Source of the DNA: Candidatus Gastranaerophilales bacterium
GTDB lineage: Bacteria > Cyanobacteriota > Vampirovibrionia > Gastranaerophilales > Gastranaerophilaceae
Direction: 5' to 3'
Assembly: GCA_944326555.1 (NCBI GenBank)
Contig: CALVEK010000002.1
Coordinates: 1 to 64,000 of the forward strand
DNA: 64,000 nucleotides
Positions 1 to 64,000 of this stretch are shown one piece after another. The notes beneath the pieces were generated by a model. The model did not search any database, was not told the DNA's origin, and saw nothing but the letters and a program-made list of their open reading frames with translations. The position numbers were made by a program, and so were the translations under genes. Numbering within the stretch: position 1 is the first letter of the stretch; each line of letters begins with the position of its first letter.

Positions 1-170
1 TTTACTGGGACTCTCACGATTCGGATTTTATCCTAAAATCCTCACGGTTCTTCCCTCCATTGGCTCTTAACTATTCCAATTATTCCTGTTTTAATAACAC
101 GCAAAACGATACTCAATCGTTTTGCTGCTTCGCCAACGGAGTCCTTCACCCGAGGAGCCATTTTAAAAAA

Positions 171-196
171 GAGATGACTTAGGTCATCTTTTTTTT
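171..196 (+). terminator. Intrinsic terminator-like hairpin in repeat array, copy 1
   Basis: Stem AGATGAC/GTCATCT with a 4-nt loop is followed by eight T. An almost identical hairpin lies at 331-355. The A-run on the other side makes it potentially bidirectional. Confidence 0.6.
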
Positions 197-330
197 GTGT
201 TGCTAAGAGGGTGAGGACGAGAACCTACCGGTTCGATACAAAGCAAACCGTCGCAACAAAGTGAGGACGTGTGAGCCTGTATGCGAAGGCGAAGCCGTAG
301 AAGTCCCACCCGAGGAGCCATTTTAAAAAA

Positions 331-355
331 GAGATGACTTAGGTCATCTTTTTTT
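331..355 (+). terminator. Intrinsic terminator-like hairpin in repeat array, copy 2
   Basis: Same AGATGAC/GTCATCT stem and T-run as at 171-196. It follows the second GAGGAGCCA tail. Confidence 0.6.
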
Positions 356-536
356 GTGCTTTTTGTTTACTGGGACTCTCACGATTCGGATTTTATCCTA
401 AAATCCTCACGGTTCTTCCCTCCATTGGCTCTTAACTATTCCAATTATTCCTGTTTTAATGACACGCAAAACGATACTTAATCGTTTTGCTACTCGCCAA
501 CGGAGTCCTTCACCCGAGGAGCCATTTTAAAAATTA

Positions 537-564
537 TTGACCACTATGTTTATAGTGCTAAAAT
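537..564 (+). promoter_or_regulatory. Promoter of tRNA-Gln
   Basis: TTGACC at 537-542 and TAAAAT at 559-564 are separated by 16 bp. This predicts transcription starting about 10 nt before the tRNA. Confidence 0.55.
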
Positions 565-580
565 AATTGTGTAGTCAAAT

Positions 581-654
581 TCCGGGATCGTCTAACGGCA
601 GGACAGGTGACTCTGGATCATCTAATCGTGGTTCGAATCCATGTCCCGGAGCCA
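581..654 (+). tRNA. tRNA-Gln (anticodon CTG)
   Basis: The acceptor strands TCCGGGA (581-587) and TCCCGGA (644-650) pair fully, followed by discriminator G and an encoded CCA (652-654). The anticodon arm GGTGA/TCATC holds the loop CTCTGGA, which reads anticodon CTG. The T-arm contains GGTTCGAATCC. A terminator follows directly, so this is a single-gene transcript. Confidence 0.95.
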
Positions 655-682
655 AAAAACAGGCTTATTGCCTGTTTTTTTT
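655..682 (+). terminator. Terminator after tRNA-Gln
   Basis: Stem AAAACAGGC/GCCTGTTTT with loop TTATT and a T-run. Confidence 0.85.
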
Positions 683-811
683 ATACAAAGTTTTGAAAAA
701 TATCACATTATATAAATCAAAAACAGTCTAAACTACAAAAATAATCCCCTTTATGATTTAATAGAATTCCGAATCAACAAACGAATTAATAACACTTAAA
801 AGGATTACACT

Positions 812-1129
812 ATGCCAATAAATGCGATATCACCGATAAATTTTAAAGGAGTATACTACACAAAAAGTGCAGAAGTTTTGTGTTCTCCAAAAGCAAAACA
901 AAAAATCAGTTCACTGGCCAAAGACCCTCGTTCTAACTATGAAAAAGATGTTTTTGTGGAAGCATATTCTCCTGAAAACAACTCAGAACCGGTTGTGAAA
1001 GTAGATGTATACAATTTGTACGCACCTATCTACAAATACGGTGTATTAGAAAGCATAGACAGAGTCCACGAAAAAACATATTTTCGCTCAGCAAAGGACT
1101 TTGGTGCAGTGCCAATGACCAGAAAATAA
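812..1129 (+). CDS. Hypothetical protein with N-terminal FKG motif
   Basis: A protein of 105 residues that I do not recognise. The N-terminus runs MPINAISPINFKG. It has no signal peptide and no membrane segment, and a mixed lysine-rich composition. RBS-like AAAGGATT lies just upstream of the ATG. A related stretch, VSFKA, sits near the N-terminus of the zincin-like protein encoded at 13820-15718, so the motif may be a lineage trait. It converges with dapB, with no gap for a separate terminator. Function unknown. Confidence 0.6.
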   Translation: MPINAISPINFKGVYYTKSAEVLCSPKAKQKISSLAKDPRSNYEKDVFVEAYSPENNSEPVVKVDVYNLYAPIYKYGVLESIDRVHEKTYFRSAKDFGAVPMTRK

Positions 1130-1912
1130 TTACATAATGTTTTCTAAGCCATAAACAAATTCGTTGTGATCTGCTACGTATTTTACTGCCAATTTGACAC
1201 CATCCATATAGCATTTTCTGTCCATTGAATCGTGTCTTATTTTAAACAATTGACCTGAAGCACCGAATAAAACTTCTTGTGAAGCAATATATCCCGGCAT
1301 TCTTACAGAGTGAATGTGTATATCAGAGTAAGAAGTTCCCCCTCTTGAGCCGTCAATTGTTTCTGTTTCTTCGCAGTTACCTTGAGCAAATGTCATTTTA
1401 CCTGTTTCTGACATCATTAATGCAGTTTTTATTGCCGTACCCGATGGAGCATCTTTCTTTTGGTTGTGGTGAAGTTCAATAATTTCTGCATTATCAAAAT
1501 ACTTTGCAGCCTGTTTTGCAAACATCATCATCAAAACTGCACCTGTCGAAAAGTTTGGTGCAATCAAACAACCCAAGCCTTTTGCCTTAGAAATCTCTTT
1601 AAGTTCTTCTATCTGAGAATCAGTAAGTCCGGTAGTACCAATAACCGGCCTTACTCCGTTTTCCAAACATATTATTGCATTTTCAAAAACATTTTTAGGT
1701 TGCGTAAAATCAACCATTACATCAGGCTTATGAGCAACAATTGCAGATTTTAAATCTCCCATAATTCTGACTTCCTTTGGAGGGCATACCTGCAAGTCTA
1801 TCTGGTTGATATCAACAGCACAGACAAGTTCCAACTGTTCATCATTGCAAACAGCACGTACTACTTCTTGTCCCATTTTACCCATAGCTCCAACGACACC
1901 AACTCTTATCAT
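1130..1912 (-). CDS. dapB: 4-hydroxy-tetrahydrodipicolinate reductase (DapB)
   Basis: Reduces hydroxy-tetrahydrodipicolinate in the diaminopimelate/lysine pathway, in the cytoplasm. The 260 residues match the usual family length. The N-terminal nucleotide-binding loop reads GVVGAMGKMG. The family signature ELHHNQKKDAPSGTA carries the catalytic His and Lys, with the substrate-binding GTA after it. The start is supported by GGAGAG 6-8 bp upstream. It stands alone on the minus strand, divergent from the ATPase/TPR gene at 2011. Peptidoglycan of the DAP type would need this enzyme. Confidence 0.96.
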   Translation of the reverse strand: MIRVGVVGAMGKMGQEVVRAVCNDEQLELVCAVDINQIDLQVCPPKEVRIMGDLKSAIVAHKPDVMVDFTQPKNVFENAIICLENGVRPVIGTTGLTDSQIEELKEISKAKGLGCLIAPNFSTGAVLMMMFAKQAAKYFDNAEIIELHHNQKKDAPSGTAIKTALMMSETGKMTFAQGNCEETETIDGSRGGTSYSDIHIHSVRMPGYIASQEVLFGASGQLFKIRHDSMDRKCYMDGVKLAVKYVADHNEFVYGLENIM

Positions 1913-2010
1913 AATGCTCTCCTTTCAAAATTTATAAAAAACATATCAAATATGTTTAATCATTTATATTGTCCATATAATTATATCTGAAATATGATAA
2001 TATAAATAAT

Positions 2011-4386
2011 ATGGAACAAGGCTTTCTGGAAAATGACAAAATAAAAGAATTATCGGACTTTTTAACAAATACCGATTTAAAAGTGTGCCTTGTTGAGGGA
2101 AAAACAGGATTTTTTAAAACTCCCCTAATAAATACAACTATCAAAAATTTTGACAAAGATTTTCTCGTATTCAAAATCAAATGTTTTGAATACACAACTC
2201 TTGATGATATATTTCTCTCTATTTTTGAAGATTTAAAAAAGTATTCACAACAAAAACGTGTTTCATTCACAAAAATTGAGACAAATTCTTTTGCACAAAG
2301 AATCAACCAATACCTACACTACATAACAACTCCTGCAATAATTATCATCGATTCATTGCAAAATGTTTTTGATAAAAAAAATATCAAAGAAAAAGAAGAA
2401 ATAGTTAGATTCATTTCTCACATAAGTTCGATGAATAAATTCAAACTTATACTTGTTTCTTCCTCTTTTCCCTCAGACCTGATGAAAGATATTTCTCAAG
2501 AAAGAAAAATACAAAATATCAAACTTGAACATTTCACAAAAGAGCAAACAGCAAAATGTTTTTTATCAGAAAAGATAGAACTGCAACAAGAAATATTAGA
2601 AAACTTTTACAAAATATCCAACGGAAATCCGACATACACATATCTAACGCTGAATATATTAACAACGCTAAAGACATCCGTACAAAACATCATTGATGAA
2701 TTTGAAAAGAAGAATATCTCATTTGAAGAATATTTAATCCAAAAACTAATAACATTCATTCCGGAGAATGCAAAAAAATCAATTAACGAACTTGCCCTTT
2801 TTAATGGAGGTCTACCGGAAGACTATCTTATAAAAGAAAACTTTTTCACGAAGGAACAAATTGCATATATTACGGAAAAAGGTTTGCTTACAGAGGAATA
2901 CGGATATATTTATGTAAAAAGTTTTATAAAAAAACATCTTAAAAGAAGTATCACAAACTACGAAAAAATAAGAATACACAAACTATGGAGAGATTTCTTC
3001 ATATCTCAACTGCCAGCAAAACCAAATGAGAGAGTTATTCTCATATCAAGAAATACAATGAGAGCACAAATTGAATATCACTCATCTTTCATTGTTGAAC
3101 AACCGCAAAAAGAAACAGAATCACAAAATATGTCTCTAATGAGTTACCTTAACAGTAACTTGACAGCATGGAACATAAAAAATACAAATGCAAAAGATGA
3201 TGAAGAAGATAATGACGAAGATACTCACAAAAGTTCAACCAAAAGAAGACCTAAACCTCCTAAGAGTTTGGAAAGCAAATTAAACAAACGAGCCGGATTT
3301 GAAAAATATGAACTTACTAAAGATGAAATAGCTCTTTTGAGCGTGCCTATTGATATGCGCAAAAAGCAAGAATCTCTTGCTAAAGAAAAAGTATATAGAA
3401 CGATAGAACAAAAAGAAGAAGAGAAGAAAAAAGAAGAAAAAAGTTTACAAGAAATCTTTGAATTAGCACAAAATCTTGAAGAAGTACACAACTTTGAAAC
3501 AGCTGCTACAGTATACTTAAAAGCACTGGCACAAAAACATTCCCCTGACTATGAAACTTTCCACTCACAAATTTTGGAAAGACTCGCTTTTTGCTGCAGG
3601 AAAATGAATAAAACAACAGAAGCAATTGATTTTTACAATAATTTGATAGAACTGTATGCAACAAAAAACGAAAATGAAAAAATTAATGAAATAAAACTGG
3701 AAATAGCAAGAATATATAAAGAAACATACAAAATAAATCACGCACGTGTTATATACGAAAACTTTATTAAACAAAAAAATCAAGCCTCCGACAAAATAGT
3801 ATTTTGCTCCTACGTGGAACTTGCAGAAATAGAAGAAGATTTGGAAAATACAGAAAAAGCACTTGAGTACTACAAAAAAGCATTCAATTTGTCTTATGAA
3901 ATAGAAAAAGACGAAAAACTAAAAAATATTTTGAGTATAGCTGATTTCAAGTACGCGTTAATATTGGATGATATGGGACAAACACAGTCTGCGTTAGATT
4001 TTTATCAAAAATGTACCCAAAACGCAACTCAACCCAGTGTCTATCTTTCATCTGCCTTTACTAATATAGGTGAAATATTAAAAGAAGGTGGTAACAACGC
4101 CAAAGCAATCGAATACTATAAACAAGCACTAAAAACAGATTTAGCACAATCTAATTATGAAGGCGTTTACTATATATGTAAGAAAATTGCAACCACATAC
4201 GAACAAATCGACAATACACAAGTTCTGAATTGGCTTCTAAAATCACTATCAGCAGCTAAAAGAACAGGAGAAAAATTATATATATCACAAGCCTACAAAG
4301 AAATAGGCAACTACTACAACAATATAGATGACAGGGTTAAAGCACAAAAGGCTTATATACTGGCAGACCAAAATAAAACGGAGTAA
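2011..4386 (+). CDS. Large ATPase-like protein with TPR repeats (STAND-like)
   Basis: A protein of 791 residues. Residues 30-37 (GKTGFFKT) look like a Walker A loop in which the usual Gly before Lys is Phe. Residues 109-114 (AIIIID plus S) look like Walker B. A helical or winged-helix region follows. A very acidic, then basic-proline linker lies at about 395-420, then a lysine/glutamate coiled coil, then a C-terminal half built of tetratricopeptide-type helices. This order resembles STAND/AAA regulators, but the altered P-loop makes ATP binding uncertain. It lies 2 bp upstream of rsmG, so the two are co-transcribed. No clear Shine-Dalgarno precedes the ATG. Function unknown. Confidence 0.6.
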   Translation: MEQGFLENDKIKELSDFLTNTDLKVCLVEGKTGFFKTPLINTTIKNFDKDFLVFKIKCFEYTTLDDIFLSIFEDLKKYSQQKRVSFTKIETNSFAQRINQYLHYITTPAIIIIDSLQNVFDKKNIKEKEEIVRFISHISSMNKFKLILVSSSFPSDLMKDISQERKIQNIKLEHFTKEQTAKCFLSEKIELQQEILENFYKISNGNPTYTYLTLNILTTLKTSVQNIIDEFEKKNISFEEYLIQKLITFIPENAKKSINELALFNGGLPEDYLIKENFFTKEQIAYITEKGLLTEEYGYIYVKSFIKKHLKRSITNYEKIRIHKLWRDFFISQLPAKPNERVILISRNTMRAQIEYHSSFIVEQPQKETESQNMSLMSYLNSNLTAWNIKNTNAKDDEEDNDEDTHKSSTKRRPKPPKSLESKLNKRAGFEKYELTKDEIALLSVPIDMRKKQESLAKEKVYRTIEQKEEEKKKEEKSLQEIFELAQNLEEVHNFETAATVYLKALAQKHSPDYETFHSQILERLAFCCRKMNKTTEAIDFYNNLIELYATKNENEKINEIKLEIARIYKETYKINHARVIYENFIKQKNQASDKIVFCSYVELAEIEEDLENTEKALEYYKKAFNLSYEIEKDEKLKNILSIADFKYALILDDMGQTQSALDFYQKCTQNATQPSVYLSSAFTNIGEILKEGGNNAKAIEYYKQALKTDLAQSNYEGVYYICKKIATTYEQIDNTQVLNWLLKSLSAAKRTGEKLYISQAYKEIGNYYNNIDDRVKAQKAYILADQNKTE

Positions 4387-4388
4387 TA

Positions 4389-5099
4389 ATGGATATAGAA
4401 TTATTAAAAAGCAATCTGGAAATATCATTAAACAAGGGACAACAAGAACAATTCAGTAATTTTATAAAATTGTTCGATATCTATAATGCTCACACCAATC
4501 TTATAAGCAAAAATGATGCAGCAAACTTGTTCGCAAAACACATATACGACTCATTATGCATAAATATTTTTATACAAAAATACGCAATAAACTCAAATTC
4601 AAAAATCCTAGATATAGGTACAGGCGGAGGTTTTCCATCCTTACCCATCGCCATTGCATTTCCTGAACTACAAATTTATCCGATAGACTCAATAGCAAAA
4701 AAAATTGGTTTTATTGAGCTTGTTCAAAAGGAATTAAGACTAGAAAACATATATCCTATTTGTAAAAGAGTAGAAGATTTAGAAAACAAATATAAAAGCT
4801 CTTTTGACATAGTAACATCCAGAGCAGTTGCACCGCTTAATACATTATTGGAATACTCCATTCCTTACTTAAAAACAGGCGGTTACTTTGTTGCATACAA
4901 ATCCAAAACTGCAGATATAGAAATAGAATCTTCTCAAAATGCACTCAAAATATTAAACTCAAAATTAGTAGAAAAAATAAGTTACACTCTACCACTTGAC
5001 GAAAATTACACAAGAGAACTGATAATAATCAGAAAAGAGAAAGAAACACCCACAATATACCCAAGAAAACAGGGACAAGCTAAAAAGACCCCTCTTTAA
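4389..5099 (+). CDS. rsmG: 16S rRNA (guanine-N7)-methyltransferase RsmG
   Basis: Methylates N7 of G527 of 16S rRNA using S-adenosylmethionine. The 236 residues are close to the family norm. The SAM-binding motif DIGTGGGFPSLPIA follows the RsmG lead-in HIYDSL. SRAVAPL and YKSK further along also match the family. It follows the ATPase/TPR gene by 2 bp. The C-terminal YPRKQGQAKKTPL resembles the typical RsmG end. In other bacteria the gene often sits near gidA/parAB, which are absent here. Confidence 0.95.
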   Translation: MDIELLKSNLEISLNKGQQEQFSNFIKLFDIYNAHTNLISKNDAANLFAKHIYDSLCINIFIQKYAINSNSKILDIGTGGGFPSLPIAIAFPELQIYPIDSIAKKIGFIELVQKELRLENIYPICKRVEDLENKYKSSFDIVTSRAVAPLNTLLEYSIPYLKTGGYFVAYKSKTADIEIESSQNALKILNSKLVEKISYTLPLDENYTRELIIIRKEKETPTIYPRKQGQAKKTPL

Positions 5100-5204
5100 A
5101 TCTCACAATTGTTTGTAATATTTCTTAATAATTATCACTCATTTTAGCAATTATTTAAAAAGTATATACTTTATATAGATACAGAGAGAAATGCTGAGGA
5201 TAAA

Positions 5205-6347
5205 ATGGGCGATATTCAAGTTATTAAAAAAGAGAATAGCTGGACAGTTTCCACAGACAACGGAGCCTATAATGTAAAAGATACAAACGGCAACGGAAAA
5301 ATAGACAGTGGAGATATTTGGACAGCACTAAACGGTCAAGAACCGCCCACAACTCAAGAAAAAGAAGAAGCAATGGGTCTGTCTTTGAAAAAAGAAAACA
5401 TGACCGGTGCTGAAATCGATGAATACAACAGAGTACAAGAACAACTTAAAAAGAAAAAAGAATTACAAGAAAGAATAGAACAACAACAAAGAGCAACACA
5501 ATACTCAAGCGGTCAATACGGTCAATATGGCCAGTCGAGCAAAGCCAGCAAATGGGCAAAAATAGGACAGATTTGTACAATGGCACTTGCTCCATTAACA
5601 TTAGTCGGAGGAGTATTACTATCAGCAGGAGTAGGCTCTTGGGCTTACAATGGTTGCGGCAATGATAGAGCTCTGAAATGGTTTGGCGGCATTACCGGTG
5701 GTCTTTTCGGACTTAGTGCACTCGGTTCAATGATAGGAATGTTTGCACAAAAAAATAACACATATTCATACACACCTGCCATGAATACTAATAACTACGG
5801 AAATATGTTCCAACAAGCAATACAAGCTCAACAACAATATGATCAACAAAAGATGCAAGAGTGGGAAGAATACTCACAAAAAATGCAAGAGCAAGCAGAG
5901 GAACAAAAAATTGAAAAAGAAAAACAACAAAACACAGCTCTTGTAACAAAAACAATAGAAGATGCAAATGCGGATGGAGCAGTTTGTGAAAAAACTAATA
6001 AAGAATACTTAAATACACTTGAAGATCTCGATGGCGAAAGAGAATATACAGCAGAAGAAATTAAAAAAGTAAAACAAATAAGACAAACACCAATGATTCC
6101 TGTTAAACACATTGGTGAAGATGCGACAGACAAAACTAAACTTTCACCTAAATTTGCAAAATTATTGAATGATAAACTTTCAAAATACGAAAAACTTGAT
6201 GAAGAAGGCAGCGACAACAAGTTCAAAGTATTCACTAAAGAACAATACAATTCAGTAAAATCAATACTCGCAAAAACTCAACTGACAGAAGCAGACATAA
6301 CAAACTTGAAAAAAATATACAAAGAATCCGAAAAAATAGAACAATAA
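5205..6347 (+). CDS. Hypothetical membrane protein with one EF-hand-like loop
   Basis: A protein of 380 residues, not recognised. Residues 27-40 (DTNGNGKIDSGDIW) match a calcium-binding EF-hand or dockerin-like loop. Two hydrophobic segments at about 124-150 and 163-187 could span the membrane. A glutamine/glutamate-rich coiled coil follows (about 205-245). The C-terminal third is charged and helical. GAGGATAAA precedes the ATG. It is a monocistronic unit with its own terminator. A second EF-hand protein lies at 62136, so calcium-loop proteins may be recurrent in this genome. Confidence 0.6.
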   Translation: MGDIQVIKKENSWTVSTDNGAYNVKDTNGNGKIDSGDIWTALNGQEPPTTQEKEEAMGLSLKKENMTGAEIDEYNRVQEQLKKKKELQERIEQQQRATQYSSGQYGQYGQSSKASKWAKIGQICTMALAPLTLVGGVLLSAGVGSWAYNGCGNDRALKWFGGITGGLFGLSALGSMIGMFAQKNNTYSYTPAMNTNNYGNMFQQAIQAQQQYDQQKMQEWEEYSQKMQEQAEEQKIEKEKQQNTALVTKTIEDANADGAVCEKTNKEYLNTLEDLDGEREYTAEEIKKVKQIRQTPMIPVKHIGEDATDKTKLSPKFAKLLNDKLSKYEKLDEEGSDNKFKVFTKEQYNSVKSILAKTQLTEADITNLKKIYKESEKIEQ

Positions 6348-6348
6348 T

Positions 6349-6376
6349 AAAAACAGCTCATTAAAGAGCTGTTTTT
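6349..6376 (+). terminator. Terminator after the 5205-6347 gene
   Basis: Stem AAACAGCTC/GAGCTGTTT with a 6-nt loop and T-rich tail. Confidence 0.8.
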
Positions 6377-6378
6377 AG

Positions 6379-6555
6379 TTATTTTTTTACAATCTGAGAT
6401 TGTTTTTGTTTTATGTCCAACGCTGCATTATGTGCCAGCAAATAAACTGAGCAGGTTTTGTAATTTTTTAAATACCAAGCACATTTTTCTTGTGCACAAA
6501 CTATTTCCACACTATTACCTGCACTCATTAAAGGACAAATCGGTATAAAAGGCAT
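6379..6555 (-). CDS. Small cysteine-containing protein, 58 residues
   Basis: A short frame of 58 codons starting MPFIPICPLM, with cysteines at residues 7, 20, 25 and 35. The CxxxxC pair is followed by AWY. The ATG has a good Shine-Dalgarno (GTAGGAG). It lies 14 bp downstream of the NfnA-like gene on the same strand, so it is probably co-transcribed. The cysteine arrangement suggests a metal or Fe-S site or a redox role, but this is inference. I recall similar small CPLM...CAWY proteins of unknown function in other anaerobes. Confidence 0.7.
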   Translation of the reverse strand: MPFIPICPLMSAGNSVEIVCAQEKCAWYLKNYKTCSVYLLAHNAALDIKQKQSQIVKK

Positions 6556-6569
6556 AATCTTATCTCCTA

Positions 6570-7421
6570 CTACTTAATTTTCATTGCATCAGCTTGTTTA
6601 TAAAGGTTACAAGACTCACTGCGTTTTTTCTCATAGTCTTTATAAATCTTAGTTCTATTAATAACCTCATCAAAATCAATTTGATGAGCATCAAAATCAG
6701 GGCCATCAACACAAGCAAACTTAACCTGTCCGCCAACAGTAACTCTGCATGCACCACACATTCCTGTACCATCAACCATAATAGGGTTCATACTTGCTTC
6801 AGTTTTTATTCCCTTATCTCTAGTCAAATCAGCAACTGCACGCATCATAGGCATTGGACCAACTGCAATTGCATAATCAATCTTTTCCTTAGACATAAGA
6901 TTTTCAAGAATACCTGTAACAAAGCCCTTAGTGCCCAATGAACCATCATCTGTTGTTATAAAAAGCTCAGTACATGCATCTTTCATTTTATCTTGCCAGA
7001 ATATCAATTCTTTAGTTCTGGCACCCATAATCATATATACCTTATTACCAGCTTCTTTAAACGCTTTTGCAATGAGGTAGCAAGGAGCAGCACCATAACC
7101 GCCCGCAAGACAAACAACTGTACCATAATTCTGAATATGAGTAGGCTGTCCCAATGGACCGACTATATCAACCAACTCATCCCCTACTTCCAAAGTTGCA
7201 AGCTGTTTTGTAGTAAAGCCAACAGCCATAAACACAATAGTCAATTCACCTGTCTCACGATTGTAATCAGCAATGGTCAAAGGAACTCTTTCACCATCCT
7301 CTGTTACTCTTAAGATAATAAACTGACCTGCTTGTGCATTCTTTGTAATATATGGAGCATGAATAGTCAACTCATACTGATTTGCACACAACTCTTTCTT
7401 ACTTAATATTTTATAACCCAT
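6570..7421 (-). CDS. NfnA/SudB-type ferredoxin-NADP+ reductase subunit alpha
   Basis: A flavoprotein of 283 residues in the PyrK/NfnA/sulfide dehydrogenase beta family. The N-terminal half is the FAD-binding barrel (RVPLTIADY) and the middle is the NAD(P)-binding fold (LAGGYGAAPCY). The C-terminal Fe-S motif reads DGTGMCGACRV...FAC, with Asp where PyrK has the first Cys. This is the Asp-Cys3 ligation known for the [2Fe-2S] cluster of NfnA. NfnA normally works with the GltD-like NfnB in electron bifurcation between NADH, NADPH and ferredoxin, but nfnB is not adjacent. It lies 54 bp after atpG, possibly on the same transcript. Confidence 0.85.
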   Translation of the reverse strand: MGYKILSKKELCANQYELTIHAPYITKNAQAGQFIILRVTEDGERVPLTIADYNRETGELTIVFMAVGFTTKQLATLEVGDELVDIVGPLGQPTHIQNYGTVVCLAGGYGAAPCYLIAKAFKEAGNKVYMIMGARTKELIFWQDKMKDACTELFITTDDGSLGTKGFVTGILENLMSKEKIDYAIAVGPMPMMRAVADLTRDKGIKTEASMNPIMVDGTGMCGACRVTVGGQVKFACVDGPDFDAHQIDFDEVINRTKIYKDYEKKRSESCNLYKQADAMKIK

Positions 7422-7475
7422 AATAAAAATCTCATATGTATATTACCGACAATACAAATTTTAGCACAAAATCCA

Positions 7476-8414
7476 CTATTGTTTCAAAGCATCAGCACCT
7501 GAAACTACCTCAGAAATTTCCTGAGTGATAGCAGCTTGTCTTGCTTTGTTGTAGTCAATAGTCAATATCCTAATCATCTCATCAGCATTATTCGTTGCAG
7601 AAGACATAGCTGTCATTCTTGCAGCTAACTCACTTGCAACAGCTTCTAACAACGCCTGATAAATAATGTTAGTAATAAACATGGGAACAATTTTTTGCAA
7701 GATATGATCAGCATCCGGCTCAAACTCCATCAAAGGATCGACAGAATGTTGCTCATTTGATTCATCACCAAGAGCTTTTTTTACATCATCAACCGGTAAA
7801 ATTTTCCAATCTTCAACTTTGTAAGACATCATGTTACGAAATCTAGTCGTAACAATTTCTATGCTATCTATAGAACCATCAACAAAAGCCTTAGCCATAT
7901 CCTCAGCAATTACCAAAGCATTTGAAGAATTTGGCTCTTGTGAAATCTTTGTATAAGTGTTAACAATTTCAAAACCGTACTGCTCAGCTCTTCTTTTTAA
8001 GAACGCTGTCCCTTTTGTTCCGACTATAAACAGTTTAGAATCAATGCCATTATTCTTATATTCCTGTATTTTTTTCATTACAAATCTGAGCACATTCGCA
8101 TTGTAGGCACCGGCAAGACCTCTGTTAGAAGTAACAACAAGAATACCAGCGGATTTTTGTTCTCTTTTTTGCATTAATACAGGATAATTATCAATAGCTC
8201 TTTCAATCTTCAATCCTGATGGAGTAAAAGATTCATTACAAGATAATACTTTAGCAAAAGCCTCAGCCAATGCCTTTGAAAACGGTCGTGCAGCAAGTAC
8301 CTTAACCTGCGATCTCTTTACCTTAGCCGCAGCAACCATCTTCATTGCTTTTGTAATTTTTTTAGTATTTTGAATACTTGAAATTCGAGCTTTAATATCT
8401 AATAAATTTGGCAT
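7476..8414 (-). CDS. atpG: ATP synthase gamma subunit
   Basis: The central rotor shaft of F1. The 312 residues start PNLLDIKARISSIQNTKKIT, the standard gamma N-terminus. The C-terminal helix NKARQAAITQEISEVVSGA is typical. The middle shows no obvious counterpart of the regulatory insertion of photosynthetic cyanobacteria. It is the last subunit gene of this operon, 29 bp after atpA. The beta and epsilon genes do not follow. Confidence 0.95.
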   Translation of the reverse strand: MPNLLDIKARISSIQNTKKITKAMKMVAAAKVKRSQVKVLAARPFSKALAEAFAKVLSCNESFTPSGLKIERAIDNYPVLMQKREQKSAGILVVTSNRGLAGAYNANVLRFVMKKIQEYKNNGIDSKLFIVGTKGTAFLKRRAEQYGFEIVNTYTKISQEPNSSNALVIAEDMAKAFVDGSIDSIEIVTTRFRNMMSYKVEDWKILPVDDVKKALGDESNEQHSVDPLMEFEPDADHILQKIVPMFITNIIYQALLEAVASELAARMTAMSSATNNADEMIRILTIDYNKARQAAITQEISEVVSGADALKQ

Positions 8415-8443
8415 TTTTCTATGTCTTTCTTTCCTCTTTAGTA

Positions 8444-9961
8444 TTAAGAGAATAATGATGATTTGAATGTTTCAAGATTTTCTTTAAGCAACTTTTTGTC
8501 ATCATCACTTAAAGCAGAACCTTCGTTCAGACGTTGAGCAAGTTCAGAAAGATTTGCATCAAAATATTCAAACCACTCTTTTTTAAACTGCTGAATTTTT
8601 GTATTGTCAACATCATCCAATAATCCCTCATTTGCAGCAAACAAGATACTAACTTGTTTTGCAACGCTCAAAGGAGAATATTGAGGTTGTTTCAATACTT
8701 CAGTAAGTTTTTGACCTCTTAGCAATTGGTCTTGAGTAGCTTTATCCAAGTCAGAAGCAAATTGAGCAAATGCTTCCAATTCTCTAAATTGAGCCAAATC
8801 AAGTCTTAATTTACCACCAACTTGTTTTGTAGCTTTTGTCTGAGCAGCACCACCAACACGAGATACAGAAATACCTGCGTTGATAGCGGGTCTTATACCG
8901 GAGTTAAACAGACCTGTTTCCAAGAATATTTGACCGTCAGTAATTGAAATTACGTTTGTTGGAATATAAGCAGAAACGTCTCCTGCTTGCGTTTCGATGA
9001 TAGGTAAAGCAGTAATAGAACCGCCTCCTAATTTATCATTCAATTTACAAGCACGTTCCAAAAGTCTTGAATGCAAGTAGAAAACATCACCAGGGTATGC
9101 TTCACGTCCCGGTGGTCTTCTTAAAAGCAAACTCATTGCACGATAAGCCTGAGCGTGTTTTGTAAGGTCATCATAAACAATCAAAACGTCTTTGCCTTGC
9201 TCCATAAATTCTTCTGCAATAGCAACACCTGCAAACGGAGCAATAAATTGCAACGGAGCAGACTCATCAGCTGTTGCGGAAACAATTATTGTGTAATCCA
9301 TAGCGCCAAAATCTTCTAATTTCTTTGCCAACTGAGCAACAGTAGAAGTTTTTTGACCAATAGCAACGTAAACACATATAACGTTTTGACCTTTTTGGTT
9401 AATTATAGTATCGATTGCAATAGCAGTTTTACCCGTTTGACGGTCTCCAATAATCAACTCACGTTGACCACGTCCTATAGGAGTAAGAGCATCAATTGCA
9501 GTCAAACCTGTTTGCAAAGGTTGGTGAACAGATTTTCTACAAACAATACCCGGAGCGACACGTTCAACAGGTCTCGTTTTTTCGTAATGAATATCACCTT
9601 TACCATCAACAGGTCTGCCGGTAGGACTAACAATTCTGCCGATTAAGCCATCTCCTACAGGAACAGAAGCAATTCGTCCTGTAGTTTTAACTGTCATACC
9701 TTCTTTTATGTGCTGATATTCACCAAGAATTACAACACCAACATTATCTTCTTCAAGGTTTAAAGTAATACCCAATGTACCTTTTCCGTCTTCAAACTCA
9801 ACAAGCTCATTAGACATTGCATTACGCAAACCGTACACACGAGCAATACCATCACCTACTTCTAAAACAGAACCTATATTGGATACTTCCATTTCGGAGC
9901 TGTAGTTTTCAATTTTGGCTTTAATAATAGATGTAATTTCATCCGGTCTGATTGTTGCCAT
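8444..9961 (-). CDS. atpA: ATP synthase alpha subunit
   Basis: The non-catalytic nucleotide-binding subunit of F1, 505 residues. The P-loop reads [21 protein letters not shown] and [20 protein letters not shown] are the alpha-subunit signatures. It lies 26 bp after the delta gene in the same operon. The partner beta subunit must be encoded elsewhere. Confidence 0.98.
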
Positions 9962-9987
9962 CTTACCTATCCTTTATTTGTTAGTTA

Positions 9988-10542
9988 TTACCTTACTGCT
10001 TTTTTAAACCCTTCTAACTTTGCGGCCATAGAACCATCTATGGTTTTATCTTTGATTTTCAAAACTAGTCCTGCGATAATATCAGGGTTTATTTCATATT
10101 CTAAATTAACACTTTTTTGGAGTTTTGATTCTAGTCTCTCTTTTAATTTCAGCTTCAAATCTTCATCAATTTCGACAGCAGAAACAACATTAATCTTAAT
10201 TATATTTTTCGCTTCATTAACAGATTCTTCATAACAAGAAAGTATTGCATCTATAAGATTAATTTTGTTTTTCTCCAACAAAATATACAAAAGATTCAAT
10301 GTATCAATAGAAATTTTATTTTCAAAAACAGCTCTTACTGTGTCTTTTTTCTCTATAATAGGAATCACAGGATGAGACAAAAAATCCTTTAGTTCTTTAA
10401 CCTGATTCAATGAATCAGAAACATTAACTAAATCAGAATAAACTTCATCAACTTCATTTTTTGATGCAGCAACCTCTGATAGAGCATCAGAATATCTCTT
10501 TGCGAGTGGTATTAATTTGTTATCAATATTTTTTGCAGTCAT
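9988..10542 (-). CDS. atpH: ATP synthase delta subunit
   Basis: The peripheral-stalk cap on F1, 184 residues. It starts with LIPLAKRYSDALSEVA and ends with DKTIDGSMAAKLEGFKKAV, both typical of the OSCP/delta family. It sits 14 bp after the b gene and before atpA, in the standard position. Confidence 0.93.
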   Translation of the reverse strand: MTAKNIDNKLIPLAKRYSDALSEVAASKNEVDEVYSDLVNVSDSLNQVKELKDFLSHPVIPIIEKKDTVRAVFENKISIDTLNLLYILLEKNKINLIDAILSCYEESVNEAKNIIKINVVSAVEIDEDLKLKLKERLESKLQKSVNLEYEINPDIIAGLVLKIKDKTIDGSMAAKLEGFKKAVR

Positions 10543-10556
10543 TTGTCTCTTCCGTA

Positions 10557-11060
10557 TTAAACATCAATTTTATCAATACTGTTAATAAAATCTTCAATAT
10601 ACTTACGATGCAACTGTTTATCTCTATCAAGCGCTGATTTTATCTGTCTTTGTGCAATTTCAACAGAAGACTCCGAAACATTTCTCATCAAAGAAGCCTG
10701 AATGTGATTTTCTTCAGAGTGTATTTGTTTTTCAATATTCTGCTTGATAGAATCAACAGCCCTATTCAAATCCTCTTTTGACTTTTCTTCAAAAGCCTTA
10801 GCTGCATCTTCAGCCTTTTTGATAATTGAATTTAGCTCATCGTCAATATTAGCGAGAGATTCTTTAACATTTTCAAAATCTTTCTCTGCCTCATTCTTAA
10901 CAGCTTCAGACTCTTCTACTTTACGCTGTATAGAAGCTCTCATATCTTCAATTTTCTGCCCAACCTTAAGTTTTGCAATAATGAAAGCAAATAATGCCAA
11001 CATTATAATAAAATTGATTATATTTGAATGTAAGATGTTCGACCAGCTAAAATCAAGCAT
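10557..11060 (-). CDS. atpF: ATP synthase b subunit
   Basis: A peripheral stalk subunit of 167 residues. One N-terminal transmembrane helix (about 15-32) is followed by a long charged helix running to the end. Its start overlaps the end of the b' gene by 8 bp, so translation is coupled. Paired with b', it would form a heterodimeric stalk as in cyanobacteria and chloroplasts. Confidence 0.92.
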   Translation of the reverse strand: MLDFSWSNILHSNIINFIIMLALFAFIIAKLKVGQKIEDMRASIQRKVEESEAVKNEAEKDFENVKESLANIDDELNSIIKKAEDAAKAFEEKSKEDLNRAVDSIKQNIEKQIHSEENHIQASLMRNVSESSVEIAQRQIKSALDRDKQLHRKYIEDFINSIDKIDV

Positions 11061-11541
11061 TTTTTCTCATTACCTCGTCTAATACAGAGTCGAGTGCCTC
11101 ATTGTTAAGCGGCTCAAAAGCAACACCCTCACCCATAAGTTTTGTTGTAAGTCTGTTTGCCAAATCAGCAACATCACCTTTCATCTGGTGAGAAAGTTCC
11201 TCTTTTTGAGAAGCAAGGTTTTGCTTTTGTTCATTAAAATAACTTGCAGCACTCAACTTTGCATCATTTAGTACTTTATTTTTTTCTTCTTTAACAGCAT
11301 CAGCCTTTGATGCAACAATATCTCTGGACTTTCTTTGAGCATCTGCCACCTTATTATTTTTATCAGCAATCAAAGCCTGCGCTTTATTCCTATGCTCAGT
11401 TGCATCATTTTTATTACCGTCAATATAACTCTGTCTTTTGGCCATTATTTCCATAACCGGCTTGTAGAGAATTGCATTCATGATAAAAATGAAACATATA
11501 AAACTTATTGTTGATATTAATATAGTAGCGTTAATTTCCAT
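11053..11541 (-). CDS. atpF2: ATP synthase b' subunit (second b-type stalk protein)
   Basis: A protein of 162 residues with an N-terminal membrane helix (about 5-27), then KPVMEIMAKRQSYIDGNKND, the region where b-type subunits leave the membrane, then a long coiled coil. It lies between atpE and atpF, exactly where cyanobacteria carry b'. The sequence clearly differs from the neighbouring b subunit, so it is no recent tandem copy. Confidence 0.9.
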   Translation of the reverse strand: MEINATILISTISFICFIFIMNAILYKPVMEIMAKRQSYIDGNKNDATEHRNKAQALIADKNNKVADAQRKSRDIVASKADAVKEEKNKVLNDAKLSAASYFNEQKQNLASQKEELSHQMKGDVADLANRLTTKLMGEGVAFEPLNNEALDSVLDEVMRKNA

Positions 11542-11569
11542 AGATAAACTTAAGTCCTGTCAGATTCTA

Positions 11570-11815
11570 TTATCCGAGTAATTGTAATGCGATAAACAAA
11601 GCATAGATAGCACAAGCTTCTGCAAGGCCGGCACCGATGATGAAATAAATCAAAGCCTTACCTGCGATTTCAGGTTGTCTTGATACTGCATCCAAAAGAC
11701 CTTTTGTTGCAATACCCAAACCAATTCCGGCACCAATTGCACCAAAACCGATTGCAATACCTGCACCAAGTTTAGCCATTGATGCAACTTCTACTGCTAC
11801 TTGTTCTACTGCCAT
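11570..11815 (-). CDS. atpE: ATP synthase c subunit
   Basis: The rotor-ring proteolipid, 81 residues with two hydrophobic helices around the polar loop SRQPE. The ion-binding carboxylate is the Glu of GLAEACAIYAL. The residue after this Glu is Ala, where sodium-binding rings usually have Ser, and the first helix lacks the usual sodium-site Gln. The ring is therefore probably proton-coupled (inference). It lies 42 bp after atpB. Its N-terminus MAVEQVAVEV is slightly longer than in E. coli. Confidence 0.96.
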   Translation of the reverse strand: MAVEQVAVEVASMAKLGAGIAIGFGAIGAGIGLGIATKGLLDAVSRQPEIAGKALIYFIIGAGLAEACAIYALFIALQLLG

Positions 11816-11857
11816 AATTTTCTCCTTTTTTAATACTAATTCTATACTAAATTATAA

Positions 11858-12544
11858 CTAATGTTCTTCTTCCTGCACTGCTATCGCTATATACGCTGTA
11901 GAAAGAAGCATAAATACCAAAGCCTGAATGAATGCAACAAATACCTCAAACAACATGAAAGGAAGAGGCAATAAATATGCACACAAACCGACAAAAGTAA
12001 CAATTAAAAGCTCACCTGCCAAAATATTGGCAAAAAGACGAAGAGCGAGAGAGAAAGGTCTAACAACCATTTCTAACAGCTCGACCAATGCCATAATTAT
12101 TCCGACAAAGCTAAATTCATGTAAAAAGTATTTTGGACCTTTGACTTTTACACCTTGATAAATGTAGTACACAAGAACCATAATAGCCATTGCTGCGGTC
12201 ATGTTTATGTCATTTGTAGGAGAAGCCAACTCACCTGTTTTTAAATGATACAATCGCCATGGCAACTGACCAAGTAAATTAGCAGTCAAAATAAACAAAA
12301 ACAACGAAGCCAACAAAGGAACATGCTTGCGTCCGTTTTTACCAATCATAGAATCTGTAAGATTAACAAAAACGCCCAATATACCTTCTGCAATTGCCTG
12401 CAATTTACCGGGTATAATAGACATCTTACGTGTTGCAAAAAAAGCAAACACAATCAAAATAGCCATTGTAATCCACATTGTGATTATTGTATCAACATTA
12501 AAACTAAATTGACCTAAATGAGCAATCCAATGACCTTCTGACAC
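11858..12544 (-). CDS. atpB: ATP synthase a subunit
   Basis: The membrane stator that carries the ion half-channels, 228 residues, with about five to six hydrophobic segments. The essential arginine is seen in RPFSLALRLFANILAGELL. It is the first gene of the operon a-c-b'-b-delta-alpha-gamma. No atpI-like gene precedes it; the region up to rpmB (12545-12675) carries no ORF. Confidence 0.96.
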   Translation of the reverse strand: MSEGHWIAHLGQFSFNVDTIITMWITMAILIVFAFFATRKMSIIPGKLQAIAEGILGVFVNLTDSMIGKNGRKHVPLLASLFLFILTANLLGQLPWRLYHLKTGELASPTNDINMTAAMAIMVLVYYIYQGVKVKGPKYFLHEFSFVGIIMALVELLEMVVRPFSLALRLFANILAGELLIVTFVGLCAYLLPLPFMLFEVFVAFIQALVFMLLSTAYIAIAVQEEEH

Positions 12545-12675
12545 AGTTTCTATCCTCTCAGTTTTATTGTTATCTGTAATATAGCACTTTTGGCAAAATT
12601 GCGCAAACTCTATAAATTCATCATATTACAAAAAAGTATATGCCAATCGGGTAAACAGTTGAAATTTAAAAATAC

Positions 12676-12710
12676 AACAAAAAGAAGCCGCCAAAGGAGG
12701 CGACTTCTTT
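12676..12710 (-). terminator. Terminator after rpmB
   Basis: On the minus strand the stem AAAGAAGTCGCC/GGCGGCTTCTTT has loop TCCTTT and is followed by further T. Confidence 0.85.
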
Positions 12711-12729
12711 TAATAAAATAAAATAAAAA

Positions 12730-12921
12730 CTATACAGCTCTTTGAACTTTACCTGCTCTAATGCAAGAAGTACAAACATCAATTCTTTTCACAGTACCGT
12801 TTTGGTTAACCTTAACAGATTGCAAATTAACTTCTTGTCTGTGTACATGTTGTTTATGTGAAAAAGAAATTTTAGCTGCTTTCAACTTTGTTTTACCGCA
12901 TATTGCGCATTGTTTTGCCAT
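12730..12921 (-). CDS. rpmB: Ribosomal protein L28
   Basis: A protein of the large ribosomal subunit, 63 residues. It starts MAKQCAICGK and ends with CTSCIRAGKV. The two Cys pairs make the zinc-ribbon (C+) form. The signature SHKQHVHRQEVNLQ lies in the middle. It is a single gene with a strong terminator, upstream of the ATP synthase operon. Confidence 0.96.
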   Translation of the reverse strand: MAKQCAICGKTKLKAAKISFSHKQHVHRQEVNLQSVKVNQNGTVKRIDVCTSCIRAGKVQRAV

Positions 12922-13011
12922 TTTTCTATTCCTTTCGGTGATACTTCCTTTTATTACACTACTTTAAACACATTCTAATATCAAGTACTGATTGAAAAAT
13001 TTAACGAAATA

Positions 13012-13722
13012 TTACTTTATAAGCTCTTTCATTTCCTTAACAGAACTTTCTAAACCATCAAAAACAGCTTTAGCAATAATATTATGCCCTATGTTAAGCT
13101 CAATCAATTGAGGAATTTCACGCATTGCATGAACATTCTCATAAGTCAGACCGTGGCCGGCATTTACCTTTAATCCCAAAGATTCAGCCAACTTTGCCGC
13201 CTCTTTCAATGCATTTAATTCTGATTTTTCATTAACTGTACCATAACTTTCAGAATATCTGCCTGTATGGAGTTCAATAAACTGAGCACCTGTTTTAGCT
13301 GCAGCTCTAACCTGTTCTTCATCAGGGTCAATAAATAAACTAACAACAATACCTGCATCAACTAACGGTTTAACAAAATCACTAACCAATTCAACTCTGG
13401 AAGCAACATCCAAACCACCTTCCGTTGTAACTTCCTGTCTCTTTTCAGGAACAAGACAACAACACTCAGGTTTAACATCTAACGCAATTTTCTGCATCTC
13501 TTCCGTAAGTGCCATCTCAAGATTTAGTCTTGTTTTCAGGATTTTTTTCAACTCAAATACATCGTTATCTCTTGTATGACGGCGGTCTTCTCTAAGATGA
13601 ACGGTAATACCGTCAGCACCAGCTTTTTCACAAATCAGAGCAGCTTGTATAAGGTTAGGCTCAAGCCCGCCTCTCGCATTTCTTAATGTTGCTATATGAT
13701 CAATATTTACACCTAAAAGCAT
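13012..13722 (-). CDS. pdxJ: Pyridoxine 5'-phosphate synthase PdxJ
   Basis: Condenses 1-deoxyxylulose 5-phosphate with 3-amino-2-oxopropyl phosphate to pyridoxine phosphate, the DXP-dependent route to vitamin B6. Signatures: [30 protein letters not shown] and [14 protein letters not shown]. The start is placed at the ATG at 13722, 8 bp after AGAGG; a GTG 6 bp further upstream is possible. The length of 236 residues is normal. No other B6 gene is adjacent. Confidence 0.95.
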
Positions 13723-13819
13723 ATTCACTACCTCTTCAAAAAAATCAACAGGCTAAGTATAACTCAAAACACAGTGATTTTTAAGACAATTTTATAAAGA
13801 TAATATAAAGTTTTTGCAA

Positions 13820-15718
13820 TTACTCAGAGACTAACGCATCAGCTAAAGGAGCAACAACTCTGGAATTTATTGTATTATCTACAGCTCTGAGTTTTTGTGC
13901 CATTTTGTCCAAATCCTCTGTCCATACAGCATTTTCATCTATATAATTCTTAGCGGCAGTAGGATCTGCTTTCATCTGTATCTTAATAATTTTTTCGAGC
14001 ATTTTTTTTGACAACTCAGTAACTTTATCATAATCAATTGTCATTACACCATCTTCACTAACTGTTATGCCCCCATTTTGTATAAAATAATTATGCTGCA
14101 TAATATTTCTTTTTTTGTGCGCATTTTCAAAATCAGGTCCCTTTAAAACGTAACCAACAATGTAAGATGTCAATATTTGCTTTTGACGAAGAGGAGTGTA
14201 AAAACCCTTTTTGGTCAAAACATCAAGCATAGATATAGCACCCATATCAGCCTTATTCTCTTCTATAATGTTTTTGTATACTCCAAGGTTTTCCAAGCCT
14301 GATTTTGGCCCCAAAGAATGAACATTCTCATGCAAAATCGTAAAATCATGCAAAGCACTTACATCAAAATATTTCTGCTGTGCAGGATTTAACAACGCAT
14401 CCAATCGTGGTTGCAAATTATTTGAGTACTTTGCATTTCTTGTCTGCACGTGATAAACATTTCTCTTACCGCCACCTGTTTGAACAGCCAACTTATCATT
14501 GTTCGGCAAATTTGATGCCAAAGAGATTGCACCTCTATATGCACCAGTTTGTCCTATCATATCAACAATATCAACATCTACCATCGTCTGTTTATTATCA
14601 GCAGCAGAAATTGACTGCTCATACAAGTCATTGAAAGGCATATTTGCAGCCAACAAGGGCATAAACTCTTTTATTTTTAAAATATAGTCAGTACCTTTTT
14701 TGTTAACAATACCTACTCTTACACCAATATTGTCCTTTGCATAAGGTATAATACCCTCTTCATCTAACATTTTTTTCAAAACAGGATTTTCAGTAACAGA
14801 AGGAGTCATTCTATCGTCATAAGACTCTCTCGTAATCGTAAATTCCAAAGGTGTATCTTGTAACTTGGCCCAAATTTTATCGGCTGCCGCATCTACTTTC
14901 GGGTTATTTGTAAGCAATGCATCCGCCTGAAGCAACAAAAATTTGTTAAAATCATCATTCGTCGAAGTTTGTGCTGCTTGAACAAGTTCACCTGCCGCTG
15001 CAGCAAATTCATCTTTGAAATAATCAGTATAATCAACAGCTTTTAACTTATCCCCATCTCTTTCAACTATAGAACGTTGATTAAGTATTCTCTTTACTTC
15101 TTCTTTTTCACCGTCATTGAGCATATTTATAAGAATGTTGTGAAATTCTTCTTTCGACAAATCCTCAGGATAAAAACCCTTACCAGGTACTTCTCCATAT
15201 CCTTTAGCAAGGTTAATAATTTTTGCATTCAAGTCTTTTGCATTTATACCTTTTTGTGCATTAAAAAGTTTCAAAGCCATTTTGGCGTCTTTATTACCCA
15301 ATGCAGCTTGTTTTTGCATACATGTTCTAAACGGTATATTGTGTATACTATCTTGTCTCAAATATACTTCATCAAGAATCTTTCCTGCCTTAACAAGATG
15401 TTTTAAAGCCTTTTTATCCCCATCAGAAAGATTATCATACTGCGTACAATCAACACCAAGCATTCTGTAATCAGAAAGGTTTTCACACCTTTGTTTCAAT
15501 TCTTCTGATGACAAATTAATTTCATATTTTTTGTTATTCAAATTTTGAGCAGCTTTAAAGCTCACATAGTTCATTTTTCCAAGAGCAAACAAGCTCTCAG
15601 ACAGAGAAAATTGTTGTTGAACAAAGGGTGCAACATATTGTTTTTTGTTACACAAAGACATCTTATGATAAGAATCTGATTTTTTGTAACTACTCTGACT
15701 TATTCTATCTACATTCAT
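13820..15718 (-). CDS. Large zincin-like putative metallopeptidase
   Basis: A protein of 632 residues. The motif HENVH at about residues 463-467 is a zinc-binding HExxH. The stretch EENKADMGAI some 30 residues later could supply the third ligand, an arrangement seen in gluzincins. It faintly recalls dipeptidyl peptidase III (M49), but that family has the longer HExxGH motif, so assignment stays open. The N-terminus has the FKG-like VSFKA and no signal peptide. The start is set at 15718, behind AGAGAG, because the 15 residues before it lack a ribosome site. No operon partners. Confidence 0.65.
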   Translation of the reverse strand: MNVDRISQSSYKKSDSYHKMSLCNKKQYVAPFVQQQFSLSESLFALGKMNYVSFKAAQNLNNKKYEINLSSEELKQRCENLSDYRMLGVDCTQYDNLSDGDKKALKHLVKAGKILDEVYLRQDSIHNIPFRTCMQKQAALGNKDAKMALKLFNAQKGINAKDLNAKIINLAKGYGEVPGKGFYPEDLSKEEFHNILINMLNDGEKEEVKRILNQRSIVERDGDKLKAVDYTDYFKDEFAAAAGELVQAAQTSTNDDFNKFLLLQADALLTNNPKVDAAADKIWAKLQDTPLEFTITRESYDDRMTPSVTENPVLKKMLDEEGIIPYAKDNIGVRVGIVNKKGTDYILKIKEFMPLLAANMPFNDLYEQSISAADNKQTMVDVDIVDMIGQTGAYRGAISLASNLPNNDKLAVQTGGGKRNVYHVQTRNAKYSNNLQPRLDALLNPAQQKYFDVSALHDFTILHENVHSLGPKSGLENLGVYKNIIEENKADMGAISMLDVLTKKGFYTPLRQKQILTSYIVGYVLKGPDFENAHKKRNIMQHNYFIQNGGITVSEDGVMTIDYDKVTELSKKMLEKIIKIQMKADPTAAKNYIDENAVWTEDLDKMAQKLRAVDNTINSRVVAPLADALVSE

Positions 15719-15853
15719 TAATTTACTCTCTTTTCTAATAATAAAATTCCTATGATAAAACAAGTTTCATAATATATTTTTTTGCTATCAAGGCAAAACA
15801 TTTATACAAAACTTAATTATTTGTGCTACTCTTTTTGAGAAAAGAGGTTGAAT

Positions 15854-16234
15854 ATGAATACAAATATACTAAATTTACTAGCCGTTTTTATTGGAGGAGG
15901 AACAGGAGCTTCCTTAAGATACATAATCACAAAATTTGCAACAAAGTGCTGCGGACTCAGCCAAGTTGGAACATTTAGCGCAAATATTTTGGGATGTTTT
16001 ATTATAGGCTACATTTTTGGTTTTACACTACAAAAAACAGAGATCATACCGCCTGTTCTAAAGTTAGCCCTTACTGTCGGATTTTTAGGCGGATTAACAA
16101 CTTTCAGTACATTCAGTTGTGAAGCATTTTGCTTTCTTAAAGACGGAAAATTTATGCACTGCGCACTATATGTCATAGCCAGTTTCGTTATAGGTCTTTT
16201 GGCAACATTTGCAGGTTATTTGCTTGGAAAATAA
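15854..16234 (+). CDS. crcB: Fluoride channel CrcB/Fluc
   Basis: A small membrane protein (126 residues, four hydrophobic segments) that exports fluoride as a dual-topology dimer. Family signatures: GGGTGASLRYI, FSANILGCFIIG and GFLGGLTTFSTFS. The ATG at 15854 sits 7 bp after AGAGG; a TTG at 15848 is an alternative start. The upstream sequence shows no fluoride riboswitch consensus that I can recognise. A minus-strand terminator overlaps its end. Confidence 0.95.
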   Translation: MNTNILNLLAVFIGGGTGASLRYIITKFATKCCGLSQVGTFSANILGCFIIGYIFGFTLQKTEIIPPVLKLALTVGFLGGLTTFSTFSCEAFCFLKDGKFMHCALYVIASFVIGLLATFAGYLLGK

Positions 16235-16235
16235 T

Positions 16236-16265
16236 AAAAAGGCTGCCGGAGAAAAACGTCAGCCT
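16236..16265 (-). terminator. Terminator of the minus-strand small RNA
   Basis: Minus-strand stem AGGCTG-A-CG/CG-G-CAGCCT with an 8-nt loop, followed by TTTTTATT. The plus strand has no T-run after the hairpin, so it does not serve crcB. Confidence 0.7.
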
Positions 16266-16372
16266 CACCAAAAGTGAATTATGGTATTGGTCTAAATACT
16301 GCAGATTTTGCTCTTTACAGATTGTCCCCTTTCTGCAGCAATACAATTAGCCTGGAGTTAGTTTTAACTAAC
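16236..16372 (-). ncRNA. Candidate small RNA with operator-controlled promoter
   Basis: The minus strand carries a near-consensus promoter (TTGACA 16407-16402, 17 bp, TACAAT 16384-16379) and, 110-135 nt later, an intrinsic terminator. The interval has no ATG and no useful frame. Possible helices are GTATT/AATAC and CTGCAG/CTGCAG. A palindrome covers the start site. This gives a predicted RNA of about 135 nt, antisense to the last bases of crcB only. Inference from promoter plus terminator. Confidence 0.5.
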
Positions 16373-16407
16373 AAGATAATTGTAAGGCTTAACTAACTTT
16401 TTGTCAA
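16357..16407 (-). promoter_or_regulatory. Promoter with palindromic operator GTTAGTTTTAACTAAC
   Basis: -35 TTGACA (16407-16402) and -10 TACAAT (16384-16379) lie 17 bp apart. The perfect palindrome GTTAGTTTTAACTAAC (16357-16372) covers the predicted start. A further half-site AACTAAC (16391-16397) lies in the spacer. The same layout recurs at 21205-21247. Confidence 0.6.
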
Positions 16408-16539
16408 GTATATCACTGCAAAATTTCTCAAGCATTTTATCAGCCTACTTTTTAGCCGGTAGGGTATAAGAAATTTTAAAAATTTCAAATAGTATTTCTT
16501 ATAGAATTTCAAATCTGTAGGCAAAATTAAGGTAATATT

Positions 16540-18027
16540 ATGAAAAGAATCATAATAATATTCTTTTATTTATTTATATTTTTAAGCAATACAGCTCTTG
16601 CAGATTCAAACTATTACGATGAAAACGGGATGATTTGGGATTATCACAGCGACAGATTTTTGGAATCACTAAAAGACGGTCGCGGAATTTATGATAAAAA
16701 TACACAAAAAGACTTAGATAAGCAAATTAAAGAAGGTCTTGCCATTAACCTTATACCGATTGATTTAGCAAGATGTTTAACTACTGCATTACAAAACAAT
16801 TACGACATTAAAATATCAGAAATGGAAAAAGAAGAGTACAAATGGCTGTACAGAAAAACATACACAGGACTGATACCTGATTTTTACTACAGATACCAAG
16901 TTCAAGCACTATACGGAGAATTTCTCGTCGGAGACGTCTTACCACAAGTTATAAACAGAAACCCCGTCTACAGCGGAATAATAATAAATTACCCAATAGG
17001 TAATGGAGATATGTTTTTTGACATGGCTAGCGGCAACAATCAGTACAAAGCAAAAAAACACAGCTATAAATTTAGCAAAAATGAACTGTTACTAAACACT
17101 ACTCTCTATTATTATGACCTGCTTGAATCAAAACTCAACATAGAAGTACTTATCTCTAACCTCAGAGACAGAGCAGAACAACTAAAACTCATGCAAGCCA
17201 GATATCAAATCGGAATTGGAACAAAATACGATATTCTAAGAGCCGATGCACAATATGCAGATGCAAAACAAGAGTTAATAGGCGCCCTAAATGACCTAAG
17301 ACTAAAACAAGCAAGGCTGGCAAATATAATAGGAGTGGAAGTTACGCTCACGCTTTATCCGTATGAACACGGAGCATACCCTAGGGAACTTGTTCAAAAA
17401 AAGAATAGCATTGAATCACTCTACAACGTGGCCTTACAAGCAAGAGAAGATATAATGGCAAAAAGAGCAGAAATTCGCTCTTTGATAAATCAAAAAAATA
17501 AAAATTATGCAGATTTTGCCCCCTACATAGAAATGACATATAAATACGCAAGAGTCGGTGTACTTGGTTCACAATCACTAAGTCCAAATCACACATTCGG
17601 TCTCAATGTAACCATACCTCTCGGCGAAAAAATGGGGGCAGCAACAATAATGCAAAAAAATGCAGATGTAGCAAAGATAAAAAAAGCAAGATACGAATTG
17701 ACAACGCTTGAAAGACAAATAAAAGAAAATATAGTCTCATCTTATTACAGCTCTAGAACAGCTCTCGAAAAAATTGAAGCAAACAAAAAACAAGTAGAAT
17801 CTGCCGATGAAGGACTAAAATTCTCCCTGATAGGGTTTGATGTGGGGCAAAATACTTTCATCGACGTGCTAACTTCTCAAACAGAGAAAACAAGAGCAAG
17901 ACAGCAACTTATTTCATCTATCATCAAATATAACAAAGCACAAGCACAAATGCTTTTTTATACAGGAACAATTAGCCCCAAAGCACTACTGCTAAACTAC
18001 AAAGACCTTGAACATGCAAAAGACTAA
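16540..18027 (+). CDS. TolC-family outer membrane efflux protein
   Basis: A protein of 495 residues. An N-terminal signal peptide (about 1-21, ending NTALA) is followed by two helical OEP halves with long coiled coils. The repeated structure and the segments ARYQIGIGTKYDILRADAQY and LIGFDVGQNTFIDVLTSQ are typical of TolC-like exit ducts for RND or ABC efflux and type I secretion. AAGG precedes the ATG. No inner-membrane pump or adaptor gene is adjacent; the RND/MMPL protein at 50779 is distant. It ends in a 4-bp convergent overlap with the next gene. Confidence 0.85.
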   Translation: MKRIIIIFFYLFIFLSNTALADSNYYDENGMIWDYHSDRFLESLKDGRGIYDKNTQKDLDKQIKEGLAINLIPIDLARCLTTALQNNYDIKISEMEKEEYKWLYRKTYTGLIPDFYYRYQVQALYGEFLVGDVLPQVINRNPVYSGIIINYPIGNGDMFFDMASGNNQYKAKKHSYKFSKNELLLNTTLYYYDLLESKLNIEVLISNLRDRAEQLKLMQARYQIGIGTKYDILRADAQYADAKQELIGALNDLRLKQARLANIIGVEVTLTLYPYEHGAYPRELVQKKNSIESLYNVALQAREDIMAKRAEIRSLINQKNKNYADFAPYIEMTYKYARVGVLGSQSLSPNHTFGLNVTIPLGEKMGAATIMQKNADVAKIKKARYELTTLERQIKENIVSSYYSSRTALEKIEANKKQVESADEGLKFSLIGFDVGQNTFIDVLTSQTEKTRARQQLISSIIKYNKAQAQMLFYTGTISPKALLLNYKDLEHAKD

Positions 18028-18740
18028 ACAGAAATATTAATTGGAGACTTCAACTGTTCCGGTGTTACCGTTCTATAGTCTTGAATAGGATTTGTTGCAT
18101 AAGCAGTTGATTTGTATGCATTTTGACTTGTTTTATACGTTGAATTTGTTGATAACTTATCCGACTCGTTAGTATTATAATCAGCCTCTACCAAATTTGA
18201 AGAAGTGGTTGATGAAGTTGAGTTCAATAAGCTATTCAAATTTTCTTCAGAAAGGCTGTTCATAAAATTCATAAAAGCCAATGTCAATGCGGTATTCTTA
18301 CCATACTGAGCAGCAATTGATGACGAAATACTTGAGCCTATTTCTTTTAAAACACTATTCAAATCCTCATACGATGAAGAAGCAATCACATCTTGAGCAT
18401 CAGCAAAAGTAACTATGCTCATAAAATCAGTTTCCGTTATAACTTCACCGTCAGATGAAAAATCATCAAAATCATCAATCATGCTACCAACAAGCTCATA
18501 AGCACTGGTGCTTTCAAGATTTTCATTCGACATTGTCTGTCTAAGATTTTCTAAAGAACTTAACGATATTCCATTACCGTAAGAATCCGTCAAATAAGCC
18601 AAAGATTGATAAACAACAACAGATGCAACTCTTGCCACACTTTGAGATTGTTTATATTTTGACAACAACGTTTGAGTATTTTTTGTAACAGAAGATATCG
18701 AATTTTCTGTATTTGAAATAGGATTTATAGCAAAATTCAT
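18024..18740 (-). CDS. Hypothetical protein, Ser/Asn/Thr-rich
   Basis: A protein of 238 residues, not recognised. It is rich in Ser, Thr and Asn with helical stretches around 30-160, starts MNFAINPISN, and has a disordered tail with tandem SAYATN/TYKTSQ-like patches. No signal peptide or membrane helix is evident. Its stop overlaps the tolC-like gene's stop by 4 bp. It lies between tolC and rpsA without sharing an obvious function. The N-terminal style (short, INPIS) resembles other lineage-specific proteins here. Confidence 0.5.
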   Translation of the reverse strand: MNFAINPISNTENSISSVTKNTQTLLSKYKQSQSVARVASVVVYQSLAYLTDSYGNGISLSSLENLRQTMSNENLESTSAYELVGSMIDDFDDFSSDGEVITETDFMSIVTFADAQDVIASSSYEDLNSVLKEIGSSISSSIAAQYGKNTALTLAFMNFMNSLSEENLNSLLNSTSSTTSSNLVEADYNTNESDKLSTNSTYKTSQNAYKSTAYATNPIQDYRTVTPEQLKSPINISV

Positions 18741-18797
18741 AAAAAATCTTTAATCTTTGATAAACTAACCTTATAGTTTATATAAAAACAATAGCAC

Positions 18798-18840
18798 AAA
18801 AAAAATTGCCCTTTAATAATTTTAATTAAAGAGCAATTTT
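18798..18840 (-). terminator. Terminator after rpsA
   Basis: Minus-strand long stem AAAATTGCTCTTTAAT/ATTAAAGGGCAATTTT followed by T-run. Confidence 0.85.
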
Positions 18841-18853
18841 CTATTTATAACCA

Positions 18854-19912
18854 TTAGTCAGCAGAATCCAAACTCAAACTAATCCTTCTGTCATCAGGAT
18901 TAAACTTGATAACAGTAGTCTTAATTTTGTCTCCAACATTTAGTATACAATTATTCTTATTTTGATATTCAACAACCTCATTATTAGGAAGCAAAGCCTC
19001 AACACCTGCAAATACTTCTACAAAGGCACCAAAGTGTTTGATTCTTGTAATAGTTCCCTCGACCTTATCACCTTCTTTAATTTGGTTTTTAGCTTCAATC
19101 CAAGGATCTTTTTCAAGGTTTTTAAGGCTCAAACTTACTCTTTGTTTATCTTGGTCAATACCGATAATTTCAACATTAATCTCATCGGAAATCTTTAAAA
19201 CATCAGACGGATGATCAACCCATCTCCAAGACATTTGAGAAAGTGGCAAAAGTCCGTCCATACCGCCGATATCAACAAAAGCACCAAAATCGGTTATACG
19301 AACAACTTCGCCCTTAACAACCTGACCGACTTCAAGACTGGAGAACATATTTTCTCTATTTTCATCCTGAGCATCAGAATAAACTTTTTTATTAGAAAGA
19401 ATAAAATTATTTTGAGCCGGATCAAGTGATAATATTTTAAGTTCAATTTTTTCACCAACAATGTTATCAGTATCCTTGGCTCTAAGATGACTTGACGGAA
19501 TAAACCCTCTTACGCCCTTAACCTCAGCAAGCACACCACCCTTGACAACAGAAACAACCGTACCTTCAACAGTTGCATCTTCTGCCTTAAGATCTTCAAG
19601 TTCTTTCCAAGCATAAGCCATGGCAACCTTTTTGTAAGAGAGAATGAAGCGACCGTCTTCGTCTTCTTCTCTTATAATTAAAAACTCATAAACAGAACCT
19701 TTTTCCAAAGTTTCACTAACAGACTTTGACAAATCAGCTCTTGCTTCTCTCTCAGGAACAATAGCAGACGTTTTTGCTCCTATATCAACAATAACTCCTT
19801 CTGAATCATAACCACAGACGATACCTTTTACTAAATCCCCTTTTTGAAACTTATAATCATATTGAGAAATCAAAGATTCAAATTCATCATCTGTGTACGT
19901 TTTAGTGACCAT
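18854..19912 (-). CDS. rpsA: Ribosomal protein S1 / S1-domain RNA-binding protein
   Basis: A protein of 352 residues with four S1 (OB-fold) domains at about 20-90, 105-170, 190-260 and 275-345. The last two carry ITDFGAFVDIGGMDGLLP and IKHFGAFVEVFAGVEALLP. It binds mRNA on the 30S subunit. Cyanobacterial S1 proteins are also short, with three to four domains, against six in E. coli. The ATG at 19912 has GGAG at good distance; a TTG 6 bp upstream is less likely. It is monocistronic. Confidence 0.9.
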   Translation of the reverse strand: MVTKTYTDDEFESLISQYDYKFQKGDLVKGIVCGYDSEGVIVDIGAKTSAIVPEREARADLSKSVSETLEKGSVYEFLIIREEDEDGRFILSYKKVAMAYAWKELEDLKAEDATVEGTVVSVVKGGVLAEVKGVRGFIPSSHLRAKDTDNIVGEKIELKILSLDPAQNNFILSNKKVYSDAQDENRENMFSSLEVGQVVKGEVVRITDFGAFVDIGGMDGLLPLSQMSWRWVDHPSDVLKISDEINVEIIGIDQDKQRVSLSLKNLEKDPWIEAKNQIKEGDKVEGTITRIKHFGAFVEVFAGVEALLPNNEVVEYQNKNNCILNVGDKIKTTVIKFNPDDRRISLSLDSAD

Positions 19913-20126
19913 TAGCAATCTCCATTTAAAATAATAATCCTCGTAAAAAATTTACTATAGCTATAATAGTAAATTTTTTAGGATTTTGTCAAATAAAAAG
20001 TTATCAAACATTAATATATCTCAACGTTTTGGCTTAATTTAATAATAAAAAAACAATGAATACGGGCACATTTTATTTCCGAAATTCGAAAATACGAACA
20101 ATCAAAATAAAATGAACCCAAAGCAG

Positions 20127-21182
20127 TTAAGAAGCATTTCTGCTATGTGAGTTCCTATATCCGATACCAGCTCTATATCCGGACACAAAATACATAATAG
20201 GTAGAGCAGGCTCAATCCACTTAAAACCGGACAAAACACCTGCTGTTGCAATGTCATCAGCATGCAAGACGACATCGGCAAATTCAGGTTTCCGTTCATC
20301 ATACACACCTTTACATGACAATTTTTTATTTTTATTAAAAAGAGGATCAATAATTTTTTGACTTAATTTATTGGCAATCCAGCTACCTCCAATAATACCT
20401 GTTGAAACAATTCCTGAAAGAATTACAACCATTTTTTTTAATGGCGACAAGGGTTTTATAACCTTTGATTTTTGTAATCCCTCTGCAATGAATAAAGCAG
20501 CACAAGCACCAACGTTGCACAAAAAAATGTTAGCAAAATATTGATAAAATCCTTCTTTAATCTTATTTGCAGTTGATTTTTTAGAAAGATCTCCAACTAT
20601 ATAATCAGAAGCGATTCCACCGCTCACCCCACCAATAACAGGAATTGCACCCAACAGAGATAAACGGCCTATTTCACTAAATATTCCTTTAGCATTAAGA
20701 TTTTCGGGCTTGGGCAAAATCACCTCTAAAAGACACTCGCTATCTTTCCCCTTAGGCAATCTACTCAGCAACAAATCAACTTCTTTAACTGACAAATAAT
20801 CATTTCTTACTTTATTTAGAGCAGAAATAAGACTTTTATCAAAGATTTTTTGTTTTGCTAAAAAAGTATCAACTGCACTGTTTTGTTTATTTAAAATTTC
20901 AATGAGAGGAGTTCGCTCTATTAATCTTGGAATTATCTGTTTATTAGCAATTTTAAAACCATTTGCGGCAACTAAAGATGACAATACTGTTGCACTTATA
21001 ACAACACTGTTTTTTAGAGCTTTTTTCTTTTTATAATCACCATTTTTAGCTTTTGAAGACTTATATGTATCGGCAATACCGTAAGCAGCAGCAATTCCCA
21101 CGAGAAGAGATGGCATTTTTTTTTGCAATTTATTCAACAAAACAGGTTGATCTACACATCGAGCAATAGCAGTAATATTCAT
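20127..21182 (-). CDS. Hypothetical multi-pass membrane protein
   Basis: A protein of 351 residues, not recognised. Hydrophobic, glycine-rich segments lie at about 23-38, 58-75, 170-195, 215-238 and 250-272, with a final GYRAGIGYRNSH tail. The N-terminus MNITAIARCVDQPVL is not a classical signal. AAAGG precedes the ATG. The promoter contains the palindrome GTTAGTCATGACTAAC at its -10/start region, shared with the small-RNA promoter at 16357, so both are probably controlled by one repressor. No homologous domain is evident. Confidence 0.55.
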   Translation of the reverse strand: MNITAIARCVDQPVLLNKLQKKMPSLLVGIAAAYGIADTYKSSKAKNGDYKKKKALKNSVVISATVLSSLVAANGFKIANKQIIPRLIERTPLIEILNKQNSAVDTFLAKQKIFDKSLISALNKVRNDYLSVKEVDLLLSRLPKGKDSECLLEVILPKPENLNAKGIFSEIGRLSLLGAIPVIGGVSGGIASDYIVGDLSKKSTANKIKEGFYQYFANIFLCNVGACAALFIAEGLQKSKVIKPLSPLKKMVVILSGIVSTGIIGGSWIANKLSQKIIDPLFNKNKKLSCKGVYDERKPEFADVVLHADDIATAGVLSGFKWIEPALPIMYFVSGYRAGIGYRNSHSRNAS

Positions 21183-21204
21183 TATTTTTGAGCCTTTATT
21201 TATT

Positions 21205-21247
21205 GTTAGTCATGACTAACTTTATAAAAAGCAAAACTGTTTGTCAA
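21205..21247 (-). promoter_or_regulatory. Promoter with palindromic operator GTTAGTCATGACTAAC
   Basis: -35 TTGACA (21247-21242), then either TATAAA after 15 bp or TAAAGT after 17 bp. The palindrome at 21205-21220 abuts the -10, and a half-site GACTAACTAA lies upstream at 21248-21257. It drives the membrane protein gene starting at 21182. Confidence 0.55.
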
Positions 21248-21265
21248 GACTAACTAAATAACAAG

Positions 21266-21292
21266 CAAAAAAAAACCTGAGGCAATCTCAGG
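21266..21292 (-). terminator. Terminator after the 54-residue gene
   Basis: Minus-strand stem CCTGAG/CTCAGG with a 5-nt loop followed by nine T. Confidence 0.85.
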
Positions 21293-21365
21293 CAAAACTA
21301 GACTAATAGGGAAAACTCCATAAATCTCCAATATCAACGCCCAAAGGCATTTTTGTTGATTAAAC

Positions 21366-21530
21366 TTAGTTTAAATGCATCATAACTCTATTTGTTACAG
21401 CTATCATTTGCATTGTCTTCCAGAAATCTTCCGGATCAAGTGCAGACTTGTTTTCGAGGTTTACAGTAACTTTTTCTGCATAAAGTTTAGCAAGTTTTTT
21501 ATCTATTGCGTTGTTAGGACATAAAGCCAT
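21366..21530 (-). CDS. Small hypothetical protein, 54 residues
   Basis: The frame starts MALCPNNAIDKKLAKLYAEK and ends RVMMHLN. GCGAGGG precedes the ATG at proper spacing, and a good terminator follows about 75 bp downstream. These two signals make it a believable gene despite its size. It has one Cys, no membrane segment, and an amphipathic helical look. It is unrelated to the 58-residue protein at 6379. Function unknown. Confidence 0.65.
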   Translation of the reverse strand: MALCPNNAIDKKLAKLYAEKVTVNLENKSALDPEDFWKTMQMIAVTNRVMMHLN

Positions 21531-21717
21531 TTTTGCTACCCTCGCTGGTTATCTATCACTTACATATATATAAAGTATTTAAAAAGTATACAATTTCAGT
21601 TTTAATTTATTTCGTTACATTACTTAATATATGTTTTAATACTTGTAAATTAGAGACTCCAATAGGCGATATTTAGTAAATTCAAGATTTCAACTTTAAT
21701 TACACATTCTTATCTGT

Positions 21718-21783
21718 AAAATATTTTGTTTTAAAACGACTATGACACGCAATGAATCTGAATGGGAAAATAAAATATTTTGC
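21718..21783. repeat. MITE-like repeat, copy A (66 bp)
   Basis: Ends AAAATATTTTG and AAAATATTTTGC form self-palindromic termini. The core contains TTTTAAAACGACTATGACACG. It matches copy B at 21979-22047 over most of its length in the same orientation, with a few substitutions and a small length difference. Confidence 0.75.
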
Positions 21784-21978
21784 TTTAAACATTGTGAATA
21801 ACTTCTAAAAATTAAAAAAATTTTAGTATAAAAAACTCCGGACTTAGAGATTTTAACTTTGCCGTTACGACTCCCCCGTCGGGTTACAAATCTTAGCTTA
21901 TCTCACCACCCTTTGCCGACTCCTCCGCAGTCTCTTTAAATTTAAAATCTCTTACACATATTGACATTCTTTTTTAGA
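21784..21978. other. Gene-free structured spacer between the two repeats
   Basis: No frame with start and ribosome site. The element is bounded by inverted repeats TAGAGATTTTAA (21845) and TTAAAATCTCTTA (21942). Inside are hairpins such as CGAC/GTCG, and C/T-rich tracts near 21871 and 21922. The block looks like a non-coding, possibly mobile unit with its flanking repeats. Confidence 0.55.
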
Positions 21979-22047
21979 GCAAAATATTTTGTTTTAAAAC
22001 GACTATGACACGTCAGTGAATCGGAGTGGAAAAATAAAATATTTTGC
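21979..22047. repeat. MITE-like repeat, copy B (69 bp)
   Basis: Same core and same GCAAAATATTTT/AAAATATTTTGC termini as copy A at 21718-21783, in direct orientation, 195 bp apart. Confidence 0.75.
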
Positions 22048-22201
22048 TTCACAAAAAATCAGCTAATTGCAAAAAATCAAGCTCAAATACAGCATTTACA
22101 ATGTTATTAGAATTAATTATTTGGAATATTTGTTAACTTATGTAAACCATTTAGATGATATTTCTAAAGATTTAAAAACTATAAACCGATATACAAATTG
22201 T

Positions 22202-22269
22202 TAGACCGAAAGGTCAAACAAACCTCCTCCCCAAGTCTAGTAGCCGGCCTCAAAGGACGGCTTTTTTTT
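22202..22269 (+). ncRNA. Candidate Yfr1-like small RNA
   Basis: Layout: 5' hairpin GACC-GAAA-GGTC (22204-22215), a single-stranded CU-rich stretch CCTCCTCCCC (22223-22232), then a terminator hairpin with eight T (22243-22269). A -10-like TATACA at 22190-22195 predicts a start near 22202, hence an RNA of about 66 nt; the -35 is weak. Cyanobacterial Yfr1 has the same order: hairpin, unpaired CUCCUC-containing motif, terminator. The stretch is also complementary to Shine-Dalgarno sequences. An alternative pairing TTAGAC/GTCTAG is possible. The relation to Yfr1 is inference. Confidence 0.5.
22243..22269 (+). terminator. Terminator of the candidate small RNA
   Basis: Stem GCCG-g-CCT/AGG-a-CGGC with a short CAA loop, followed by TTTTTTTT. 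There is no plus-strand protein gene upstream, which is the main sign of a small RNA here. Confidence 0.8.
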
Positions 22270-23278
22270 ATTTCAAAATTGCTGTTTTTAAAAGATTTAT
22301 ATATCTTGTTCTTTCTTCTTCAGAAAAAGCACCTTTTTTAGCAAAATGAATATGGTATATTCCCTTTGGGGTATATATTACACGAGCAATTTCAGACTCT
22401 TTTGCGTTATCAAATTTCCATTCGTATATAATTTCATTTTTCTTTTGATTAATTACTTTTTTCTCAAACGACTTATTAGAATTTTTTGCAATCGCATCAA
22501 TCGCCCCTATATGGTTATTAAAATAGGAGTCCATAGAGACGTTAAAATTATCGGTTAAAAGGAAATATTGAATAGTTATGAGCTGTGTCCAATTATAGTT
22601 TTTAACATCCTCACCTTTTAGACCATAAGTTACTATTTTTGATTTTTCATCTTTTTGATCAAGTGTTTTTTCCCATTTGTTCAAATCTATGGAAAGAACG
22701 ACATCTCCTGTTTGGCTAGCATCATTGGCAACAATTTCATCTTTTTTTTCAGAGTATGTATTTACTATTTCTTTTGATTGAGCAAACTGAGTTGAAGAAA
22801 TCAGAGATGAGTTTTTCATTGAATATGCGTTTTCTTCTATTTGCATTTCTTTAAGAAGTTTTTTGTAATAAGTTTTTTCTTTCCCCCCCATAGACTCGAG
22901 GCTAACTGCTGTCTCATAGTATTCCCTCGCCAATTGATAATCATGCTGACTCCTTTTTAAATCAGCAAGGAAAATATAAGCATTCCAATTATCCGGATAA
23001 AGATTTATTGCATCCTGAAAGGTTTTTTCTGCCATTTTATCATCTTTGTTATAAGCATAACTTGTACCCAAAAGACACAATGCACTGTAAGAATCAGGTT
23101 TGTAATTCAACGCATTATTAAAATTCACAATAGCTTCATCATATTTTTTTTCATTGTATGCACGCATTCCTTTGTCATATTCATGCCTGAAATTCAATGC
23201 GGCACACCCGCACTGCAACAAAATCAAACAAGAAACAAAAATGAATGTTATAAATCTGCAAACCTGTTTTAAATACAT
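22268..23278 (-). CDS. TPR-containing putative lipoprotein
   Basis: A protein of 336 residues. The N-terminal hydrophobic stretch ends in LLQCGCAA, probably a lipoprotein signal with the second Cys lipidated. Three to four TPR helices follow (about 30-140), including DEAIVNFNNALNYKPD. The C-terminal half has an unidentified alpha/beta region. The start at 23278 is chosen over one 16 codons upstream because AGGGG precedes it and the signal peptide then begins properly. A TPR protein gene lies just upstream. Probably an envelope scaffold; substrate unknown. Confidence 0.7.
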   Translation of the reverse strand: MYLKQVCRFITFIFVSCLILLQCGCAALNFRHEYDKGMRAYNEKKYDEAIVNFNNALNYKPDSYSALCLLGTSYAYNKDDKMAEKTFQDAINLYPDNWNAYIFLADLKRSQHDYQLAREYYETAVSLESMGGKEKTYYKKLLKEMQIEENAYSMKNSSLISSTQFAQSKEIVNTYSEKKDEIVANDASQTGDVVLSIDLNKWEKTLDQKDEKSKIVTYGLKGEDVKNYNWTQLITIQYFLLTDNFNVSMDSYFNNHIGAIDAIAKNSNKSFEKKVINQKKNEIIYEWKFDNAKESEIARVIYTPKGIYHIHFAKKGAFSEEERTRYINLLKTAILK

Positions 23279-23330
23279 AATAAATCCCCTACGGATAATT
23301 ATACTTATTGTTTCAAATGAGTGCAATTTA

Positions 23331-23810
23331 TTACAAATACTTTTGATTAATCAATTTTTTTAGTGCTCTTGCATTAACGGCATCAGGCTCCAGTTTAATA
23401 AGTTTATCCAGATACTCAATAGCTTTCTGATAGTTTCCAAGTTTTTTGTGAGCTGCAGCCATAGCATAAAGCGCATCCAGAAATTTCTCATCAAGTTCCA
23501 ATGCTTTTTCCAAATCATTTACAGCTCTTGTTATATCGGGATTTTTTATATCTTTTCTTGAGAGTATTATTTTTGCACGATTATAATAAGCGTCTGTCAT
23601 TTTCTCGTTCAATTCTATTGCTTTTGTATAGTCAAGTATTGCTTCATCGTATTTTTCTATTGAGTGATATGCTACTGCCCTGTAGAAATAAGAAATCTCC
23701 CAATCATTTTTCAAATCTATTGATTGAGTTATCAAGTCAATGGCTTTTTTTATTTCGCCCTTATTGATACAATAAATACCCTCATCCAAATATTTTTTAT
23801 AATCACACAT
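23331..23810 (-). CDS. TPR repeat protein
   Basis: A protein of 159 residues made of about four tetratricopeptide repeats, for example YDEAILDYTKAIELNEKM and YQKAIEYLDKLIKLEPDA. No signal peptide, so probably cytoplasmic. It lies 21 bp downstream of the ABC ATPase gene and 52 bp upstream of the TPR lipoprotein gene, all on the same strand, suggesting one operon. Partner proteins unknown. Confidence 0.75.
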   Translation of the reverse strand: MCDYKKYLDEGIYCINKGEIKKAIDLITQSIDLKNDWEISYFYRAVAYHSIEKYDEAILDYTKAIELNEKMTDAYYNRAKIILSRKDIKNPDITRAVNDLEKALELDEKFLDALYAMAAAHKKLGNYQKAIEYLDKLIKLEPDAVNARALKKLINQKYL

Positions 23811-23831
23811 AAAAGTCTTCTCTCTATAAAC

Positions 23832-24632
23832 CTATATACCAACAAAAAAACAGCTATTATTCTTTTGCAAATTAATATTTGTTTCAAAAATTTGCGATAA
23901 ATTTTCAGAAGTCATTATTTCATCTTTCAAACCTGATTTGTATATTGTTTTGTTATACATCAATGCAACATGTGTAATTTCCGGAATAATTTCTTCTACA
24001 TCGTGAGTAACCAGTATTATATTTTTATCAGCAGCTAATTTTTGAACAGTTTGTAAAAAACTGCGTTTTGCCTTAATATCAAGCCCTGTAGTAGGCTCAT
24101 CAAGAACAAAAGCAACTGGATTATGAATCAGAGAACGTGCTATTATACACAACCTTTGTTGTCCGGTACTCAAATGCCCAAACTTTTTATCCTTTAACCC
24201 CAAAATTCCAAGAAAATCCATAACAGATAGAGCAGAGTCGTACTGTTTATCGTCAATATCGTGATGAGAAAACACACCTAAAGAGCTGTAATATCCGCTT
24301 AAGACAACGCTCATTACCGTAGATTGAGAAGAATAGCCGAAGAATTTATTCTGCAAATCACCAGAAACTATCCCCAGATATTTTTTCAACTCGAAAATAT
24401 CCCATCTGTCTTGTCCAAAAAGCTCCTTTTTAAACTCATACTTTGTATTTGGATATAAATCATTTGAGAAAAGTTTTAACAGTGTAGACTTACCGCTTCC
24501 ATTAGCACCCAGTATTGCCCAATTTTCACCGTTTTTTACTTTCAAATTCACATTTTCAAGTACGGTTGTCAAACCATAATTTACATATACATTTTCAAAA
24601 TCAATTATTAATTTATTGTCAAAATTACTCAT
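23832..24632 (-). CDS. ABC transporter ATP-binding protein
   Basis: A protein of 266 residues with one nucleotide-binding domain: Walker A GANGSGKST, signature LSTGQQRL, Walker B AFVLDEPTTGLD and the H-loop THD. The architecture resembles YlmA/ModF-like ATPases. No membrane or substrate-binding partner is adjacent, so the transported substrate is unknown, and a non-transport role is possible. It is the first gene of a likely operon with the TPR protein. Confidence 0.85.
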   Translation of the reverse strand: MSNFDNKLIIDFENVYVNYGLTTVLENVNLKVKNGENWAILGANGSGKSTLLKLFSNDLYPNTKYEFKKELFGQDRWDIFELKKYLGIVSGDLQNKFFGYSSQSTVMSVVLSGYYSSLGVFSHHDIDDKQYDSALSVMDFLGILGLKDKKFGHLSTGQQRLCIIARSLIHNPVAFVLDEPTTGLDIKAKRSFLQTVQKLAADKNIILVTHDVEEIIPEITHVALMYNKTIYKSGLKDEIMTSENLSQIFETNINLQKNNSCFFVGI

Positions 24633-24672
24633 AACAGACTATAGTATACCCCAACAGCAGACAAAAACGAAA

Positions 24673-27291
24673 CTAAATACTTATACGCAAGCCAAATTGT
24701 AAACTTACACCATTTCTTCCACCATTTCTAAGCATAGTTTCAAAAAAGCCAGTTATTCTGTCTCCATATCTTTTCTGAACTCCTGCACCATAGCAAACAA
24801 AAGGTTTAACGGACAAATTCGGCAAATATACATCATTAGCTTTAAACTTAGCACTGTCAATGATATTCCATACAAAAGAAACAGCTAAATACGGCTGTAC
24901 AAATTGTTTAAAATTAGCAATCAATTTAATTTTGGGTTCAATTTGTAAAGCATTAAGAGGACGAGTATTTATTTGTATATTAGAAGCAGTTTTGTAGTCA
25001 AAAGTGTTTACAAAAGAATACGAGGTCGTCATACTTGGCTGAATAATGAATTTAGAATCAAAAGCTCTAAAATTATATCCGCTCATTTGAGCAATGCCTG
25101 TATTTAACAAGGCAAAATTTTCAGAACCGTAACTATTATTTGCATCGGAATAGTTTGCACCTACACTGGCTGTCCAAGCAGAAAAGAAATCTCCTTTATA
25201 AAATACTGTGTCTACCCCCAAAATACCACCGTTATTGTTAATTTTATTCCCTTGGTAAGCCTGATTAGAACCGTTATAAGAAAGATACAATCCTTTAATC
25301 ATATACCATCCGTTAGAAATTTTTGAAAGTCCGCTTTCAACACCTATCATGCTGCCATAAGAGACGTTCGATACTTTAGGCCCGTTTTTCAAAGAGACAG
25401 ATTCGAACGTTGTATAAGGTTTAAACCACAAACCATTCCTTTCTTCAGGAAAAACAAATGGGGAATAAGCAAAATTCTTATCTGCGGAAGCAACTTTATT
25501 AATACGAGAAAATTGCGTTTTTGCATCCGGCGGCATTATCATAAGCATATCCAAATTTGAAAAAACATTTTTATAAGTATCAATTTGGGCCAAATAACCT
25601 GCCAATTGGGAGGCGACGCTTCCTGCTAATATTGAAGGATTGAACCCATTTCTGTATAATTCAAAATTTCCATCCGACTTATTATAGCTGACACTATAAT
25701 CATATATAGGTGTAGCAACAGTTGATGTTGAGTATTGAACATAGTCCTTAAGTGTACTATTAGCAAACGGTATAGATATATTCTGTGCAGTAGGTACACC
25801 ACTGATATTTAAACCTTTAACAAGCAATTCACCATTGCCTGTTAAAGAATTTGCAGAAATACTGTCCATTCTGTCTGTTGAAAGATTCATATCCGCATAA
25901 ATATTTGTATTACCATTCAGGCTCAAACTACCAAAATCTACAGAATCAATATCATTGTTTATCATATTAAAATTAGTATTATTATTTAGAGTTGTGTTAG
26001 AAGCATTAAAATAATTTGCTCCACTCAAAAGATGAACAGTACCGTCATTTAGATTAAATGTTCCTGTAAAAGAAGAATTATTACCTCCTAAATTCAAAAT
26101 ACCGCTGCCATCTTTGTTTATCACCCCCAAACCGCTAATACCGCTTTGAACATTATTTGTCCCATTCCCTGCAAAGTTTACAATGCCTGATGATGCATTA
26201 TAGATGTCATTTAACTGTCCATCACTATCATAATTATCTTTAAGAGTAACGCCATCAAGTGTCAATGTTCCCTCGTTGTATATAGCACCGCCCTCACCAT
26301 CAACAACAGAAGAAGATAACTTATTATCTTCCAATAATGAATCGGATATTGTTAAATTGGCACCTGTATTATTGTATATTGCCCCTCCATAGCCATATCC
26401 GTCCGAGTCAACAGTGTTAGCTTTAAAAACAGAGTTTGAAATAACTAAATTCTTAGTATTTGCAATTGCACCACCAAAAGCAACCCCCGTAGATGTTCCA
26501 TCTGCAGAATTATTAAGAAAAGTTGTATTGTCAATAGTCATTTCCTGATTATTATCAATAGCACCTCCGTAAACAAACGGCTGATTTCTCGGGCCATCAT
26601 TACCTTTTACATAGTTATTTTCAAACAAGCTATTTTGAACAGAGGCAACTCCATTGTTAAAAAGAGCACCACCTCTTGCAAAAACATCTGCCGAAGAAAA
26701 ATTTCCGGCGAATGTAGAATTATCAATTGTCATTTGTGCAGAACCATCATCGTTGTAGCCGTTTGAAACTGCTCCACCATATGAACCTGCACCGTTTGTA
26801 TAATTATCCTGAAAAGTTGTACTATCTATAGATATAGTCCCACCATATAAATTATATACTGCACCTGCTATACCATAATTTTGAGTACCTGAATCAACAA
26901 AATTTCCACTAAAACCGGAATCATCTATGCTTGTATTTCCACCGCTGTTAAAAATTGCACCAGCAAAATTAGAACCTTGATACAGCTGCCCCTTGCAATT
27001 CTTTATATCTACTGCAGAAAAATTATTATCCTTACTTAATATAAAACCTCCATAAGAATTGTTTCCATCTATATAATAATGATTCCCTTGAAAGTTTATA
27101 TTATAGTTATAAAAAAGATTTCCAATACTCTCATCCGAATTCAAATTGTTCGTGAAATTAAATACATCGCCATTATTTAAGGTCGTGTTCATTAATTCAT
27201 TAAAGGAATTTATATCAATTGTATTAGCAAAACATGTACAAAAATTAAATACAAAGACAAATATTAACAATATAATCCTAAAATTTTTCAT
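24673..27291 (-). CDS. Autotransporter with Pmp-like beta-helix passenger
   Basis: A protein of 872 residues. Signal peptide about 1-22 (ending TCFA). The passenger, about 60-590, is rich in Asn, Gly and Ser. Recurring GGAI/V/L-x-N (for example GGAIYN, GGAVSN, GGALFN, GGAIDN) alternates with FxxN-type motifs (FQDN, FENN, FLNN). This is the repeat pattern of chlamydial polymorphic membrane proteins and folds as a beta-helix. The last 260 or so residues form an autotransporter beta-barrel with alternating aromatic strands, ending RISI instead of the usual Phe. Likely a surface protein or adhesin (type V secretion). Confidence 0.8.
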   Translation of the reverse strand: MKNFRIILLIFVFVFNFCTCFANTIDINSFNELMNTTLNNGDVFNFTNNLNSDESIGNLFYNYNINFQGNHYYIDGNNSYGGFILSKDNNFSAVDIKNCKGQLYQGSNFAGAIFNSGGNTSIDDSGFSGNFVDSGTQNYGIAGAVYNLYGGTISIDSTTFQDNYTNGAGSYGGAVSNGYNDDGSAQMTIDNSTFAGNFSSADVFARGGALFNNGVASVQNSLFENNYVKGNDGPRNQPFVYGGAIDNNQEMTIDNTTFLNNSADGTSTGVAFGGAIANTKNLVISNSVFKANTVDSDGYGYGGAIYNNTGANLTISDSLLEDNKLSSSVVDGEGGAIYNEGTLTLDGVTLKDNYDSDGQLNDIYNASSGIVNFAGNGTNNVQSGISGLGVINKDGSGILNLGGNNSSFTGTFNLNDGTVHLLSGANYFNASNTTLNNNTNFNMINNDIDSVDFGSLSLNGNTNIYADMNLSTDRMDSISANSLTGNGELLVKGLNISGVPTAQNISIPFANSTLKDYVQYSTSTVATPIYDYSVSYNKSDGNFELYRNGFNPSILAGSVASQLAGYLAQIDTYKNVFSNLDMLMIMPPDAKTQFSRINKVASADKNFAYSPFVFPEERNGLWFKPYTTFESVSLKNGPKVSNVSYGSMIGVESGLSKISNGWYMIKGLYLSYNGSNQAYQGNKINNNGGILGVDTVFYKGDFFSAWTASVGANYSDANNSYGSENFALLNTGIAQMSGYNFRAFDSKFIIQPSMTTSYSFVNTFDYKTASNIQINTRPLNALQIEPKIKLIANFKQFVQPYLAVSFVWNIIDSAKFKANDVYLPNLSVKPFVCYGAGVQKRYGDRITGFFETMLRNGGRNGVSLQFGLRISI

Positions 27292-27432
27292 AAAATTATA
27301 TTATTTTTTCTATAAAAAAATTTTTATCACCGTTATGTCTAAAAAACAAAACTACCCGAACTAACCCGACAAGACTTGAAAACGTAATTCTTGTACAAAT
27401 TTTAATAAAACAAATATAATAAAGGAGGAAAA

Positions 27433-27462
27433 ATGTTTATATTCGGAAAAATTTTTAAATAA
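27433..27462 (+). CDS. Nine-residue upstream ORF (leader peptide candidate)
   Basis: ATG at 27433 is preceded by a perfect Shine-Dalgarno AAAGGAGGAAAA and encodes MFIFGKIFK before TAA. The next gene's own site GGAG starts directly after the stop, and its ATG is 9 nt away. The short frame may couple or attenuate translation of yjbQ. Inference. Confidence 0.4.
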
Positions 27463-27470
27463 GGAGAAAT

Positions 27471-27884
27471 ATGAAATTTGCAACTGAATATTTATGGTTT
27501 AATACACAAAATCACAGAGAATATATAAACATAACGGATGAAGTAGAAGAAATAGTCGTAAAAAGCGGAATACGAGAAGGTATGGTATTAGTTTCCGCAA
27601 TGCACATCACAGCGGGAATATACGTTAATGATGCAGAAAACGGACTAATTTCCGATATAGACAAATGGCTGGAAGAAATTGCACCTTTTGACATCAATTA
27701 TAACCATCACCGCACAGGAGAAACAAACGGAGACAGCCACCTCAAAAGCCTTTTAATCGGGCACGAAGTTATTGTACCTGTCACAAACGGAAAACTTGAT
27801 TTTGGTCCTTGGCAACAAATCTATTACGCAGAATTTGACGGACAAAGAAGAAAACGAGTAATCGTAAAAGTTATGGGAGAATAA
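27471..27884 (+). CDS. yjbQ: YjbQ/UPF0047 family protein
   Basis: A protein of 137 residues of the UPF0047 family, some members of which show weak thiamine-phosphate synthase activity. Signatures: [27 protein letters not shown] and [23 protein letters not shown], carrying the conserved metal-site histidines. GGAG precedes the ATG. The physiological role is unsettled in all species. It is a single gene apart from the tiny leader ORF. Confidence 0.92.
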
Positions 27885-27991
27885 AAGCGACCACAATATT
27901 ATTTAACCATTACATATCTTTATAGGGTTCACAATCTGCTACACATATAGTATAATATAAGTAGGGAAAGTAAACTTTAAAGAGGTAAGGT

Positions 27992-28378
27992 GTGTTAATA
28001 GGTGGTATTTCAAGTTCTTTCTCTACTCCAATCAGAGAAAGACAAAAACAAAAGGATGATTTAATTCAAAAAAATTACAATCATATATACGCTCACGAGC
28101 TTGCACACAAGATTGCCGGCGGTTCTTTTGCTGGAGCGATAAGTATAGAAAAAAATTCTGACGGAATCCCAATTGCAGGCCACGTACCAATAAAAATGCC
28201 TGTCTTAGATAAGCTAAATCCTCAAAAAACAATAGAACACGCTAATACTGTCATAAAAGCAGCACTTGCCCCGAGTGATCCGTCCGCTCAAGACTACAAA
28301 GTTGCAGCCGAAGCACTTAGTATAAAATCTATGGCAGAAGACTTAAAAAACAACAAAAAACTTGATGTAATGGCATAG
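27992..28378 (+). CDS. SprA-related putative metallopeptidase
   Basis: A protein of 128 residues, from a GTG start 1 bp after AGAGGTAAGG. The HELAH motif (residues 31-35), followed by AGGSFAGA, is a zinc-binding HExxH. Further on, GHVPIKMP and a helical domain match the family known as SprA-related (PF12118-like). The family is uncharacterised, and peptidase activity is inferred from the motif alone. It is monocistronic with its own terminator. Confidence 0.75.
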   Translation: MLIGGISSSFSTPIRERQKQKDDLIQKNYNHIYAHELAHKIAGGSFAGAISIEKNSDGIPIAGHVPIKMPVLDKLNPQKTIEHANTVIKAALAPSDPSAQDYKVAAEALSIKSMAEDLKNNKKLDVMA

Positions 28379-28400
28379 ATACAAAATAAAAATAAAAAAT

Positions 28401-28434
28401 AAAGGAACTTGCATTAAAAAGCAAGTTCTTTTAT
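28401..28434 (+). terminator. Terminator after the SprA-related gene
   Basis: Stem GGAACTTGC/GCAAGTTCT with loop ATTAAAAA, followed by TTTTATT. Confidence 0.85.
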
Positions 28435-28462
28435 TGTACAAATAATCACAGAAAGGATTTTT

Positions 28463-29083
28463 ATGAAAAAAGTTCTATGTTTTGGAGACAGTAATACATT
28501 TGGTTATATTCCACAAAACGGCTCAAGATACAGCAAAGATAAAAGATGGACAAGCATCATACAAAATCTTACAAACGGGTCTTTCGAAATTATAGAAGCA
28601 GGCTGTAACAATAGAACAGGCTTCGTTAAAAATCCTGCCGGCGATGAATACACAGGCTACAAAGCACTTAGTTCTTTATTAAAAAAGCACAAAGAACTTT
28701 TTTGCATAATACTTGCTATCGGTATCAATGATTTACAAAAATTTTATTCCGTAAATGATAAAGATGTAGAAAACGGATTAAGCAACCTGATTGAAATTAT
28801 AAAAGCAGAAAATCCAAAAACAAAAATCATCATAGCATCTCCGTCTAACATAACAGAGCACATTACAGATGGGGATTTTAAAATTATGTTTGACAAATCA
28901 TCAATCGAAAAATCAAAAAAACTCACACAAATTTACAAGGTAATTGCAACACAAAAAAACTGCATTTTTGTTGATTTAAACGAAATCGCAACCGTATCAA
29001 CAAAAGACGGATTACACTACGAAGAAGCTGAACACGAAAAAATAGCCCAAGCTATGTTTAAAGAATTATCAAAACTTGTTTAA
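28463..29083 (+). CDS. SGNH/GDSL-type hydrolase
   Basis: A protein of 206 residues. Block I GDSNTFG holds the nucleophile Ser, block III GINDL the Asn of the oxyanion hole, and block V DGLHY the Asp/His pair. There is no signal peptide, so it is cytoplasmic, unlike secreted lipases. Candidate substrates are acyl-CoA, aryl esters or polysaccharide acetyl groups. AAAGGA precedes the ATG. Confidence 0.9.
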   Translation: MKKVLCFGDSNTFGYIPQNGSRYSKDKRWTSIIQNLTNGSFEIIEAGCNNRTGFVKNPAGDEYTGYKALSSLLKKHKELFCIILAIGINDLQKFYSVNDKDVENGLSNLIEIIKAENPKTKIIIASPSNITEHITDGDFKIMFDKSSIEKSKKLTQIYKVIATQKNCIFVDLNEIATVSTKDGLHYEEAEHEKIAQAMFKELSKLV

Positions 29084-29092
29084 TACGAAAAG

Positions 29093-29833
29093 CTAAACTT
29101 CCATATACTTCAAATTTTTGCTCACTACAAAATCTGCAGATGTAGACGCTTTAATATCATCAATTGAAAACATCGGATTGATTTCAGACAACACCAATCC
29201 GTCATCAGTAACATTAAAAACACATCTTTCCGTAATTATCATGTTTACTTCTTTGTAAGCGGTCAAAGGCAAATCACACTTTTTAACTATTTTTATTTGC
29301 CCTTTAGAAGTGTGTTCCATTGCGATGATAACTTTTTGCGCCCCAACAACAAGGTCCATAGATCCACCCATACCTGGGACCATTTTTCCGGGTATCATCC
29401 AACTTGCAAGGCTTCCCTCTTCGTCAACCTGCAAAGCACCAAGAACTGTTGCATCAATATGCCCGCCTCTCATCATCGTAAAAGCCATTTGTGAATCGTA
29501 AAAACTTGCACCATACTTAGCTTCTACAAATCCGCCACCTGCATTTATAACTCTTTTGTCAATTTTTTCACCTGACTGATTTTTACCAACACCTAACAAT
29601 CCGTTTTCAGACTGAAATATAACATGCATATTCTCAGGAACATAATTTGCAACTGCCGTAGGTAGCCCTATACCGAGAGTAACAACATCACCCTCTTTAA
29701 ATTCCTTTGCAGCACGTTTGGCAATAATTTCTCTTATCTTTTCTTTGCTCAAACCCTTGTCTTGAGAAATGGGATTTGTAACATTTGATTGATTAACTTT
29801 TTCTGATATTTTGTTTTCAACAGCAAGTTCCAT
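29093..29833 (-). CDS. atoA: 3-oxoacid/acetoacetate CoA-transferase subunit B
   Basis: The catalytic subunit, 246 residues. The nucleophile Glu lies in QSENGLLGVG. GLPTAVANYVPE and GGSMDLVVGAQ are family signatures. The N-terminus is about 25 residues longer than usual (poorly conserved, Asn/Ser/Lys-rich). The ATG follows the stop of subunit A without a gap (TAAATG), so expression is coupled. In fermenters this moves CoA between acetoacetate or butyrate and acetyl-CoA. Confidence 0.93.
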   Translation of the reverse strand: MELAVENKISEKVNQSNVTNPISQDKGLSKEKIREIIAKRAAKEFKEGDVVTLGIGLPTAVANYVPENMHVIFQSENGLLGVGKNQSGEKIDKRVINAGGGFVEAKYGASFYDSQMAFTMMRGGHIDATVLGALQVDEEGSLASWMIPGKMVPGMGGSMDLVVGAQKVIIAMEHTSKGQIKIVKKCDLPLTAYKEVNMIITERCVFNVTDDGLVLSEINPMFSIDDIKASTSADFVVSKNLKYMEV

Positions 29834-30487
29834 TTATTTGTCCTCTTTTACGACAATGTAATCTATAAAAAGTCCCGGAATAACGACTTCGTTAGGGTCA
29901 AGACAATCAACATACTCATCAGCCTGAATTATAACAGTCTCTGCCGCCGTAGCCATTATTGTATTGAGATTTCTGGTTGTACCAAAATATGAAACATTAC
30001 CGAATTTATCTACCTTTGAACCGTATATCAAAGCAAAATCAGCTCCCAGAGGTTTTTCAAATATAAACTTCTTTCCGTCTATATCCATAGTTTTCTTATT
30101 TTCTTCAATAAGAGTACCAACTCCTGTTGGAGTTAACACACCTCCCAAGCCTGTGCCTTTTGCTCTTATTTTTTCTATTAAAGTTCCCATGGGAACTAAC
30201 TCCACATCAAGCTCACCCGAGTGCATCTGTCTTCCTGTCTCAGGATTTGTACCGATATGAGAAGTGATGAGTTTTTTTACCTGCTTGTTTACAATCAACT
30301 TTCCTTTGTCTGCATCAGGGTAGGTCGTATCGTTTGATATCATTGTAAGATTCTTTTTGTTTTGTCTTACAAGCTCATCAACAAGTACATCAGGAGCACC
30401 ACATTCCAAGAATCCCCCAACCATTATGGTTGAGCCATCTTTAATCATACTTATTGCTTCTTTTGCAGAGATTGTTTTTTTCATCAT
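29834..30487 (-). CDS. atoD: 3-oxoacid/acetoacetate CoA-transferase subunit A
   Basis: The partner subunit of 217 residues. The glycine-rich SCOT-A motif is GSTIMVGGFLECGAPDVLVD, and GTGLGGVLTPTGVGT follows. GGGG precedes two adjacent ATG codons (30487 and 30484); either may start the protein. It forms an operon with subunit B. No acetoacetate decarboxylase or thiolase is adjacent, so the exact acyl pair is not settled. Confidence 0.93.
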   Translation of the reverse strand: MMKKTISAKEAISMIKDGSTIMVGGFLECGAPDVLVDELVRQNKKNLTMISNDTTYPDADKGKLIVNKQVKKLITSHIGTNPETGRQMHSGELDVELVPMGTLIEKIRAKGTGLGGVLTPTGVGTLIEENKKTMDIDGKKFIFEKPLGADFALIYGSKVDKFGNVSYFGTTRNLNTIMATAAETVIIQADEYVDCLDPNEVVIPGLFIDYIVVKEDK

Positions 30488-30571
30488 ACCCCAGTTAGTC
30501 TTTTAAATATTCTAGTATAAACATTATAATTTTGAACACTTATAAACAACAATATGGTAAAAAGTCTTAAC

Positions 30572-30609
30572 AAAAAAAATGCCGACTGTTGTTACAGTCG
30601 ACATTTTTT
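30572..30609 (-). terminator. Terminator after pgi
   Basis: Minus-strand stem ATGTCGACTGT/ACAGTCGGCAT flanked by A-run and T-run, so it may work in both directions. Confidence 0.85.
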
Positions 30610-30627
30610 GTAGCAAATTATTGTAAC

Positions 30628-31926
30628 TTACTTAGAAATTCTTCCTGGGACAACAACGCCACCTTTTAAGTTTTTCTTGTAAAACTCAACGTGAGGTTGC
30701 AATACACTATCCAAAACTTCAGGGAATTCAATATTTTTTGTAATTTTCTCAACAATTTCCTGATAAACTGTAGCAAACGCTCTTAATTGAGTCATAGCAC
30801 CGGCTGCTTTTGGAGTAAGTCCCATTCCAAGAGTTTGAACTCTTTCAACAAATGTCGCACCTGTTACTTCATAAGATTTTGTTAAAGCACCGATATATGC
30901 TTCTGCATTTTCTCTACAAACACCATTATCAACAGGAACTGTAAGAGCAAAAACAAGTTTGTTTGCAGGATTGAAATGAGCTTCTGCACTGTGATGCATA
31001 GCATCAGGAACTTTTGCCACCTGTTTTAGAGTATCTTTAACAGACTCGTTTTGCATTTGAGCATGCCAATAAACAGTGTTTTCAAAAATTGAACCCATAT
31101 ATTGATGAACAGAAGGCTCTGTACCGTTCAATTTTGCATCAGCCCAGAAAATACCTTCTTTCAAAGCATCATTAACATCTAAATCAGCAGATAAAGAAAG
31201 TTCTGACATTTCTTGAGCAGATTGTAACATTGCTTTCATGTCTTCTTTTTTCATGCCTGCAAAAGCCAAAGTAAACAGAGCATGGTCATCAAATGCAGAG
31301 AATCTGCCGCCTACATCATCATGAATATACAAATCGCCAAGCCATTTATTTTCGTTTGAAGTTCTTCTGAGTTCACTTTTCTCAGCATTAGCATCAGTAA
31401 CGGCAATAAAGTGTTTATTTGCTAATTTAGCAGCTTCATCTTCTGTCTTGCCTTGAGCTTTGTACGCATCTTTTAACAGATCAAGAACTCTTAAGAAACC
31501 GTCTTTTGTTTCAAATGTAGAACCTGATTTTGAAGCAATCATAAAATTAGATTTTGTAACATCGCCAAGTCTGTATAAAAATCTTTCTAAACTTGCTGAA
31601 TCAACATCAGAGTAAAACTCGATAGAATCACCTTTTACATTCAAACCATTGATTGAAAGCATGTGTTCTACAGTATGTTTTGAGCCGCCTATACCCATAA
31701 CACTCAATTTATTTGAACCTGTCTGTTCTTTTAATTTAGCAGCGAGCTCATATATTTCATCAACTCTTTTTAATTGTTCGGATGGCAGATTAACCCAATT
31801 CAAAAACTGCCCCTGTTTGTTTGCTCTTTTAGCGAATTCATTCACAAAATCAGAAACTTTTGATGAGTATTTTGAAAAATCCACACCAGAAAAGTTTGTT
31901 GTGATATCAGAATTTTTTGTCAACAT
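30628..31926 (-). CDS. pgi: Glucose-6-phosphate isomerase
   Basis: Interconverts glucose 6-phosphate and fructose 6-phosphate in glycolysis. Sugar-isomerase (SIS) motifs: VMGIGGSKHTVEHM for phosphate binding, SKSGSTFET, and the family signature DDVGGRFSAF. The 432 residues fit the short bacterial type. The C-terminus is divergent from E. coli Pgi but keeps the fold's helical end. GGAG precedes the ATG. Single gene. Confidence 0.9.
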   Translation of the reverse strand: MLTKNSDITTNFSGVDFSKYSSKVSDFVNEFAKRANKQGQFLNWVNLPSEQLKRVDEIYELAAKLKEQTGSNKLSVMGIGGSKHTVEHMLSINGLNVKGDSIEFYSDVDSASLERFLYRLGDVTKSNFMIASKSGSTFETKDGFLRVLDLLKDAYKAQGKTEDEAAKLANKHFIAVTDANAEKSELRRTSNENKWLGDLYIHDDVGGRFSAFDDHALFTLAFAGMKKEDMKAMLQSAQEMSELSLSADLDVNDALKEGIFWADAKLNGTEPSVHQYMGSIFENTVYWHAQMQNESVKDTLKQVAKVPDAMHHSAEAHFNPANKLVFALTVPVDNGVCRENAEAYIGALTKSYEVTGATFVERVQTLGMGLTPKAAGAMTQLRAFATVYQEIVEKITKNIEFPEVLDSVLQPHVEFYKKNLKGGVVVPGRISK

Positions 31927-32000
31927 AATAAACTTCTCCTTTTATTTACTCTATACCTTATACATTCTCTGTTTTAAACTAAATCTTTTAAATGCTGAAT

Positions 32001-32204
32001 CTAATCACTTTCTGCAACAACATCAGCCAAAAGTTCTCCGTAACTGTTAAAATGACCTGTCGTTTCTTCAATTATATATTTTAAATCAGGTTTACCTTCA
32101 ATAGACTTTTGCGCACAATCAAACGCTTCTTCCAAATCTTTAAAATCTTTTACCAAAGTTTTTGTAAGATCCGCACCCTTTTTTTGTGTGTATACATGAA
32201 ACAT
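32001..32204 (-). CDS. Small hypothetical protein, 67 residues
   Basis: It starts MFHVYTQKKGADLTKTLV at 32204, behind GGGAG; the longer upstream frame of 29 codons lacks a ribosome site and is rejected. The protein is mixed and acidic at the end (DVVAESD), without signal or membrane segment. It diverges from the GspF-like gene at 32283. Function unknown. Confidence 0.6.
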   Translation of the reverse strand: MFHVYTQKKGADLTKTLVKDFKDLEEAFDCAQKSIEGKPDLKYIIEETTGHFNSYGELLADVVAESD

Positions 32205-32282
32205 ATTACACTCCCTTTCTTTTACTTCCATCATACTACAGAAAAATTTTGAGATTCCGAAAAATTCTGTATAATTAATTTT

Positions 32283-33299
32283 ATGAAACAATTAAATCTT
32301 TCAGAGAAAAAAGAATTTTACAATTCATTGTTGTATCTGTACACAGCAGGATTCTCCTATACAGAGTCGCTAAAATCTATCGAAACATCTTCTCGCAGTC
32401 AGTTAGTTAGACAAATAGCTTTTCAAGTGAGAAAAAAGATAGAAAACGGCATATCCTTTTCTGATGCAATTTCTGCATTCGCGGAAGAACTTGGCGAAGT
32501 ATATTGTATGCTTTTAAAAACAGGCGATATGACGGGGAAGTTAGAAGTTTCACTTTCTAACATATTAAAAGACATCACCAGAATAGAAAATCTAAAAAGT
32601 ACGTTAATTTCTGCACTTGCCTACCCTGTATGTCTTGTATTTGCTGCAATCGGAGTATTCTTTTTCTGCCAGTTCTTCTTCTTTAAAATCTTTGATGTTA
32701 TGTACACAGAGGGTATGTGTACAAATGCAATTGGACAACTGTTTTTATCAGCTATCATTAAAATAATTCTTATATATTTGTTGATTTTTGTACTAATCTT
32801 CTTATTATTCGTCAACAAAAAAACATATCAAAGATTTTTAAACACAGTAGCAGAAAAAACACCGTTGGCAAAACTTATAAACAACTATCATTACTACAAC
32901 TTTTTTTCTGTACTTTCTTCAGCATACGAAGCAGGTATTCCTGTGATTAATGCTGTAAAGTTAGCTACTTCGACACTTAAAACAAAAAAATCAATAATAG
33001 GTGCTTATAAAATTCACTCCATTATGCAAACAGGAGCAACCATTACAATTGCATTTGCTTCAGCATGTCTGTTTTCCGATTTTGCGATGTCTCAGATATC
33101 AATTGGAGAAAAAGCAGGAAAACTTGGAGAATCTTTTCAAAAAATTGCACTCAATTATGAACGTAATCTCCAAGAGTCCATTAATTATTTTTCAAGATTA
33201 ATAGGCCCGTTTATGATTGTACTGGTTGGCTGCCTTGTAGGTTACATTGCCGTTAATTTTTATTCCAGATTATACGGTTCTATGATTAATGCATTCTGA
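32283..33299 (+). CDS. GspF/PilC-family type II secretion/type IV pilus membrane protein
   Basis: A protein of 338 residues with two T2SSF domains (about 8-125 and 195-320), each a helical bundle. Hydrophobic segments lie at about 112-135, 155-178 and 310-332. GDMTGKLEVSLSNI and GEKAGKLGESFQKIA are the repeated domain motifs. It is shorter than the usual 400. No ATPase (GspE/PilB) or pilin gene is nearby, so it is an orphan F protein. A TATAAT lies 7 bp before the ATG, suggesting a leaderless mRNA. Confidence 0.85.
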   Translation: MKQLNLSEKKEFYNSLLYLYTAGFSYTESLKSIETSSRSQLVRQIAFQVRKKIENGISFSDAISAFAEELGEVYCMLLKTGDMTGKLEVSLSNILKDITRIENLKSTLISALAYPVCLVFAAIGVFFFCQFFFFKIFDVMYTEGMCTNAIGQLFLSAIIKIILIYLLIFVLIFLLFVNKKTYQRFLNTVAEKTPLAKLINNYHYYNFFSVLSSAYEAGIPVINAVKLATSTLKTKKSIIGAYKIHSIMQTGATITIAFASACLFSDFAMSQISIGEKAGKLGESFQKIALNYERNLQESINYFSRLIGPFMIVLVGCLVGYIAVNFYSRLYGSMINAF

Positions 33300-33330
33300 T
33301 TTTGTATTATTATATATACAGAAGGTGATT

Positions 33331-34023
33331 ATGTTTAAATATTTTTTAATAATTTTTATTTTTCTTATAGCTATGCCGACATTTGCTTTTGATGAAAATC
33401 AACTTCAAAAGGAATGGAATATTCAAACAAAAATTGATGACATTGGAGCGAAATTGCTCAATGCAAACAAAATTGATAAAAGAATAGTTTTTGCATACAA
33501 CAAAGAAGAAAAGAAATCCCTATTAAAAATAGACCCCGCTATCACAAAGCGACAGGTTGTTCTTTATGAAGGCAGCCTCACTTATATAGAAAATGATGAT
33601 GAATTGGCGGCATATCTTGCACGTGGAATTTTATACGCAATAAAATCTTATCACGGAGCATTTGACGGTTATCTTGGCTCTTTTCAAGTAAAAGCAGCAC
33701 CTAAAAAATTTGAATTAGTTGCCGACAAAAGAGCTGTTGATTTTATGGCACATGCCGGCTATAACCCTGTCGGACTCATTACTTTTATTCAAAAAAGCTG
33801 CCCACAAAAAAGATTTGACAGATTTTCAACAAAAAATCTTACATCAAAAAGACTCGCTCACATATATGAATATATTTATACAAAATATCCATATTATCTT
33901 GTAAATAATCCTTACAAGGAAAATGAACATTATCAAAATTTTCTTTTAACTTCGCTAAATAACAGAAGAATGTTAGCTCAAAAGATAAAAAACGGTTCTA
34001 AGGAAGAACTTGATTATGAATAA
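33331..34023 (+). CDS. Secreted M48-like protein without the catalytic motif
   Basis: A protein of 230 residues with a signal peptide (MFKYFLIIFIFLIAMPTFAF). The segment ENDDELAAYLARG matches the M48 family up to the zinc motif, but HExxH is replaced by ARGIL. The downstream ELVADKRAVDFMAHAGYNP keeps the region of the third ligand and core. It therefore looks like a non-catalytic M48 relative of the BepA/YggG type. The start at 33331 (GAAGGTGATT upstream) begins the signal peptide. It overlaps the next gene by 8 bp. Confidence 0.7.
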   Translation: MFKYFLIIFIFLIAMPTFAFDENQLQKEWNIQTKIDDIGAKLLNANKIDKRIVFAYNKEEKKSLLKIDPAITKRQVVLYEGSLTYIENDDELAAYLARGILYAIKSYHGAFDGYLGSFQVKAAPKKFELVADKRAVDFMAHAGYNPVGLITFIQKSCPQKRFDRFSTKNLTSKRLAHIYEYIYTKYPYYLVNNPYKENEHYQNFLLTSLNNRRMLAQKIKNGSKEELDYE

Positions 34024-34597
34024 AATAACAAAAACCTTTATTATGGCAGTAACAATTTCCTTGGGCTGTTCCACAACTGTTATGGCCAATCAAATACTTA
34101 AAGATGAGCTGGTCGAATCGACCCTTGCAGGAAAAAATTTGAAAAAGCCATATAGTGAATATCGATACAATTATGAAAGTACGAGAAAAATCCCCATACA
34201 ATTATCAGTAATTGCTGACGTAAAATCAGAAAAGGAACTTAAAGAAGGTCAAGACATTGTTTTTAAGGTTCACAATGATGTTTGGAGACAGGGAAAAAAA
34301 ATAATAAAAAAGGGTGATCTTGTATACGCTAAAGTAGAAACCATAATAACAAGCGGAATGAACGGAATACCTGCAAGTATAGTGTTGGGTGATTTTAAAT
34401 TTGAAAATATTGAAGACGGTAAAATAATGGCAGATGTTGAAAAATACGGACAAGACAGAAGCCTTATACTATATCCTATGAAATGGGCACTCACTATACT
34501 ACCGCCAACAGGCACGCTTACTAATTTTATAAAAGGCGGACACGCAAAGCTAAAAACCAATGAAATTATAGAAGTCTATTACTACCCTGAGTGGTAA
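34016..34597 (+). CDS. Secreted hypothetical protein
   Basis: A protein of 193 residues. Signal peptide (about 1-25, ending VMANQ), then a mature alpha/beta protein with the VWRQGKKIIKKGDLVYAKVE stretch. The latter suggests a beta-barrel-like domain for surface or wall assembly. The ATG at 34016 overlaps the stop of the M48-like gene, so the two are co-translated and probably work together in the envelope. The C-terminal EVYYYPEW is conserved-looking. Not recognised. Confidence 0.65.
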   Translation: MNKITKTFIMAVTISLGCSTTVMANQILKDELVESTLAGKNLKKPYSEYRYNYESTRKIPIQLSVIADVKSEKELKEGQDIVFKVHNDVWRQGKKIIKKGDLVYAKVETIITSGMNGIPASIVLGDFKFENIEDGKIMADVEKYGQDRSLILYPMKWALTILPPTGTLTNFIKGGHAKLKTNEIIEVYYYPEW

Positions 34598-34620
34598 GTT
34601 GTTGTAATATAACCCTAAAA

Positions 34621-35994
34621 TCAAAGTAATATTTGAGTACCAACCATCAATCTATGTGAATCTACCTTATTATCATTTTGGCAATATATGTAATTAAAAA
34701 TCAGTTTTAACGCCTGACCTTTAAGATAATAATTTGTACCTAAAGTATACTCTCTTTGCATATTATTAGAAACTGTTCTATCAGGATCAAACTGGTCATA
34801 CCTTGCCAAAAGCTCAAGTTTTTTTGTCAAATGATACCCGACTGTAACAAACAAGCCTTGAGAACGTTTATTTGTCAAACCGGAACCACCGTTTGAACCG
34901 TTAGCTCTCGCATATTCAAATTTTGTCCAAAAACGTTTGTAATCATAGCCGACATAAGCACCTGTAAGGTAGTAATTCATTCCATGTTTTTCACCTGATT
35001 GTATACCTCCACCGGTAACAAGTTTACCGTATCTGCCGTCAGTTTTTCCCAGTGGTTTTATATTCATCCAAGCATCAAATTCATGCCCCGGGAAAAAGGA
35101 AGTGAAATTTGTAGAAGAACTGTAAATACCCATATCGTAATCCATAAGAGAATAATCACCTCTGACTCTTACACCAAATTTTCGAATATTTGCAAGATTA
35201 CGAGATATTTGTGAACGATTAATAAAAGCTAAAGTATAAGGAGACTGAGCACCTTCTATCCCAACTCCGGGTCTTGAATTACCGACTAACACGCTTGTAT
35301 GAGGAATTCTGTGAGACTCTATATACAAATCTTGGAAAAACGGTTGCATAAAAGGCAAATGGCTGCTTCTGTGAGTAGGGTCAAGCATTATTCTGAAATT
35401 TTCTTTTCCGCCTTTAAATTGACCGTCAATAAGTATATTTATAAGGCCTACATCAAATTTAGAATCAGTATCACCACGTTCGGGAATTGTGGTCGAAAAA
35501 TTACTTTGTACAGCCGTCCAAATATGCACACTTTCAAGAGGACCTTTTTCCATTCTAAAAGTGAGTTGATCTTTTAACAATGCAGATGGGACATCGGTTC
35601 TTTCAATTTCAAGATGATACACATCTTTTGCTGTTTGAGCCAAAGAACTAAATAAAGAGAACCTTGGCGCTGCACTATCTCTCATCGGATCATATTCTGT
35701 TACACCATTTTTCAGGTCGCCATAATAACTGTCATTTTTCAAATCTTGTTCTTTAGGAGCACTAATGAATGGTCCAAAATGTCTTTCCTTGTATCTTTTT
35801 CTTGGTCCATCGACATAGACAGTATTTTCATCAATATCGATAACAGGATTGTCATCTTCATCATTTTCATCAAGAACAGTTTCTAAAAAAGAATTATTAT
35901 CTTCTGTCTTCAAGGTAATAACTTCTTGCGCCTCAACCTTTATGGCACAAAAACAAAATATTGATAATATAAAAAATAAACTAATCTTTTTCAC
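34621..35994 (-). CDS. Outer-membrane porin-like protein
   Basis: A protein of 457 residues. Signal peptide (about 1-22, ending KVEAQ), an acidic disordered segment (about 40-60, DENDEDDN), then alternating hydrophobic strands rich in aromatic residues. The middle GDTDSKFDVGLINILIDGQF and the end RLMVGTQILL fit a 14- to 16-strand barrel like phosphate-selective porins OprP/OprO. No SLH domain is present, in contrast to most cyanobacterial porins. Substrate unknown. Single gene. Confidence 0.7.
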   Translation of the reverse strand: MKKISLFFILSIFCFCAIKVEAQEVITLKTEDNNSFLETVLDENDEDDNPVIDIDENTVYVDGPRKRYKERHFGPFISAPKEQDLKNDSYYGDLKNGVTEYDPMRDSAAPRFSLFSSLAQTAKDVYHLEIERTDVPSALLKDQLTFRMEKGPLESVHIWTAVQSNFSTTIPERGDTDSKFDVGLINILIDGQFKGGKENFRIMLDPTHRSSHLPFMQPFFQDLYIESHRIPHTSVLVGNSRPGVGIEGAQSPYTLAFINRSQISRNLANIRKFGVRVRGDYSLMDYDMGIYSSSTNFTSFFPGHEFDAWMNIKPLGKTDGRYGKLVTGGGIQSGEKHGMNYYLTGAYVGYDYKRFWTKFEYARANGSNGGSGLTNKRSQGLFVTVGYHLTKKLELLARYDQFDPDRTVSNNMQREYTLGTNYYLKGQALKLIFNYIYCQNDNKVDSHRLMVGTQILL

Positions 35995-36027
35995 GACACT
36001 AACATTATAACTTATATAAAATACTTA

Positions 36028-36054
36028 CAAAAAGCGGCTGTTAACCAGCCGCTT
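36028..36054 (-). terminator. Terminator after the formate/nitrite transporter
   Basis: Minus-strand stem AAGCGGCTG/CAGCCGCTT with loop GTTAA and T-run. Confidence 0.85.
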
Positions 36055-36065
36055 ATAAATCCAAC

Positions 36066-36974
36066 TTATTTTTGTTCTTCTGTCATTTCTTTTTCAACTT
36101 GTTCTTCTTCTTTTTTATGATCATCTCTTAAGTAAGCTGTCCAGAAAAGAAGAACGACAAATACAATAGCACCTATTATGTTACCCAAAGTAACAGGAAT
36201 AAGGTTGTTTATAAAAAGACTTTTGATATTTAAAGTAGACAATTGTTGAGCTGTCAAGCCTGATGCAGCAACAATTGAAGCTGTATGTTTTGCAAAAAGT
36301 CCGTTAGTAAGGAAAAACATATTTGCAATACTGTGTTCATACCCTGAAGCTACGAATGTCATAATAGGGAAGAAAATGGCAAATATTTTACCTATTACCA
36401 ATCTTGCAGAAGAAGCCATCCATATAGCCAAGCAAACTAACCAGTTACATAAGATACCTCTTGTAAATGCTTCAACCCAAGTCAGGTTAACTTTTTGGTA
36501 AGCAGTTGTCAGGCTCAATACGCCAAGAGCCTCATGTGAATTGTGAGAACATCCTGAATAATATATGAGCAAAGCAAGAACAACAGAACCTATAAAGTTA
36601 CCGATATAAACAATTGTCCAGTTTCTCAAAAGTTTTACAAAACTTGTTTTCTTTTCTATAACGGAAAACGTCATCATAACGTTACCTGTAAACAATTCAG
36701 CACCTGTAAGTACAACCATCATAAGACCGGTCGCAAAAGTCATTGCTCCAACAAGTTTTGCAATTCCCCAGCTCAAGTTTTCTGCAGTACCTGTCATTAC
36801 AGTCAAAGAAACCTGTGCACCAAAAGCAATTAATGCACCTGCGACAATTGCAAGTACAAATGTTTTTGATTTTCTAAAATTTGCCTTAGCCGGCATTACA
36901 TTATCTGCAAGTTCATGAGCAACACTATTAGGTGTAACGCAATCTCTTGCATCGAAAGTTTGTTGTTCAGACAT
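36066..36974 (-). CDS. Formate/nitrite transporter (FNT family)
   Basis: A protein of 302 residues with six hydrophobic segments. Motifs: GALIAFGAQVSL, TGAELFTGNVMM, FTRGILCNWLVCLAIWM and YEHSIANMFF, which carry the FNT pore residues including the His of EHSIAN. It is a pentameric channel for formate, nitrite or another small anion. Next to the hyf-like operon, which starts divergently about 300 bp away, formate is the more natural substrate. The C-terminal 25 residues are strongly charged. Confidence 0.92.
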   Translation of the reverse strand: MSEQQTFDARDCVTPNSVAHELADNVMPAKANFRKSKTFVLAIVAGALIAFGAQVSLTVMTGTAENLSWGIAKLVGAMTFATGLMMVVLTGAELFTGNVMMTFSVIEKKTSFVKLLRNWTIVYIGNFIGSVVLALLIYYSGCSHNSHEALGVLSLTTAYQKVNLTWVEAFTRGILCNWLVCLAIWMASSARLVIGKIFAIFFPIMTFVASGYEHSIANMFFLTNGLFAKHTASIVAASGLTAQQLSTLNIKSLFINNLIPVTLGNIIGAIVFVVLLFWTAYLRDDHKKEEEQVEKEMTEEQK

Positions 36975-37271
36975 CTTAATCTCCTTTGATAATCTTTCTC
37001 TAATTTCCTAATTCACTCTCCACACTAACAATCCGCCAAAATACAAATCTGGCGTTAGCGGCGTTATAAAAGCGTCTTACTAATCTTAAATTGTTAAAAA
37101 CAAAAGGATTTAATCACATTTGTTTGAGCTAGTGTAAGTCTGATTCTAAAACTAAAAATTTTTAATTACAAGTAAAAATTTTAATTAAAATAAACTTGAC
37201 TTTATACTTTGTTAGATTTAAAACAGTGCTTGTTGAAATTAGCCGAAAGTTATAAATTTGGGATGGAATAA
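36975..37271. promoter_or_regulatory. Divergent intergenic region of FNT and hyf-like operon
   Basis: No ORF. On the FNT side an inverted repeat CGCCA/TGGCG (37034-37054), near a CCGC...GCGG pair, could form a leader hairpin. On the hyf side TTGACT (37196-37201) with TAAAAC (37219-37224), 17 bp apart, is a plausible but weak promoter; AT-rich tracts precede it. I see no FNR-type TTGAT-N4-ATCAA box. Confidence 0.4.
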
Positions 37272-39248
37272 ATGAATATTTTTTTTGTTGGAGTATTACT
37301 CCTGGTTTTAGGCGGTATTTTTACACTGTTAGTAAGTAGAAAGTATAAAGTATTTTCTGTTGCAATGTTTACTACAATTGCAACTGTTCTTTGTTTAATA
37401 CCTGCTTTGAGTTGTATTTTAGGCTCTCAAACATTTTTGTTTGGATTTGAATTAAACAAAATTTTTGGAGAAGTCAGTTTTTCGATTGATCCGCTATCAG
37501 CTTTCTTTATTATTGTAATTTCTATTATGGGACTTTGTTCTGTAATATATTCTAAGGGGTATCTTGCTCCATACATCGAAAAAAACAAAAATGTAAATTC
37601 TCATTTGATATTTTTAACATTACTGATAGCATCAATGTTACTCGTTGTAACCTGCAGCAATGCTTTAATGTTCTTGGTCTTTTGGGAAATAATGTCATTA
37701 AGTTCATTCTTCCTTGTTATATTTGAACACGAGAAAAAAGAAGTTTTGAAAGCGGGCGTAAAATATCTTGTATTTATGCACATATCCGTATTATTTATAA
37801 TGCTTGCATTTGCTCTATGCAGTTTGAAAGCAGGAAGTTTTGATTTTGCGACATTTACAAACATACTTGAATCAAATAAAAATCTTGCAACGATAGTATT
37901 TGTACTATCGTTTATAGGATTTGGAACAAAAGCGGGATTTGTACCTTTTCATAACTGGTTACCCGATGCACACCCTGCGGCACCAAGCCACGTAAGTGCA
38001 ATAATGTCAGGTGTAATGATTAAGACAGGTATCTACGGTATATTAAGAGTTTTATCACTTTGCGGCACACCAACAAAAACTATTGCTTACGGTGTCTTGA
38101 TTCTGTCAGTTATTTCCGCATTGTACGGTGTGTTATATGCAATTACACAACACGATTTAAAGAGATTACTTGCCTATCACAGTATAGAAAATATCGGAAT
38201 AATCGGCATAGGTATTGGTGTTGGTATGCTTGGAATGGCATACAACAACCCAATCGTTACAATACTTGGTTTTGCCGGTGGTATTTTACATATATTGAAT
38301 CACTCAATATTTAAAGAATTGCTGTTTATGGCAGCAGGAAGTGTATACATTAAAACTCATACAAGAAACGTTGAAATATTGGGCGGACTTATAAAAACTA
38401 TGCCGTATAGTGCCTTGCTGTTTTTAACAGGATCTGTTGCAATTTGCGGTTTACCTCCTTTCAACGGTTTTGTAAGTGAATTTCTTGTTTACTTTGGTAT
38501 GGTAAAGGGATTAGACACAAATAATTTCTTTGCTGTAGTTGTTCTGTTATTTGCAATTGCAGGATTGGCTCTTGTCGGCACAATGGCCATTTTATGTTTT
38601 ACAAAAGCATTCAGCATAGTATTTTTGGGTATGCCAAGAAGCGAAAATGCACAAAATGCAAAATCTGACAGCACATTTTCAATGTTGGCACCAATGGGAT
38701 TTCTTGCAATATTGACTCTTGTTATAGGATTGCTACCTCAATATGCATTCGAAATGGTAACTAAACCTGCATTTGTTATAACACATGCACCATCTGTTAC
38801 GTTGACAATGCCAATAGAGATAATGAAAGAAATATCGCTGTTTGCATTCGGTTTTATTGTGTTTGTTTCTGTTCTTATATTTGCAAAACTCAAATTTTCA
38901 AACAAAACCGTTTTGCACGAAACTTGGGGTTGCGGATATAACAGACCAAACTGCCACATGCAATATACGGCTTCATCTTATGCAAGTCCTTTCCTTGCAA
39001 TGCTAAGACCTCTATTCAAAAAGATTTTTGATGTAGAAAAGCCTAAAAAACTTTTCCCTAAAAATGCTCATTTTAGTTTGCATATAGATGATATAGAAGA
39101 GGCTTATGTTATCAATCCTTTGGTAAAATTTGACGAATGGTTTTTATCAAAGTTTGAAAAAATACAAAGCGGTAACATTCAATCTTACATAAAATACAGC
39201 TTAATCTTTCTGGTAATAATCATAATAGGAAGTTTGATAATTAAGTAA
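37272..39248 (+). CDS. hyfB: HyfB/NuoL-like ion-translocating membrane subunit
   Basis: An antiporter-like subunit of 658 residues with about 15 hydrophobic segments. The family signature KAGFVPFHNWLPDAHPAAPSHV carries the conserved Lys and the acidic residue near it. In complex I-like enzymes such a subunit pumps ions when electrons pass the peripheral arm. GGGATGG is a weak ribosome site. First gene of a six-gene operon (hyfBCEFGI order, hyfA, hyfD and hyfH absent). Confidence 0.9.
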   Translation: MNIFFVGVLLLVLGGIFTLLVSRKYKVFSVAMFTTIATVLCLIPALSCILGSQTFLFGFELNKIFGEVSFSIDPLSAFFIIVISIMGLCSVIYSKGYLAPYIEKNKNVNSHLIFLTLLIASMLLVVTCSNALMFLVFWEIMSLSSFFLVIFEHEKKEVLKAGVKYLVFMHISVLFIMLAFALCSLKAGSFDFATFTNILESNKNLATIVFVLSFIGFGTKAGFVPFHNWLPDAHPAAPSHVSAIMSGVMIKTGIYGILRVLSLCGTPTKTIAYGVLILSVISALYGVLYAITQHDLKRLLAYHSIENIGIIGIGIGVGMLGMAYNNPIVTILGFAGGILHILNHSIFKELLFMAAGSVYIKTHTRNVEILGGLIKTMPYSALLFLTGSVAICGLPPFNGFVSEFLVYFGMVKGLDTNNFFAVVVLLFAIAGLALVGTMAILCFTKAFSIVFLGMPRSENAQNAKSDSTFSMLAPMGFLAILTLVIGLLPQYAFEMVTKPAFVITHAPSVTLTMPIEIMKEISLFAFGFIVFVSVLIFAKLKFSNKTVLHETWGCGYNRPNCHMQYTASSYASPFLAMLRPLFKKIFDVEKPKKLFPKNAHFSLHIDDIEEAYVINPLVKFDEWFLSKFEKIQSGNIQSYIKYSLIFLVIIIIGSLIIK

Positions 39249-39274
39249 CAAAAAGGAAATTACGGGATATAAAA

Positions 39275-40192
39275 ATGCTAATTAAACTTTTAAATTTATT
39301 AATACTGTTGTTGGTTCCATTTTTAATGATGGGCGTTATAAGAAAAACAAAAGCCTTTTGGGGAGGAAGAAAGGGATGTTCTATATTCCAACCGCTATGG
39401 GATTTTACTAAATTAATAAAAAAAGACTTTGTAATAAGCAAGACGACATCTGCAGTCTTCAAAATTTCACCGGTAGTAAATCTATCTGCAGTATTGGCGG
39501 CAGCTCTACTGGTTCCAATGTCTGCAGGAACGATTATCTTAAACTTGCCTGTAGGATTTGTATTATTTGCATATATCCTTGGTTTAGGAAAATTCTTTTC
39601 TCTGATTTCTGCAATGGATACGGGAAGCAGTTTTGAAGGTATGGGAGCATCAAGAGAGGCTTGTTTTACAACAATCGTTGAACCTGCATTTTTCATTGTA
39701 ATAGCTTCAATTATGGCAATGACAGGTAACGTTACTTTTGACAGCCTTTCCAAAATATTCACTAACACAGGAAGTTACGGTATATTGATTGCAATATTTG
39801 CAGTTGTTGCATTATTTTTAATGATATTAATCGAAGGCTCCAGAGTTCCGGTTGATGATCCTACAACTCACCTTGAATTAACAATGATTCATGAGGTAAT
39901 GATTCTGGATAATTCGGCTTTGGATTTAGCTTTGTTTAGCTGGGCAAATTCAATAAAAATGCTATTAATATCATCATTAATAGCAAACATCATAATACCA
40001 AGCTCATTGAGCCAATGGGCATCTGTTTTACTATATTTGTTTGTCATTTTTGCAATCTCTGTGATAATCGGAACCATAGAATCCGGAATGGCAAGAATAA
40101 GAATGTCTCACGTTTTTGAATTTGTTTTTGTAATGAGTTCATTCGCTCTTGTTGTTTTATCATTGGTAGTTGCAAGGATGTTTGGAGGTTAA
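39275..40192 (+). CDS. hyfC: HyfC/NuoH-like membrane subunit
   Basis: A protein of 305 residues with about eight hydrophobic segments. It belongs to the NuoH/EchB family. KAFWGGRKGCSIFQPLWDF and EGSRVPVDDPTTHLELTMI match the loops next to the large subunit. It anchors the peripheral arm to the membrane in complex I-like complexes. It lies 26 bp after hyfB and 6 bp before hyfE. Confidence 0.92.
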   Translation: MLIKLLNLLILLLVPFLMMGVIRKTKAFWGGRKGCSIFQPLWDFTKLIKKDFVISKTTSAVFKISPVVNLSAVLAAALLVPMSAGTIILNLPVGFVLFAYILGLGKFFSLISAMDTGSSFEGMGASREACFTTIVEPAFFIVIASIMAMTGNVTFDSLSKIFTNTGSYGILIAIFAVVALFLMILIEGSRVPVDDPTTHLELTMIHEVMILDNSALDLALFSWANSIKMLLISSLIANIIIPSSLSQWASVLLYLFVIFAISVIIGTIESGMARIRMSHVFEFVFVMSSFALVVLSLVVARMFGG

Positions 40193-40198
40193 TAAAAA

Positions 40199-40864
40199 AT
40201 GGAAAACGGATTTATAATACTTTTCGGGCTTACAATGCTATACCTTGCGGCAACAAGCAGGATAGTAGCCCACATAAGACTTTTGATAGCACAGGGTATT
40301 TTACTGTTTTTAATATGCTGTTGCAACATGAATCATATTTTAGGAATCCATATGAAATGGTTAAATTTCGGATTCTTGGTTGTAGAAACTTTGATTGTAA
40401 AAGCTATTATTATTCCTTGGTTTTTGTATAGAGTCTTAAAAAAGACAAATGCAAACAGAGATATTGCAGCTAACGTACCTCATTTTTATTGCTTGGTAAT
40501 TGCCAGTGTAATACTGATGGCGGGTTTTCTTGTTTCAAACTATTTTATCTCATCAGTAAAAATGATATCTCCGATATATTTCGGAGTATCCGTTGCAACA
40601 ATAATAATAAGTTTATGGCTTATCACAATTAAACACAAAATTATTTCAAACGTAATTGAGTTTATTACAATGGAAAACGGTATATTCTTACTTTCGCTTT
40701 CTGTAGCAAAAGAAATGCCGATACTTGTAAACATGGGTGTACTGCTTGATGTATTTATTGCAGTATACATACTTGGTTTGTTTGTGAACGTAATTAACAA
40801 AGAATTTAAAGACCTCGAAGTGTCTAATTTATCAGATTTAAAGGACTATGAATACAATGATTAA
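40199..40864 (+). CDS. hyfE: HyfE-like membrane subunit
   Basis: A protein of 221 residues with six to seven hydrophobic segments. The second half resembles NuoK (MENGIFLLSL is the recurrent HyfE phrase). It carries the small antiporter-associated module of group 4-type complexes. It overlaps hyfF by 17 bp. Confidence 0.85.
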   Translation: MENGFIILFGLTMLYLAATSRIVAHIRLLIAQGILLFLICCCNMNHILGIHMKWLNFGFLVVETLIVKAIIIPWFLYRVLKKTNANRDIAANVPHFYCLVIASVILMAGFLVSNYFISSVKMISPIYFGVSVATIIISLWLITIKHKIISNVIEFITMENGIFLLSLSVAKEMPILVNMGVLLDVFIAVYILGLFVNVINKEFKDLEVSNLSDLKDYEYND

Positions 40865-42302
40865 AACTATTTTATTATTTCCGATAGTTGCCGGCATATT
40901 AATGCTGTTATTCAGAAAAAGATTTATAGACAATCTTTTACTAAACATATACGCATTTTTGCATTTTGCAATAACGCTTTTTCTGGTATTTGGCAACAAA
41001 CTGTACCAAGGCACATATTTTGCTGTAGATAATACAAATAAGATATTTCTGTTAATACTGTCATTTGTATTTTTGATGGTAACGCTGTATAACAACGGTT
41101 ACTCCAAGAGTCTTCCATCTTTCGGAGTACAGGTAGGAGACAAAAAAATATGTCTGTATTGGTTTATGACACTTGCTTTTGTTTGGGCAATGACAGGAAC
41201 CGTACTTACAACTGACTTGGGTATTGCGTGGGTATTTATAGAAGCAACTACACTATCAAGTGCTTATTTAATATTTTTCCATAGGACAAAAACAGCAATC
41301 GAAGCAGCGTGGAAATATGTATTTATCTGTTCTATAGGTATTGCTCTTGCATTTGTAGGTATAATCTTTTTGAACGTATCAACAGGAGATATTAACTCAC
41401 TTAGTTACAATGTACTGTACAATAATGCACCAATGTTTGATATTTTCTGGCTAAAAACAGCCTTTGTCTTTATACTTTTTGGCTTTGGTGCCAAAATGGG
41501 TCTTGCACCAATTCACTTTTGGCTGCCTGATGCTCACTCAGAATCACCATCTCCTATTTCTGCATTATTGTCAGCAACATTATTAAACTCGGCATTTCTT
41601 GTTATTGTTAGAGTATTTAAATTGATGACTATAGCAAATTGTGATGAATATGCAAGAATAATGATGCTTGTAATGGGATTTTTATCATTATTTGTAACGG
41701 CTGTTTTTGTTTATCATATAAAAAATTACAAAAGAATGCTCGCATATTCTTCTATTGAGAATATGGGAATCCTTGCGATAGGTACAGCGTTGGGCGGTGT
41801 AGGATATATTGCAGTAATGCTCCACTTAATAGGACATTCGCTTGCAAAAGCATCTTTCTTTTTAACATCAGGAAATATTCTTGAATTGTTTGAAACAAAA
41901 AGAATAAAATCAGTAAACGGGCTTATAAAAGCAGACGGAAAGACAGGTTGGCTATGGATGTTTTCTATGCTTGCGATATGCGCATTTCCAACTTCAGTTC
42001 TTTTCATAAGTGAATTTTTAATTGTCAAAACAATGATTTCCCAAAAACATTATATACTCTGCGTATTGTTCTTGTTATTACTCACAGTTGTATTATATGG
42101 AATAGGCAGAGTAGTTATAAAAATGGCCTTTGGTGAAATCAGCGAAGACAAGGTAAAAATTCTGGAAGAAAATAAAACAAAATTATCAGCATTTATGTAC
42201 ATTCCTCAATTCATTATGCTAATAATTGTATTTATTCTAGGTGTATATGTACCACCATTCTTAAATAACATAATCAGCTGTGCCTCAGCAGCTTTATACT
42301 AA
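40848..42302 (+). CDS. hyfF: HyfF/NuoN-like ion-translocating membrane subunit
   Basis: A second antiporter-like subunit of 484 residues, with about 13 hydrophobic segments. KMGLAPIHFWLPDAHSESPSP mirrors the signature of HyfB. AAAGGACT precedes the ATG. Two such subunits, with HyfC and HyfE, make a full membrane arm. Confidence 0.9.
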   Translation: MNTMIKTILLFPIVAGILMLLFRKRFIDNLLLNIYAFLHFAITLFLVFGNKLYQGTYFAVDNTNKIFLLILSFVFLMVTLYNNGYSKSLPSFGVQVGDKKICLYWFMTLAFVWAMTGTVLTTDLGIAWVFIEATTLSSAYLIFFHRTKTAIEAAWKYVFICSIGIALAFVGIIFLNVSTGDINSLSYNVLYNNAPMFDIFWLKTAFVFILFGFGAKMGLAPIHFWLPDAHSESPSPISALLSATLLNSAFLVIVRVFKLMTIANCDEYARIMMLVMGFLSLFVTAVFVYHIKNYKRMLAYSSIENMGILAIGTALGGVGYIAVMLHLIGHSLAKASFFLTSGNILELFETKRIKSVNGLIKADGKTGWLWMFSMLAICAFPTSVLFISEFLIVKTMISQKHYILCVLFLLLLTVVLYGIGRVVIKMAFGEISEDKVKILEENKTKLSAFMYIPQFIMLIIVFILGVYVPPFLNNIISCASAALY

Positions 42303-42338
42303 ATATTTAATATTCAAAAATTTTGAAGGATAAAAAAT

Positions 42339-43805
42339 ATGACAAATTGGGTAAAAACAAAAAACAATACAAAAATAAATCTTGCAGATATTCCTGTATT
42401 AGATATAGAAAATTTAAGGACAGAAGTTAAAGCACTTAACAAAAGACCTGTTGCTTTTTTCGGGAAAGATTGGGGAAATGGAAACGTAAGACTGTTTGTT
42501 ATTCTGGCAGATGACACATCGGGAGATTTGTATGTAAGTTCTACAATTTTTGGGAATCTTCAAAAATCTTATGAATCATTTACACAAGATATTCCATCAT
42601 TCCACATCTTTGAAAGAGAATTCTATGAAGATTTTGGTATTGAACCATTACATCATCCTTGGTTAAAACCTGTAAGAAAGAATCAAGATGATTACACATT
42701 TTTTGAAATGCAAGGTGAAGAAGTCCATCAGGTAGCTGTTGGACCAATACACGCAGGAGTAATAGAACCTGGACATTTTAGATTTATGTGTAACGGAGAA
42801 ACTGTTTATCACCTTGAAATAATGCTTGGATATCAGCACAAAGGTGTTGAAGAATTGATGTTGAAAAAGCACTCCAATCAATTGGCAGAGTCAATTGTGG
42901 GAGACAGCGTAATAGCCTACAATACTGCGTATTCACAGATTGTTGAAACACTTAAAGATATAAAAATTTCAGACAAAGCACAGTTAATAAGAAAACTTGC
43001 TCTCGAAATGGAAAGAGCAGCTATTCACATAGGAGATTTAGGTGCAATTGCAGGAGATATTGCATACCTTATGGGGGCATCGGTTTTTGGCGCAACAAGA
43101 ACTCTTGTCATAAATACAATGCTTGAATTTTGCGGAAGCAGATTCGGAAGAGGATTTGTTACGGTTGGCGGAGTTAATTTTGACTTGTCTGATGAAATTA
43201 TGGAAAAAGCCAAAAAAACATTAGACAAAGTTGAAAAAGATGTAGACAGAATGGTTAAAACAATGCTCAAAAACTCAAGTGTTATGTCTCGTCTTGAAAA
43301 AACAGGTACTGTAAGTACAGAAAGAGCAATGGAAACTGGTCTTGTTGGTATGGCAGCAAGAGCATCAGGCGTACCGATTGATTCAAGATTCGACTATCCT
43401 GACAAATGGATGGAAAAATTGAATATAAACAAAAAAGTTTTCAACGGTATTGGTGATGTAAACTCTAGATTTAAACTCAGATACAAAGAAATAAAAGAAT
43501 CTCTTGATATCATCAGAAAAATATTTAAAGAATTAAAAAATCTAAAATCAGAGCCCGTTTTAACATACTCTGATAACGACTTTACAAAAGACTCCTTTGC
43601 TATATCAATAGTCGAAGGTTGGAGAGGAGAAGTTGTTCACATTGCAATGACCGATGACAACGGAAAGTTATCCAGATATAAGATTAAAGATCCTTCATTT
43701 AACAACTGGTTCGGTCTTGCGCTTGCCGTAAGGAATAACGGAGTGTCAGATTTTCCGCTTTGCAACAAGAGCTTCAATCTCTCATATTCGGGCAACGATT
43801 TATAA
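42339..43805 (+). CDS. hyfG: HyfG-like large subunit lacking NiFe-site cysteines (Ehr type)
   Basis: A protein of 488 residues: NuoC-like N-terminus (about 1-115), then a NuoD/hydrogenase large-subunit domain. GPIHAGVIEPGHFRF and EIMLGYQHKGVE are group 4 signatures. Where NiFe enzymes read CGIC, this one reads VGDS (about residues 187-190). The C-terminal DPCxxC pair is DPSFNNW. With both cysteine pairs missing, no NiFe centre can form, as in Ehr complexes. Catalytic partner unknown; its redox chemistry is not hydrogen cleavage. Confidence 0.88.
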   Translation: MTNWVKTKNNTKINLADIPVLDIENLRTEVKALNKRPVAFFGKDWGNGNVRLFVILADDTSGDLYVSSTIFGNLQKSYESFTQDIPSFHIFEREFYEDFGIEPLHHPWLKPVRKNQDDYTFFEMQGEEVHQVAVGPIHAGVIEPGHFRFMCNGETVYHLEIMLGYQHKGVEELMLKKHSNQLAESIVGDSVIAYNTAYSQIVETLKDIKISDKAQLIRKLALEMERAAIHIGDLGAIAGDIAYLMGASVFGATRTLVINTMLEFCGSRFGRGFVTVGGVNFDLSDEIMEKAKKTLDKVEKDVDRMVKTMLKNSSVMSRLEKTGTVSTERAMETGLVGMAARASGVPIDSRFDYPDKWMEKLNINKKVFNGIGDVNSRFKLRYKEIKESLDIIRKIFKELKNLKSEPVLTYSDNDFTKDSFAISIVEGWRGEVVHIAMTDDNGKLSRYKIKDPSFNNWFGLALAVRNNGVSDFPLCNKSFNLSYSGNDL

Positions 43806-43825
43806 AAAACAAAAAGGAAATAACT

Positions 43826-44599
43826 ATGCTAGATACACTAAAATCAAGAATATATCAGGGAAAACAATTTATAAAAGATATACAAAATGCTCCAATGAGA
43901 GACCAATTTAGAGGTTTTCCTATATTAAAAAATGCAAATAATGTTGATTTGCAAAAATGTGTAGATGTTTGCCCAACAGGTGCAATAAAATTGAACCCTC
44001 TGTCTATAGATATGGGCAAATGTACATTCTGTAGTGCTTGTAAGAATGCTTGCAAAAATTTTTGTAACTCAGACGCAATTGATTTTTCTAATTATTACAA
44101 ATTATCATCAACAAAACGTGAAAATTTGATAATAACAGAAAACATGACACCTGAAGATTACGAAAAAGTCGCAATCGAAACAAGAAAAGAAATTACATCG
44201 GTATTTTCAAAATCACTAAAACTAAGACAAGTATCAGCAGCCGGCTGCAACGGTTGCGAAATGGAATTAAATGCTTGCTCTAACGTAAACTTTGATATGG
44301 GTCGTTTTGGTATTGATTTTGTAGCATCACCAAGACACGCTGACGGAATTGTTATAACAGGTCCAATATCAAAGAACATGGCTTATGCTCTGGAAGACTG
44401 CTACAAATCCGTTCCTGACCCCAAAATAGTCATACTTTGCGGAGCTTGTGCAATTTCAGGTGGTGTTTACCAAGAAGCATCAGAAATAAACAGAGAATTC
44501 CTCGATAAATACAACATTGATTTATATATACCGGGATGTCCTGTTCATCCTCTAACATTTATCAACGGAGTATTGAGCTTTATCAGAGATAAAAAATAA
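43826..44599 (+). CDS. hyfI: HyfI-like small subunit fused to a ferredoxin domain
   Basis: A protein of 257 residues. The N-terminal ferredoxin part (about 44-85) has CVDVCP, with two cysteines, then a full CTFCSACKNAC motif. One [4Fe-4S] cluster can be built but probably not two. The C-terminal NuoB-like part keeps all ligands of the proximal cluster: CNGCE, CGACAISGG and PGCP. The start at 43826 (AAAAGGAAAT upstream) is preferred over the longer frame overlapping hyfG. Together with HyfG it makes a peripheral electron arm. Terminator follows. Confidence 0.88.
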   Translation: MLDTLKSRIYQGKQFIKDIQNAPMRDQFRGFPILKNANNVDLQKCVDVCPTGAIKLNPLSIDMGKCTFCSACKNACKNFCNSDAIDFSNYYKLSSTKRENLIITENMTPEDYEKVAIETRKEITSVFSKSLKLRQVSAAGCNGCEMELNACSNVNFDMGRFGIDFVASPRHADGIVITGPISKNMAYALEDCYKSVPDPKIVILCGACAISGGVYQEASEINREFLDKYNIDLYIPGCPVHPLTFINGVLSFIRDKK

Positions 44600-44621
44600 A
44601 AAAGAATAATTGTTTTAAACC

Positions 44622-44656
44622 AAAAAATCGTGTTATTAAATAACACGATTTTTTTA
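44622..44656 (+). terminator. Terminator after hyf-like operon
   Basis: Stem AAAAATCGTGTTA/TAACACGATTTTT with a 5-nt loop; A- and T-runs allow bidirectional use. Confidence 0.85.
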
Positions 44657-44687
44657 TAATTCTATGCTCATATTTTTAGGTCAATAG

Positions 44688-45038
44688 CTACTCACAAACA
44701 TGCTCGAGTGCTTTTTCCAAAATACTTTTTACATGGTAATCATCCAAAGCGTAATAAACATTTTTCCCCCTTTTGTGAGAGCGCACCAGTTTTGCAGTCC
44801 TCAAAACTTTTAACTGATGAGAAACCGCCGACTTTGTCATATTCAACAACACAGCCAAATCTCCAACGCACATTTCACTCTCTTCTAACGCCCACAAAAG
44901 CTGGATACGGGTGCCATCGCCCATCACTTTAAAAAAGTCCGAAAGTTCGTACAACAAACTCATCTCAGGCATTTTGGGTCTCACCTGATTAACAAGTTCT
45001 AAATTAATAGCTTCGCAATCTGATTTTTTTATATCCAT
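44688..45038 (-). CDS. ArsR/SmtB-family metal-sensing repressor
   Basis: A protein of 116 residues with a winged helix, TKSAVSHQLKVLRTAKLVRSHKRG being the recognition part. The C-terminal DDYHVKSILEKALEHVCE has the spacing D-x-H-x10-H-x2-E of the SmtB/CzrA alpha-5 zinc site. The alpha-3 segment MCVGDLA keeps one Cys only, so a CadC-type cadmium site is incomplete. Zinc or cobalt sensing is therefore likeliest. It diverges from the P1B ATPase gene, with operators between. Confidence 0.9.
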   Translation of the reverse strand: MDIKKSDCEAINLELVNQVRPKMPEMSLLYELSDFFKVMGDGTRIQLLWALEESEMCVGDLAVLLNMTKSAVSHQLKVLRTAKLVRSHKRGKNVYYALDDYHVKSILEKALEHVCE

Positions 45039-45044
45039 AAATTA

Positions 45045-45077
45045 ATTATACCATAATTGAATAGTTGCTCAACTATG
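45045..45077 (-). promoter_or_regulatory. Promoter of arsR-type gene with operator 1
   Basis: On the minus strand TTGAGC is followed after 16 bp by TATAAT near 45045-45050. Operator 1, TTGAATAGTTGCTCAA (45057-45072), covers the spacer and part of the -35, which predicts autorepression. Confidence 0.65.
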
Positions 45078-45108
45078 TAACAAAATAATAAGAAATCATT
45101 TATCTCAC

Positions 45109-45164
45109 TTGACAGTTGAACAGTTGCTCAATTATACTAATAATATAATTGAATAATTATTCAA
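45109..45164 (+). promoter_or_regulatory. Promoter of P1B ATPase with operators 2 and 3
   Basis: TTGACA (45109-45114), 18 bp, TATACT (45133-45138). Operator 2, TTGAACAGTTGCTCAA (45116-45131), fills the spacer. Operator 3, the perfect palindrome TTGAATAATTATTCAA (45149-45164), lies just after the predicted start. Both match operator 1. Blocked in metal-free cells, open when the sensor binds metal (established for the family). Confidence 0.8.
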
Positions 45165-45177
45165 CTGTGAGGTAATT

Positions 45178-47100
45178 ATGTGTCATAATCATGAACATTC
45201 AGCTTGCTGTGAAGAACATTCACACAACCATTCAACAGATAAAAAGACAATATTTAGAATTATTATTTCAATCTTACTGTTATCATCAGCATTATTTTTT
45301 AATCCTGCAAGCGCAATAAAAACATCAATTATAATTTTTGCATATCTGCTTGCCGGAGGAGATATATTACTAAAAGCAATCAAAAATATCTTAAGCAAAG
45401 ATATTTTTGATGAAAATTTTTTGATGAGCATAGCTACCATAGGTGCTGTTATTCTTGGAGAGTATCCCGAAGCAGCAATGGTAATGATTCTATATCAGAC
45501 GGGAGAATTTTTACAAAGCCAAGCTGTAAAAAAATCAAAAAAATCGATATCCGAATTAATGAATATAAGACCGGATTACGCAAATATAGAAAATAGTGAT
45601 GGAACAACAAAAAAAGTTGCACCTCAAGAAGTAAAAATTAATGATATAGTTCTTGTCAAAGCAGGAGAAAAAATACCATTGGACGGTATTATCACAGATG
45701 GCTACGCAATAATAGATACAAGAGCGCTAACAGGAGAATCTGTTCCAACAAAGGTTAAAGAAGGAGATTCAGTTATTAGCGGATGCATAAACACAAACGG
45801 ACTGATAAAAATCAAAGTAACAAAATCTTTTAAAGAATCAACTGTATCTAAAATATTAAAATTAGTAGAAGAAGCAGGCGAAAGAAAAACAAAAACAGAA
45901 AACTTTATAACAAAATTTGCAAAATACTACACTCCTATAGTAGTTTTGCTAGCTTTATTACTGACAATCATTCCACCAATCTTTACTGGCATAACATTAC
46001 AAAACTTTCAAATATGGGGATATAGAGCATTAATTTTCCTTGTTATCTCCTGTCCTTGTGCATTAGTTATATCTATTCCTCTCAGCTTTTTTGCAGGCAT
46101 TGGAGCCGCATCTAAAAACGGTATTTTAATAAAAGGCAGCAGTTTTATAGAAAGACTTGCGCACACTAATACTATAATTTTTGATAAAACAGGTACACTA
46201 ACAAAAGGCGTATTTGAAGTAGTAAAGGTCGTACCTTTTAACGGAATTGAAAAACAAAATTTGATAGAACTAGCCGCAAAAGCAGAACATTACTCAAATC
46301 ACCCTATCGCTTTATCTCTAAAACAAGCATACAAAAATAATGAAACAGAAACAGAATCCATATTCCAAATAGCAAATATGGAAGAAATTGCAGGCAAAGG
46401 TATCAAAGCTCAAATTGATAACAAGATAATTCTTGTCGGCAACAATGAATTAATGACAGAATATGCTATTTCATACAAACAATCTCAAGAAGCAGGCACT
46501 ATAGTACATGTTGCAAGAATAACAGACGATGAAAAATTGTACTTGGGCTACATTGTCATTTCAGACAAACTTAAAGAAGATACAATCCCTGCAATAAATT
46601 CAATAAAAAAACAAGTAAAAGAATTGATAATGCTAACAGGCGACTCTACAAGTACAGCAGAGAATATATCTAAAAAAACAGGAATAACAAAATTCTACGC
46701 AGAACTCTTACCGTCAGACAAAGTAACAAAGGTTGAAGAGATAATGGCAAAAAGCACTAACAAAGATTCTGTAATTTTTGTTGGTGATGGAATTAACGAT
46801 GCACCTGTTTTAACAAGAGCAGATATTGGCATAGCAATGGGAGCCCTTGGATCTGACGCAGCAATTGAAGCATCTGATGTCGTTATAATGGATGACAAAT
46901 TATCAAAAATATCTACACTATTAAAGATATCTAAAAAAACAATGAAAATAGCTAAAGAAAATATTGTTTTTGCAATAGGCGTTAAGATTATATTCTTAGT
47001 CCTTGGTGCTATAGGCGTTATGACAATGTGGGGTGCTGTTTTTGCAGATGTTGGCGTTACATTGGTCGCTGTTTTAAATGCATTAAGAATTCTAAAATAA
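45178..47100 (+). CDS. P1B-type heavy-metal exporting ATPase (CadA/ZntA-like)
   Basis: A protein of 640 residues. The metal-transport motif is SCPCALVISIP, phosphorylation DKTGTLTKG, ATP-binding HPIA and the hinge GDGINDAP. The CPC motif and C-terminal membrane pair point to Zn2+, Cd2+ or Pb2+ efflux. The N-terminus has no HMA domain with CxxC; instead, its first 21 residues carry five His and three Cys as a metal-binding tail. GAGG precedes the ATG. Regulated by the divergent ArsR-type repressor. Confidence 0.93.
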   Translation: MCHNHEHSACCEEHSHNHSTDKKTIFRIIISILLLSSALFFNPASAIKTSIIIFAYLLAGGDILLKAIKNILSKDIFDENFLMSIATIGAVILGEYPEAAMVMILYQTGEFLQSQAVKKSKKSISELMNIRPDYANIENSDGTTKKVAPQEVKINDIVLVKAGEKIPLDGIITDGYAIIDTRALTGESVPTKVKEGDSVISGCINTNGLIKIKVTKSFKESTVSKILKLVEEAGERKTKTENFITKFAKYYTPIVVLLALLLTIIPPIFTGITLQNFQIWGYRALIFLVISCPCALVISIPLSFFAGIGAASKNGILIKGSSFIERLAHTNTIIFDKTGTLTKGVFEVVKVVPFNGIEKQNLIELAAKAEHYSNHPIALSLKQAYKNNETETESIFQIANMEEIAGKGIKAQIDNKIILVGNNELMTEYAISYKQSQEAGTIVHVARITDDEKLYLGYIVISDKLKEDTIPAINSIKKQVKELIMLTGDSTSTAENISKKTGITKFYAELLPSDKVTKVEEIMAKSTNKDSVIFVGDGINDAPVLTRADIGIAMGALGSDAAIEASDVVIMDDKLSKISTLLKISKKTMKIAKENIVFAIGVKIIFLVLGAIGVMTMWGAVFADVGVTLVAVLNALRILK

Positions 47101-47113
47101 CAACTTATCATTA

Positions 47114-47142
47114 TTGACTTAGGCGTTTTACATTGATAATAT
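47114..47142 (+). promoter_or_regulatory. Promoter giving a probably leaderless mRNA
   Basis: TTGACT (47114-47119), 17 bp, TAATAT (47137-47142). The start falls at or next to the ATG at 47149, and no Shine-Dalgarno is present. Confidence 0.55.
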
Positions 47143-47148
47143 TTTCCT

Positions 47149-47814
47149 ATGAATTTAAAAAAGTTATTGATAAATATACTGTTAGTTTCTTACATTGCAG
47201 GTAATTGCACCTTTGCAACAGAATCTGTAATGAAAGGTGTTGATGGTTCTGTTAGACCTGTAAAAATAAAGACAGACAGTGATACAAAAAAAGAAAAAAC
47301 ATATAAGCATAAAACCGTATTAAAGCACTTTTCTCCATACGTACTTAGTGTTACAAATAACAATTCAAAGCCAATAATTTTATCTTCTGCCAGTGAGCTG
47401 CATTTTCTACTTGATAATGGAGAAGATATTACATCTCTAAGCAGAAGAGATATCTATAGAAAGACAAGAAAAAGAGATATAGGAAGATACTACGGGATTG
47501 CGATACCTGGGTGTATTATTGGCGGAGCAATTACGGGCATAACTTTATTCATAGGAGCACCAATAGGTGCAGCTGTTGCAGTCGGCATGTATGTACCCAC
47601 AGACAAAGCCGTAAGAAATAATGTAAAAATAGCTCAAGACTTAAACGTCCATAAAGACCTTCCCATAAGATTTGAGCCCAAAAATACTTATGAAATAAGA
47701 ATATTGGCCCCAAACGATTTAAATATAAAAGCTGTTAAAATAACAAATGCTTCATTCGATATGAAAAAAATGTATAATATGACATTTCCTGTTGTTTCTG
47801 AGGAAAAATTATGA
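47149..47814 (+). CDS. Secreted hypothetical protein
   Basis: A protein of 221 residues with a signal peptide (about 1-23, ending NCTFAT). A lysine-rich spacer follows, then a beta-rich domain, a hydrophobic GGAITGITLFIGAPIGAAVA stretch at about 125-145 and a C-terminal domain (about 165-215). It may insert into or lie against a membrane. It overlaps the lipoprotein gene by 4 bp (ATGA), so the pair is an operon. Not recognised. Confidence 0.6.
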   Translation: MNLKKLLINILLVSYIAGNCTFATESVMKGVDGSVRPVKIKTDSDTKKEKTYKHKTVLKHFSPYVLSVTNNNSKPIILSSASELHFLLDNGEDITSLSRRDIYRKTRKRDIGRYYGIAIPGCIIGGAITGITLFIGAPIGAAVAVGMYVPTDKAVRNNVKIAQDLNVHKDLPIRFEPKNTYEIRILAPNDLNIKAVKITNASFDMKKMYNMTFPVVSEEKL

Positions 47815-48266
47815 AAAATATAAAAAATATTATTTTTGTATCACTATTAACACTAATTTGCAGCGGGTGTAATCAATATTTTATCTCAACAACACCCGAA
47901 AACACTTATTATGGTGCATATAACAGAAGAGATTTTACACACGCTGATGTAAAACTATTCAAAAAAAACTCCGAACTTGTTTGTGATGGTTCTATATACC
48001 TTAACGCACCATCGAGAAGTATTACTTTCAAAAATGACCGTGTTGATGCAAAAATGAAATTAGGTTGTAATGACGGAAAAATTCTCGACATAGTATGGCA
48101 GTTAAGAAAAGGTTCTTTCAAAGACGGCTTTGGAGAAGGTGTTGATCAATTTAACAACATTTATAAATTTAAAACTGTACCAAAATCCACTTACAAAGAT
48201 ATTACAGGCGATAATAGAAAAATAACATTTCCAAATGACCACAACAAATCTTATTTGAAATACTAA
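47811..48266 (+). CDS. Hypothetical lipoprotein
   Basis: A protein of 151 residues. The signal ends in the lipobox LICSGC (Cys about 20). The mature part looks all-beta, with GDNRKITFPNDHNKS near the end. It is translationally coupled to the secreted protein upstream. The gene ends 9 bp before the APE cluster's acyltransferase on the other strand. Function unknown. Confidence 0.65.
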   Translation: MKNIKNIIFVSLLTLICSGCNQYFISTTPENTYYGAYNRRDFTHADVKLFKKNSELVCDGSIYLNAPSRSITFKNDRVDAKMKLGCNDGKILDIVWQLRKGSFKDGFGEGVDQFNNIYKFKTVPKSTYKDITGDNRKITFPNDHNKSYLKY

Positions 48267-48274
48267 AAATGTAT

Positions 48275-49210
48275 TTAATCTTCAAAAAGGTCATAAAAAT
48301 GGTAAAACTGTAGTGGGGCAATATTTACCATTTTTTCGAGAAAACTCACATACTCGTCTTGCATTTTTTTTAGGTTCTGTTTTTTATTAAACTGAGTGTT
48401 TAGCTCAAATTTTTCAAGATAAATTTTATACCTATCGTGTTTTTCTTTCACAGCACAAATAAAAAATACTATTTGCTCCGTTAATTGTGCAAGTTTAAAA
48501 GTTCCGGTCGGAAACTGTACAACTTGATTTAAAAAATTTGCGCTAAATACTATATTTGAAGACCCTGCAGATAATCTATCTCCTGCCATAAAGGCAATCT
48601 CACCATTTTCCAACCGTTCTTGAATTTCTATTGCTGTTCCTGCATTAATTTGTTCCACAGGAAAAGTTGAAAGATTCTGTGTAGCATCAATTTTTTTTAA
48701 AAAGCCGTTAAAGACCTTACAATGGTCCTCACTTAGAAAAACATTAACTCTCGGATTAAGAGGCCATATACCGTTTTTGGGGTTAGCAATGAAGGTTCTT
48801 AAAACATCTATATTTCCAATATGAGAACACAAAAAGAACATTCCTTTTTGCTCTTTAAACAACTGAATAAACAGTTCCTTCTCTTCTGTATTTGCAAAAT
48901 CTATTTTTTCAATATCATATTTTTTTGCAAACGTCTCCATCTTGTCAACAAGAGAAAGTGCATAGTTCAAAACATTCTTGTACTGATTTAGCATTGTGGG
49001 TTTTGCATTTTTATTTTTTGTGAATTTATATATGACACTCAAATTTTTCTTTGAATATCTTCTCACATTCGGCGCAAATGCAAATGTAAAAAATGAAACA
49101 AAAACAGCTATAAGCTGCAAAGCTCTTTTCCCAAGAATTTTGTACACAAACCAAGAAACAATTAAACGTCTTTCCCCCGCAGCTTGTTCTTTAAGCTGAT
49201 ACCATCTCAT
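48275..49210 (-). CDS. LpxL-like acyltransferase of the polyene cluster
   Basis: A protein of 311 residues of the lipid A acyltransferase (LABLAT) family. The HX4D motif is HIGNID. N-terminal hydrophobic anchor at about 30-48. In APE clusters such an acyltransferase (compare ApeJ) links the aryl-polyene acyl chain to a lipid or sugar; here the glycosyltransferase half usually fused to it is missing. It overlaps the methyltransferase gene by 20 bp, so they are co-translated. Confidence 0.75.
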   Translation of the reverse strand: MRWYQLKEQAAGERRLIVSWFVYKILGKRALQLIAVFVSFFTFAFAPNVRRYSKKNLSVIYKFTKNKNAKPTMLNQYKNVLNYALSLVDKMETFAKKYDIEKIDFANTEEKELFIQLFKEQKGMFFLCSHIGNIDVLRTFIANPKNGIWPLNPRVNVFLSEDHCKVFNGFLKKIDATQNLSTFPVEQINAGTAIEIQERLENGEIAFMAGDRLSAGSSNIVFSANFLNQVVQFPTGTFKLAQLTEQIVFFICAVKEKHDRYKIYLEKFELNTQFNKKQNLKKMQDEYVSFLEKMVNIAPLQFYHFYDLFED

Positions 49211-50291
49211 CTTTTACACACTCCAACAAAGTGTAATCATACTTGCCAATATTATAGTATGTTTTTTGTACTTTAAGACCTGAATCTTTAACAAGTTCTT
49301 TCATGTCAGTTTCTTTGTACATTTTACTGCAGCCGTTTGCCATACAAGTAAAGTAAAGAGAAATGTGAGTTAGAGAATATGCTGCACCGGAATACTCTTG
49401 GTTATCAATAAACGGCTCCAAAATATAAATTTTTGTTTTATCAGAAGAAGCCTTTGCCACTTTCTTTAAAATAAATTTTATTTGTTCCTTTGAAAAACAA
49501 TCCAAAAACTGACTCATAAAAAACGCATCAGGAGTATTTTCAAAACTTAAATTAGCCGAAGAAAGAATATCGCTTGACAAAAAGCTACATCTTGAATCGG
49601 CAAATAAGTTTTTAATTTTTTCAATATTTTCAGGCAAATCAACCATAATCAAGTTACAATTTTTGTCATATTCAAGACAAGCATGTTCAAACTTTCCGGT
49701 ATTGCCACCAATATCACAAATATATTTTGGATTATTTTCAAAAATAATTTTTAAAACCTCACCAAAACAATCATCAGAATAATGATGATCAAACTCATAC
49801 CAGCTTTTTTGCATAACAGGATTGAGCTTTGTCAAAATATGATAAATTGTCGGCGTTTCAAAAAAGTATTTTTGAAGCCCAACAGGTCTACTCTCTTTAA
49901 AAGACTCAATCAACTCACTTGCGCCAAGATAGCAAATATCTCGCATAAAATTAAAGTTCATCTTCGTCATTTCATCAAACAAAAATGCCTCTGCAAGTTT
50001 TGTATTATAAAAAATATTATTTTCATCTTCACTTACAAGACCAATACAAATTGCAGCTTCAAAAAGGGCATCAAAGGTATACTCAGAAATATTGCACGCA
50101 TCAATAATTTGCTTCTTGGTTTTCGGAGATTCATTCAACGAAGAAAAAACACCAAACTCGAGCATTGCGGCAACGACCTGAAAAGTAAATGGAGCAAACG
50201 CAATCTTTTGTGCTTCAGTAAGAGAATCTACAGTTTTGGAACTGCCTCTTTGTCTCCTTTTATATTTAAATTTTGTTGATTTTTCTTCCAT
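49191..50291 (-). CDS. SAM-dependent O-methyltransferase of the polyene cluster
   Basis: A protein of 366 residues of the Methyltransf_2 type: an N-terminal winged-helix dimerisation domain (about 20-110), then the SAM fold with CDIGGNTGKFEHACL (motif I) and IMVDLPE. In aryl polyenes it could methylate the 4-hydroxyl of the aryl head or the ring (compare ApeB). It starts 20 bp from the divergent PPTase gene. A TATAAT lies 12 bp before the ATG and no ribosome site is visible. Confidence 0.8.
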   Translation of the reverse strand: MEEKSTKFKYKRRQRGSSKTVDSLTEAQKIAFAPFTFQVVAAMLEFGVFSSLNESPKTKKQIIDACNISEYTFDALFEAAICIGLVSEDENNIFYNTKLAEAFLFDEMTKMNFNFMRDICYLGASELIESFKESRPVGLQKYFFETPTIYHILTKLNPVMQKSWYEFDHHYSDDCFGEVLKIIFENNPKYICDIGGNTGKFEHACLEYDKNCNLIMVDLPENIEKIKNLFADSRCSFLSSDILSSANLSFENTPDAFFMSQFLDCFSKEQIKFILKKVAKASSDKTKIYILEPFIDNQEYSGAAYSLTHISLYFTCMANGCSKMYKETDMKELVKDSGLKVQKTYYNIGKYDYTLLECVKDEMVSA

Positions 50292-50311
50292 AGTGCAATT
50301 AAAATTATATC

Positions 50312-51022
50312 ATGGATAATATAAAAATATTTTTTATAGATAAAAGAAAATGGATAAACAATGTTAATCCTGATTCATTAAAATATTTTCTTGAAAACAG
50401 AACATTTAAGTCCCAAAAAAGACTCGAAGAATTTTGTCTTGGGCGATTTTTACTAAAATATGTACTAAAAAATTACTACAATATAAACACGCCCCAAATA
50501 ACAATTGAAAACAATAAACCCAAATTAGAATCAAACAAAATATTTTTTAGCATATCTCACTCAAAAGACATAGTTCTTGTCGCTCTTTTTAACAAAAACA
50601 TAGGTGTAGATGTTGAGCAACTCAAAGACAGAGACTATGCAAGACTATTTGAATACTACAAAATAAAGCCCAAAAAGATTAACAAAATATCTTTCTACAA
50701 ATTTTGGACAGAATATGAAGCAAAAATAAAACTACAAGATAATGCCAAAAGCATTTGCACTATGAAATTTTTAAATGACTATATGTTATCACTTGCAATC
50801 TCTGACTCCTCCTGCGGAGATATCAGCAAAATGCTCAATATATACGAGCTTATAAGCCCTAATGACAATATCAACCCCAAAGAACTTATCAATTTAAAAC
50901 TTGTCATAGAAAGCAAGAAAAATGAAAACACTGTTGTAGCACAAGAAATTAGCACAGCCCAGTTTGATTTTATCCTTAATGAAGAAGATTCTTTAACAAA
51001 ATTAAATCTGAATATAGAATAA
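50312..51022 (+). CDS. 4'-phosphopantetheinyl transferase (Sfp type)
   Basis: Loads the 4'-phosphopantetheine arm onto carrier proteins. Motifs: FFSISHSKD, GVDVEQ and the catalytic FWTEYEAKIKL (about 130-142). The core ends about residue 165 (DYMLSLAIS). The last 70 or so residues lie antisense to the 3' end of the exporter gene (overlap 50779-51022) and look unlike a domain, so a lost stop codon is probable. It presumably serves the two ACPs of this cluster. Only plus-strand gene of the left arm. Confidence 0.88.
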   Translation: MDNIKIFFIDKRKWINNVNPDSLKYFLENRTFKSQKRLEEFCLGRFLLKYVLKNYYNINTPQITIENNKPKLESNKIFFSISHSKDIVLVALFNKNIGVDVEQLKDRDYARLFEYYKIKPKKINKISFYKFWTEYEAKIKLQDNAKSICTMKFLNDYMLSLAISDSSCGDISKMLNIYELISPNDNINPKELINLKLVIESKKNENTVVAQEISTAQFDFILNEEDSLTKLNLNIE

Positions 51023-53004
51023 TCCAAACTGAATCCTACAATCAAAAACAATGCCAAAATATGGAAAAAGTTTATATCCTGATTAAAGAAACTCAAAACT
51101 CCTATAACAACCACCCCTGAGAGGACAGAAGGCATTATTAACTTAACAGCATTCTTTGGCTTGTATATAATCGATAACAAAAGCAAAAGAACAAGTATTG
51201 CAGGTATAATCAACTTCAAACAAGATTCTCTGCATGCTCTGACTTTATCAGATATATCTTTTTTCAAATCAACAAACTCAACCGATGGGTTTTCACTTTT
51301 GACTTTAGCAACAAAATCTCTTGATGGCTGAGTCATCATAATTATTACAGACACCCTATCTTGTAAAAGAAAGTCATTGATAATAGGAATTTTTATATTT
51401 TCAATGGTTATAAAACCTCTTCTTGGTTTTTGTTTCTTTATTTCATTTCTTTTTGCAGCTGGCAAAAAACTGGCATAAGAATCAAGTTCACTATTATAAA
51501 GATAATTAATAAGCTCTCTATTTCTTTTTTGCTGCTTTATGGACGGAACAAATTTGCTCAAAGCAAAAAAATCTTTTTGGTTAAGCAAATGCGTAATTGC
51601 CTCCTCTTTTTCCAACAAATCTTGATTATCATTCCCTTTTACAATAAAAAATGTCGGAGTCTCAGATGTTTTGTTAAGAGTGGAGTAAAGTTTTTCTGCA
51701 TTAGCCAAATTTTGCGGAGGCCTGTACATATCCTTTATTTCGTCATTAAATTTCAATTTAAAAAATCCAATTACAATAACCAGAATTAATAAAGAGACTA
51801 TTATTTTCTTGTATTTAGGAGCTATGGGATGTAGATAGAATGATAAATCTAAATTTATTGTATCCGTTTCAATTTTCTTACAAAGTACCGGATAAAAAAG
51901 AATTACAAAAAGATATACAAAAACCAATCCACCAGCCGTAAATACAGCTATTTGCCTTAGTAATTCCATATTAGAAAACAAAAGAACCAAAAAAGCACTA
52001 ACCGTAGTCAGCATACTCATTGTTAAACTTTTAAGAATTTTTGAGATGTCCTTGTCATGAGAAAAATAATGCAAAGAATAATCAACACATATACCGATTA
52101 AAGTAGTGGAAAAAACAAATGTCAAAATATGTATTGACTTAAAGAATAAAGAAGTCAAAAGATACCCAAATAACATTCCCAAAGCCAAACTAACAAAAAC
52201 AGGTATTAGAATTTTGTATGAACGAAAATAGAATTTACAGATGAGTATTATAAAAAGAGCTGACAAAACACAAATTATATTTATCTCTTTCATCGATTTT
52301 GAGCTTGCATAAAAAGTATGTATTGGCGAACCTGTTATATAGATATTTACATTATTATTCTCTTTAACAAGTTTATTTCTTGCCTTTATAATTTTTTTCA
52401 TCTCTGTATTTAAAAGCGACGGAGAAAGAGCAATTTCTTCTTTAAAATTGAATTTTGATACTGCATAATACTTTCCGTCAAGTTCTGTCAATTCACCTGC
52501 ATAAGGAGACTCTAACATACTCAAAAAATCGCTAAATAGCATAAACGGGTCTTCTTCAATCGGCAAAAGATTTATACCTAAAGGATTGTATAATCTCTCG
52601 AGACTTTCCAGTTTTAATAGTTCCAAATTACCATCAACGATATTTCTTTCCGTATTTATGGACAATAAATTCCTGTTATAGTACTTGTATGTATTTAAAA
52701 GCTCAGAAATCTCAGCACCGGAAGAAAAATCTTTTCTAAAAGCACTACTATCACTCAGTTTTAAGAACTTTTTTTGAACGGTTTCGATGCTATCAATATC
52801 TTCCGACTCAAAAATAACATTGAATCGGCCAGAATGCTTTTGGCTCATATTGACCAACAACTCATCCTGCGGACTATCAGATAATATTGCATTCAAAATA
52901 TTAGTTTGATTTTCGGGTGGATGATTGCATACAAAGGCAAGTATCAGAAAGAAAATGATACAAAAAACAACCCTTAGTACATTAATAAAAACATTCTTTT
53001 TCAT
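50779..53004 (-). CDS. apeM: RND/MMPL-family exporter (ApeM-like)
   Basis: A protein of 741 residues. An N-terminal membrane helix, a large periplasmic loop (about 30-225), five helices, a second periplasmic loop (about 420-600) and the C-terminal helix set give the duplicated MMPL layout. DYSLHYFSH and DYSIFRFNFVK are the paired helix-4 motifs. It moves the polyene lipid across the inner membrane (inference from position). It lies 3 bp after the lolA-like gene. Its 3' end overlaps the PPTase gene. Confidence 0.85.
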   Translation of the reverse strand: MKKNVFINVLRVVFCIIFFLILAFVCNHPPENQTNILNAILSDSPQDELLVNMSQKHSGRFNVIFESEDIDSIETVQKKFLKLSDSSAFRKDFSSGAEISELLNTYKYYNRNLLSINTERNIVDGNLELLKLESLERLYNPLGINLLPIEEDPFMLFSDFLSMLESPYAGELTELDGKYYAVSKFNFKEEIALSPSLLNTEMKKIIKARNKLVKENNNVNIYITGSPIHTFYASSKSMKEINIICVLSALFIILICKFYFRSYKILIPVFVSLALGMLFGYLLTSLFFKSIHILTFVFSTTLIGICVDYSLHYFSHDKDISKILKSLTMSMLTTVSAFLVLLFSNMELLRQIAVFTAGGLVFVYLFVILFYPVLCKKIETDTINLDLSFYLHPIAPKYKKIIVSLLILVIVIGFFKLKFNDEIKDMYRPPQNLANAEKLYSTLNKTSETPTFFIVKGNDNQDLLEKEEAITHLLNQKDFFALSKFVPSIKQQKRNRELINYLYNSELDSYASFLPAAKRNEIKKQKPRRGFITIENIKIPIINDFLLQDRVSVIIMMTQPSRDFVAKVKSENPSVEFVDLKKDISDKVRACRESCLKLIIPAILVLLLLLSIIYKPKNAVKLIMPSVLSGVVVIGVLSFFNQDINFFHILALFLIVGFSLDYSIFRFNFVKESSSLRIKSNWAVLISCATTVFSFFLLSMTSFKLISSLGLILSLGLISSYILSILLISPQEESEIASDNI

Positions 53005-53007
53005 AAA

Positions 53008-53550
53008 TTATCCGCACTGTGAAAAGTTAATCGTAGTTGTTGCATTAATAGTTTCAATGACCATTTTTTGAATTAATCCGTCTTTTCCAATGGTTTGTCC
53101 TGCAATTTGCAAACTTCTCATATCGCCTTTTAAAGGACTATTTTCTTTTGGTCTTAGAGCAAGAATCCAACAATCTGAAGAAGTTTTCATAAAATATATA
53201 TCAAAGTTTTTTTCAACATAAGTATAGTTTTTATTTACAACAGACTTAACTATTGCATTTATATTTTTGTTATGAGAAGCAAGATAGGAATTTTCTGAAT
53301 GAATAGGGTATGTTGTCTCAAAAGTAACACCTTGATTTTTTATAAACTTAAAATTACCGCTTGATTTTAACGTAACGGTAGAAGTCGTCATATACTTACT
53401 TTGATTAAATTTACAAGTTTTACTTTCAAACTCTGGCATTTGAGATGCAGCAGTTTGGGCAGTAACTTTGTGGCTAAAAACATCGCTTGCTGCTACCGAT
53501 AAAGAAAAACACCCCATACACAATGTCAAAAATATTATTAATTTTTTCAT
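53008..53550 (-). CDS. apeL: LolA-like periplasmic lipid carrier (ApeL-like)
   Basis: A protein of 180 residues with a signal peptide (about 1-21, ending SVAAS). Motifs KVTAQTAASQMPEFESKTCK and KFIKNQGVTFETTYPI resemble the LolA-type outer-membrane lipoprotein carrier. It presumably shuttles the aryl-polyene lipid through the periplasm to the outer membrane. ATGA overlap with the thioesterase upstream. Confidence 0.82.
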   Translation of the reverse strand: MKKLIIFLTLCMGCFSLSVAASDVFSHKVTAQTAASQMPEFESKTCKFNQSKYMTTSTVTLKSSGNFKFIKNQGVTFETTYPIHSENSYLASHNKNINAIVKSVVNKNYTYVEKNFDIYFMKTSSDCWILALRPKENSPLKGDMRSLQIAGQTIGKDGLIQKMVIETINATTTINFSQCG

Positions 53551-53963
53551 TTATTATATTCCTCTATTTTTTTTAAAAATTTTTCTGATGCATTGTAAAG
53601 AGAGCTTTTACTAGTTATATCAACTCTTATCTGCATACTTTTAGCTTTAAAAAGTTTTTCCCCTGTCGTTTTATCACTTATAAAATAGCTAATTACCATA
53701 GCAGGCTCTAACTCTTCCAATACCGTTTTTACGACTAGTTTTTGTTTAAAATGTGCAGGTTTTATATATTTTAGCTCCATAGTAGCAACAGGATATGCCG
53801 AATTATCCTCACGCATATCATCATAGGTATAGCCGATTTGTTCCAACATATTACATCGTGCTGCCTCAAGATATTTTATGTAATTACCATGCCAGACCAC
53901 ATTCATTGGGTCCAAATCATAAAATTCAACTTCTGTTTCGTAAAATGTTGTTATCTTTTTCAT
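53547..53963 (-). CDS. apeK: Hot-dog acyl thioesterase (ApeK-like)
   Basis: A protein of 138 residues of the 4-hydroxybenzoyl-CoA thioesterase/YbgC family. The motif YDLDPMNVVWHGNYIKYLEAA carries the catalytic Asp. It may release or proofread acyl chains from carriers. The start at 53963 (MKKITTF) is chosen; a TTG 33 bp upstream inside the ligase gene is an alternative, since neither has a strong ribosome site. Confidence 0.82.
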   Translation of the reverse strand: MKKITTFYETEVEFYDLDPMNVVWHGNYIKYLEAARCNMLEQIGYTYDDMREDNSAYPVATMELKYIKPAHFKQKLVVKTVLEELEPAMVISYFISDKTTGEKLFKAKSMQIRVDITSKSSLYNASEKFLKKIEEYNK

Positions 53964-53979
53964 ACTTATTAATCTTATA

Positions 53980-55605
53980 CTAATCTGATATTTCAAAAAT
54001 ACCGCTTGAACATATTATATTATCTTTTTGATAATTAAACACTATATTTCTTCCGCTTAATTTTAAACTTAATTTTATCTTTTCATCAGGTCTTATGATA
54101 TGAGAAAATTTAACTTTTTTAGCAGGACTTTCCAAAATATTATCTCCAAAAGATTCTTTAGCGAATCTATGTGCAAAATAAAGCTGTACAACCCCTGGCA
54201 ATATAGGAAAATCTTTAAAATGCCCATCAAAAAAATTGCAGCACTTTGAAAAAACAATATCATATATAGCTTCTTCAGTAGTCCTGTTATAATCCAAAAC
54301 CAACGGCAATGATAAATTCACATCGAAAAGTGCGTTGATTTTTTCTTTGTCATTTTTTGACATATTTGTTTTTGGAATCTCATGCACAAAACGCCACTTT
54401 TGAGGAATAATTTCAGATTTATCTTTAATGGCTGCTTTTATATGCTTAATCAAATTAGTACGACCGCCCATTTTATCCAAATAAAGAGCTTTACCTCTTT
54501 CATTCAATACAGCAGCACAAGCAAGTTTTTCACCATGTTTAAAACAATAACAACTTTCTATCAATCCTGTTGCCAAGATATAGTTTTCTATTTCAATTGC
54601 ATTAATTCTTTTTTCCTGAATTTTTAACGTTCTATCAGCTCTATGACTTGGAATAAAAGATGTTTCATTTATTTTTTCAACAACATCAAACAATGTAATA
54701 CTGTCTTCTAAAAAATAAGGTGATGTAATTACCAACTGAGAGTTTTCATCTACATCAATTTTTGTACGAGGCATACAAGCAAAAACATCATCACTAGAAG
54801 ACTTTTTATAACCAATTGTTCCGGTTTCAGTACAACCATATATTTCCAAAACACAAGTATTAAAAGATTCAAGATACTTATATGTACTGATTTTTAATTT
54901 ATCACCGGCAGACATAATTAATCTTGGCGGACGGGTCAATGGCACATCAAATTTTAAAAACTTATCCAAAAAAGTAGGAGTAGAAATAAGAACTTTATCA
55001 TCCAAATCTACAGCATCAGGATAAAGAACTTCTGTTGTATCCAATAAAAATTGCTCATACCCCCACAAAGCAGTCATAAACCAACAAGATAATCCATACA
55101 TATGATTTGCTGTAGTTGATGTAATTATTTGCCTACGCTTATCTTTATCACCCCCCATTACCTCCATCAAAGCGACAGCTTCTTCAATAATATTCCGAAG
55201 GCTTTTTCGAACCTTTTTAGGCAATCCTGTAGAACCTGACGTAAAAAGAGTCAAAAAAGTATTATCAAAATCAGGTAAATCGAAAGAAAAAGAACCACAA
55301 TCCATCTGATTTTTTAAATTTATTTCATCAAGTTTGATAAAATCAAAATCCAATATCGATATTTTCTTTGAATCAGTTAGCAAAAAAATTTCTTTACCGG
55401 CAAAAAACGAAGCCAATATATTTATAACAAAATCAAAATTTTTTTCAGATACGATAACAACTTTATTACAATCATTTTGCATTAAACTCTTTGCAACAGG
55501 AGTTATTATTTTTTTCACGTCTTCTATTTTATAAATAGAGCCATCATTACAAATTAAAGGCATCGACTGATATTCAGATTTATTAAAAAGTTCAAATATG
55601 TTCAT
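53980..55605 (-). CDS. AMP-dependent ligase fused to a dehydratase domain (ApeH-ApeI-like)
   Basis: A protein of 541 residues. The N-terminal 440 or so form an adenylating enzyme: TSGSTGLPKKV, EIYGCTETG and HRADRTLKI; it would activate the aromatic starter acid and load an ACP. The C-terminal 95 residues are a hot-dog dehydratase with FDGHFKDFPILPGVVQL, including the catalytic His. In E. coli the two parts are separate genes (apeH, apeI). The start overlaps the upstream stop (ATGA). A10 Lys probably in KTNMSKNDKEK. Confidence 0.85.
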   Translation of the reverse strand: MNIFELFNKSEYQSMPLICNDGSIYKIEDVKKIITPVAKSLMQNDCNKVVIVSEKNFDFVINILASFFAGKEIFLLTDSKKISILDFDFIKLDEINLKNQMDCGSFSFDLPDFDNTFLTLFTSGSTGLPKKVRKSLRNIIEEAVALMEVMGGDKDKRRQIITSTTANHMYGLSCWFMTALWGYEQFLLDTTEVLYPDAVDLDDKVLISTPTFLDKFLKFDVPLTRPPRLIMSAGDKLKISTYKYLESFNTCVLEIYGCTETGTIGYKKSSSDDVFACMPRTKIDVDENSQLVITSPYFLEDSITLFDVVEKINETSFIPSHRADRTLKIQEKRINAIEIENYILATGLIESCYCFKHGEKLACAAVLNERGKALYLDKMGGRTNLIKHIKAAIKDKSEIIPQKWRFVHEIPKTNMSKNDKEKINALFDVNLSLPLVLDYNRTTEEAIYDIVFSKCCNFFDGHFKDFPILPGVVQLYFAHRFAKESFGDNILESPAKKVKFSHIIRPDEKIKLSLKLSGRNIVFNYQKDNIICSSGIFEISD

Positions 55606-56033
55606 TTATACTTCCGCATGAAAAAGAATCTGACTGTATATTCTATCATAAAAAAGCACCCCAGAAAAAAATAAGACAAAAATCCGTTATAAATCATCCA
55701 TATTTTATCAGACAAAAAACAAGTTATAATTGAAAGAAAAAGTTGAACAAACAGATAAACACACCATATATAAGTAAGATTTCTTGTATAAACCTTAACC
55801 GGTTCACTCAACACGCCCTCTGTAAGTTTTGCAAATTTTTGAATTATTGTCTCATCTTTAAAAACAGACAAAAAAAACAGCATAAAAATCGAAAAATTAA
55901 CAACAATAGGATACAACTTTAACCCGCCAAATCGAGTAAAATGAAACAACAATATAACAAACACAGTAAACAACGTTGAAAAAACAAAACTAAATTTTTT
56001 AAAAAAATCTACAAACTTTCCCCACATAACCAC
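55602..56033 (-). CDS. apeG: COG4648-like membrane protein (ApeG-like)
   Basis: A protein of 143 residues with four hydrophobic segments (about 13-30, 36-55, 88-108 and 116-136). Uncharacterised but constant in APE clusters, always between the ACPs and the ligase, as here. A GTG at 56033 or ATG at 56027 may start it; neither has a good ribosome site, so coupling to the upstream ACP (stop 5 bp away) is likely. Confidence 0.8.
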   Translation of the reverse strand: MVMWGKFVDFFKKFSFVFSTLFTVFVILLFHFTRFGGLKLYPIVVNFSIFMLFFLSVFKDETIIQKFAKLTEGVLSEPVKVYTRNLTYIWCVYLFVQLFLSIITCFLSDKIWMIYNGFLSYFFLGCFFMIEYTVRFFFMRKYK

Positions 56034-56038
56034 TATTG

Positions 56039-56293
56039 TTATTTTAAAAGTTCTTCCACAGCATCAACGACATCTTTAACTGTCTTTATTTGTTTAAAAT
56101 TATCAGGAGAAATTTTCCGTTTTGTAAACTCTTGCAATCTAACAGCCAAATCTACAGCATCAATACTGTCAAATTCCAAATCTTCAAACAAATCTGCATC
56201 AGGCAATATTTCAGACTCATCAATTTCAAAATCATTGACAAGAATATTTTTCAGTTCTTTTTCTATTTCTTCTCTACTGAATGCGGTGCCCAT
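56039..56293 (-). CDS. apeF: Acyl carrier protein (ApeF-like)
   Basis: A protein of 84 residues. The phosphopantetheine serine is in DLEFDSIDAVDLAVRL. Acidic with short helices, typical for ACPs. AAAGGA precedes the ATG. It carries starter or growing chain together with the second ACP, each presumably recognised by different synthases. Confidence 0.93.
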   Translation of the reverse strand: MGTAFSREEIEKELKNILVNDFEIDESEILPDADLFEDLEFDSIDAVDLAVRLQEFTKRKISPDNFKQIKTVKDVVDAVEELLK

Positions 56294-56309
56294 TTTTTTC
56301 CTTTAATTA

Positions 56310-56561
56310 CTAATTTTGTTGACTTCTTATAAAATCAGCCAATGTTTTTACAGAATAAAAATACTTCTTATTTTCTTCTTTATCAGTTCCCATTTTAAGA
56401 TTATAGCGTTTTTTTAATGCCATACCCAATTCCAACGCATCAATGGAGTCCAAACCCAATCCATCAATAAACAACGCTTCATCAGTATTGATATCGTCAG
56501 GTGTTATATCCTCCAACTCGAGAACTTCTATAATAAGTTTTTTTAACTCTTCTTCCAGCAT
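56310..56561 (-). CDS. apeE: Acyl carrier protein (ApeE-like)
   Basis: A protein of 83 residues. The phosphopantetheine serine is in GLGLDSIDALELGMAL. GAGGTC at proper distance before the ATG. Distinct from the neighbouring ACP, with which it shares the DSIDA core. Confidence 0.93.
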   Translation of the reverse strand: MLEEELKKLIIEVLELEDITPDDINTDEALFIDGLGLDSIDALELGMALKKRYNLKMGTDKEENKKYFYSVKTLADFIRSQQN

Positions 56562-56634
56562 ATATATGACCTCTAATATACTTATATATAGCCCAACTTC
56601 TAAAGAAAGTCAATTTACAGAAATTGAAAGACAA

Positions 56635-57420
56635 CTAAACAGATACTTTTGTTAATTTTTCTTTAATTTCATTATTAACACGATTTCGCAACTGAATATC
56701 AGAAAGTGAAGAATTTCTCCTTATAAAATCACTTATCTTAATTGTTTCATTTACTGTTAACAAATACTCAACAGGTTCTACACCTGCATCGTAAACTTTT
56801 TGATTCTTTGCAAGAAATTTATAACTGCAAGAAATATTAATAGGAATAATATCGCATCCGGAATGCAAAGCCAAAAAAGCAGCACCTTTATGAAGTTTTA
56901 GATTTTCGTCCTCCGTTGTCCTTGTTCCAGTGGGGAAAATAACGATATTAAAACCCTCCTGCATAATACCAATTGCATCTTTTACAAGTTTATCGTTATC
57001 TTCATCGTTTATAAGATAGAGTGTTTTTACAATATTTCTCATAAAGAAATTTTTCTTCAACTCTTTTTTTGCCATACAAACAGTATTTGGGAAAAGACCA
57101 ATCAAAAGAACAATGTCAATAAAACTAGGGTGATTTGCAACAATAATTTTGCCACAGCCTTTATTGTTTATAATTTTTTCAAATTCCGAAGGATTATTTA
57201 GTTTTAGTCTTATTGTACCTGTTTTTTGCATAGTGTTTGAAAAGAAGCTCCAAGCATTATGTATAACATCACAACAGAGCTTTCTTCTTTTATCAACAGG
57301 AGCAAAGATACAAATTACAGGGAAAAGACAAAATCCAATAGTCATAGCCCCAATCCCAAAGAACGCAAATAATAATAAAACAACAACTCCACGAAAGAAT
57401 CTTGTATTTATTATTTCCAT
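56635..57420 (-). CDS. apeD: Lysophospholipid-type acyltransferase (ApeD-like)
   Basis: A protein of 261 residues of the PlsC/LPLAT family. HX4D is NHPSFID; FPTGTRT is the glycerophosphate-type motif. An N-terminal membrane helix (about 10-30). It could attach the polyene acyl chain to a lipid acceptor. The start at 57420 (GGAG upstream) overlaps the ketosynthase-like gene by 10 bp; a longer frame without ribosome site was rejected. Confidence 0.85.
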   Translation of the reverse strand: MEIINTRFFRGVVVLLLFAFFGIGAMTIGFCLFPVICIFAPVDKRRKLCCDVIHNAWSFFSNTMQKTGTIRLKLNNPSEFEKIINNKGCGKIIVANHPSFIDIVLLIGLFPNTVCMAKKELKKNFFMRNIVKTLYLINDEDNDKLVKDAIGIMQEGFNIVIFPTGTRTTEDENLKLHKGAAFLALHSGCDIIPINISCSYKFLAKNQKVYDAGVEPVEYLLTVNETIKISDFIRRNSSLSDIQLRNRVNNEIKEKLTKVSV

Positions 57421-57953
57421 ATCAAATCTCCATCGAATAAAGAAACACATCCGTCATTTAAAACAGCATTATTATAATCACTTTGCTGAATTAAACACGC
57501 AAAAGCTCGGGCATCATCTTTTTCCATTGAATCACAATAACAATACAAAACATCACAATCATTTGCAGTTACAATCGCTTCTATCAACCCTGCTTCAAAT
57601 GTATAGTTTTCTGCAGATATAGAATTGTAGCTTTGCGTTATCTTGTTTAAAAGAGAAAATTGCCCAATAACGGCATTATGCACAGACCCGCTAAAAGTTG
57701 CGGGAGATACTTCATTTTCTTCTGTATATTGAGCGACCAATTTTTTAAGCCGTTCAAGTTCGCCGTACTGAGAAGCAAAAACCAGCTTTAAAGATTGCAA
57801 ATTATCCGGTAACATCTCTCTGCAACATTTGTTCATAACAGAGAGAGCTGTTTTATCCAAAGTTGTGAGCTTTCTCCTTGCCATCGTCGGTAAAAAAGAA
57901 ATATCCGCCGTCTGTGCTGTTTCTTTTTCATATTTCTTTATATAGAATTCCAA
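57411..57953 (-). CDS. apeC: Ketoacyl-synthase-like protein without catalytic Cys (ApeC-like)
   Basis: A protein of 180 residues that fits the Ketoacyl-synt_2 family. It has PTMARRKLTTLDKTALSV and SGSVHNAVIGQFSLL, but no active-site Cys at the nucleophile position (YNSISAENYTFEAG). Such proteins act as chain-length-factor-like partner of the KS ApeO in APE systems (family knowledge). First gene of the left arm, 108 bp from divergent apeO. Confidence 0.78.
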   Translation of the reverse strand: MEFYIKKYEKETAQTADISFLPTMARRKLTTLDKTALSVMNKCCREMLPDNLQSLKLVFASQYGELERLKKLVAQYTEENEVSPATFSGSVHNAVIGQFSLLNKITQSYNSISAENYTFEAGLIEAIVTANDCDVLYCYCDSMEKDDARAFACLIQQSDYNNAVLNDGCVSLFDGDLIWK

Positions 57954-58061
57954 CTAATTACCCCAATTTATAACTTGTTTTTTTATTTGTTTAAACACAA
58001 TTTATGGTAATATAGATTTTATTATAAATTTATTTTTTTATCAAAAGAGCAAAAATCAATT
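57954..58061. promoter_or_regulatory. Divergent promoter region of the polyene cluster
   Basis: 108 AT-rich bp between the two arms. On the minus strand TTGATA and TAAAAT lie 17 bp apart. On the plus strand TTGTTT and TAATAT lie 15 bp apart. No operator repeat is evident. The region probably drives both arms. Confidence 0.45.
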
Positions 58062-59225
58062 ATGTCTGAAATATACATAAATGCATACGGAGCCGTTTGC
58101 AATTTGGGAAATTCAATATCTGAAATTTTCACAAATGCATTGGATATAAACGCAAATTTTCTAACCAATGATGACAACATTGTTAAAGGAAAAACCTTTC
58201 CTCTTGGAAAAATAAAAACAGAATTGCCGCAAATCAAAAATATCGAAAATCTTGAAAAATATAATCTTCGTTGCAACAGAATTCTTTTGCATTGCTTAAA
58301 TCAGATAGAAAGCGATGCGCAAAACGCAATAAAAAAATATGGTAAAAACAGAATCGGTATAGTTATAGGAACAACAAATTCAGGCATAGACGAGTATGAA
58401 ATTTCTAAAGATATTGACCATTCTCAAATAGGTAATCCTGCAGGATTTTTACAAAAATATTTAAAGTTGGATGGCTACTACAGCGGTGTATCAACAGCTT
58501 GCACTTCAGGAATAAAAGCATTTTCTACCGCTCAAAAATTGTTGCAAAATGATATTTGTGATGCAGTGATAGCAGGTTCTGTAGATGCATTAAGCAAAAT
58601 GCCAGTATTCGGATTTCACTCTTTGGAAGTTTTATCAGATAGACCATCTCTACCCTTTAGCAAAAACAGAAACGGAATAAATATAGGAGAAGGAGGGGGA
58701 CTGTTTTTGTTAGAAAAAGAAGCAAATCAAAACTCCATAAGAATAAAAGGTATTGGCGAAACCTCAGATGCTTATCACTGTGCAACACCTGACCCCAAAG
58801 GGATACAAGCATCAACAGCAATAAAAAAAGCACTGGAACAAGCTAATCTTAAACCTCTTGATATAGATTACATAAATCTGCATGGGACAGGAACAATCAG
58901 CAACGACTTAATGGAAGCCAATGCAGTTTATAACGTTTTTCAAAACAATGTTCCCGTAAGCTCAACAAAATCAATGACAGGTCATTGCCTTGGAGCTTCT
59001 GCAGGGGTCGAAACGGCATTGTGCTGCGCACTTTTGGATAAAAAAATTAATCCAAAAAACTACATACTTCCTCACAAGTATGACGGAGAGTATGACACAA
59101 ATTTGCCTCAATTAAAAATGACTGAATATAACGAAACTAAACACAGATTAGAAAATGTTATGTGCAATGCCTTTGGCTTTGGCGGTTCAAATGCCGTTAT
59201 TATTTTAGGGAAAAAAGGTGGCTAA
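58062..59225 (+). CDS. apeO: 3-oxoacyl-ACP synthase (ApeO-like)
   Basis: A protein of 387 residues of the KAS II type. Catalytic Cys in STACTSG, His in HGTGTISND, His in TGHCLGAS, all present. Condenses malonyl units onto the aryl starter, likely as a heterodimer with ApeC-like. AAGAGC is a weak ribosome site. First gene of the right arm. Confidence 0.9.
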   Translation: MSEIYINAYGAVCNLGNSISEIFTNALDINANFLTNDDNIVKGKTFPLGKIKTELPQIKNIENLEKYNLRCNRILLHCLNQIESDAQNAIKKYGKNRIGIVIGTTNSGIDEYEISKDIDHSQIGNPAGFLQKYLKLDGYYSGVSTACTSGIKAFSTAQKLLQNDICDAVIAGSVDALSKMPVFGFHSLEVLSDRPSLPFSKNRNGINIGEGGGLFLLEKEANQNSIRIKGIGETSDAYHCATPDPKGIQASTAIKKALEQANLKPLDIDYINLHGTGTISNDLMEANAVYNVFQNNVPVSSTKSMTGHCLGASAGVETALCCALLDKKINPKNYILPHKYDGEYDTNLPQLKMTEYNETKHRLENVMCNAFGFGGSNAVIILGKKGG

Positions 59226-59232
59226 TATTATT

Positions 59233-59682
59233 ATGAATAAATACAAAAGAACAGACTTAGATAAAATTCTTCCGCACGATTACCCTATGATATTAATAGA
59301 TGAACTTCTTGACGTGGATTTATCAAACAATACGGTAAAAACAGCAGTAAAAATAACAAAAAACAAAATCTTTTATGATGAATCAATAGAAGGAATCTCT
59401 CCAATAGTAGGGATAGAATTTATGGCACAAACAATAGGTTGCTATGCATATTTTCAAAATGGTGAACAAAGACCCAAAATAGGCTATCTTCTGGGAAGCA
59501 GAGGATACAAATGCACCCTTGAAAAATTTGAAAAGGATAAAACATACACAATAGAAGCTAAAAGAGTATTTGCCGACAATGAACTTGTCTCGTTTGAGTG
59601 TTTTATCTATAATGATAGTATGGAATGCGCAAGAGCGACTGTGAATGTTTATCAGCCGCAAAGCACGGAAAATATTATTTAG
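59233..59682 (+). CDS. apeP: Hot-dog 3-hydroxyacyl-ACP dehydratase (ApeP-like)
   Basis: A protein of 149 residues. KILPHDYPMILIDELL holds the catalytic His and VGIEFMAQTIG the acidic partner, as in FabA/ApeP. With the ApeI-like domain it would make the dehydratase pair that forms the conjugated double bonds. The ATG at 59233 is preferred; a GTG at 59218 overlapping the apeO stop is possible. Confidence 0.85.
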   Translation: MNKYKRTDLDKILPHDYPMILIDELLDVDLSNNTVKTAVKITKNKIFYDESIEGISPIVGIEFMAQTIGCYAYFQNGEQRPKIGYLLGSRGYKCTLEKFEKDKTYTIEAKRVFADNELVSFECFIYNDSMECARATVNVYQPQSTENII

Positions 59683-59693
59683 TGGTTGGATTT

Positions 59694-60428
59694 ATGGGTA
59701 AAAATATTTTAATAACCGGTTCCAGCAGAGGTATCGGGAAAGAGACGGCTATTTATTTGGCACAACATAATAAAGATCTGGATATAGTTATACACTATAA
59801 CAGCAATGAAGAAAAGGCATTAGCTGTTAAGAAAGAAATTGAATCATGGGGTTGCAATGCGCGCATTCTTCAGTTTGATATAAAAAACAGAAAACATTGC
59901 AATGAGATAATTTCAAAAGACATTGAACAGTACGGACCTTATTATGGAGTTGTATTAAATGCAGGAATAGCAAAAGATAACGTCTTCCCCGTAATGGAAG
60001 ATGAAGAATGGGATGATGTACTGAACACAAACCTTGGCGGCTTCTATAACGTATTAAAACCCATCGTAATGCCGATGATAGAAAAAAGAATAAAGGGAAG
60101 AATCATAACAATGTCTTCTATTTCAGGCTTGGCTGGTAATCGTGGACAGGTTAACTACAGCGCTTCAAAAGCTGGTATTATAGGTGCAACAAAAGCACTA
60201 AGCCTTGAACTGGCAAAAAGAGGGATAACAGTCAACTGCGTAGCCCCTGGAGTAATAGAAACCGATATGCTTGACGGACTGCCTCTTGACGAAGTAAAAA
60301 AAGCAATCCCGATGAAGCGACTCGGAAAAGCAAAAGAAGTGGCTGCACTTGTAAACTTTTTGATGAGCGAGGATGCTTCATATATCACAGGACAGGTAAT
60401 TTCTGTTAACGGGGGGATGTATCGTTGA
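59694..60428 (+). CDS. apeQ: 3-oxoacyl-ACP reductase (ApeQ-like, FabG family)
   Basis: A short-chain dehydrogenase of 244 residues. NAD(P) motif TGSSRGIG, NAG region LNAGIAKDN, catalytic Ser in SSISG and YSASK. The start at 59694 (MGKNILITG) is chosen; the longer frame reads into the dehydratase gene without a site. It reduces the ketoacyl intermediate with NADPH. It overlaps the next start (TTGA). Confidence 0.92.
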   Translation: MGKNILITGSSRGIGKETAIYLAQHNKDLDIVIHYNSNEEKALAVKKEIESWGCNARILQFDIKNRKHCNEIISKDIEQYGPYYGVVLNAGIAKDNVFPVMEDEEWDDVLNTNLGGFYNVLKPIVMPMIEKRIKGRIITMSSISGLAGNRGQVNYSASKAGIIGATKALSLELAKRGITVNCVAPGVIETDMLDGLPLDEVKKAIPMKRLGKAKEVAALVNFLMSEDASYITGQVISVNGGMYR

Positions 60429-61651
60429 GAAGAGTCGTAGTTACAGGAATGGCTCTTGCAAGCTCTTTGGGCTGTAGCATAAAGACTGCTTTTGATAATC
60501 TTAAAAAATTTCAAAACTGTGTGGAATATTGGAAAGAGCTTGACGAATTTGAGAATATGAACACTCGTCTTGCGTCTCCGGTGAAGGACTTTGTTGTTCC
60601 TGAACATTTCAACAGAAAAGTTTTGAGAACAATGGGAAAAGTTGCAGTATACAGCACTTCTGTAACAGAACAAGCATTAATTGATGCAGGCCTTATCGGT
60701 GATGAAATCATATCGAACGGACAAACAGGGGTCAGTTACGGTTCTTCATCAGGTTCTTTAGAGTCCATAATAGATTTTTACACAATGGATGTCGAAAAAA
60801 AGGTTAAATGTGTAAACTCAGGCTCATACATAAAAATGATGCCCCAGACGACCACAGTTAATATATCACTTTATTTCAAAACAAGAGGCAGACTTATTCC
60901 AACATCCACAGCCTGCACATCAGGTTCCATGGGAATAGGATATGCCTATGAAGCAATAAAAAACGGCTATCAAACAGTGATGATTGCAGGTGGAGCAGAA
61001 GAACTCCACCCGTCTCATGTTGCTATTTTTGATACTTTATATGCTACAAGTCTTAAAAATGATACTCCCAAACTTTCACCATCTCCTTTTGACAAAAACA
61101 GAGACGGACTTGTCATAGGAGAAGGTGCAGGTACATTAATTCTTGAAGAATATGAACACGCAAAACAAAGAGGTGCAAAAATCTACGCAGAAATAATAGG
61201 TTTTGGCACTTCAACAGACGGCAATCACATTACAAACCCAAGCCACGAAACAATGGGAACTGCGCTTGAGCTTGCAATTAAAGATGCAAAAATTTCGCCT
61301 GATGAAATAGGATATGTAAATGCCCACGGAACGGCAACAATGCAAGGAGATACAGCAGAAAGCATTGCAACATACGATGTATTTAAAAGAGCTGTTCCGA
61401 TAAGCTCATTAAAAAGCTATACAGGTCATACTCTTGGTGCTTGCGGAGCTATTGAGGCAATACTTTCTATAGAAATGCTGAATAGAGGTTGGTATGCTCC
61501 GACAATTAATCTTGAGGAGGTTGATCCAAATTGTGCTCCTTTGGATTACATAAGAGGCGAGGGAAAAACCATTGATACCGACATAATAATGTCAAATAAC
61601 TTTGCCTTTGGCGGTATAAACACATCTTTAATATTTAAAAAGATTGATTAA
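60425..61651 (+). CDS. apeR: 3-oxoacyl-ACP synthase (ApeR-like)
   Basis: A protein of 408 residues. Starts MRRVVVTGM from a TTG that overlaps the upstream TGA, the classic KS N-terminus, so the start is firm. Catalytic Cys in STACTSG, His in HGTATMQGD, His in YTGHTLGA. Its role is probably the first condensation or elongation distinct from ApeO. Last biosynthetic gene of the right arm. Confidence 0.93.
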   Translation: MRRVVVTGMALASSLGCSIKTAFDNLKKFQNCVEYWKELDEFENMNTRLASPVKDFVVPEHFNRKVLRTMGKVAVYSTSVTEQALIDAGLIGDEIISNGQTGVSYGSSSGSLESIIDFYTMDVEKKVKCVNSGSYIKMMPQTTTVNISLYFKTRGRLIPTSTACTSGSMGIGYAYEAIKNGYQTVMIAGGAEELHPSHVAIFDTLYATSLKNDTPKLSPSPFDKNRDGLVIGEGAGTLILEEYEHAKQRGAKIYAEIIGFGTSTDGNHITNPSHETMGTALELAIKDAKISPDEIGYVNAHGTATMQGDTAESIATYDVFKRAVPISSLKSYTGHTLGACGAIEAILSIEMLNRGWYAPTINLEEVDPNCAPLDYIRGEGKTIDTDIIMSNNFAFGGINTSLIFKKID

Positions 61652-61983
61652 CGATTTGCTTTTAACTGTTGCAATGAGGTTTTGTATTCTCTTTTGAGGC
61701 ATATCTTTTGGTTAGTTAAGTCTTCTATTTGTTTTTGATAGGCAAGTATTTTTTGTCTTGTTTCTATATTATTTGAATAGTCTTGCTTTGACAATTCTTG
61801 AATAGCCAGCATTTTCCCTTTTACCTGTGCATTTATAACCTTATTTTTCACCATTTTCCTGTTATGCAGCATCTTTTTTTGCACCCGATAACTGCAAGAT
61901 GCACAAACATCTGAATTACATTGAGCAAATGTAAGATTAGTACTAAATAAGGCTAAAAAACAAGCCAGCAGTATTTTCTTCAT
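61648..61983 (-). CDS. Small secreted hypothetical protein
   Basis: A protein of 111 residues. Signal peptide (about 1-20, ending LTFAQ), then CNSDVCASCSY with three cysteines within eight residues, and a long charged helical tail resembling a periplasmic chaperone. Its stop overlaps that of the ApeR-like gene by 3 bp. It may be unrelated to polyene synthesis. Confidence 0.6.
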   Translation of the reverse strand: MKKILLACFLALFSTNLTFAQCNSDVCASCSYRVQKKMLHNRKMVKNKVINAQVKGKMLAIQELSKQDYSNNIETRQKILAYQKQIEDLTNQKICLKREYKTSLQQLKANR

Positions 61984-62135
61984 AATATAACCCTCCGATT
62001 GATAAAAAGCAGAATAAACAATTCTTTTACTCTTTTCAATTAGACATATCAGTAGAAAAAAGAATACATTAAATAACCGATTAAACTAAATCAAAATATG
62101 TTTATACTGAAATAAAATATGGGGAGAATGTTTTT

Positions 62136-62618
62136 ATGGGAATACAGGTAAATGATACAAGCCTGCAAAATGGGGTAATAAATAATCTCTATACAAAAGT
62201 ACAGGGATATACTTCTCAGTTTTTAAATACAGATACAAGGGATTTTGGCAAGTATTTAAAAGAAAATTTTGATTCTATTGACTCAAACAAAGACAGTGCG
62301 TTATCAAAAAATGAAATTTCAACGGCAGTAAAACAAGATATTAGAAACCAAGAATTACAAAAACTTATAAACAATAATAATCTTGAAAAAATGTTTGCTA
62401 ATATCGATACTAATGATGATGGAAATATTTCTTACAGTGAAACAAATCCTAACGGAAATCTGTCAGGAATACTAAAATCAGCATATAATCAATACAAAGC
62501 AGACTCAAATAACTTAGGTAATGCTGCTTTAAGTTTGACTCAAAATTTATGCAAAAATTATTACGCATCATCTACAATGACAAAACTTGCAACGAGTGCC
62601 ATAACAGCTCTTGTGTAA
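62136..62618 (+). CDS. EF-hand calcium-binding protein
   Basis: A protein of 160 residues with two EF-hand loops: DSNKDSALSKNE (about residues 50-61) and DTNDDGNISYSE (about 91-102). Asp at positions 1 and 3 and acidic position 12 are intact in both. No signal peptide. GGGGAG precedes the ATG with a long spacing. Likely a calcium sensor or buffer; partner unknown. Compare the single loop at 5205-6347. Confidence 0.75.
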   Translation: MGIQVNDTSLQNGVINNLYTKVQGYTSQFLNTDTRDFGKYLKENFDSIDSNKDSALSKNEISTAVKQDIRNQELQKLINNNNLEKMFANIDTNDDGNISYSETNPNGNLSGILKSAYNQYKADSNNLGNAALSLTQNLCKNYYASSTMTKLATSAITALV

Positions 62619-62697
62619 CATTAATCATCTAAATTATTGCATGTTTTATAATTAACCGTTATGATAAAATTCGGTTTATAAAACAGGCTAAACATTA

Positions 62698-64000
62698 ATG
62701 ATTAATATTACATCAATAAAAAAAGATTTTTTGGCATCAGTCATAGTATTTCTTGTTGCACTTCCGCTTGCAATAGGGATATCCATAGCTTGCGGATTAC
62801 CAATATACTCGGGGATAATTTCGGGTATTATAGGTGGTATTGTTGTGGGAGCATTTTCAGGGAACTCCTTACAAGTATCAGGACCTGCAGCAGGGTTAAT
62901 ACTGATTGTTGTAGACATTATAGCAACACTTGGAATAGAAAAATTATTTTTAATAATTTTTGTTGTCGGATTGATTCAGATTCTTTTTGGATTTCTCTCA
63001 CTTGGTAAGTGGTTTAGAGCAATATCACCTGCAATAATACAAGGGATGCTTGCAGGTATCGGTATTTCTATATTTTTGTCTCAGTTTCACATAATGCTTG
63101 ACAGCAAACCCCAAAACTCTTTTTTGGAGAATATTTTTGACCTGGGCAAAGTAATATACCAATCAGTTTTGCCCCTTAACGGTTCACCACACCACTTGGC
63201 TAGTATTGTAGGTATCGTAACAATAGCAATAATAATTATCTGGAACGCTATCCCATCAAAAAAATTGAAGTCCATTCCGGCGGCACTCGTTGCAGTAATT
63301 GCTGCATCTTTATTGGCAAATTTATTACACTTTGACATAAATTACATTTCGGTTGGAGATAATTTTTGGAGTGATGTTTCGTTTCTAAAATTATCGCAGT
63401 TTTCACAAATATTTGATATAAAAGTATTGATTAGCGCCCTTGTTATTACATTTATTGCAAGTGCTGAGACATTGCTGACTTCAACGGCAATAGATAAAAT
63501 GAGCGATAAATCTAAAACAGATTATAATAAAGAAATAATAGCTCAAGGAATAGGAAATTCTCTGTCCGGTTTAATTGGCGGTCTTCCAATCACAGGAGTA
63601 ATAGTCAGAAGTGCAGCAAACATTAACGCTGATGCTCAAACCAGATTATCAGCAATACTGCACGGTTTTTGGATATTACTTTTTGTCAGTTTGTTTCCTG
63701 CAATATTAAACTATATTCCGATATCTTCACTCGCAGCAATATTAGTCTATACAGGCTATAAATTGGTTGATGTACAAGCGGCTAAACATATTCTAAAGCT
63801 AAGTAAAGGTGAATTTGTTATATACGCAATTACACTAGTCAGTATACTTTTTACAAATCTTTTTGAGGGTATACTTGTTGGTTTCTTCTGTGCACTGGTC
63901 AAAAGCGCATACAAAGTGCTAAAAGTAGATATAGATACAGAATACTCTGAAGAAACAAACACAGTAACGGCAAAAATACATGGAAATATTACTTTCATAC
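62698..64000 (+). CDS. SulP-family anion transporter (cut by window end)
   Basis: At least 434 residues, running open to the last base. Starts MINITSIKKDFLASVI with ten or so hydrophobic segments. Motifs: VSGPAAGLIL, SAETLLTSTAID, GLPITGVIVRSAAN (SulP signature). The final residues TAKIHGNITFI look like the start of a STAS domain. Family transports sulfate, bicarbonate or other anions; BicA of cyanobacteria belongs here, but the substrate cannot be read off. Weak ribosome site AGG. Confidence 0.85.
   Translation, partial: MINITSIKKDFLASVIVFLVALPLAIGISIACGLPIYSGIISGIIGGIVVGAFSGNSLQVSGPAAGLILIVVDIIATLGIEKLFLIIFVVGLIQILFGFLSLGKWFRAISPAIIQGMLAGIGISIFLSQFHIMLDSKPQNSFLENIFDLGKVIYQSVLPLNGSPHHLASIVGIVTIAIIIIWNAIPSKKLKSIPAALVAVIAASLLANLLHFDINYISVGDNFWSDVSFLKLSQFSQIFDIKVLISALVITFIASAETLLTSTAIDKMSDKSKTDYNKEIIAQGIGNSLSGLIGGLPITGVIVRSAANINADAQTRLSAILHGFWILLFVSLFPAILNYIPISSLAAILVYTGYKLVDVQAAKHILKLSKGEFVIYAITLVSILFTNLFEGILVGFFCALVKSAYKVLKVDIDTEYSEETNTVTAKIHGNITFI

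Follow-up and report, generated by a model that had tools for sequence, protein, structure and literature searches.

What does a hydrogenase-like membrane complex do once its nickel-iron site is gone? The question is raised by a six-gene operon, HyfB-C-E-F-G followed by a fused HyfH-HyfI, which open reading frames and family matches place at 37272-44599 of the window, the whole stretch of 64,000 nucleotides that was analysed. The window lies in a 2.08 Mb host genome that is 99.6% complete and has its relatives in the Gastranaerophilales / Melainabacteria, so that the host is a cyanobacterial relative living in the gut; host gene content was checked one family after another. The preliminary description had read the operon as a Hyf-like complex of the Ehr type, without a NiFe site, and the large subunit and neighbouring small subunit on which it drew are both present as intact open reading frames (Table 1). 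For the fusion gene, inspection of the ribosome-binding region and the start codon put the beginning at ATG 43826. This set and order of genes recurs in related genomes within the order and class (some loci ending at contig ends). One scan of species genomes yielded at least 568 confirmed Ehr loci, the best 80 of which cover more than ten phyla (Bacteroidota, Planctomycetota, Lentisphaerota, Verrucomicrobiota, Spirochaetota, Myxococcota and others) and mostly share the gene set and order of the window. Within the host genus the operon is patchy, occurring in 6 of 23 genomes, and a plasmid megablast gave no match.

Table 1. Positions of the operon genes, the altered ligand sites and the divergent channel gene within the window.
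Feature	Position	Strand	Basis
FNT, FocA-type formate/nitrite channel	36066..36974	-	PF01226, 262 bits; divergent from HyfB
HyfB-like antiporter-like membrane subunit	37272..39248	+	NCBIfam hydrogenase 4 subunit B, 577 bits, below cut-off
HyfC (NuoH)-like membrane anchor	39275..40192	+	PF00146; acidic residues conserved
HyfE-like membrane subunit	40199..40864	+	hydrogenase 4 membrane subunit, weak, 58.8 bits, below cut-off
HyfF-like antiporter-like membrane subunit	40848..42302	+	PF00361; 34% identity to E. coli HyfF
HyfG (EhrL)-like large subunit	42339..43805	+	PF00346, PF00329; ligand columns; model matches HycE
VGDS, HyfG residues 187-190, in place of CGIC	42897..42908	+	alignment
NLSYSGNDL, HyfG residues 480-488, in place of DPCYSCTDR, at the protein end	43776..43802	+	alignment
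HyfH-HyfI fusion (EhrS-like)	43826..44599	+	PF01058 and Fer4 families; Cys census

Other genes of the window surround the operon. Immediately behind it (44688-47100) come genes for an ArsR-type regulator and a P-type ATPase for heavy metals of the Zn/Cd type, and acyltransferase-, methyltransferase-, MMPL-, acyl-carrier- and ketosynthase-like reading frames at 48275-61651 resemble, by eye, an aryl-polyene-like cluster, homologues of whose genes adjoin the FNT gene in two other genomes (G006 and G016). A SulP-family anion transporter (62698-64000, + strand; sulP 167 bits, below cut-off) runs off the window end.

HyfG consists of a NuoC-like N-terminal part followed by a NuoD/HycE-like part without NiFe ligands, and aligns with HycE of Escherichia coli formate hydrogenlyase over 415 residues. 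Its AlphaFold model (mean pLDDT 91) finds its best structural match in HycE (7z0s_E, Z 43.2, 472 residues, 2.5 A), in agreement with the earlier statement that the family fold is kept. In the alignment, HycE Cys241, 244, 531 and 534 correspond to V187, S190, S482 and G485, which bears out the proposed replacement of CGIC by VGDS. The second replacement had been misplaced: DPSFNNW, taken for an altered DPCxxC, is a conserved upstream motif that aligns with ATYANW in HycE, EPTFPNL in MbhL and APSFVNL in Nqo4, and the distal pair proper lies in NLSYSG, opposite DPCYSC (within SFNLSYSGNDL of HyfG and SLDPCYSCTDR of HycE). The claim that both ligand pairs are replaced stands nonetheless, as all four cysteines are gone.

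This loss is shared by the family. Among 96 relatives, the C1 position is occupied by Ala (63), Cys (19), Ser (7), Val (4) or Thr (3) and the C2 position by Thr (68), Ser (22), Ala (4) or Glu (2), while C3 is Ser and C4 is Gly in 96/96. The window HyfG has no ligand cysteine and no relative has more than one; L023, 74% identical to the window protein, reads CGDS at the proximal site. A close relative with its NiFe cysteines restored, named beforehand as the case that would overturn the reading, thus did not occur, and the loss of ligands, shared throughout the family, is no sequencing error. Asp-Leu forms the C-terminal end in 96/96 proteins, aligned at HycE Arg537, and HycE is 32 residues longer. 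Neither a PF00374 match nor HypD (PF01924), the one Hyp protein searched for, was found in the host genome, which agrees with the expected absence of maturases. Lacking the four ligand cysteines, HyfG is by its predicted sequence not a group 4 NiFe hydrogenase large subunit. We predict that the complex cannot bind nickel-iron and hence cannot make or use hydrogen; the preliminary conclusion that it cannot split hydrogen is upheld because all four ligands and the maturation tail are lost.

The pocket left behind was compared using the residues named in a structure paper on formate hydrogenlyase (PMC9474812). HyfG keeps the loop Glu (HycE E193, HyfG E143), the canopy Arg (R478, R429) and the proton path (HycE H284, E437 and R395; HyfG H230, E384 and R341). 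The canopy Asp, HycE D529, is Asn480 in the window and Asn in 81/96 relatives. D189 is invariant among the relatives, and the tail NKSF(N/D)LSYxGxDL is found nearly throughout. These kept and invariant residues indicate that the pocket is constrained rather than decaying. A decaying, non-functional hydrogenase would account for the missing NiFe ligands and the patchy distribution in the genus, but the reading frames of all six window genes are intact, numerous positions do not vary at all among relatives spanning more than ten phyla, and such patchiness resembles gain and loss of a working module; we find this explanation scarcely credible.

Quinone reduction in the manner of complex I is suggested by membership of the same superfamily and by the HyfG fold, which also resembles subunits of the NuoD type (Z about 39-41). 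At the positions of the complex I quinone residues, Nqo4 H38 and Y87 in Thermus numbering (PMC7684303), HyfG has Ile142 and Gly188, and the proximal cysteines are spaced CxxC rather than adjacent. Further against a quinone, the host genome has no MenG/UbiE above the cut-off (only such matches were counted, since the search cross-matches other methyltransferases), a point that would not touch demethylmenaquinone, for which MenG/UbiE is not needed. A quinone reductase is highly improbable on these grounds. The sole above-cut-off MenG/UbiE in the host genus (G004:C55:3637-4266) represents quinone capacity or contamination. Judged by its predicted residues, the pocket suits neither hydrogen nor quinone chemistry, and its invariant signature supplies residues to test.

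Electrons could reach this pocket through the HyfH-HyfI fusion, the model of which (mean pLDDT 93.6) matches HycG in its NuoB part. The cysteine census found all four proximal cluster ligands (C141, C144, C208 and C238) and all four inner-ferredoxin ligands (C49, C66, C69 and C72), a complete [4Fe-4S] ligand set, and the proximal CNGC motif aligns to MbhJ without gaps, at full length. The outer ferredoxin cluster has lost two of its four cysteines (N39, L42), and the earlier statement that the small subunit keeps its Fe-S ligands therefore holds for the proximal and inner clusters and fails for the outer one. Among 79 relatives, 77 keep the four inner cysteines and 62 the proximal set. In 16 Bacteroidota loci (L058, L060, L067, L070, L074, L075, L077, L078, L080, L089, L090, L091, L108, L112, L115 and L116), the proximal ligands are instead Asp, (mostly) Cys, Asp and Asn, with the rest of the domain and the HyfG signature conserved. 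Their HyfG proteins group together on a single branch (SH-aLRT 100) that also takes in one unscored row, and the complexes of this clade should lack the proximal cluster too. The missing cysteines imply that electrons do not flow to the pocket in every member of the family, and the clade provides the chief evidence against a simple electron-to-pocket model that would hold for the family as a whole. No report of it was found in the part of the literature covered, and its members are natural variants to test.

Such variants bear on the idea that the pocket hosts no redox chemistry at all, the complex instead transporting cations or acting as a conformational machine, with its ferredoxin cluster in a regulatory role. 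Loss of the outer cluster in the window and of the proximal one in the Bacteroidota clade, together with a conserved pocket and inner cluster, would fit. Retention of complete proximal and inner cysteine sets in the window, and of the proximal set in most relatives, speaks against it, and we consider it unlikely.

The membrane arm had been described as complete. HyfB, C, E and F are indeed present with conserved channel charges, and HyfD is absent from the operon. HyfB is 34% identical to E. coli HyfB; its E139, K220, K251 and E403, as well as HyfF E132, K216 and K295 and many acidic residues of HyfC, are conserved with E. coli Hyf. Both antiporter-like subunits, HyfB and HyfF (PF00361), lie in the same operon as the large and small subunits, as in an Ehr complex. 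From the conserved clusters and membrane charges, electron passage and ion pumping are plausible. The ATP synthase operon of the window, recognised by eye at 7476-12544 (-), has a c-subunit (11570-11815, confirmed by family match) without the Gln and Ser of what we take to be the Na+ motif, so H+ coupling of that enzyme is likely.

What the pump would work on is hinted at by the divergent channel gene, which the preliminary description had offered as a clue and which proved the strongest one. The FNT protein belongs to PF01226 and has FocA as its nearest solved structure (193 bits, against about 88 for HSC and NirC); against the FocA equivalog model it scores 263 bits, under the threshold of 290. 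It is a candidate for formate conduction. FNT channels carry other anions besides formate. A literature search on LCIA/FocA selectivity returned nothing.

FNT co-occurs with Ehr across the order. In a sample of 286 Gastranaerophilales genomes, 68 of 87 Ehr-positive genomes have FNT against 1 of 199 Ehr-negative ones (68 both, 19 Ehr only, 1 FNT only, 198 neither; Fisher p = 6e-47, which ignores the relatedness of the genomes). Of the 23 genomes in the host genus, the same 6 carry both, and the within-genus tables of ten genera point the same way, although the combined figure is indicative, as the strata hold only genomes with a genus listed. FNT similarity follows Ehr type. The two lie on different contigs in 42 of the 68 genomes and are separated by about 10-140 kb in a further 7; for the 19 genomes in which they are nearest, coordinates and strands place FNT divergent from the operon. 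Adjacency alone is therefore no explanation, though contig breaks could hide some nearness. The single FNT among the Ehr-negative genomes (L123, G048:C10:66434-67024) is short, divergent and 32% identical to that of the window. Pyruvate-formate lyase (PFL) was rejected as the reason for FNT, since the channel is found in 0/72 genomes with PFL and without Ehr; it is found in 21/31 with Ehr and without PFL. FNT follows Ehr rather than PFL, largely regardless of the latter.

Ehr could nevertheless be a ferredoxin-driven ion pump with FNT outside its reaction, the pair united by shared lifestyle or joint gain and the acceptor unrelated to formate-like anions. The 19 Ehr-positive genomes without FNT count against coupling and favour this account, as does the absence of an FNT beside Ehr in other phyla (among the best 80 of the at least 568 species-genome loci), and the close neighbourhood of the two in 19 genomes makes joint transfer possible. 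Opposed to it are the near-absence of FNT without Ehr, the independence from PFL, the frequent lack of linkage and the agreement of ten genera. We hold it to be possible, if doubtful.

Neighbouring genes were also considered as partners. A Porin_O_P-like outer-membrane protein adjoining FNT (34621-35994, -) has its gene immediately after HyfHI in G006, G016 and genus g9; it was rejected as a third partner as it is a common lineage gene, present in 51 of 59 sampled relatives, most Ehr-less ones included. SulP genes near Ehr (L061, L076, L105) were set aside as anion partners because the loci are too few; the one scanned, from L061, scored best as DauA-type, below cut-off. In 22 loci of other phyla (L051, L052, L057, L061, L064, L071, L076, L082, L086-L088, L094, L096-L098, L101, L103, L105, L109-L111 and L113), a gene belonging to one and the same cluster lies near HyfB, usually directly upstream. 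In the scanned case it encodes a protein with HTH_17 and PTS_EIIA_2, a possible dedicated regulator.

We favour an Ehr complex that acts as a ferredoxin-driven ion pump, with a small anionic substrate or product crossing the membrane via the FocA-type channel, a reading about evenly poised between right and wrong. Reduced ferredoxin would donate electrons via the inner ferredoxin and proximal clusters to a metal-free pocket between HyfG and HyfI. There a small substrate would be reduced with proton uptake, driving ion export through HyfB and HyfF, and the substrate or product would be a small monovalent anion that passes through the co-inherited channel. Ferredoxin as donor is inferred from three FeFe-hydrogenase-family genes in the host genome, which suggest ferredoxin metabolism. 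Ehr is widespread, and its co-inheritance with FNT in the Gastranaerophilales is a specific and testable hint on the substrate; the channel accompanies Ehr even in cells that have no known means of making or using formate, and this offers a concrete handle on function.

Formate is the leading candidate for the substrate or product, still unproven, since Ehr turns up time and again alongside genes for formate or growth on it. The E. coli hyf operon has focB at its end. Ehr is reported to be more abundant in Geobacter grown on formate than under conditions with hydrogen (PMC7894505), and Margulis- and Saganbacteria that bear Ehr are reported to have fdhA (PMC6349859). At one locus (L040:13697-16846), in a genome without FNT, genes for PFL and the enzyme that activates it follow downstream of Ehr at a distance of about 1.5 kb. 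Family searches of the host genome found no PFL and no PF00384-type oxidoreductase, so a source or use of formate is not evident there. A bolder reading makes Ehr and the FocA-type channel a two-part energy-conserving system: the former NiFe pocket would itself turn over a small one-carbon anion (formate/CO2 or similar) with ferredoxin and would need no Mo, W or Ni, while the channel would move the anion across the membrane. This appears quite improbable.

Among known systems, E. coli Hyf (hydrogenase 4) and FHL/Hyc share with the window homologues of HyfB, C, E, F, G, H and I, the HyfG/HyfI fold and the proton path. The window operon differs in lacking HyfA, HyfD, HyfJ and HyfR, in the fusion of HyfH with HyfI, and in the loss of the NiFe cysteines and C-terminal tail. 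The predicted formate hydrogenlyase of Mycobacterium tuberculosis (Rv0081-Rv0087) has a similar subunit set and a HycE-like protein of about 490 residues. Complex I (NuoB, C, D, H and L/M/N core) shares fold and core subunits, whereas the window operon has neither the quinone residues nor an NADH module.

Pyrococcus MBS, as described in PMC7684303, is likewise a ferredoxin-linked relative without a working NiFe site, and among the relatives that lack NiFe it alone has a known reaction. This invites the proposal that the window complex reduces sulfane sulfur (polysulfide) and that FNT exports hydrosulfide. By the same description, however, the MBS proximal motif is three residues shorter, three cysteines bind the cluster and one iron is left open, and MBS has no loop Glu equivalent to MbhL E21, whereas the window has a four-cysteine motif and keeps E143. 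The FNT, moreover, is FocA-type, not HSC-type. MBS-type sulfur chemistry appears unlikely in the window complex because its CNGC motif is full length with four cysteines, and the proposal with hydrosulfide export is very improbable.

The closest counterparts are the Ehr complexes described in Melainabacteria, Margulis- and Saganbacteria (PMC6349859), Geobacter (GSU0739-0745; PMC7894505) and comammox Nitrospira (PMC10284858). As described, they too are group 4-like and without NiFe ligands, with NuoL-like and HyfE-like membrane subunits and large and small subunits. Ligand loss, operon composition, tree position and the lack of HypD and PF00374 in the host all agree with the Ehr identity first proposed. 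In the HyfG tree, the family of the window protein forms a branch apart from HycE, HyfG, MbhL and NuoD (SH-aLRT 100), and since the tree has long branches (L035, MbhL), we claim no deep placement between hydrogenases and complex I. Assignment to Ehr, within the superfamily of complex I and group 4 hydrogenases, is supported by this match to the published descriptions. Neither FNT co-inheritance nor loss of the outer ferredoxin cluster was found in the passages covered of those descriptions, and the partial literature covered held no report of Ehr-FNT co-inheritance. We conclude that the window complex is a further member of the Ehr group, already published for Melainabacteria among others (PMC6349859), and that what is new here is the co-occurrence of Ehr and FNT across the Gastranaerophilales.
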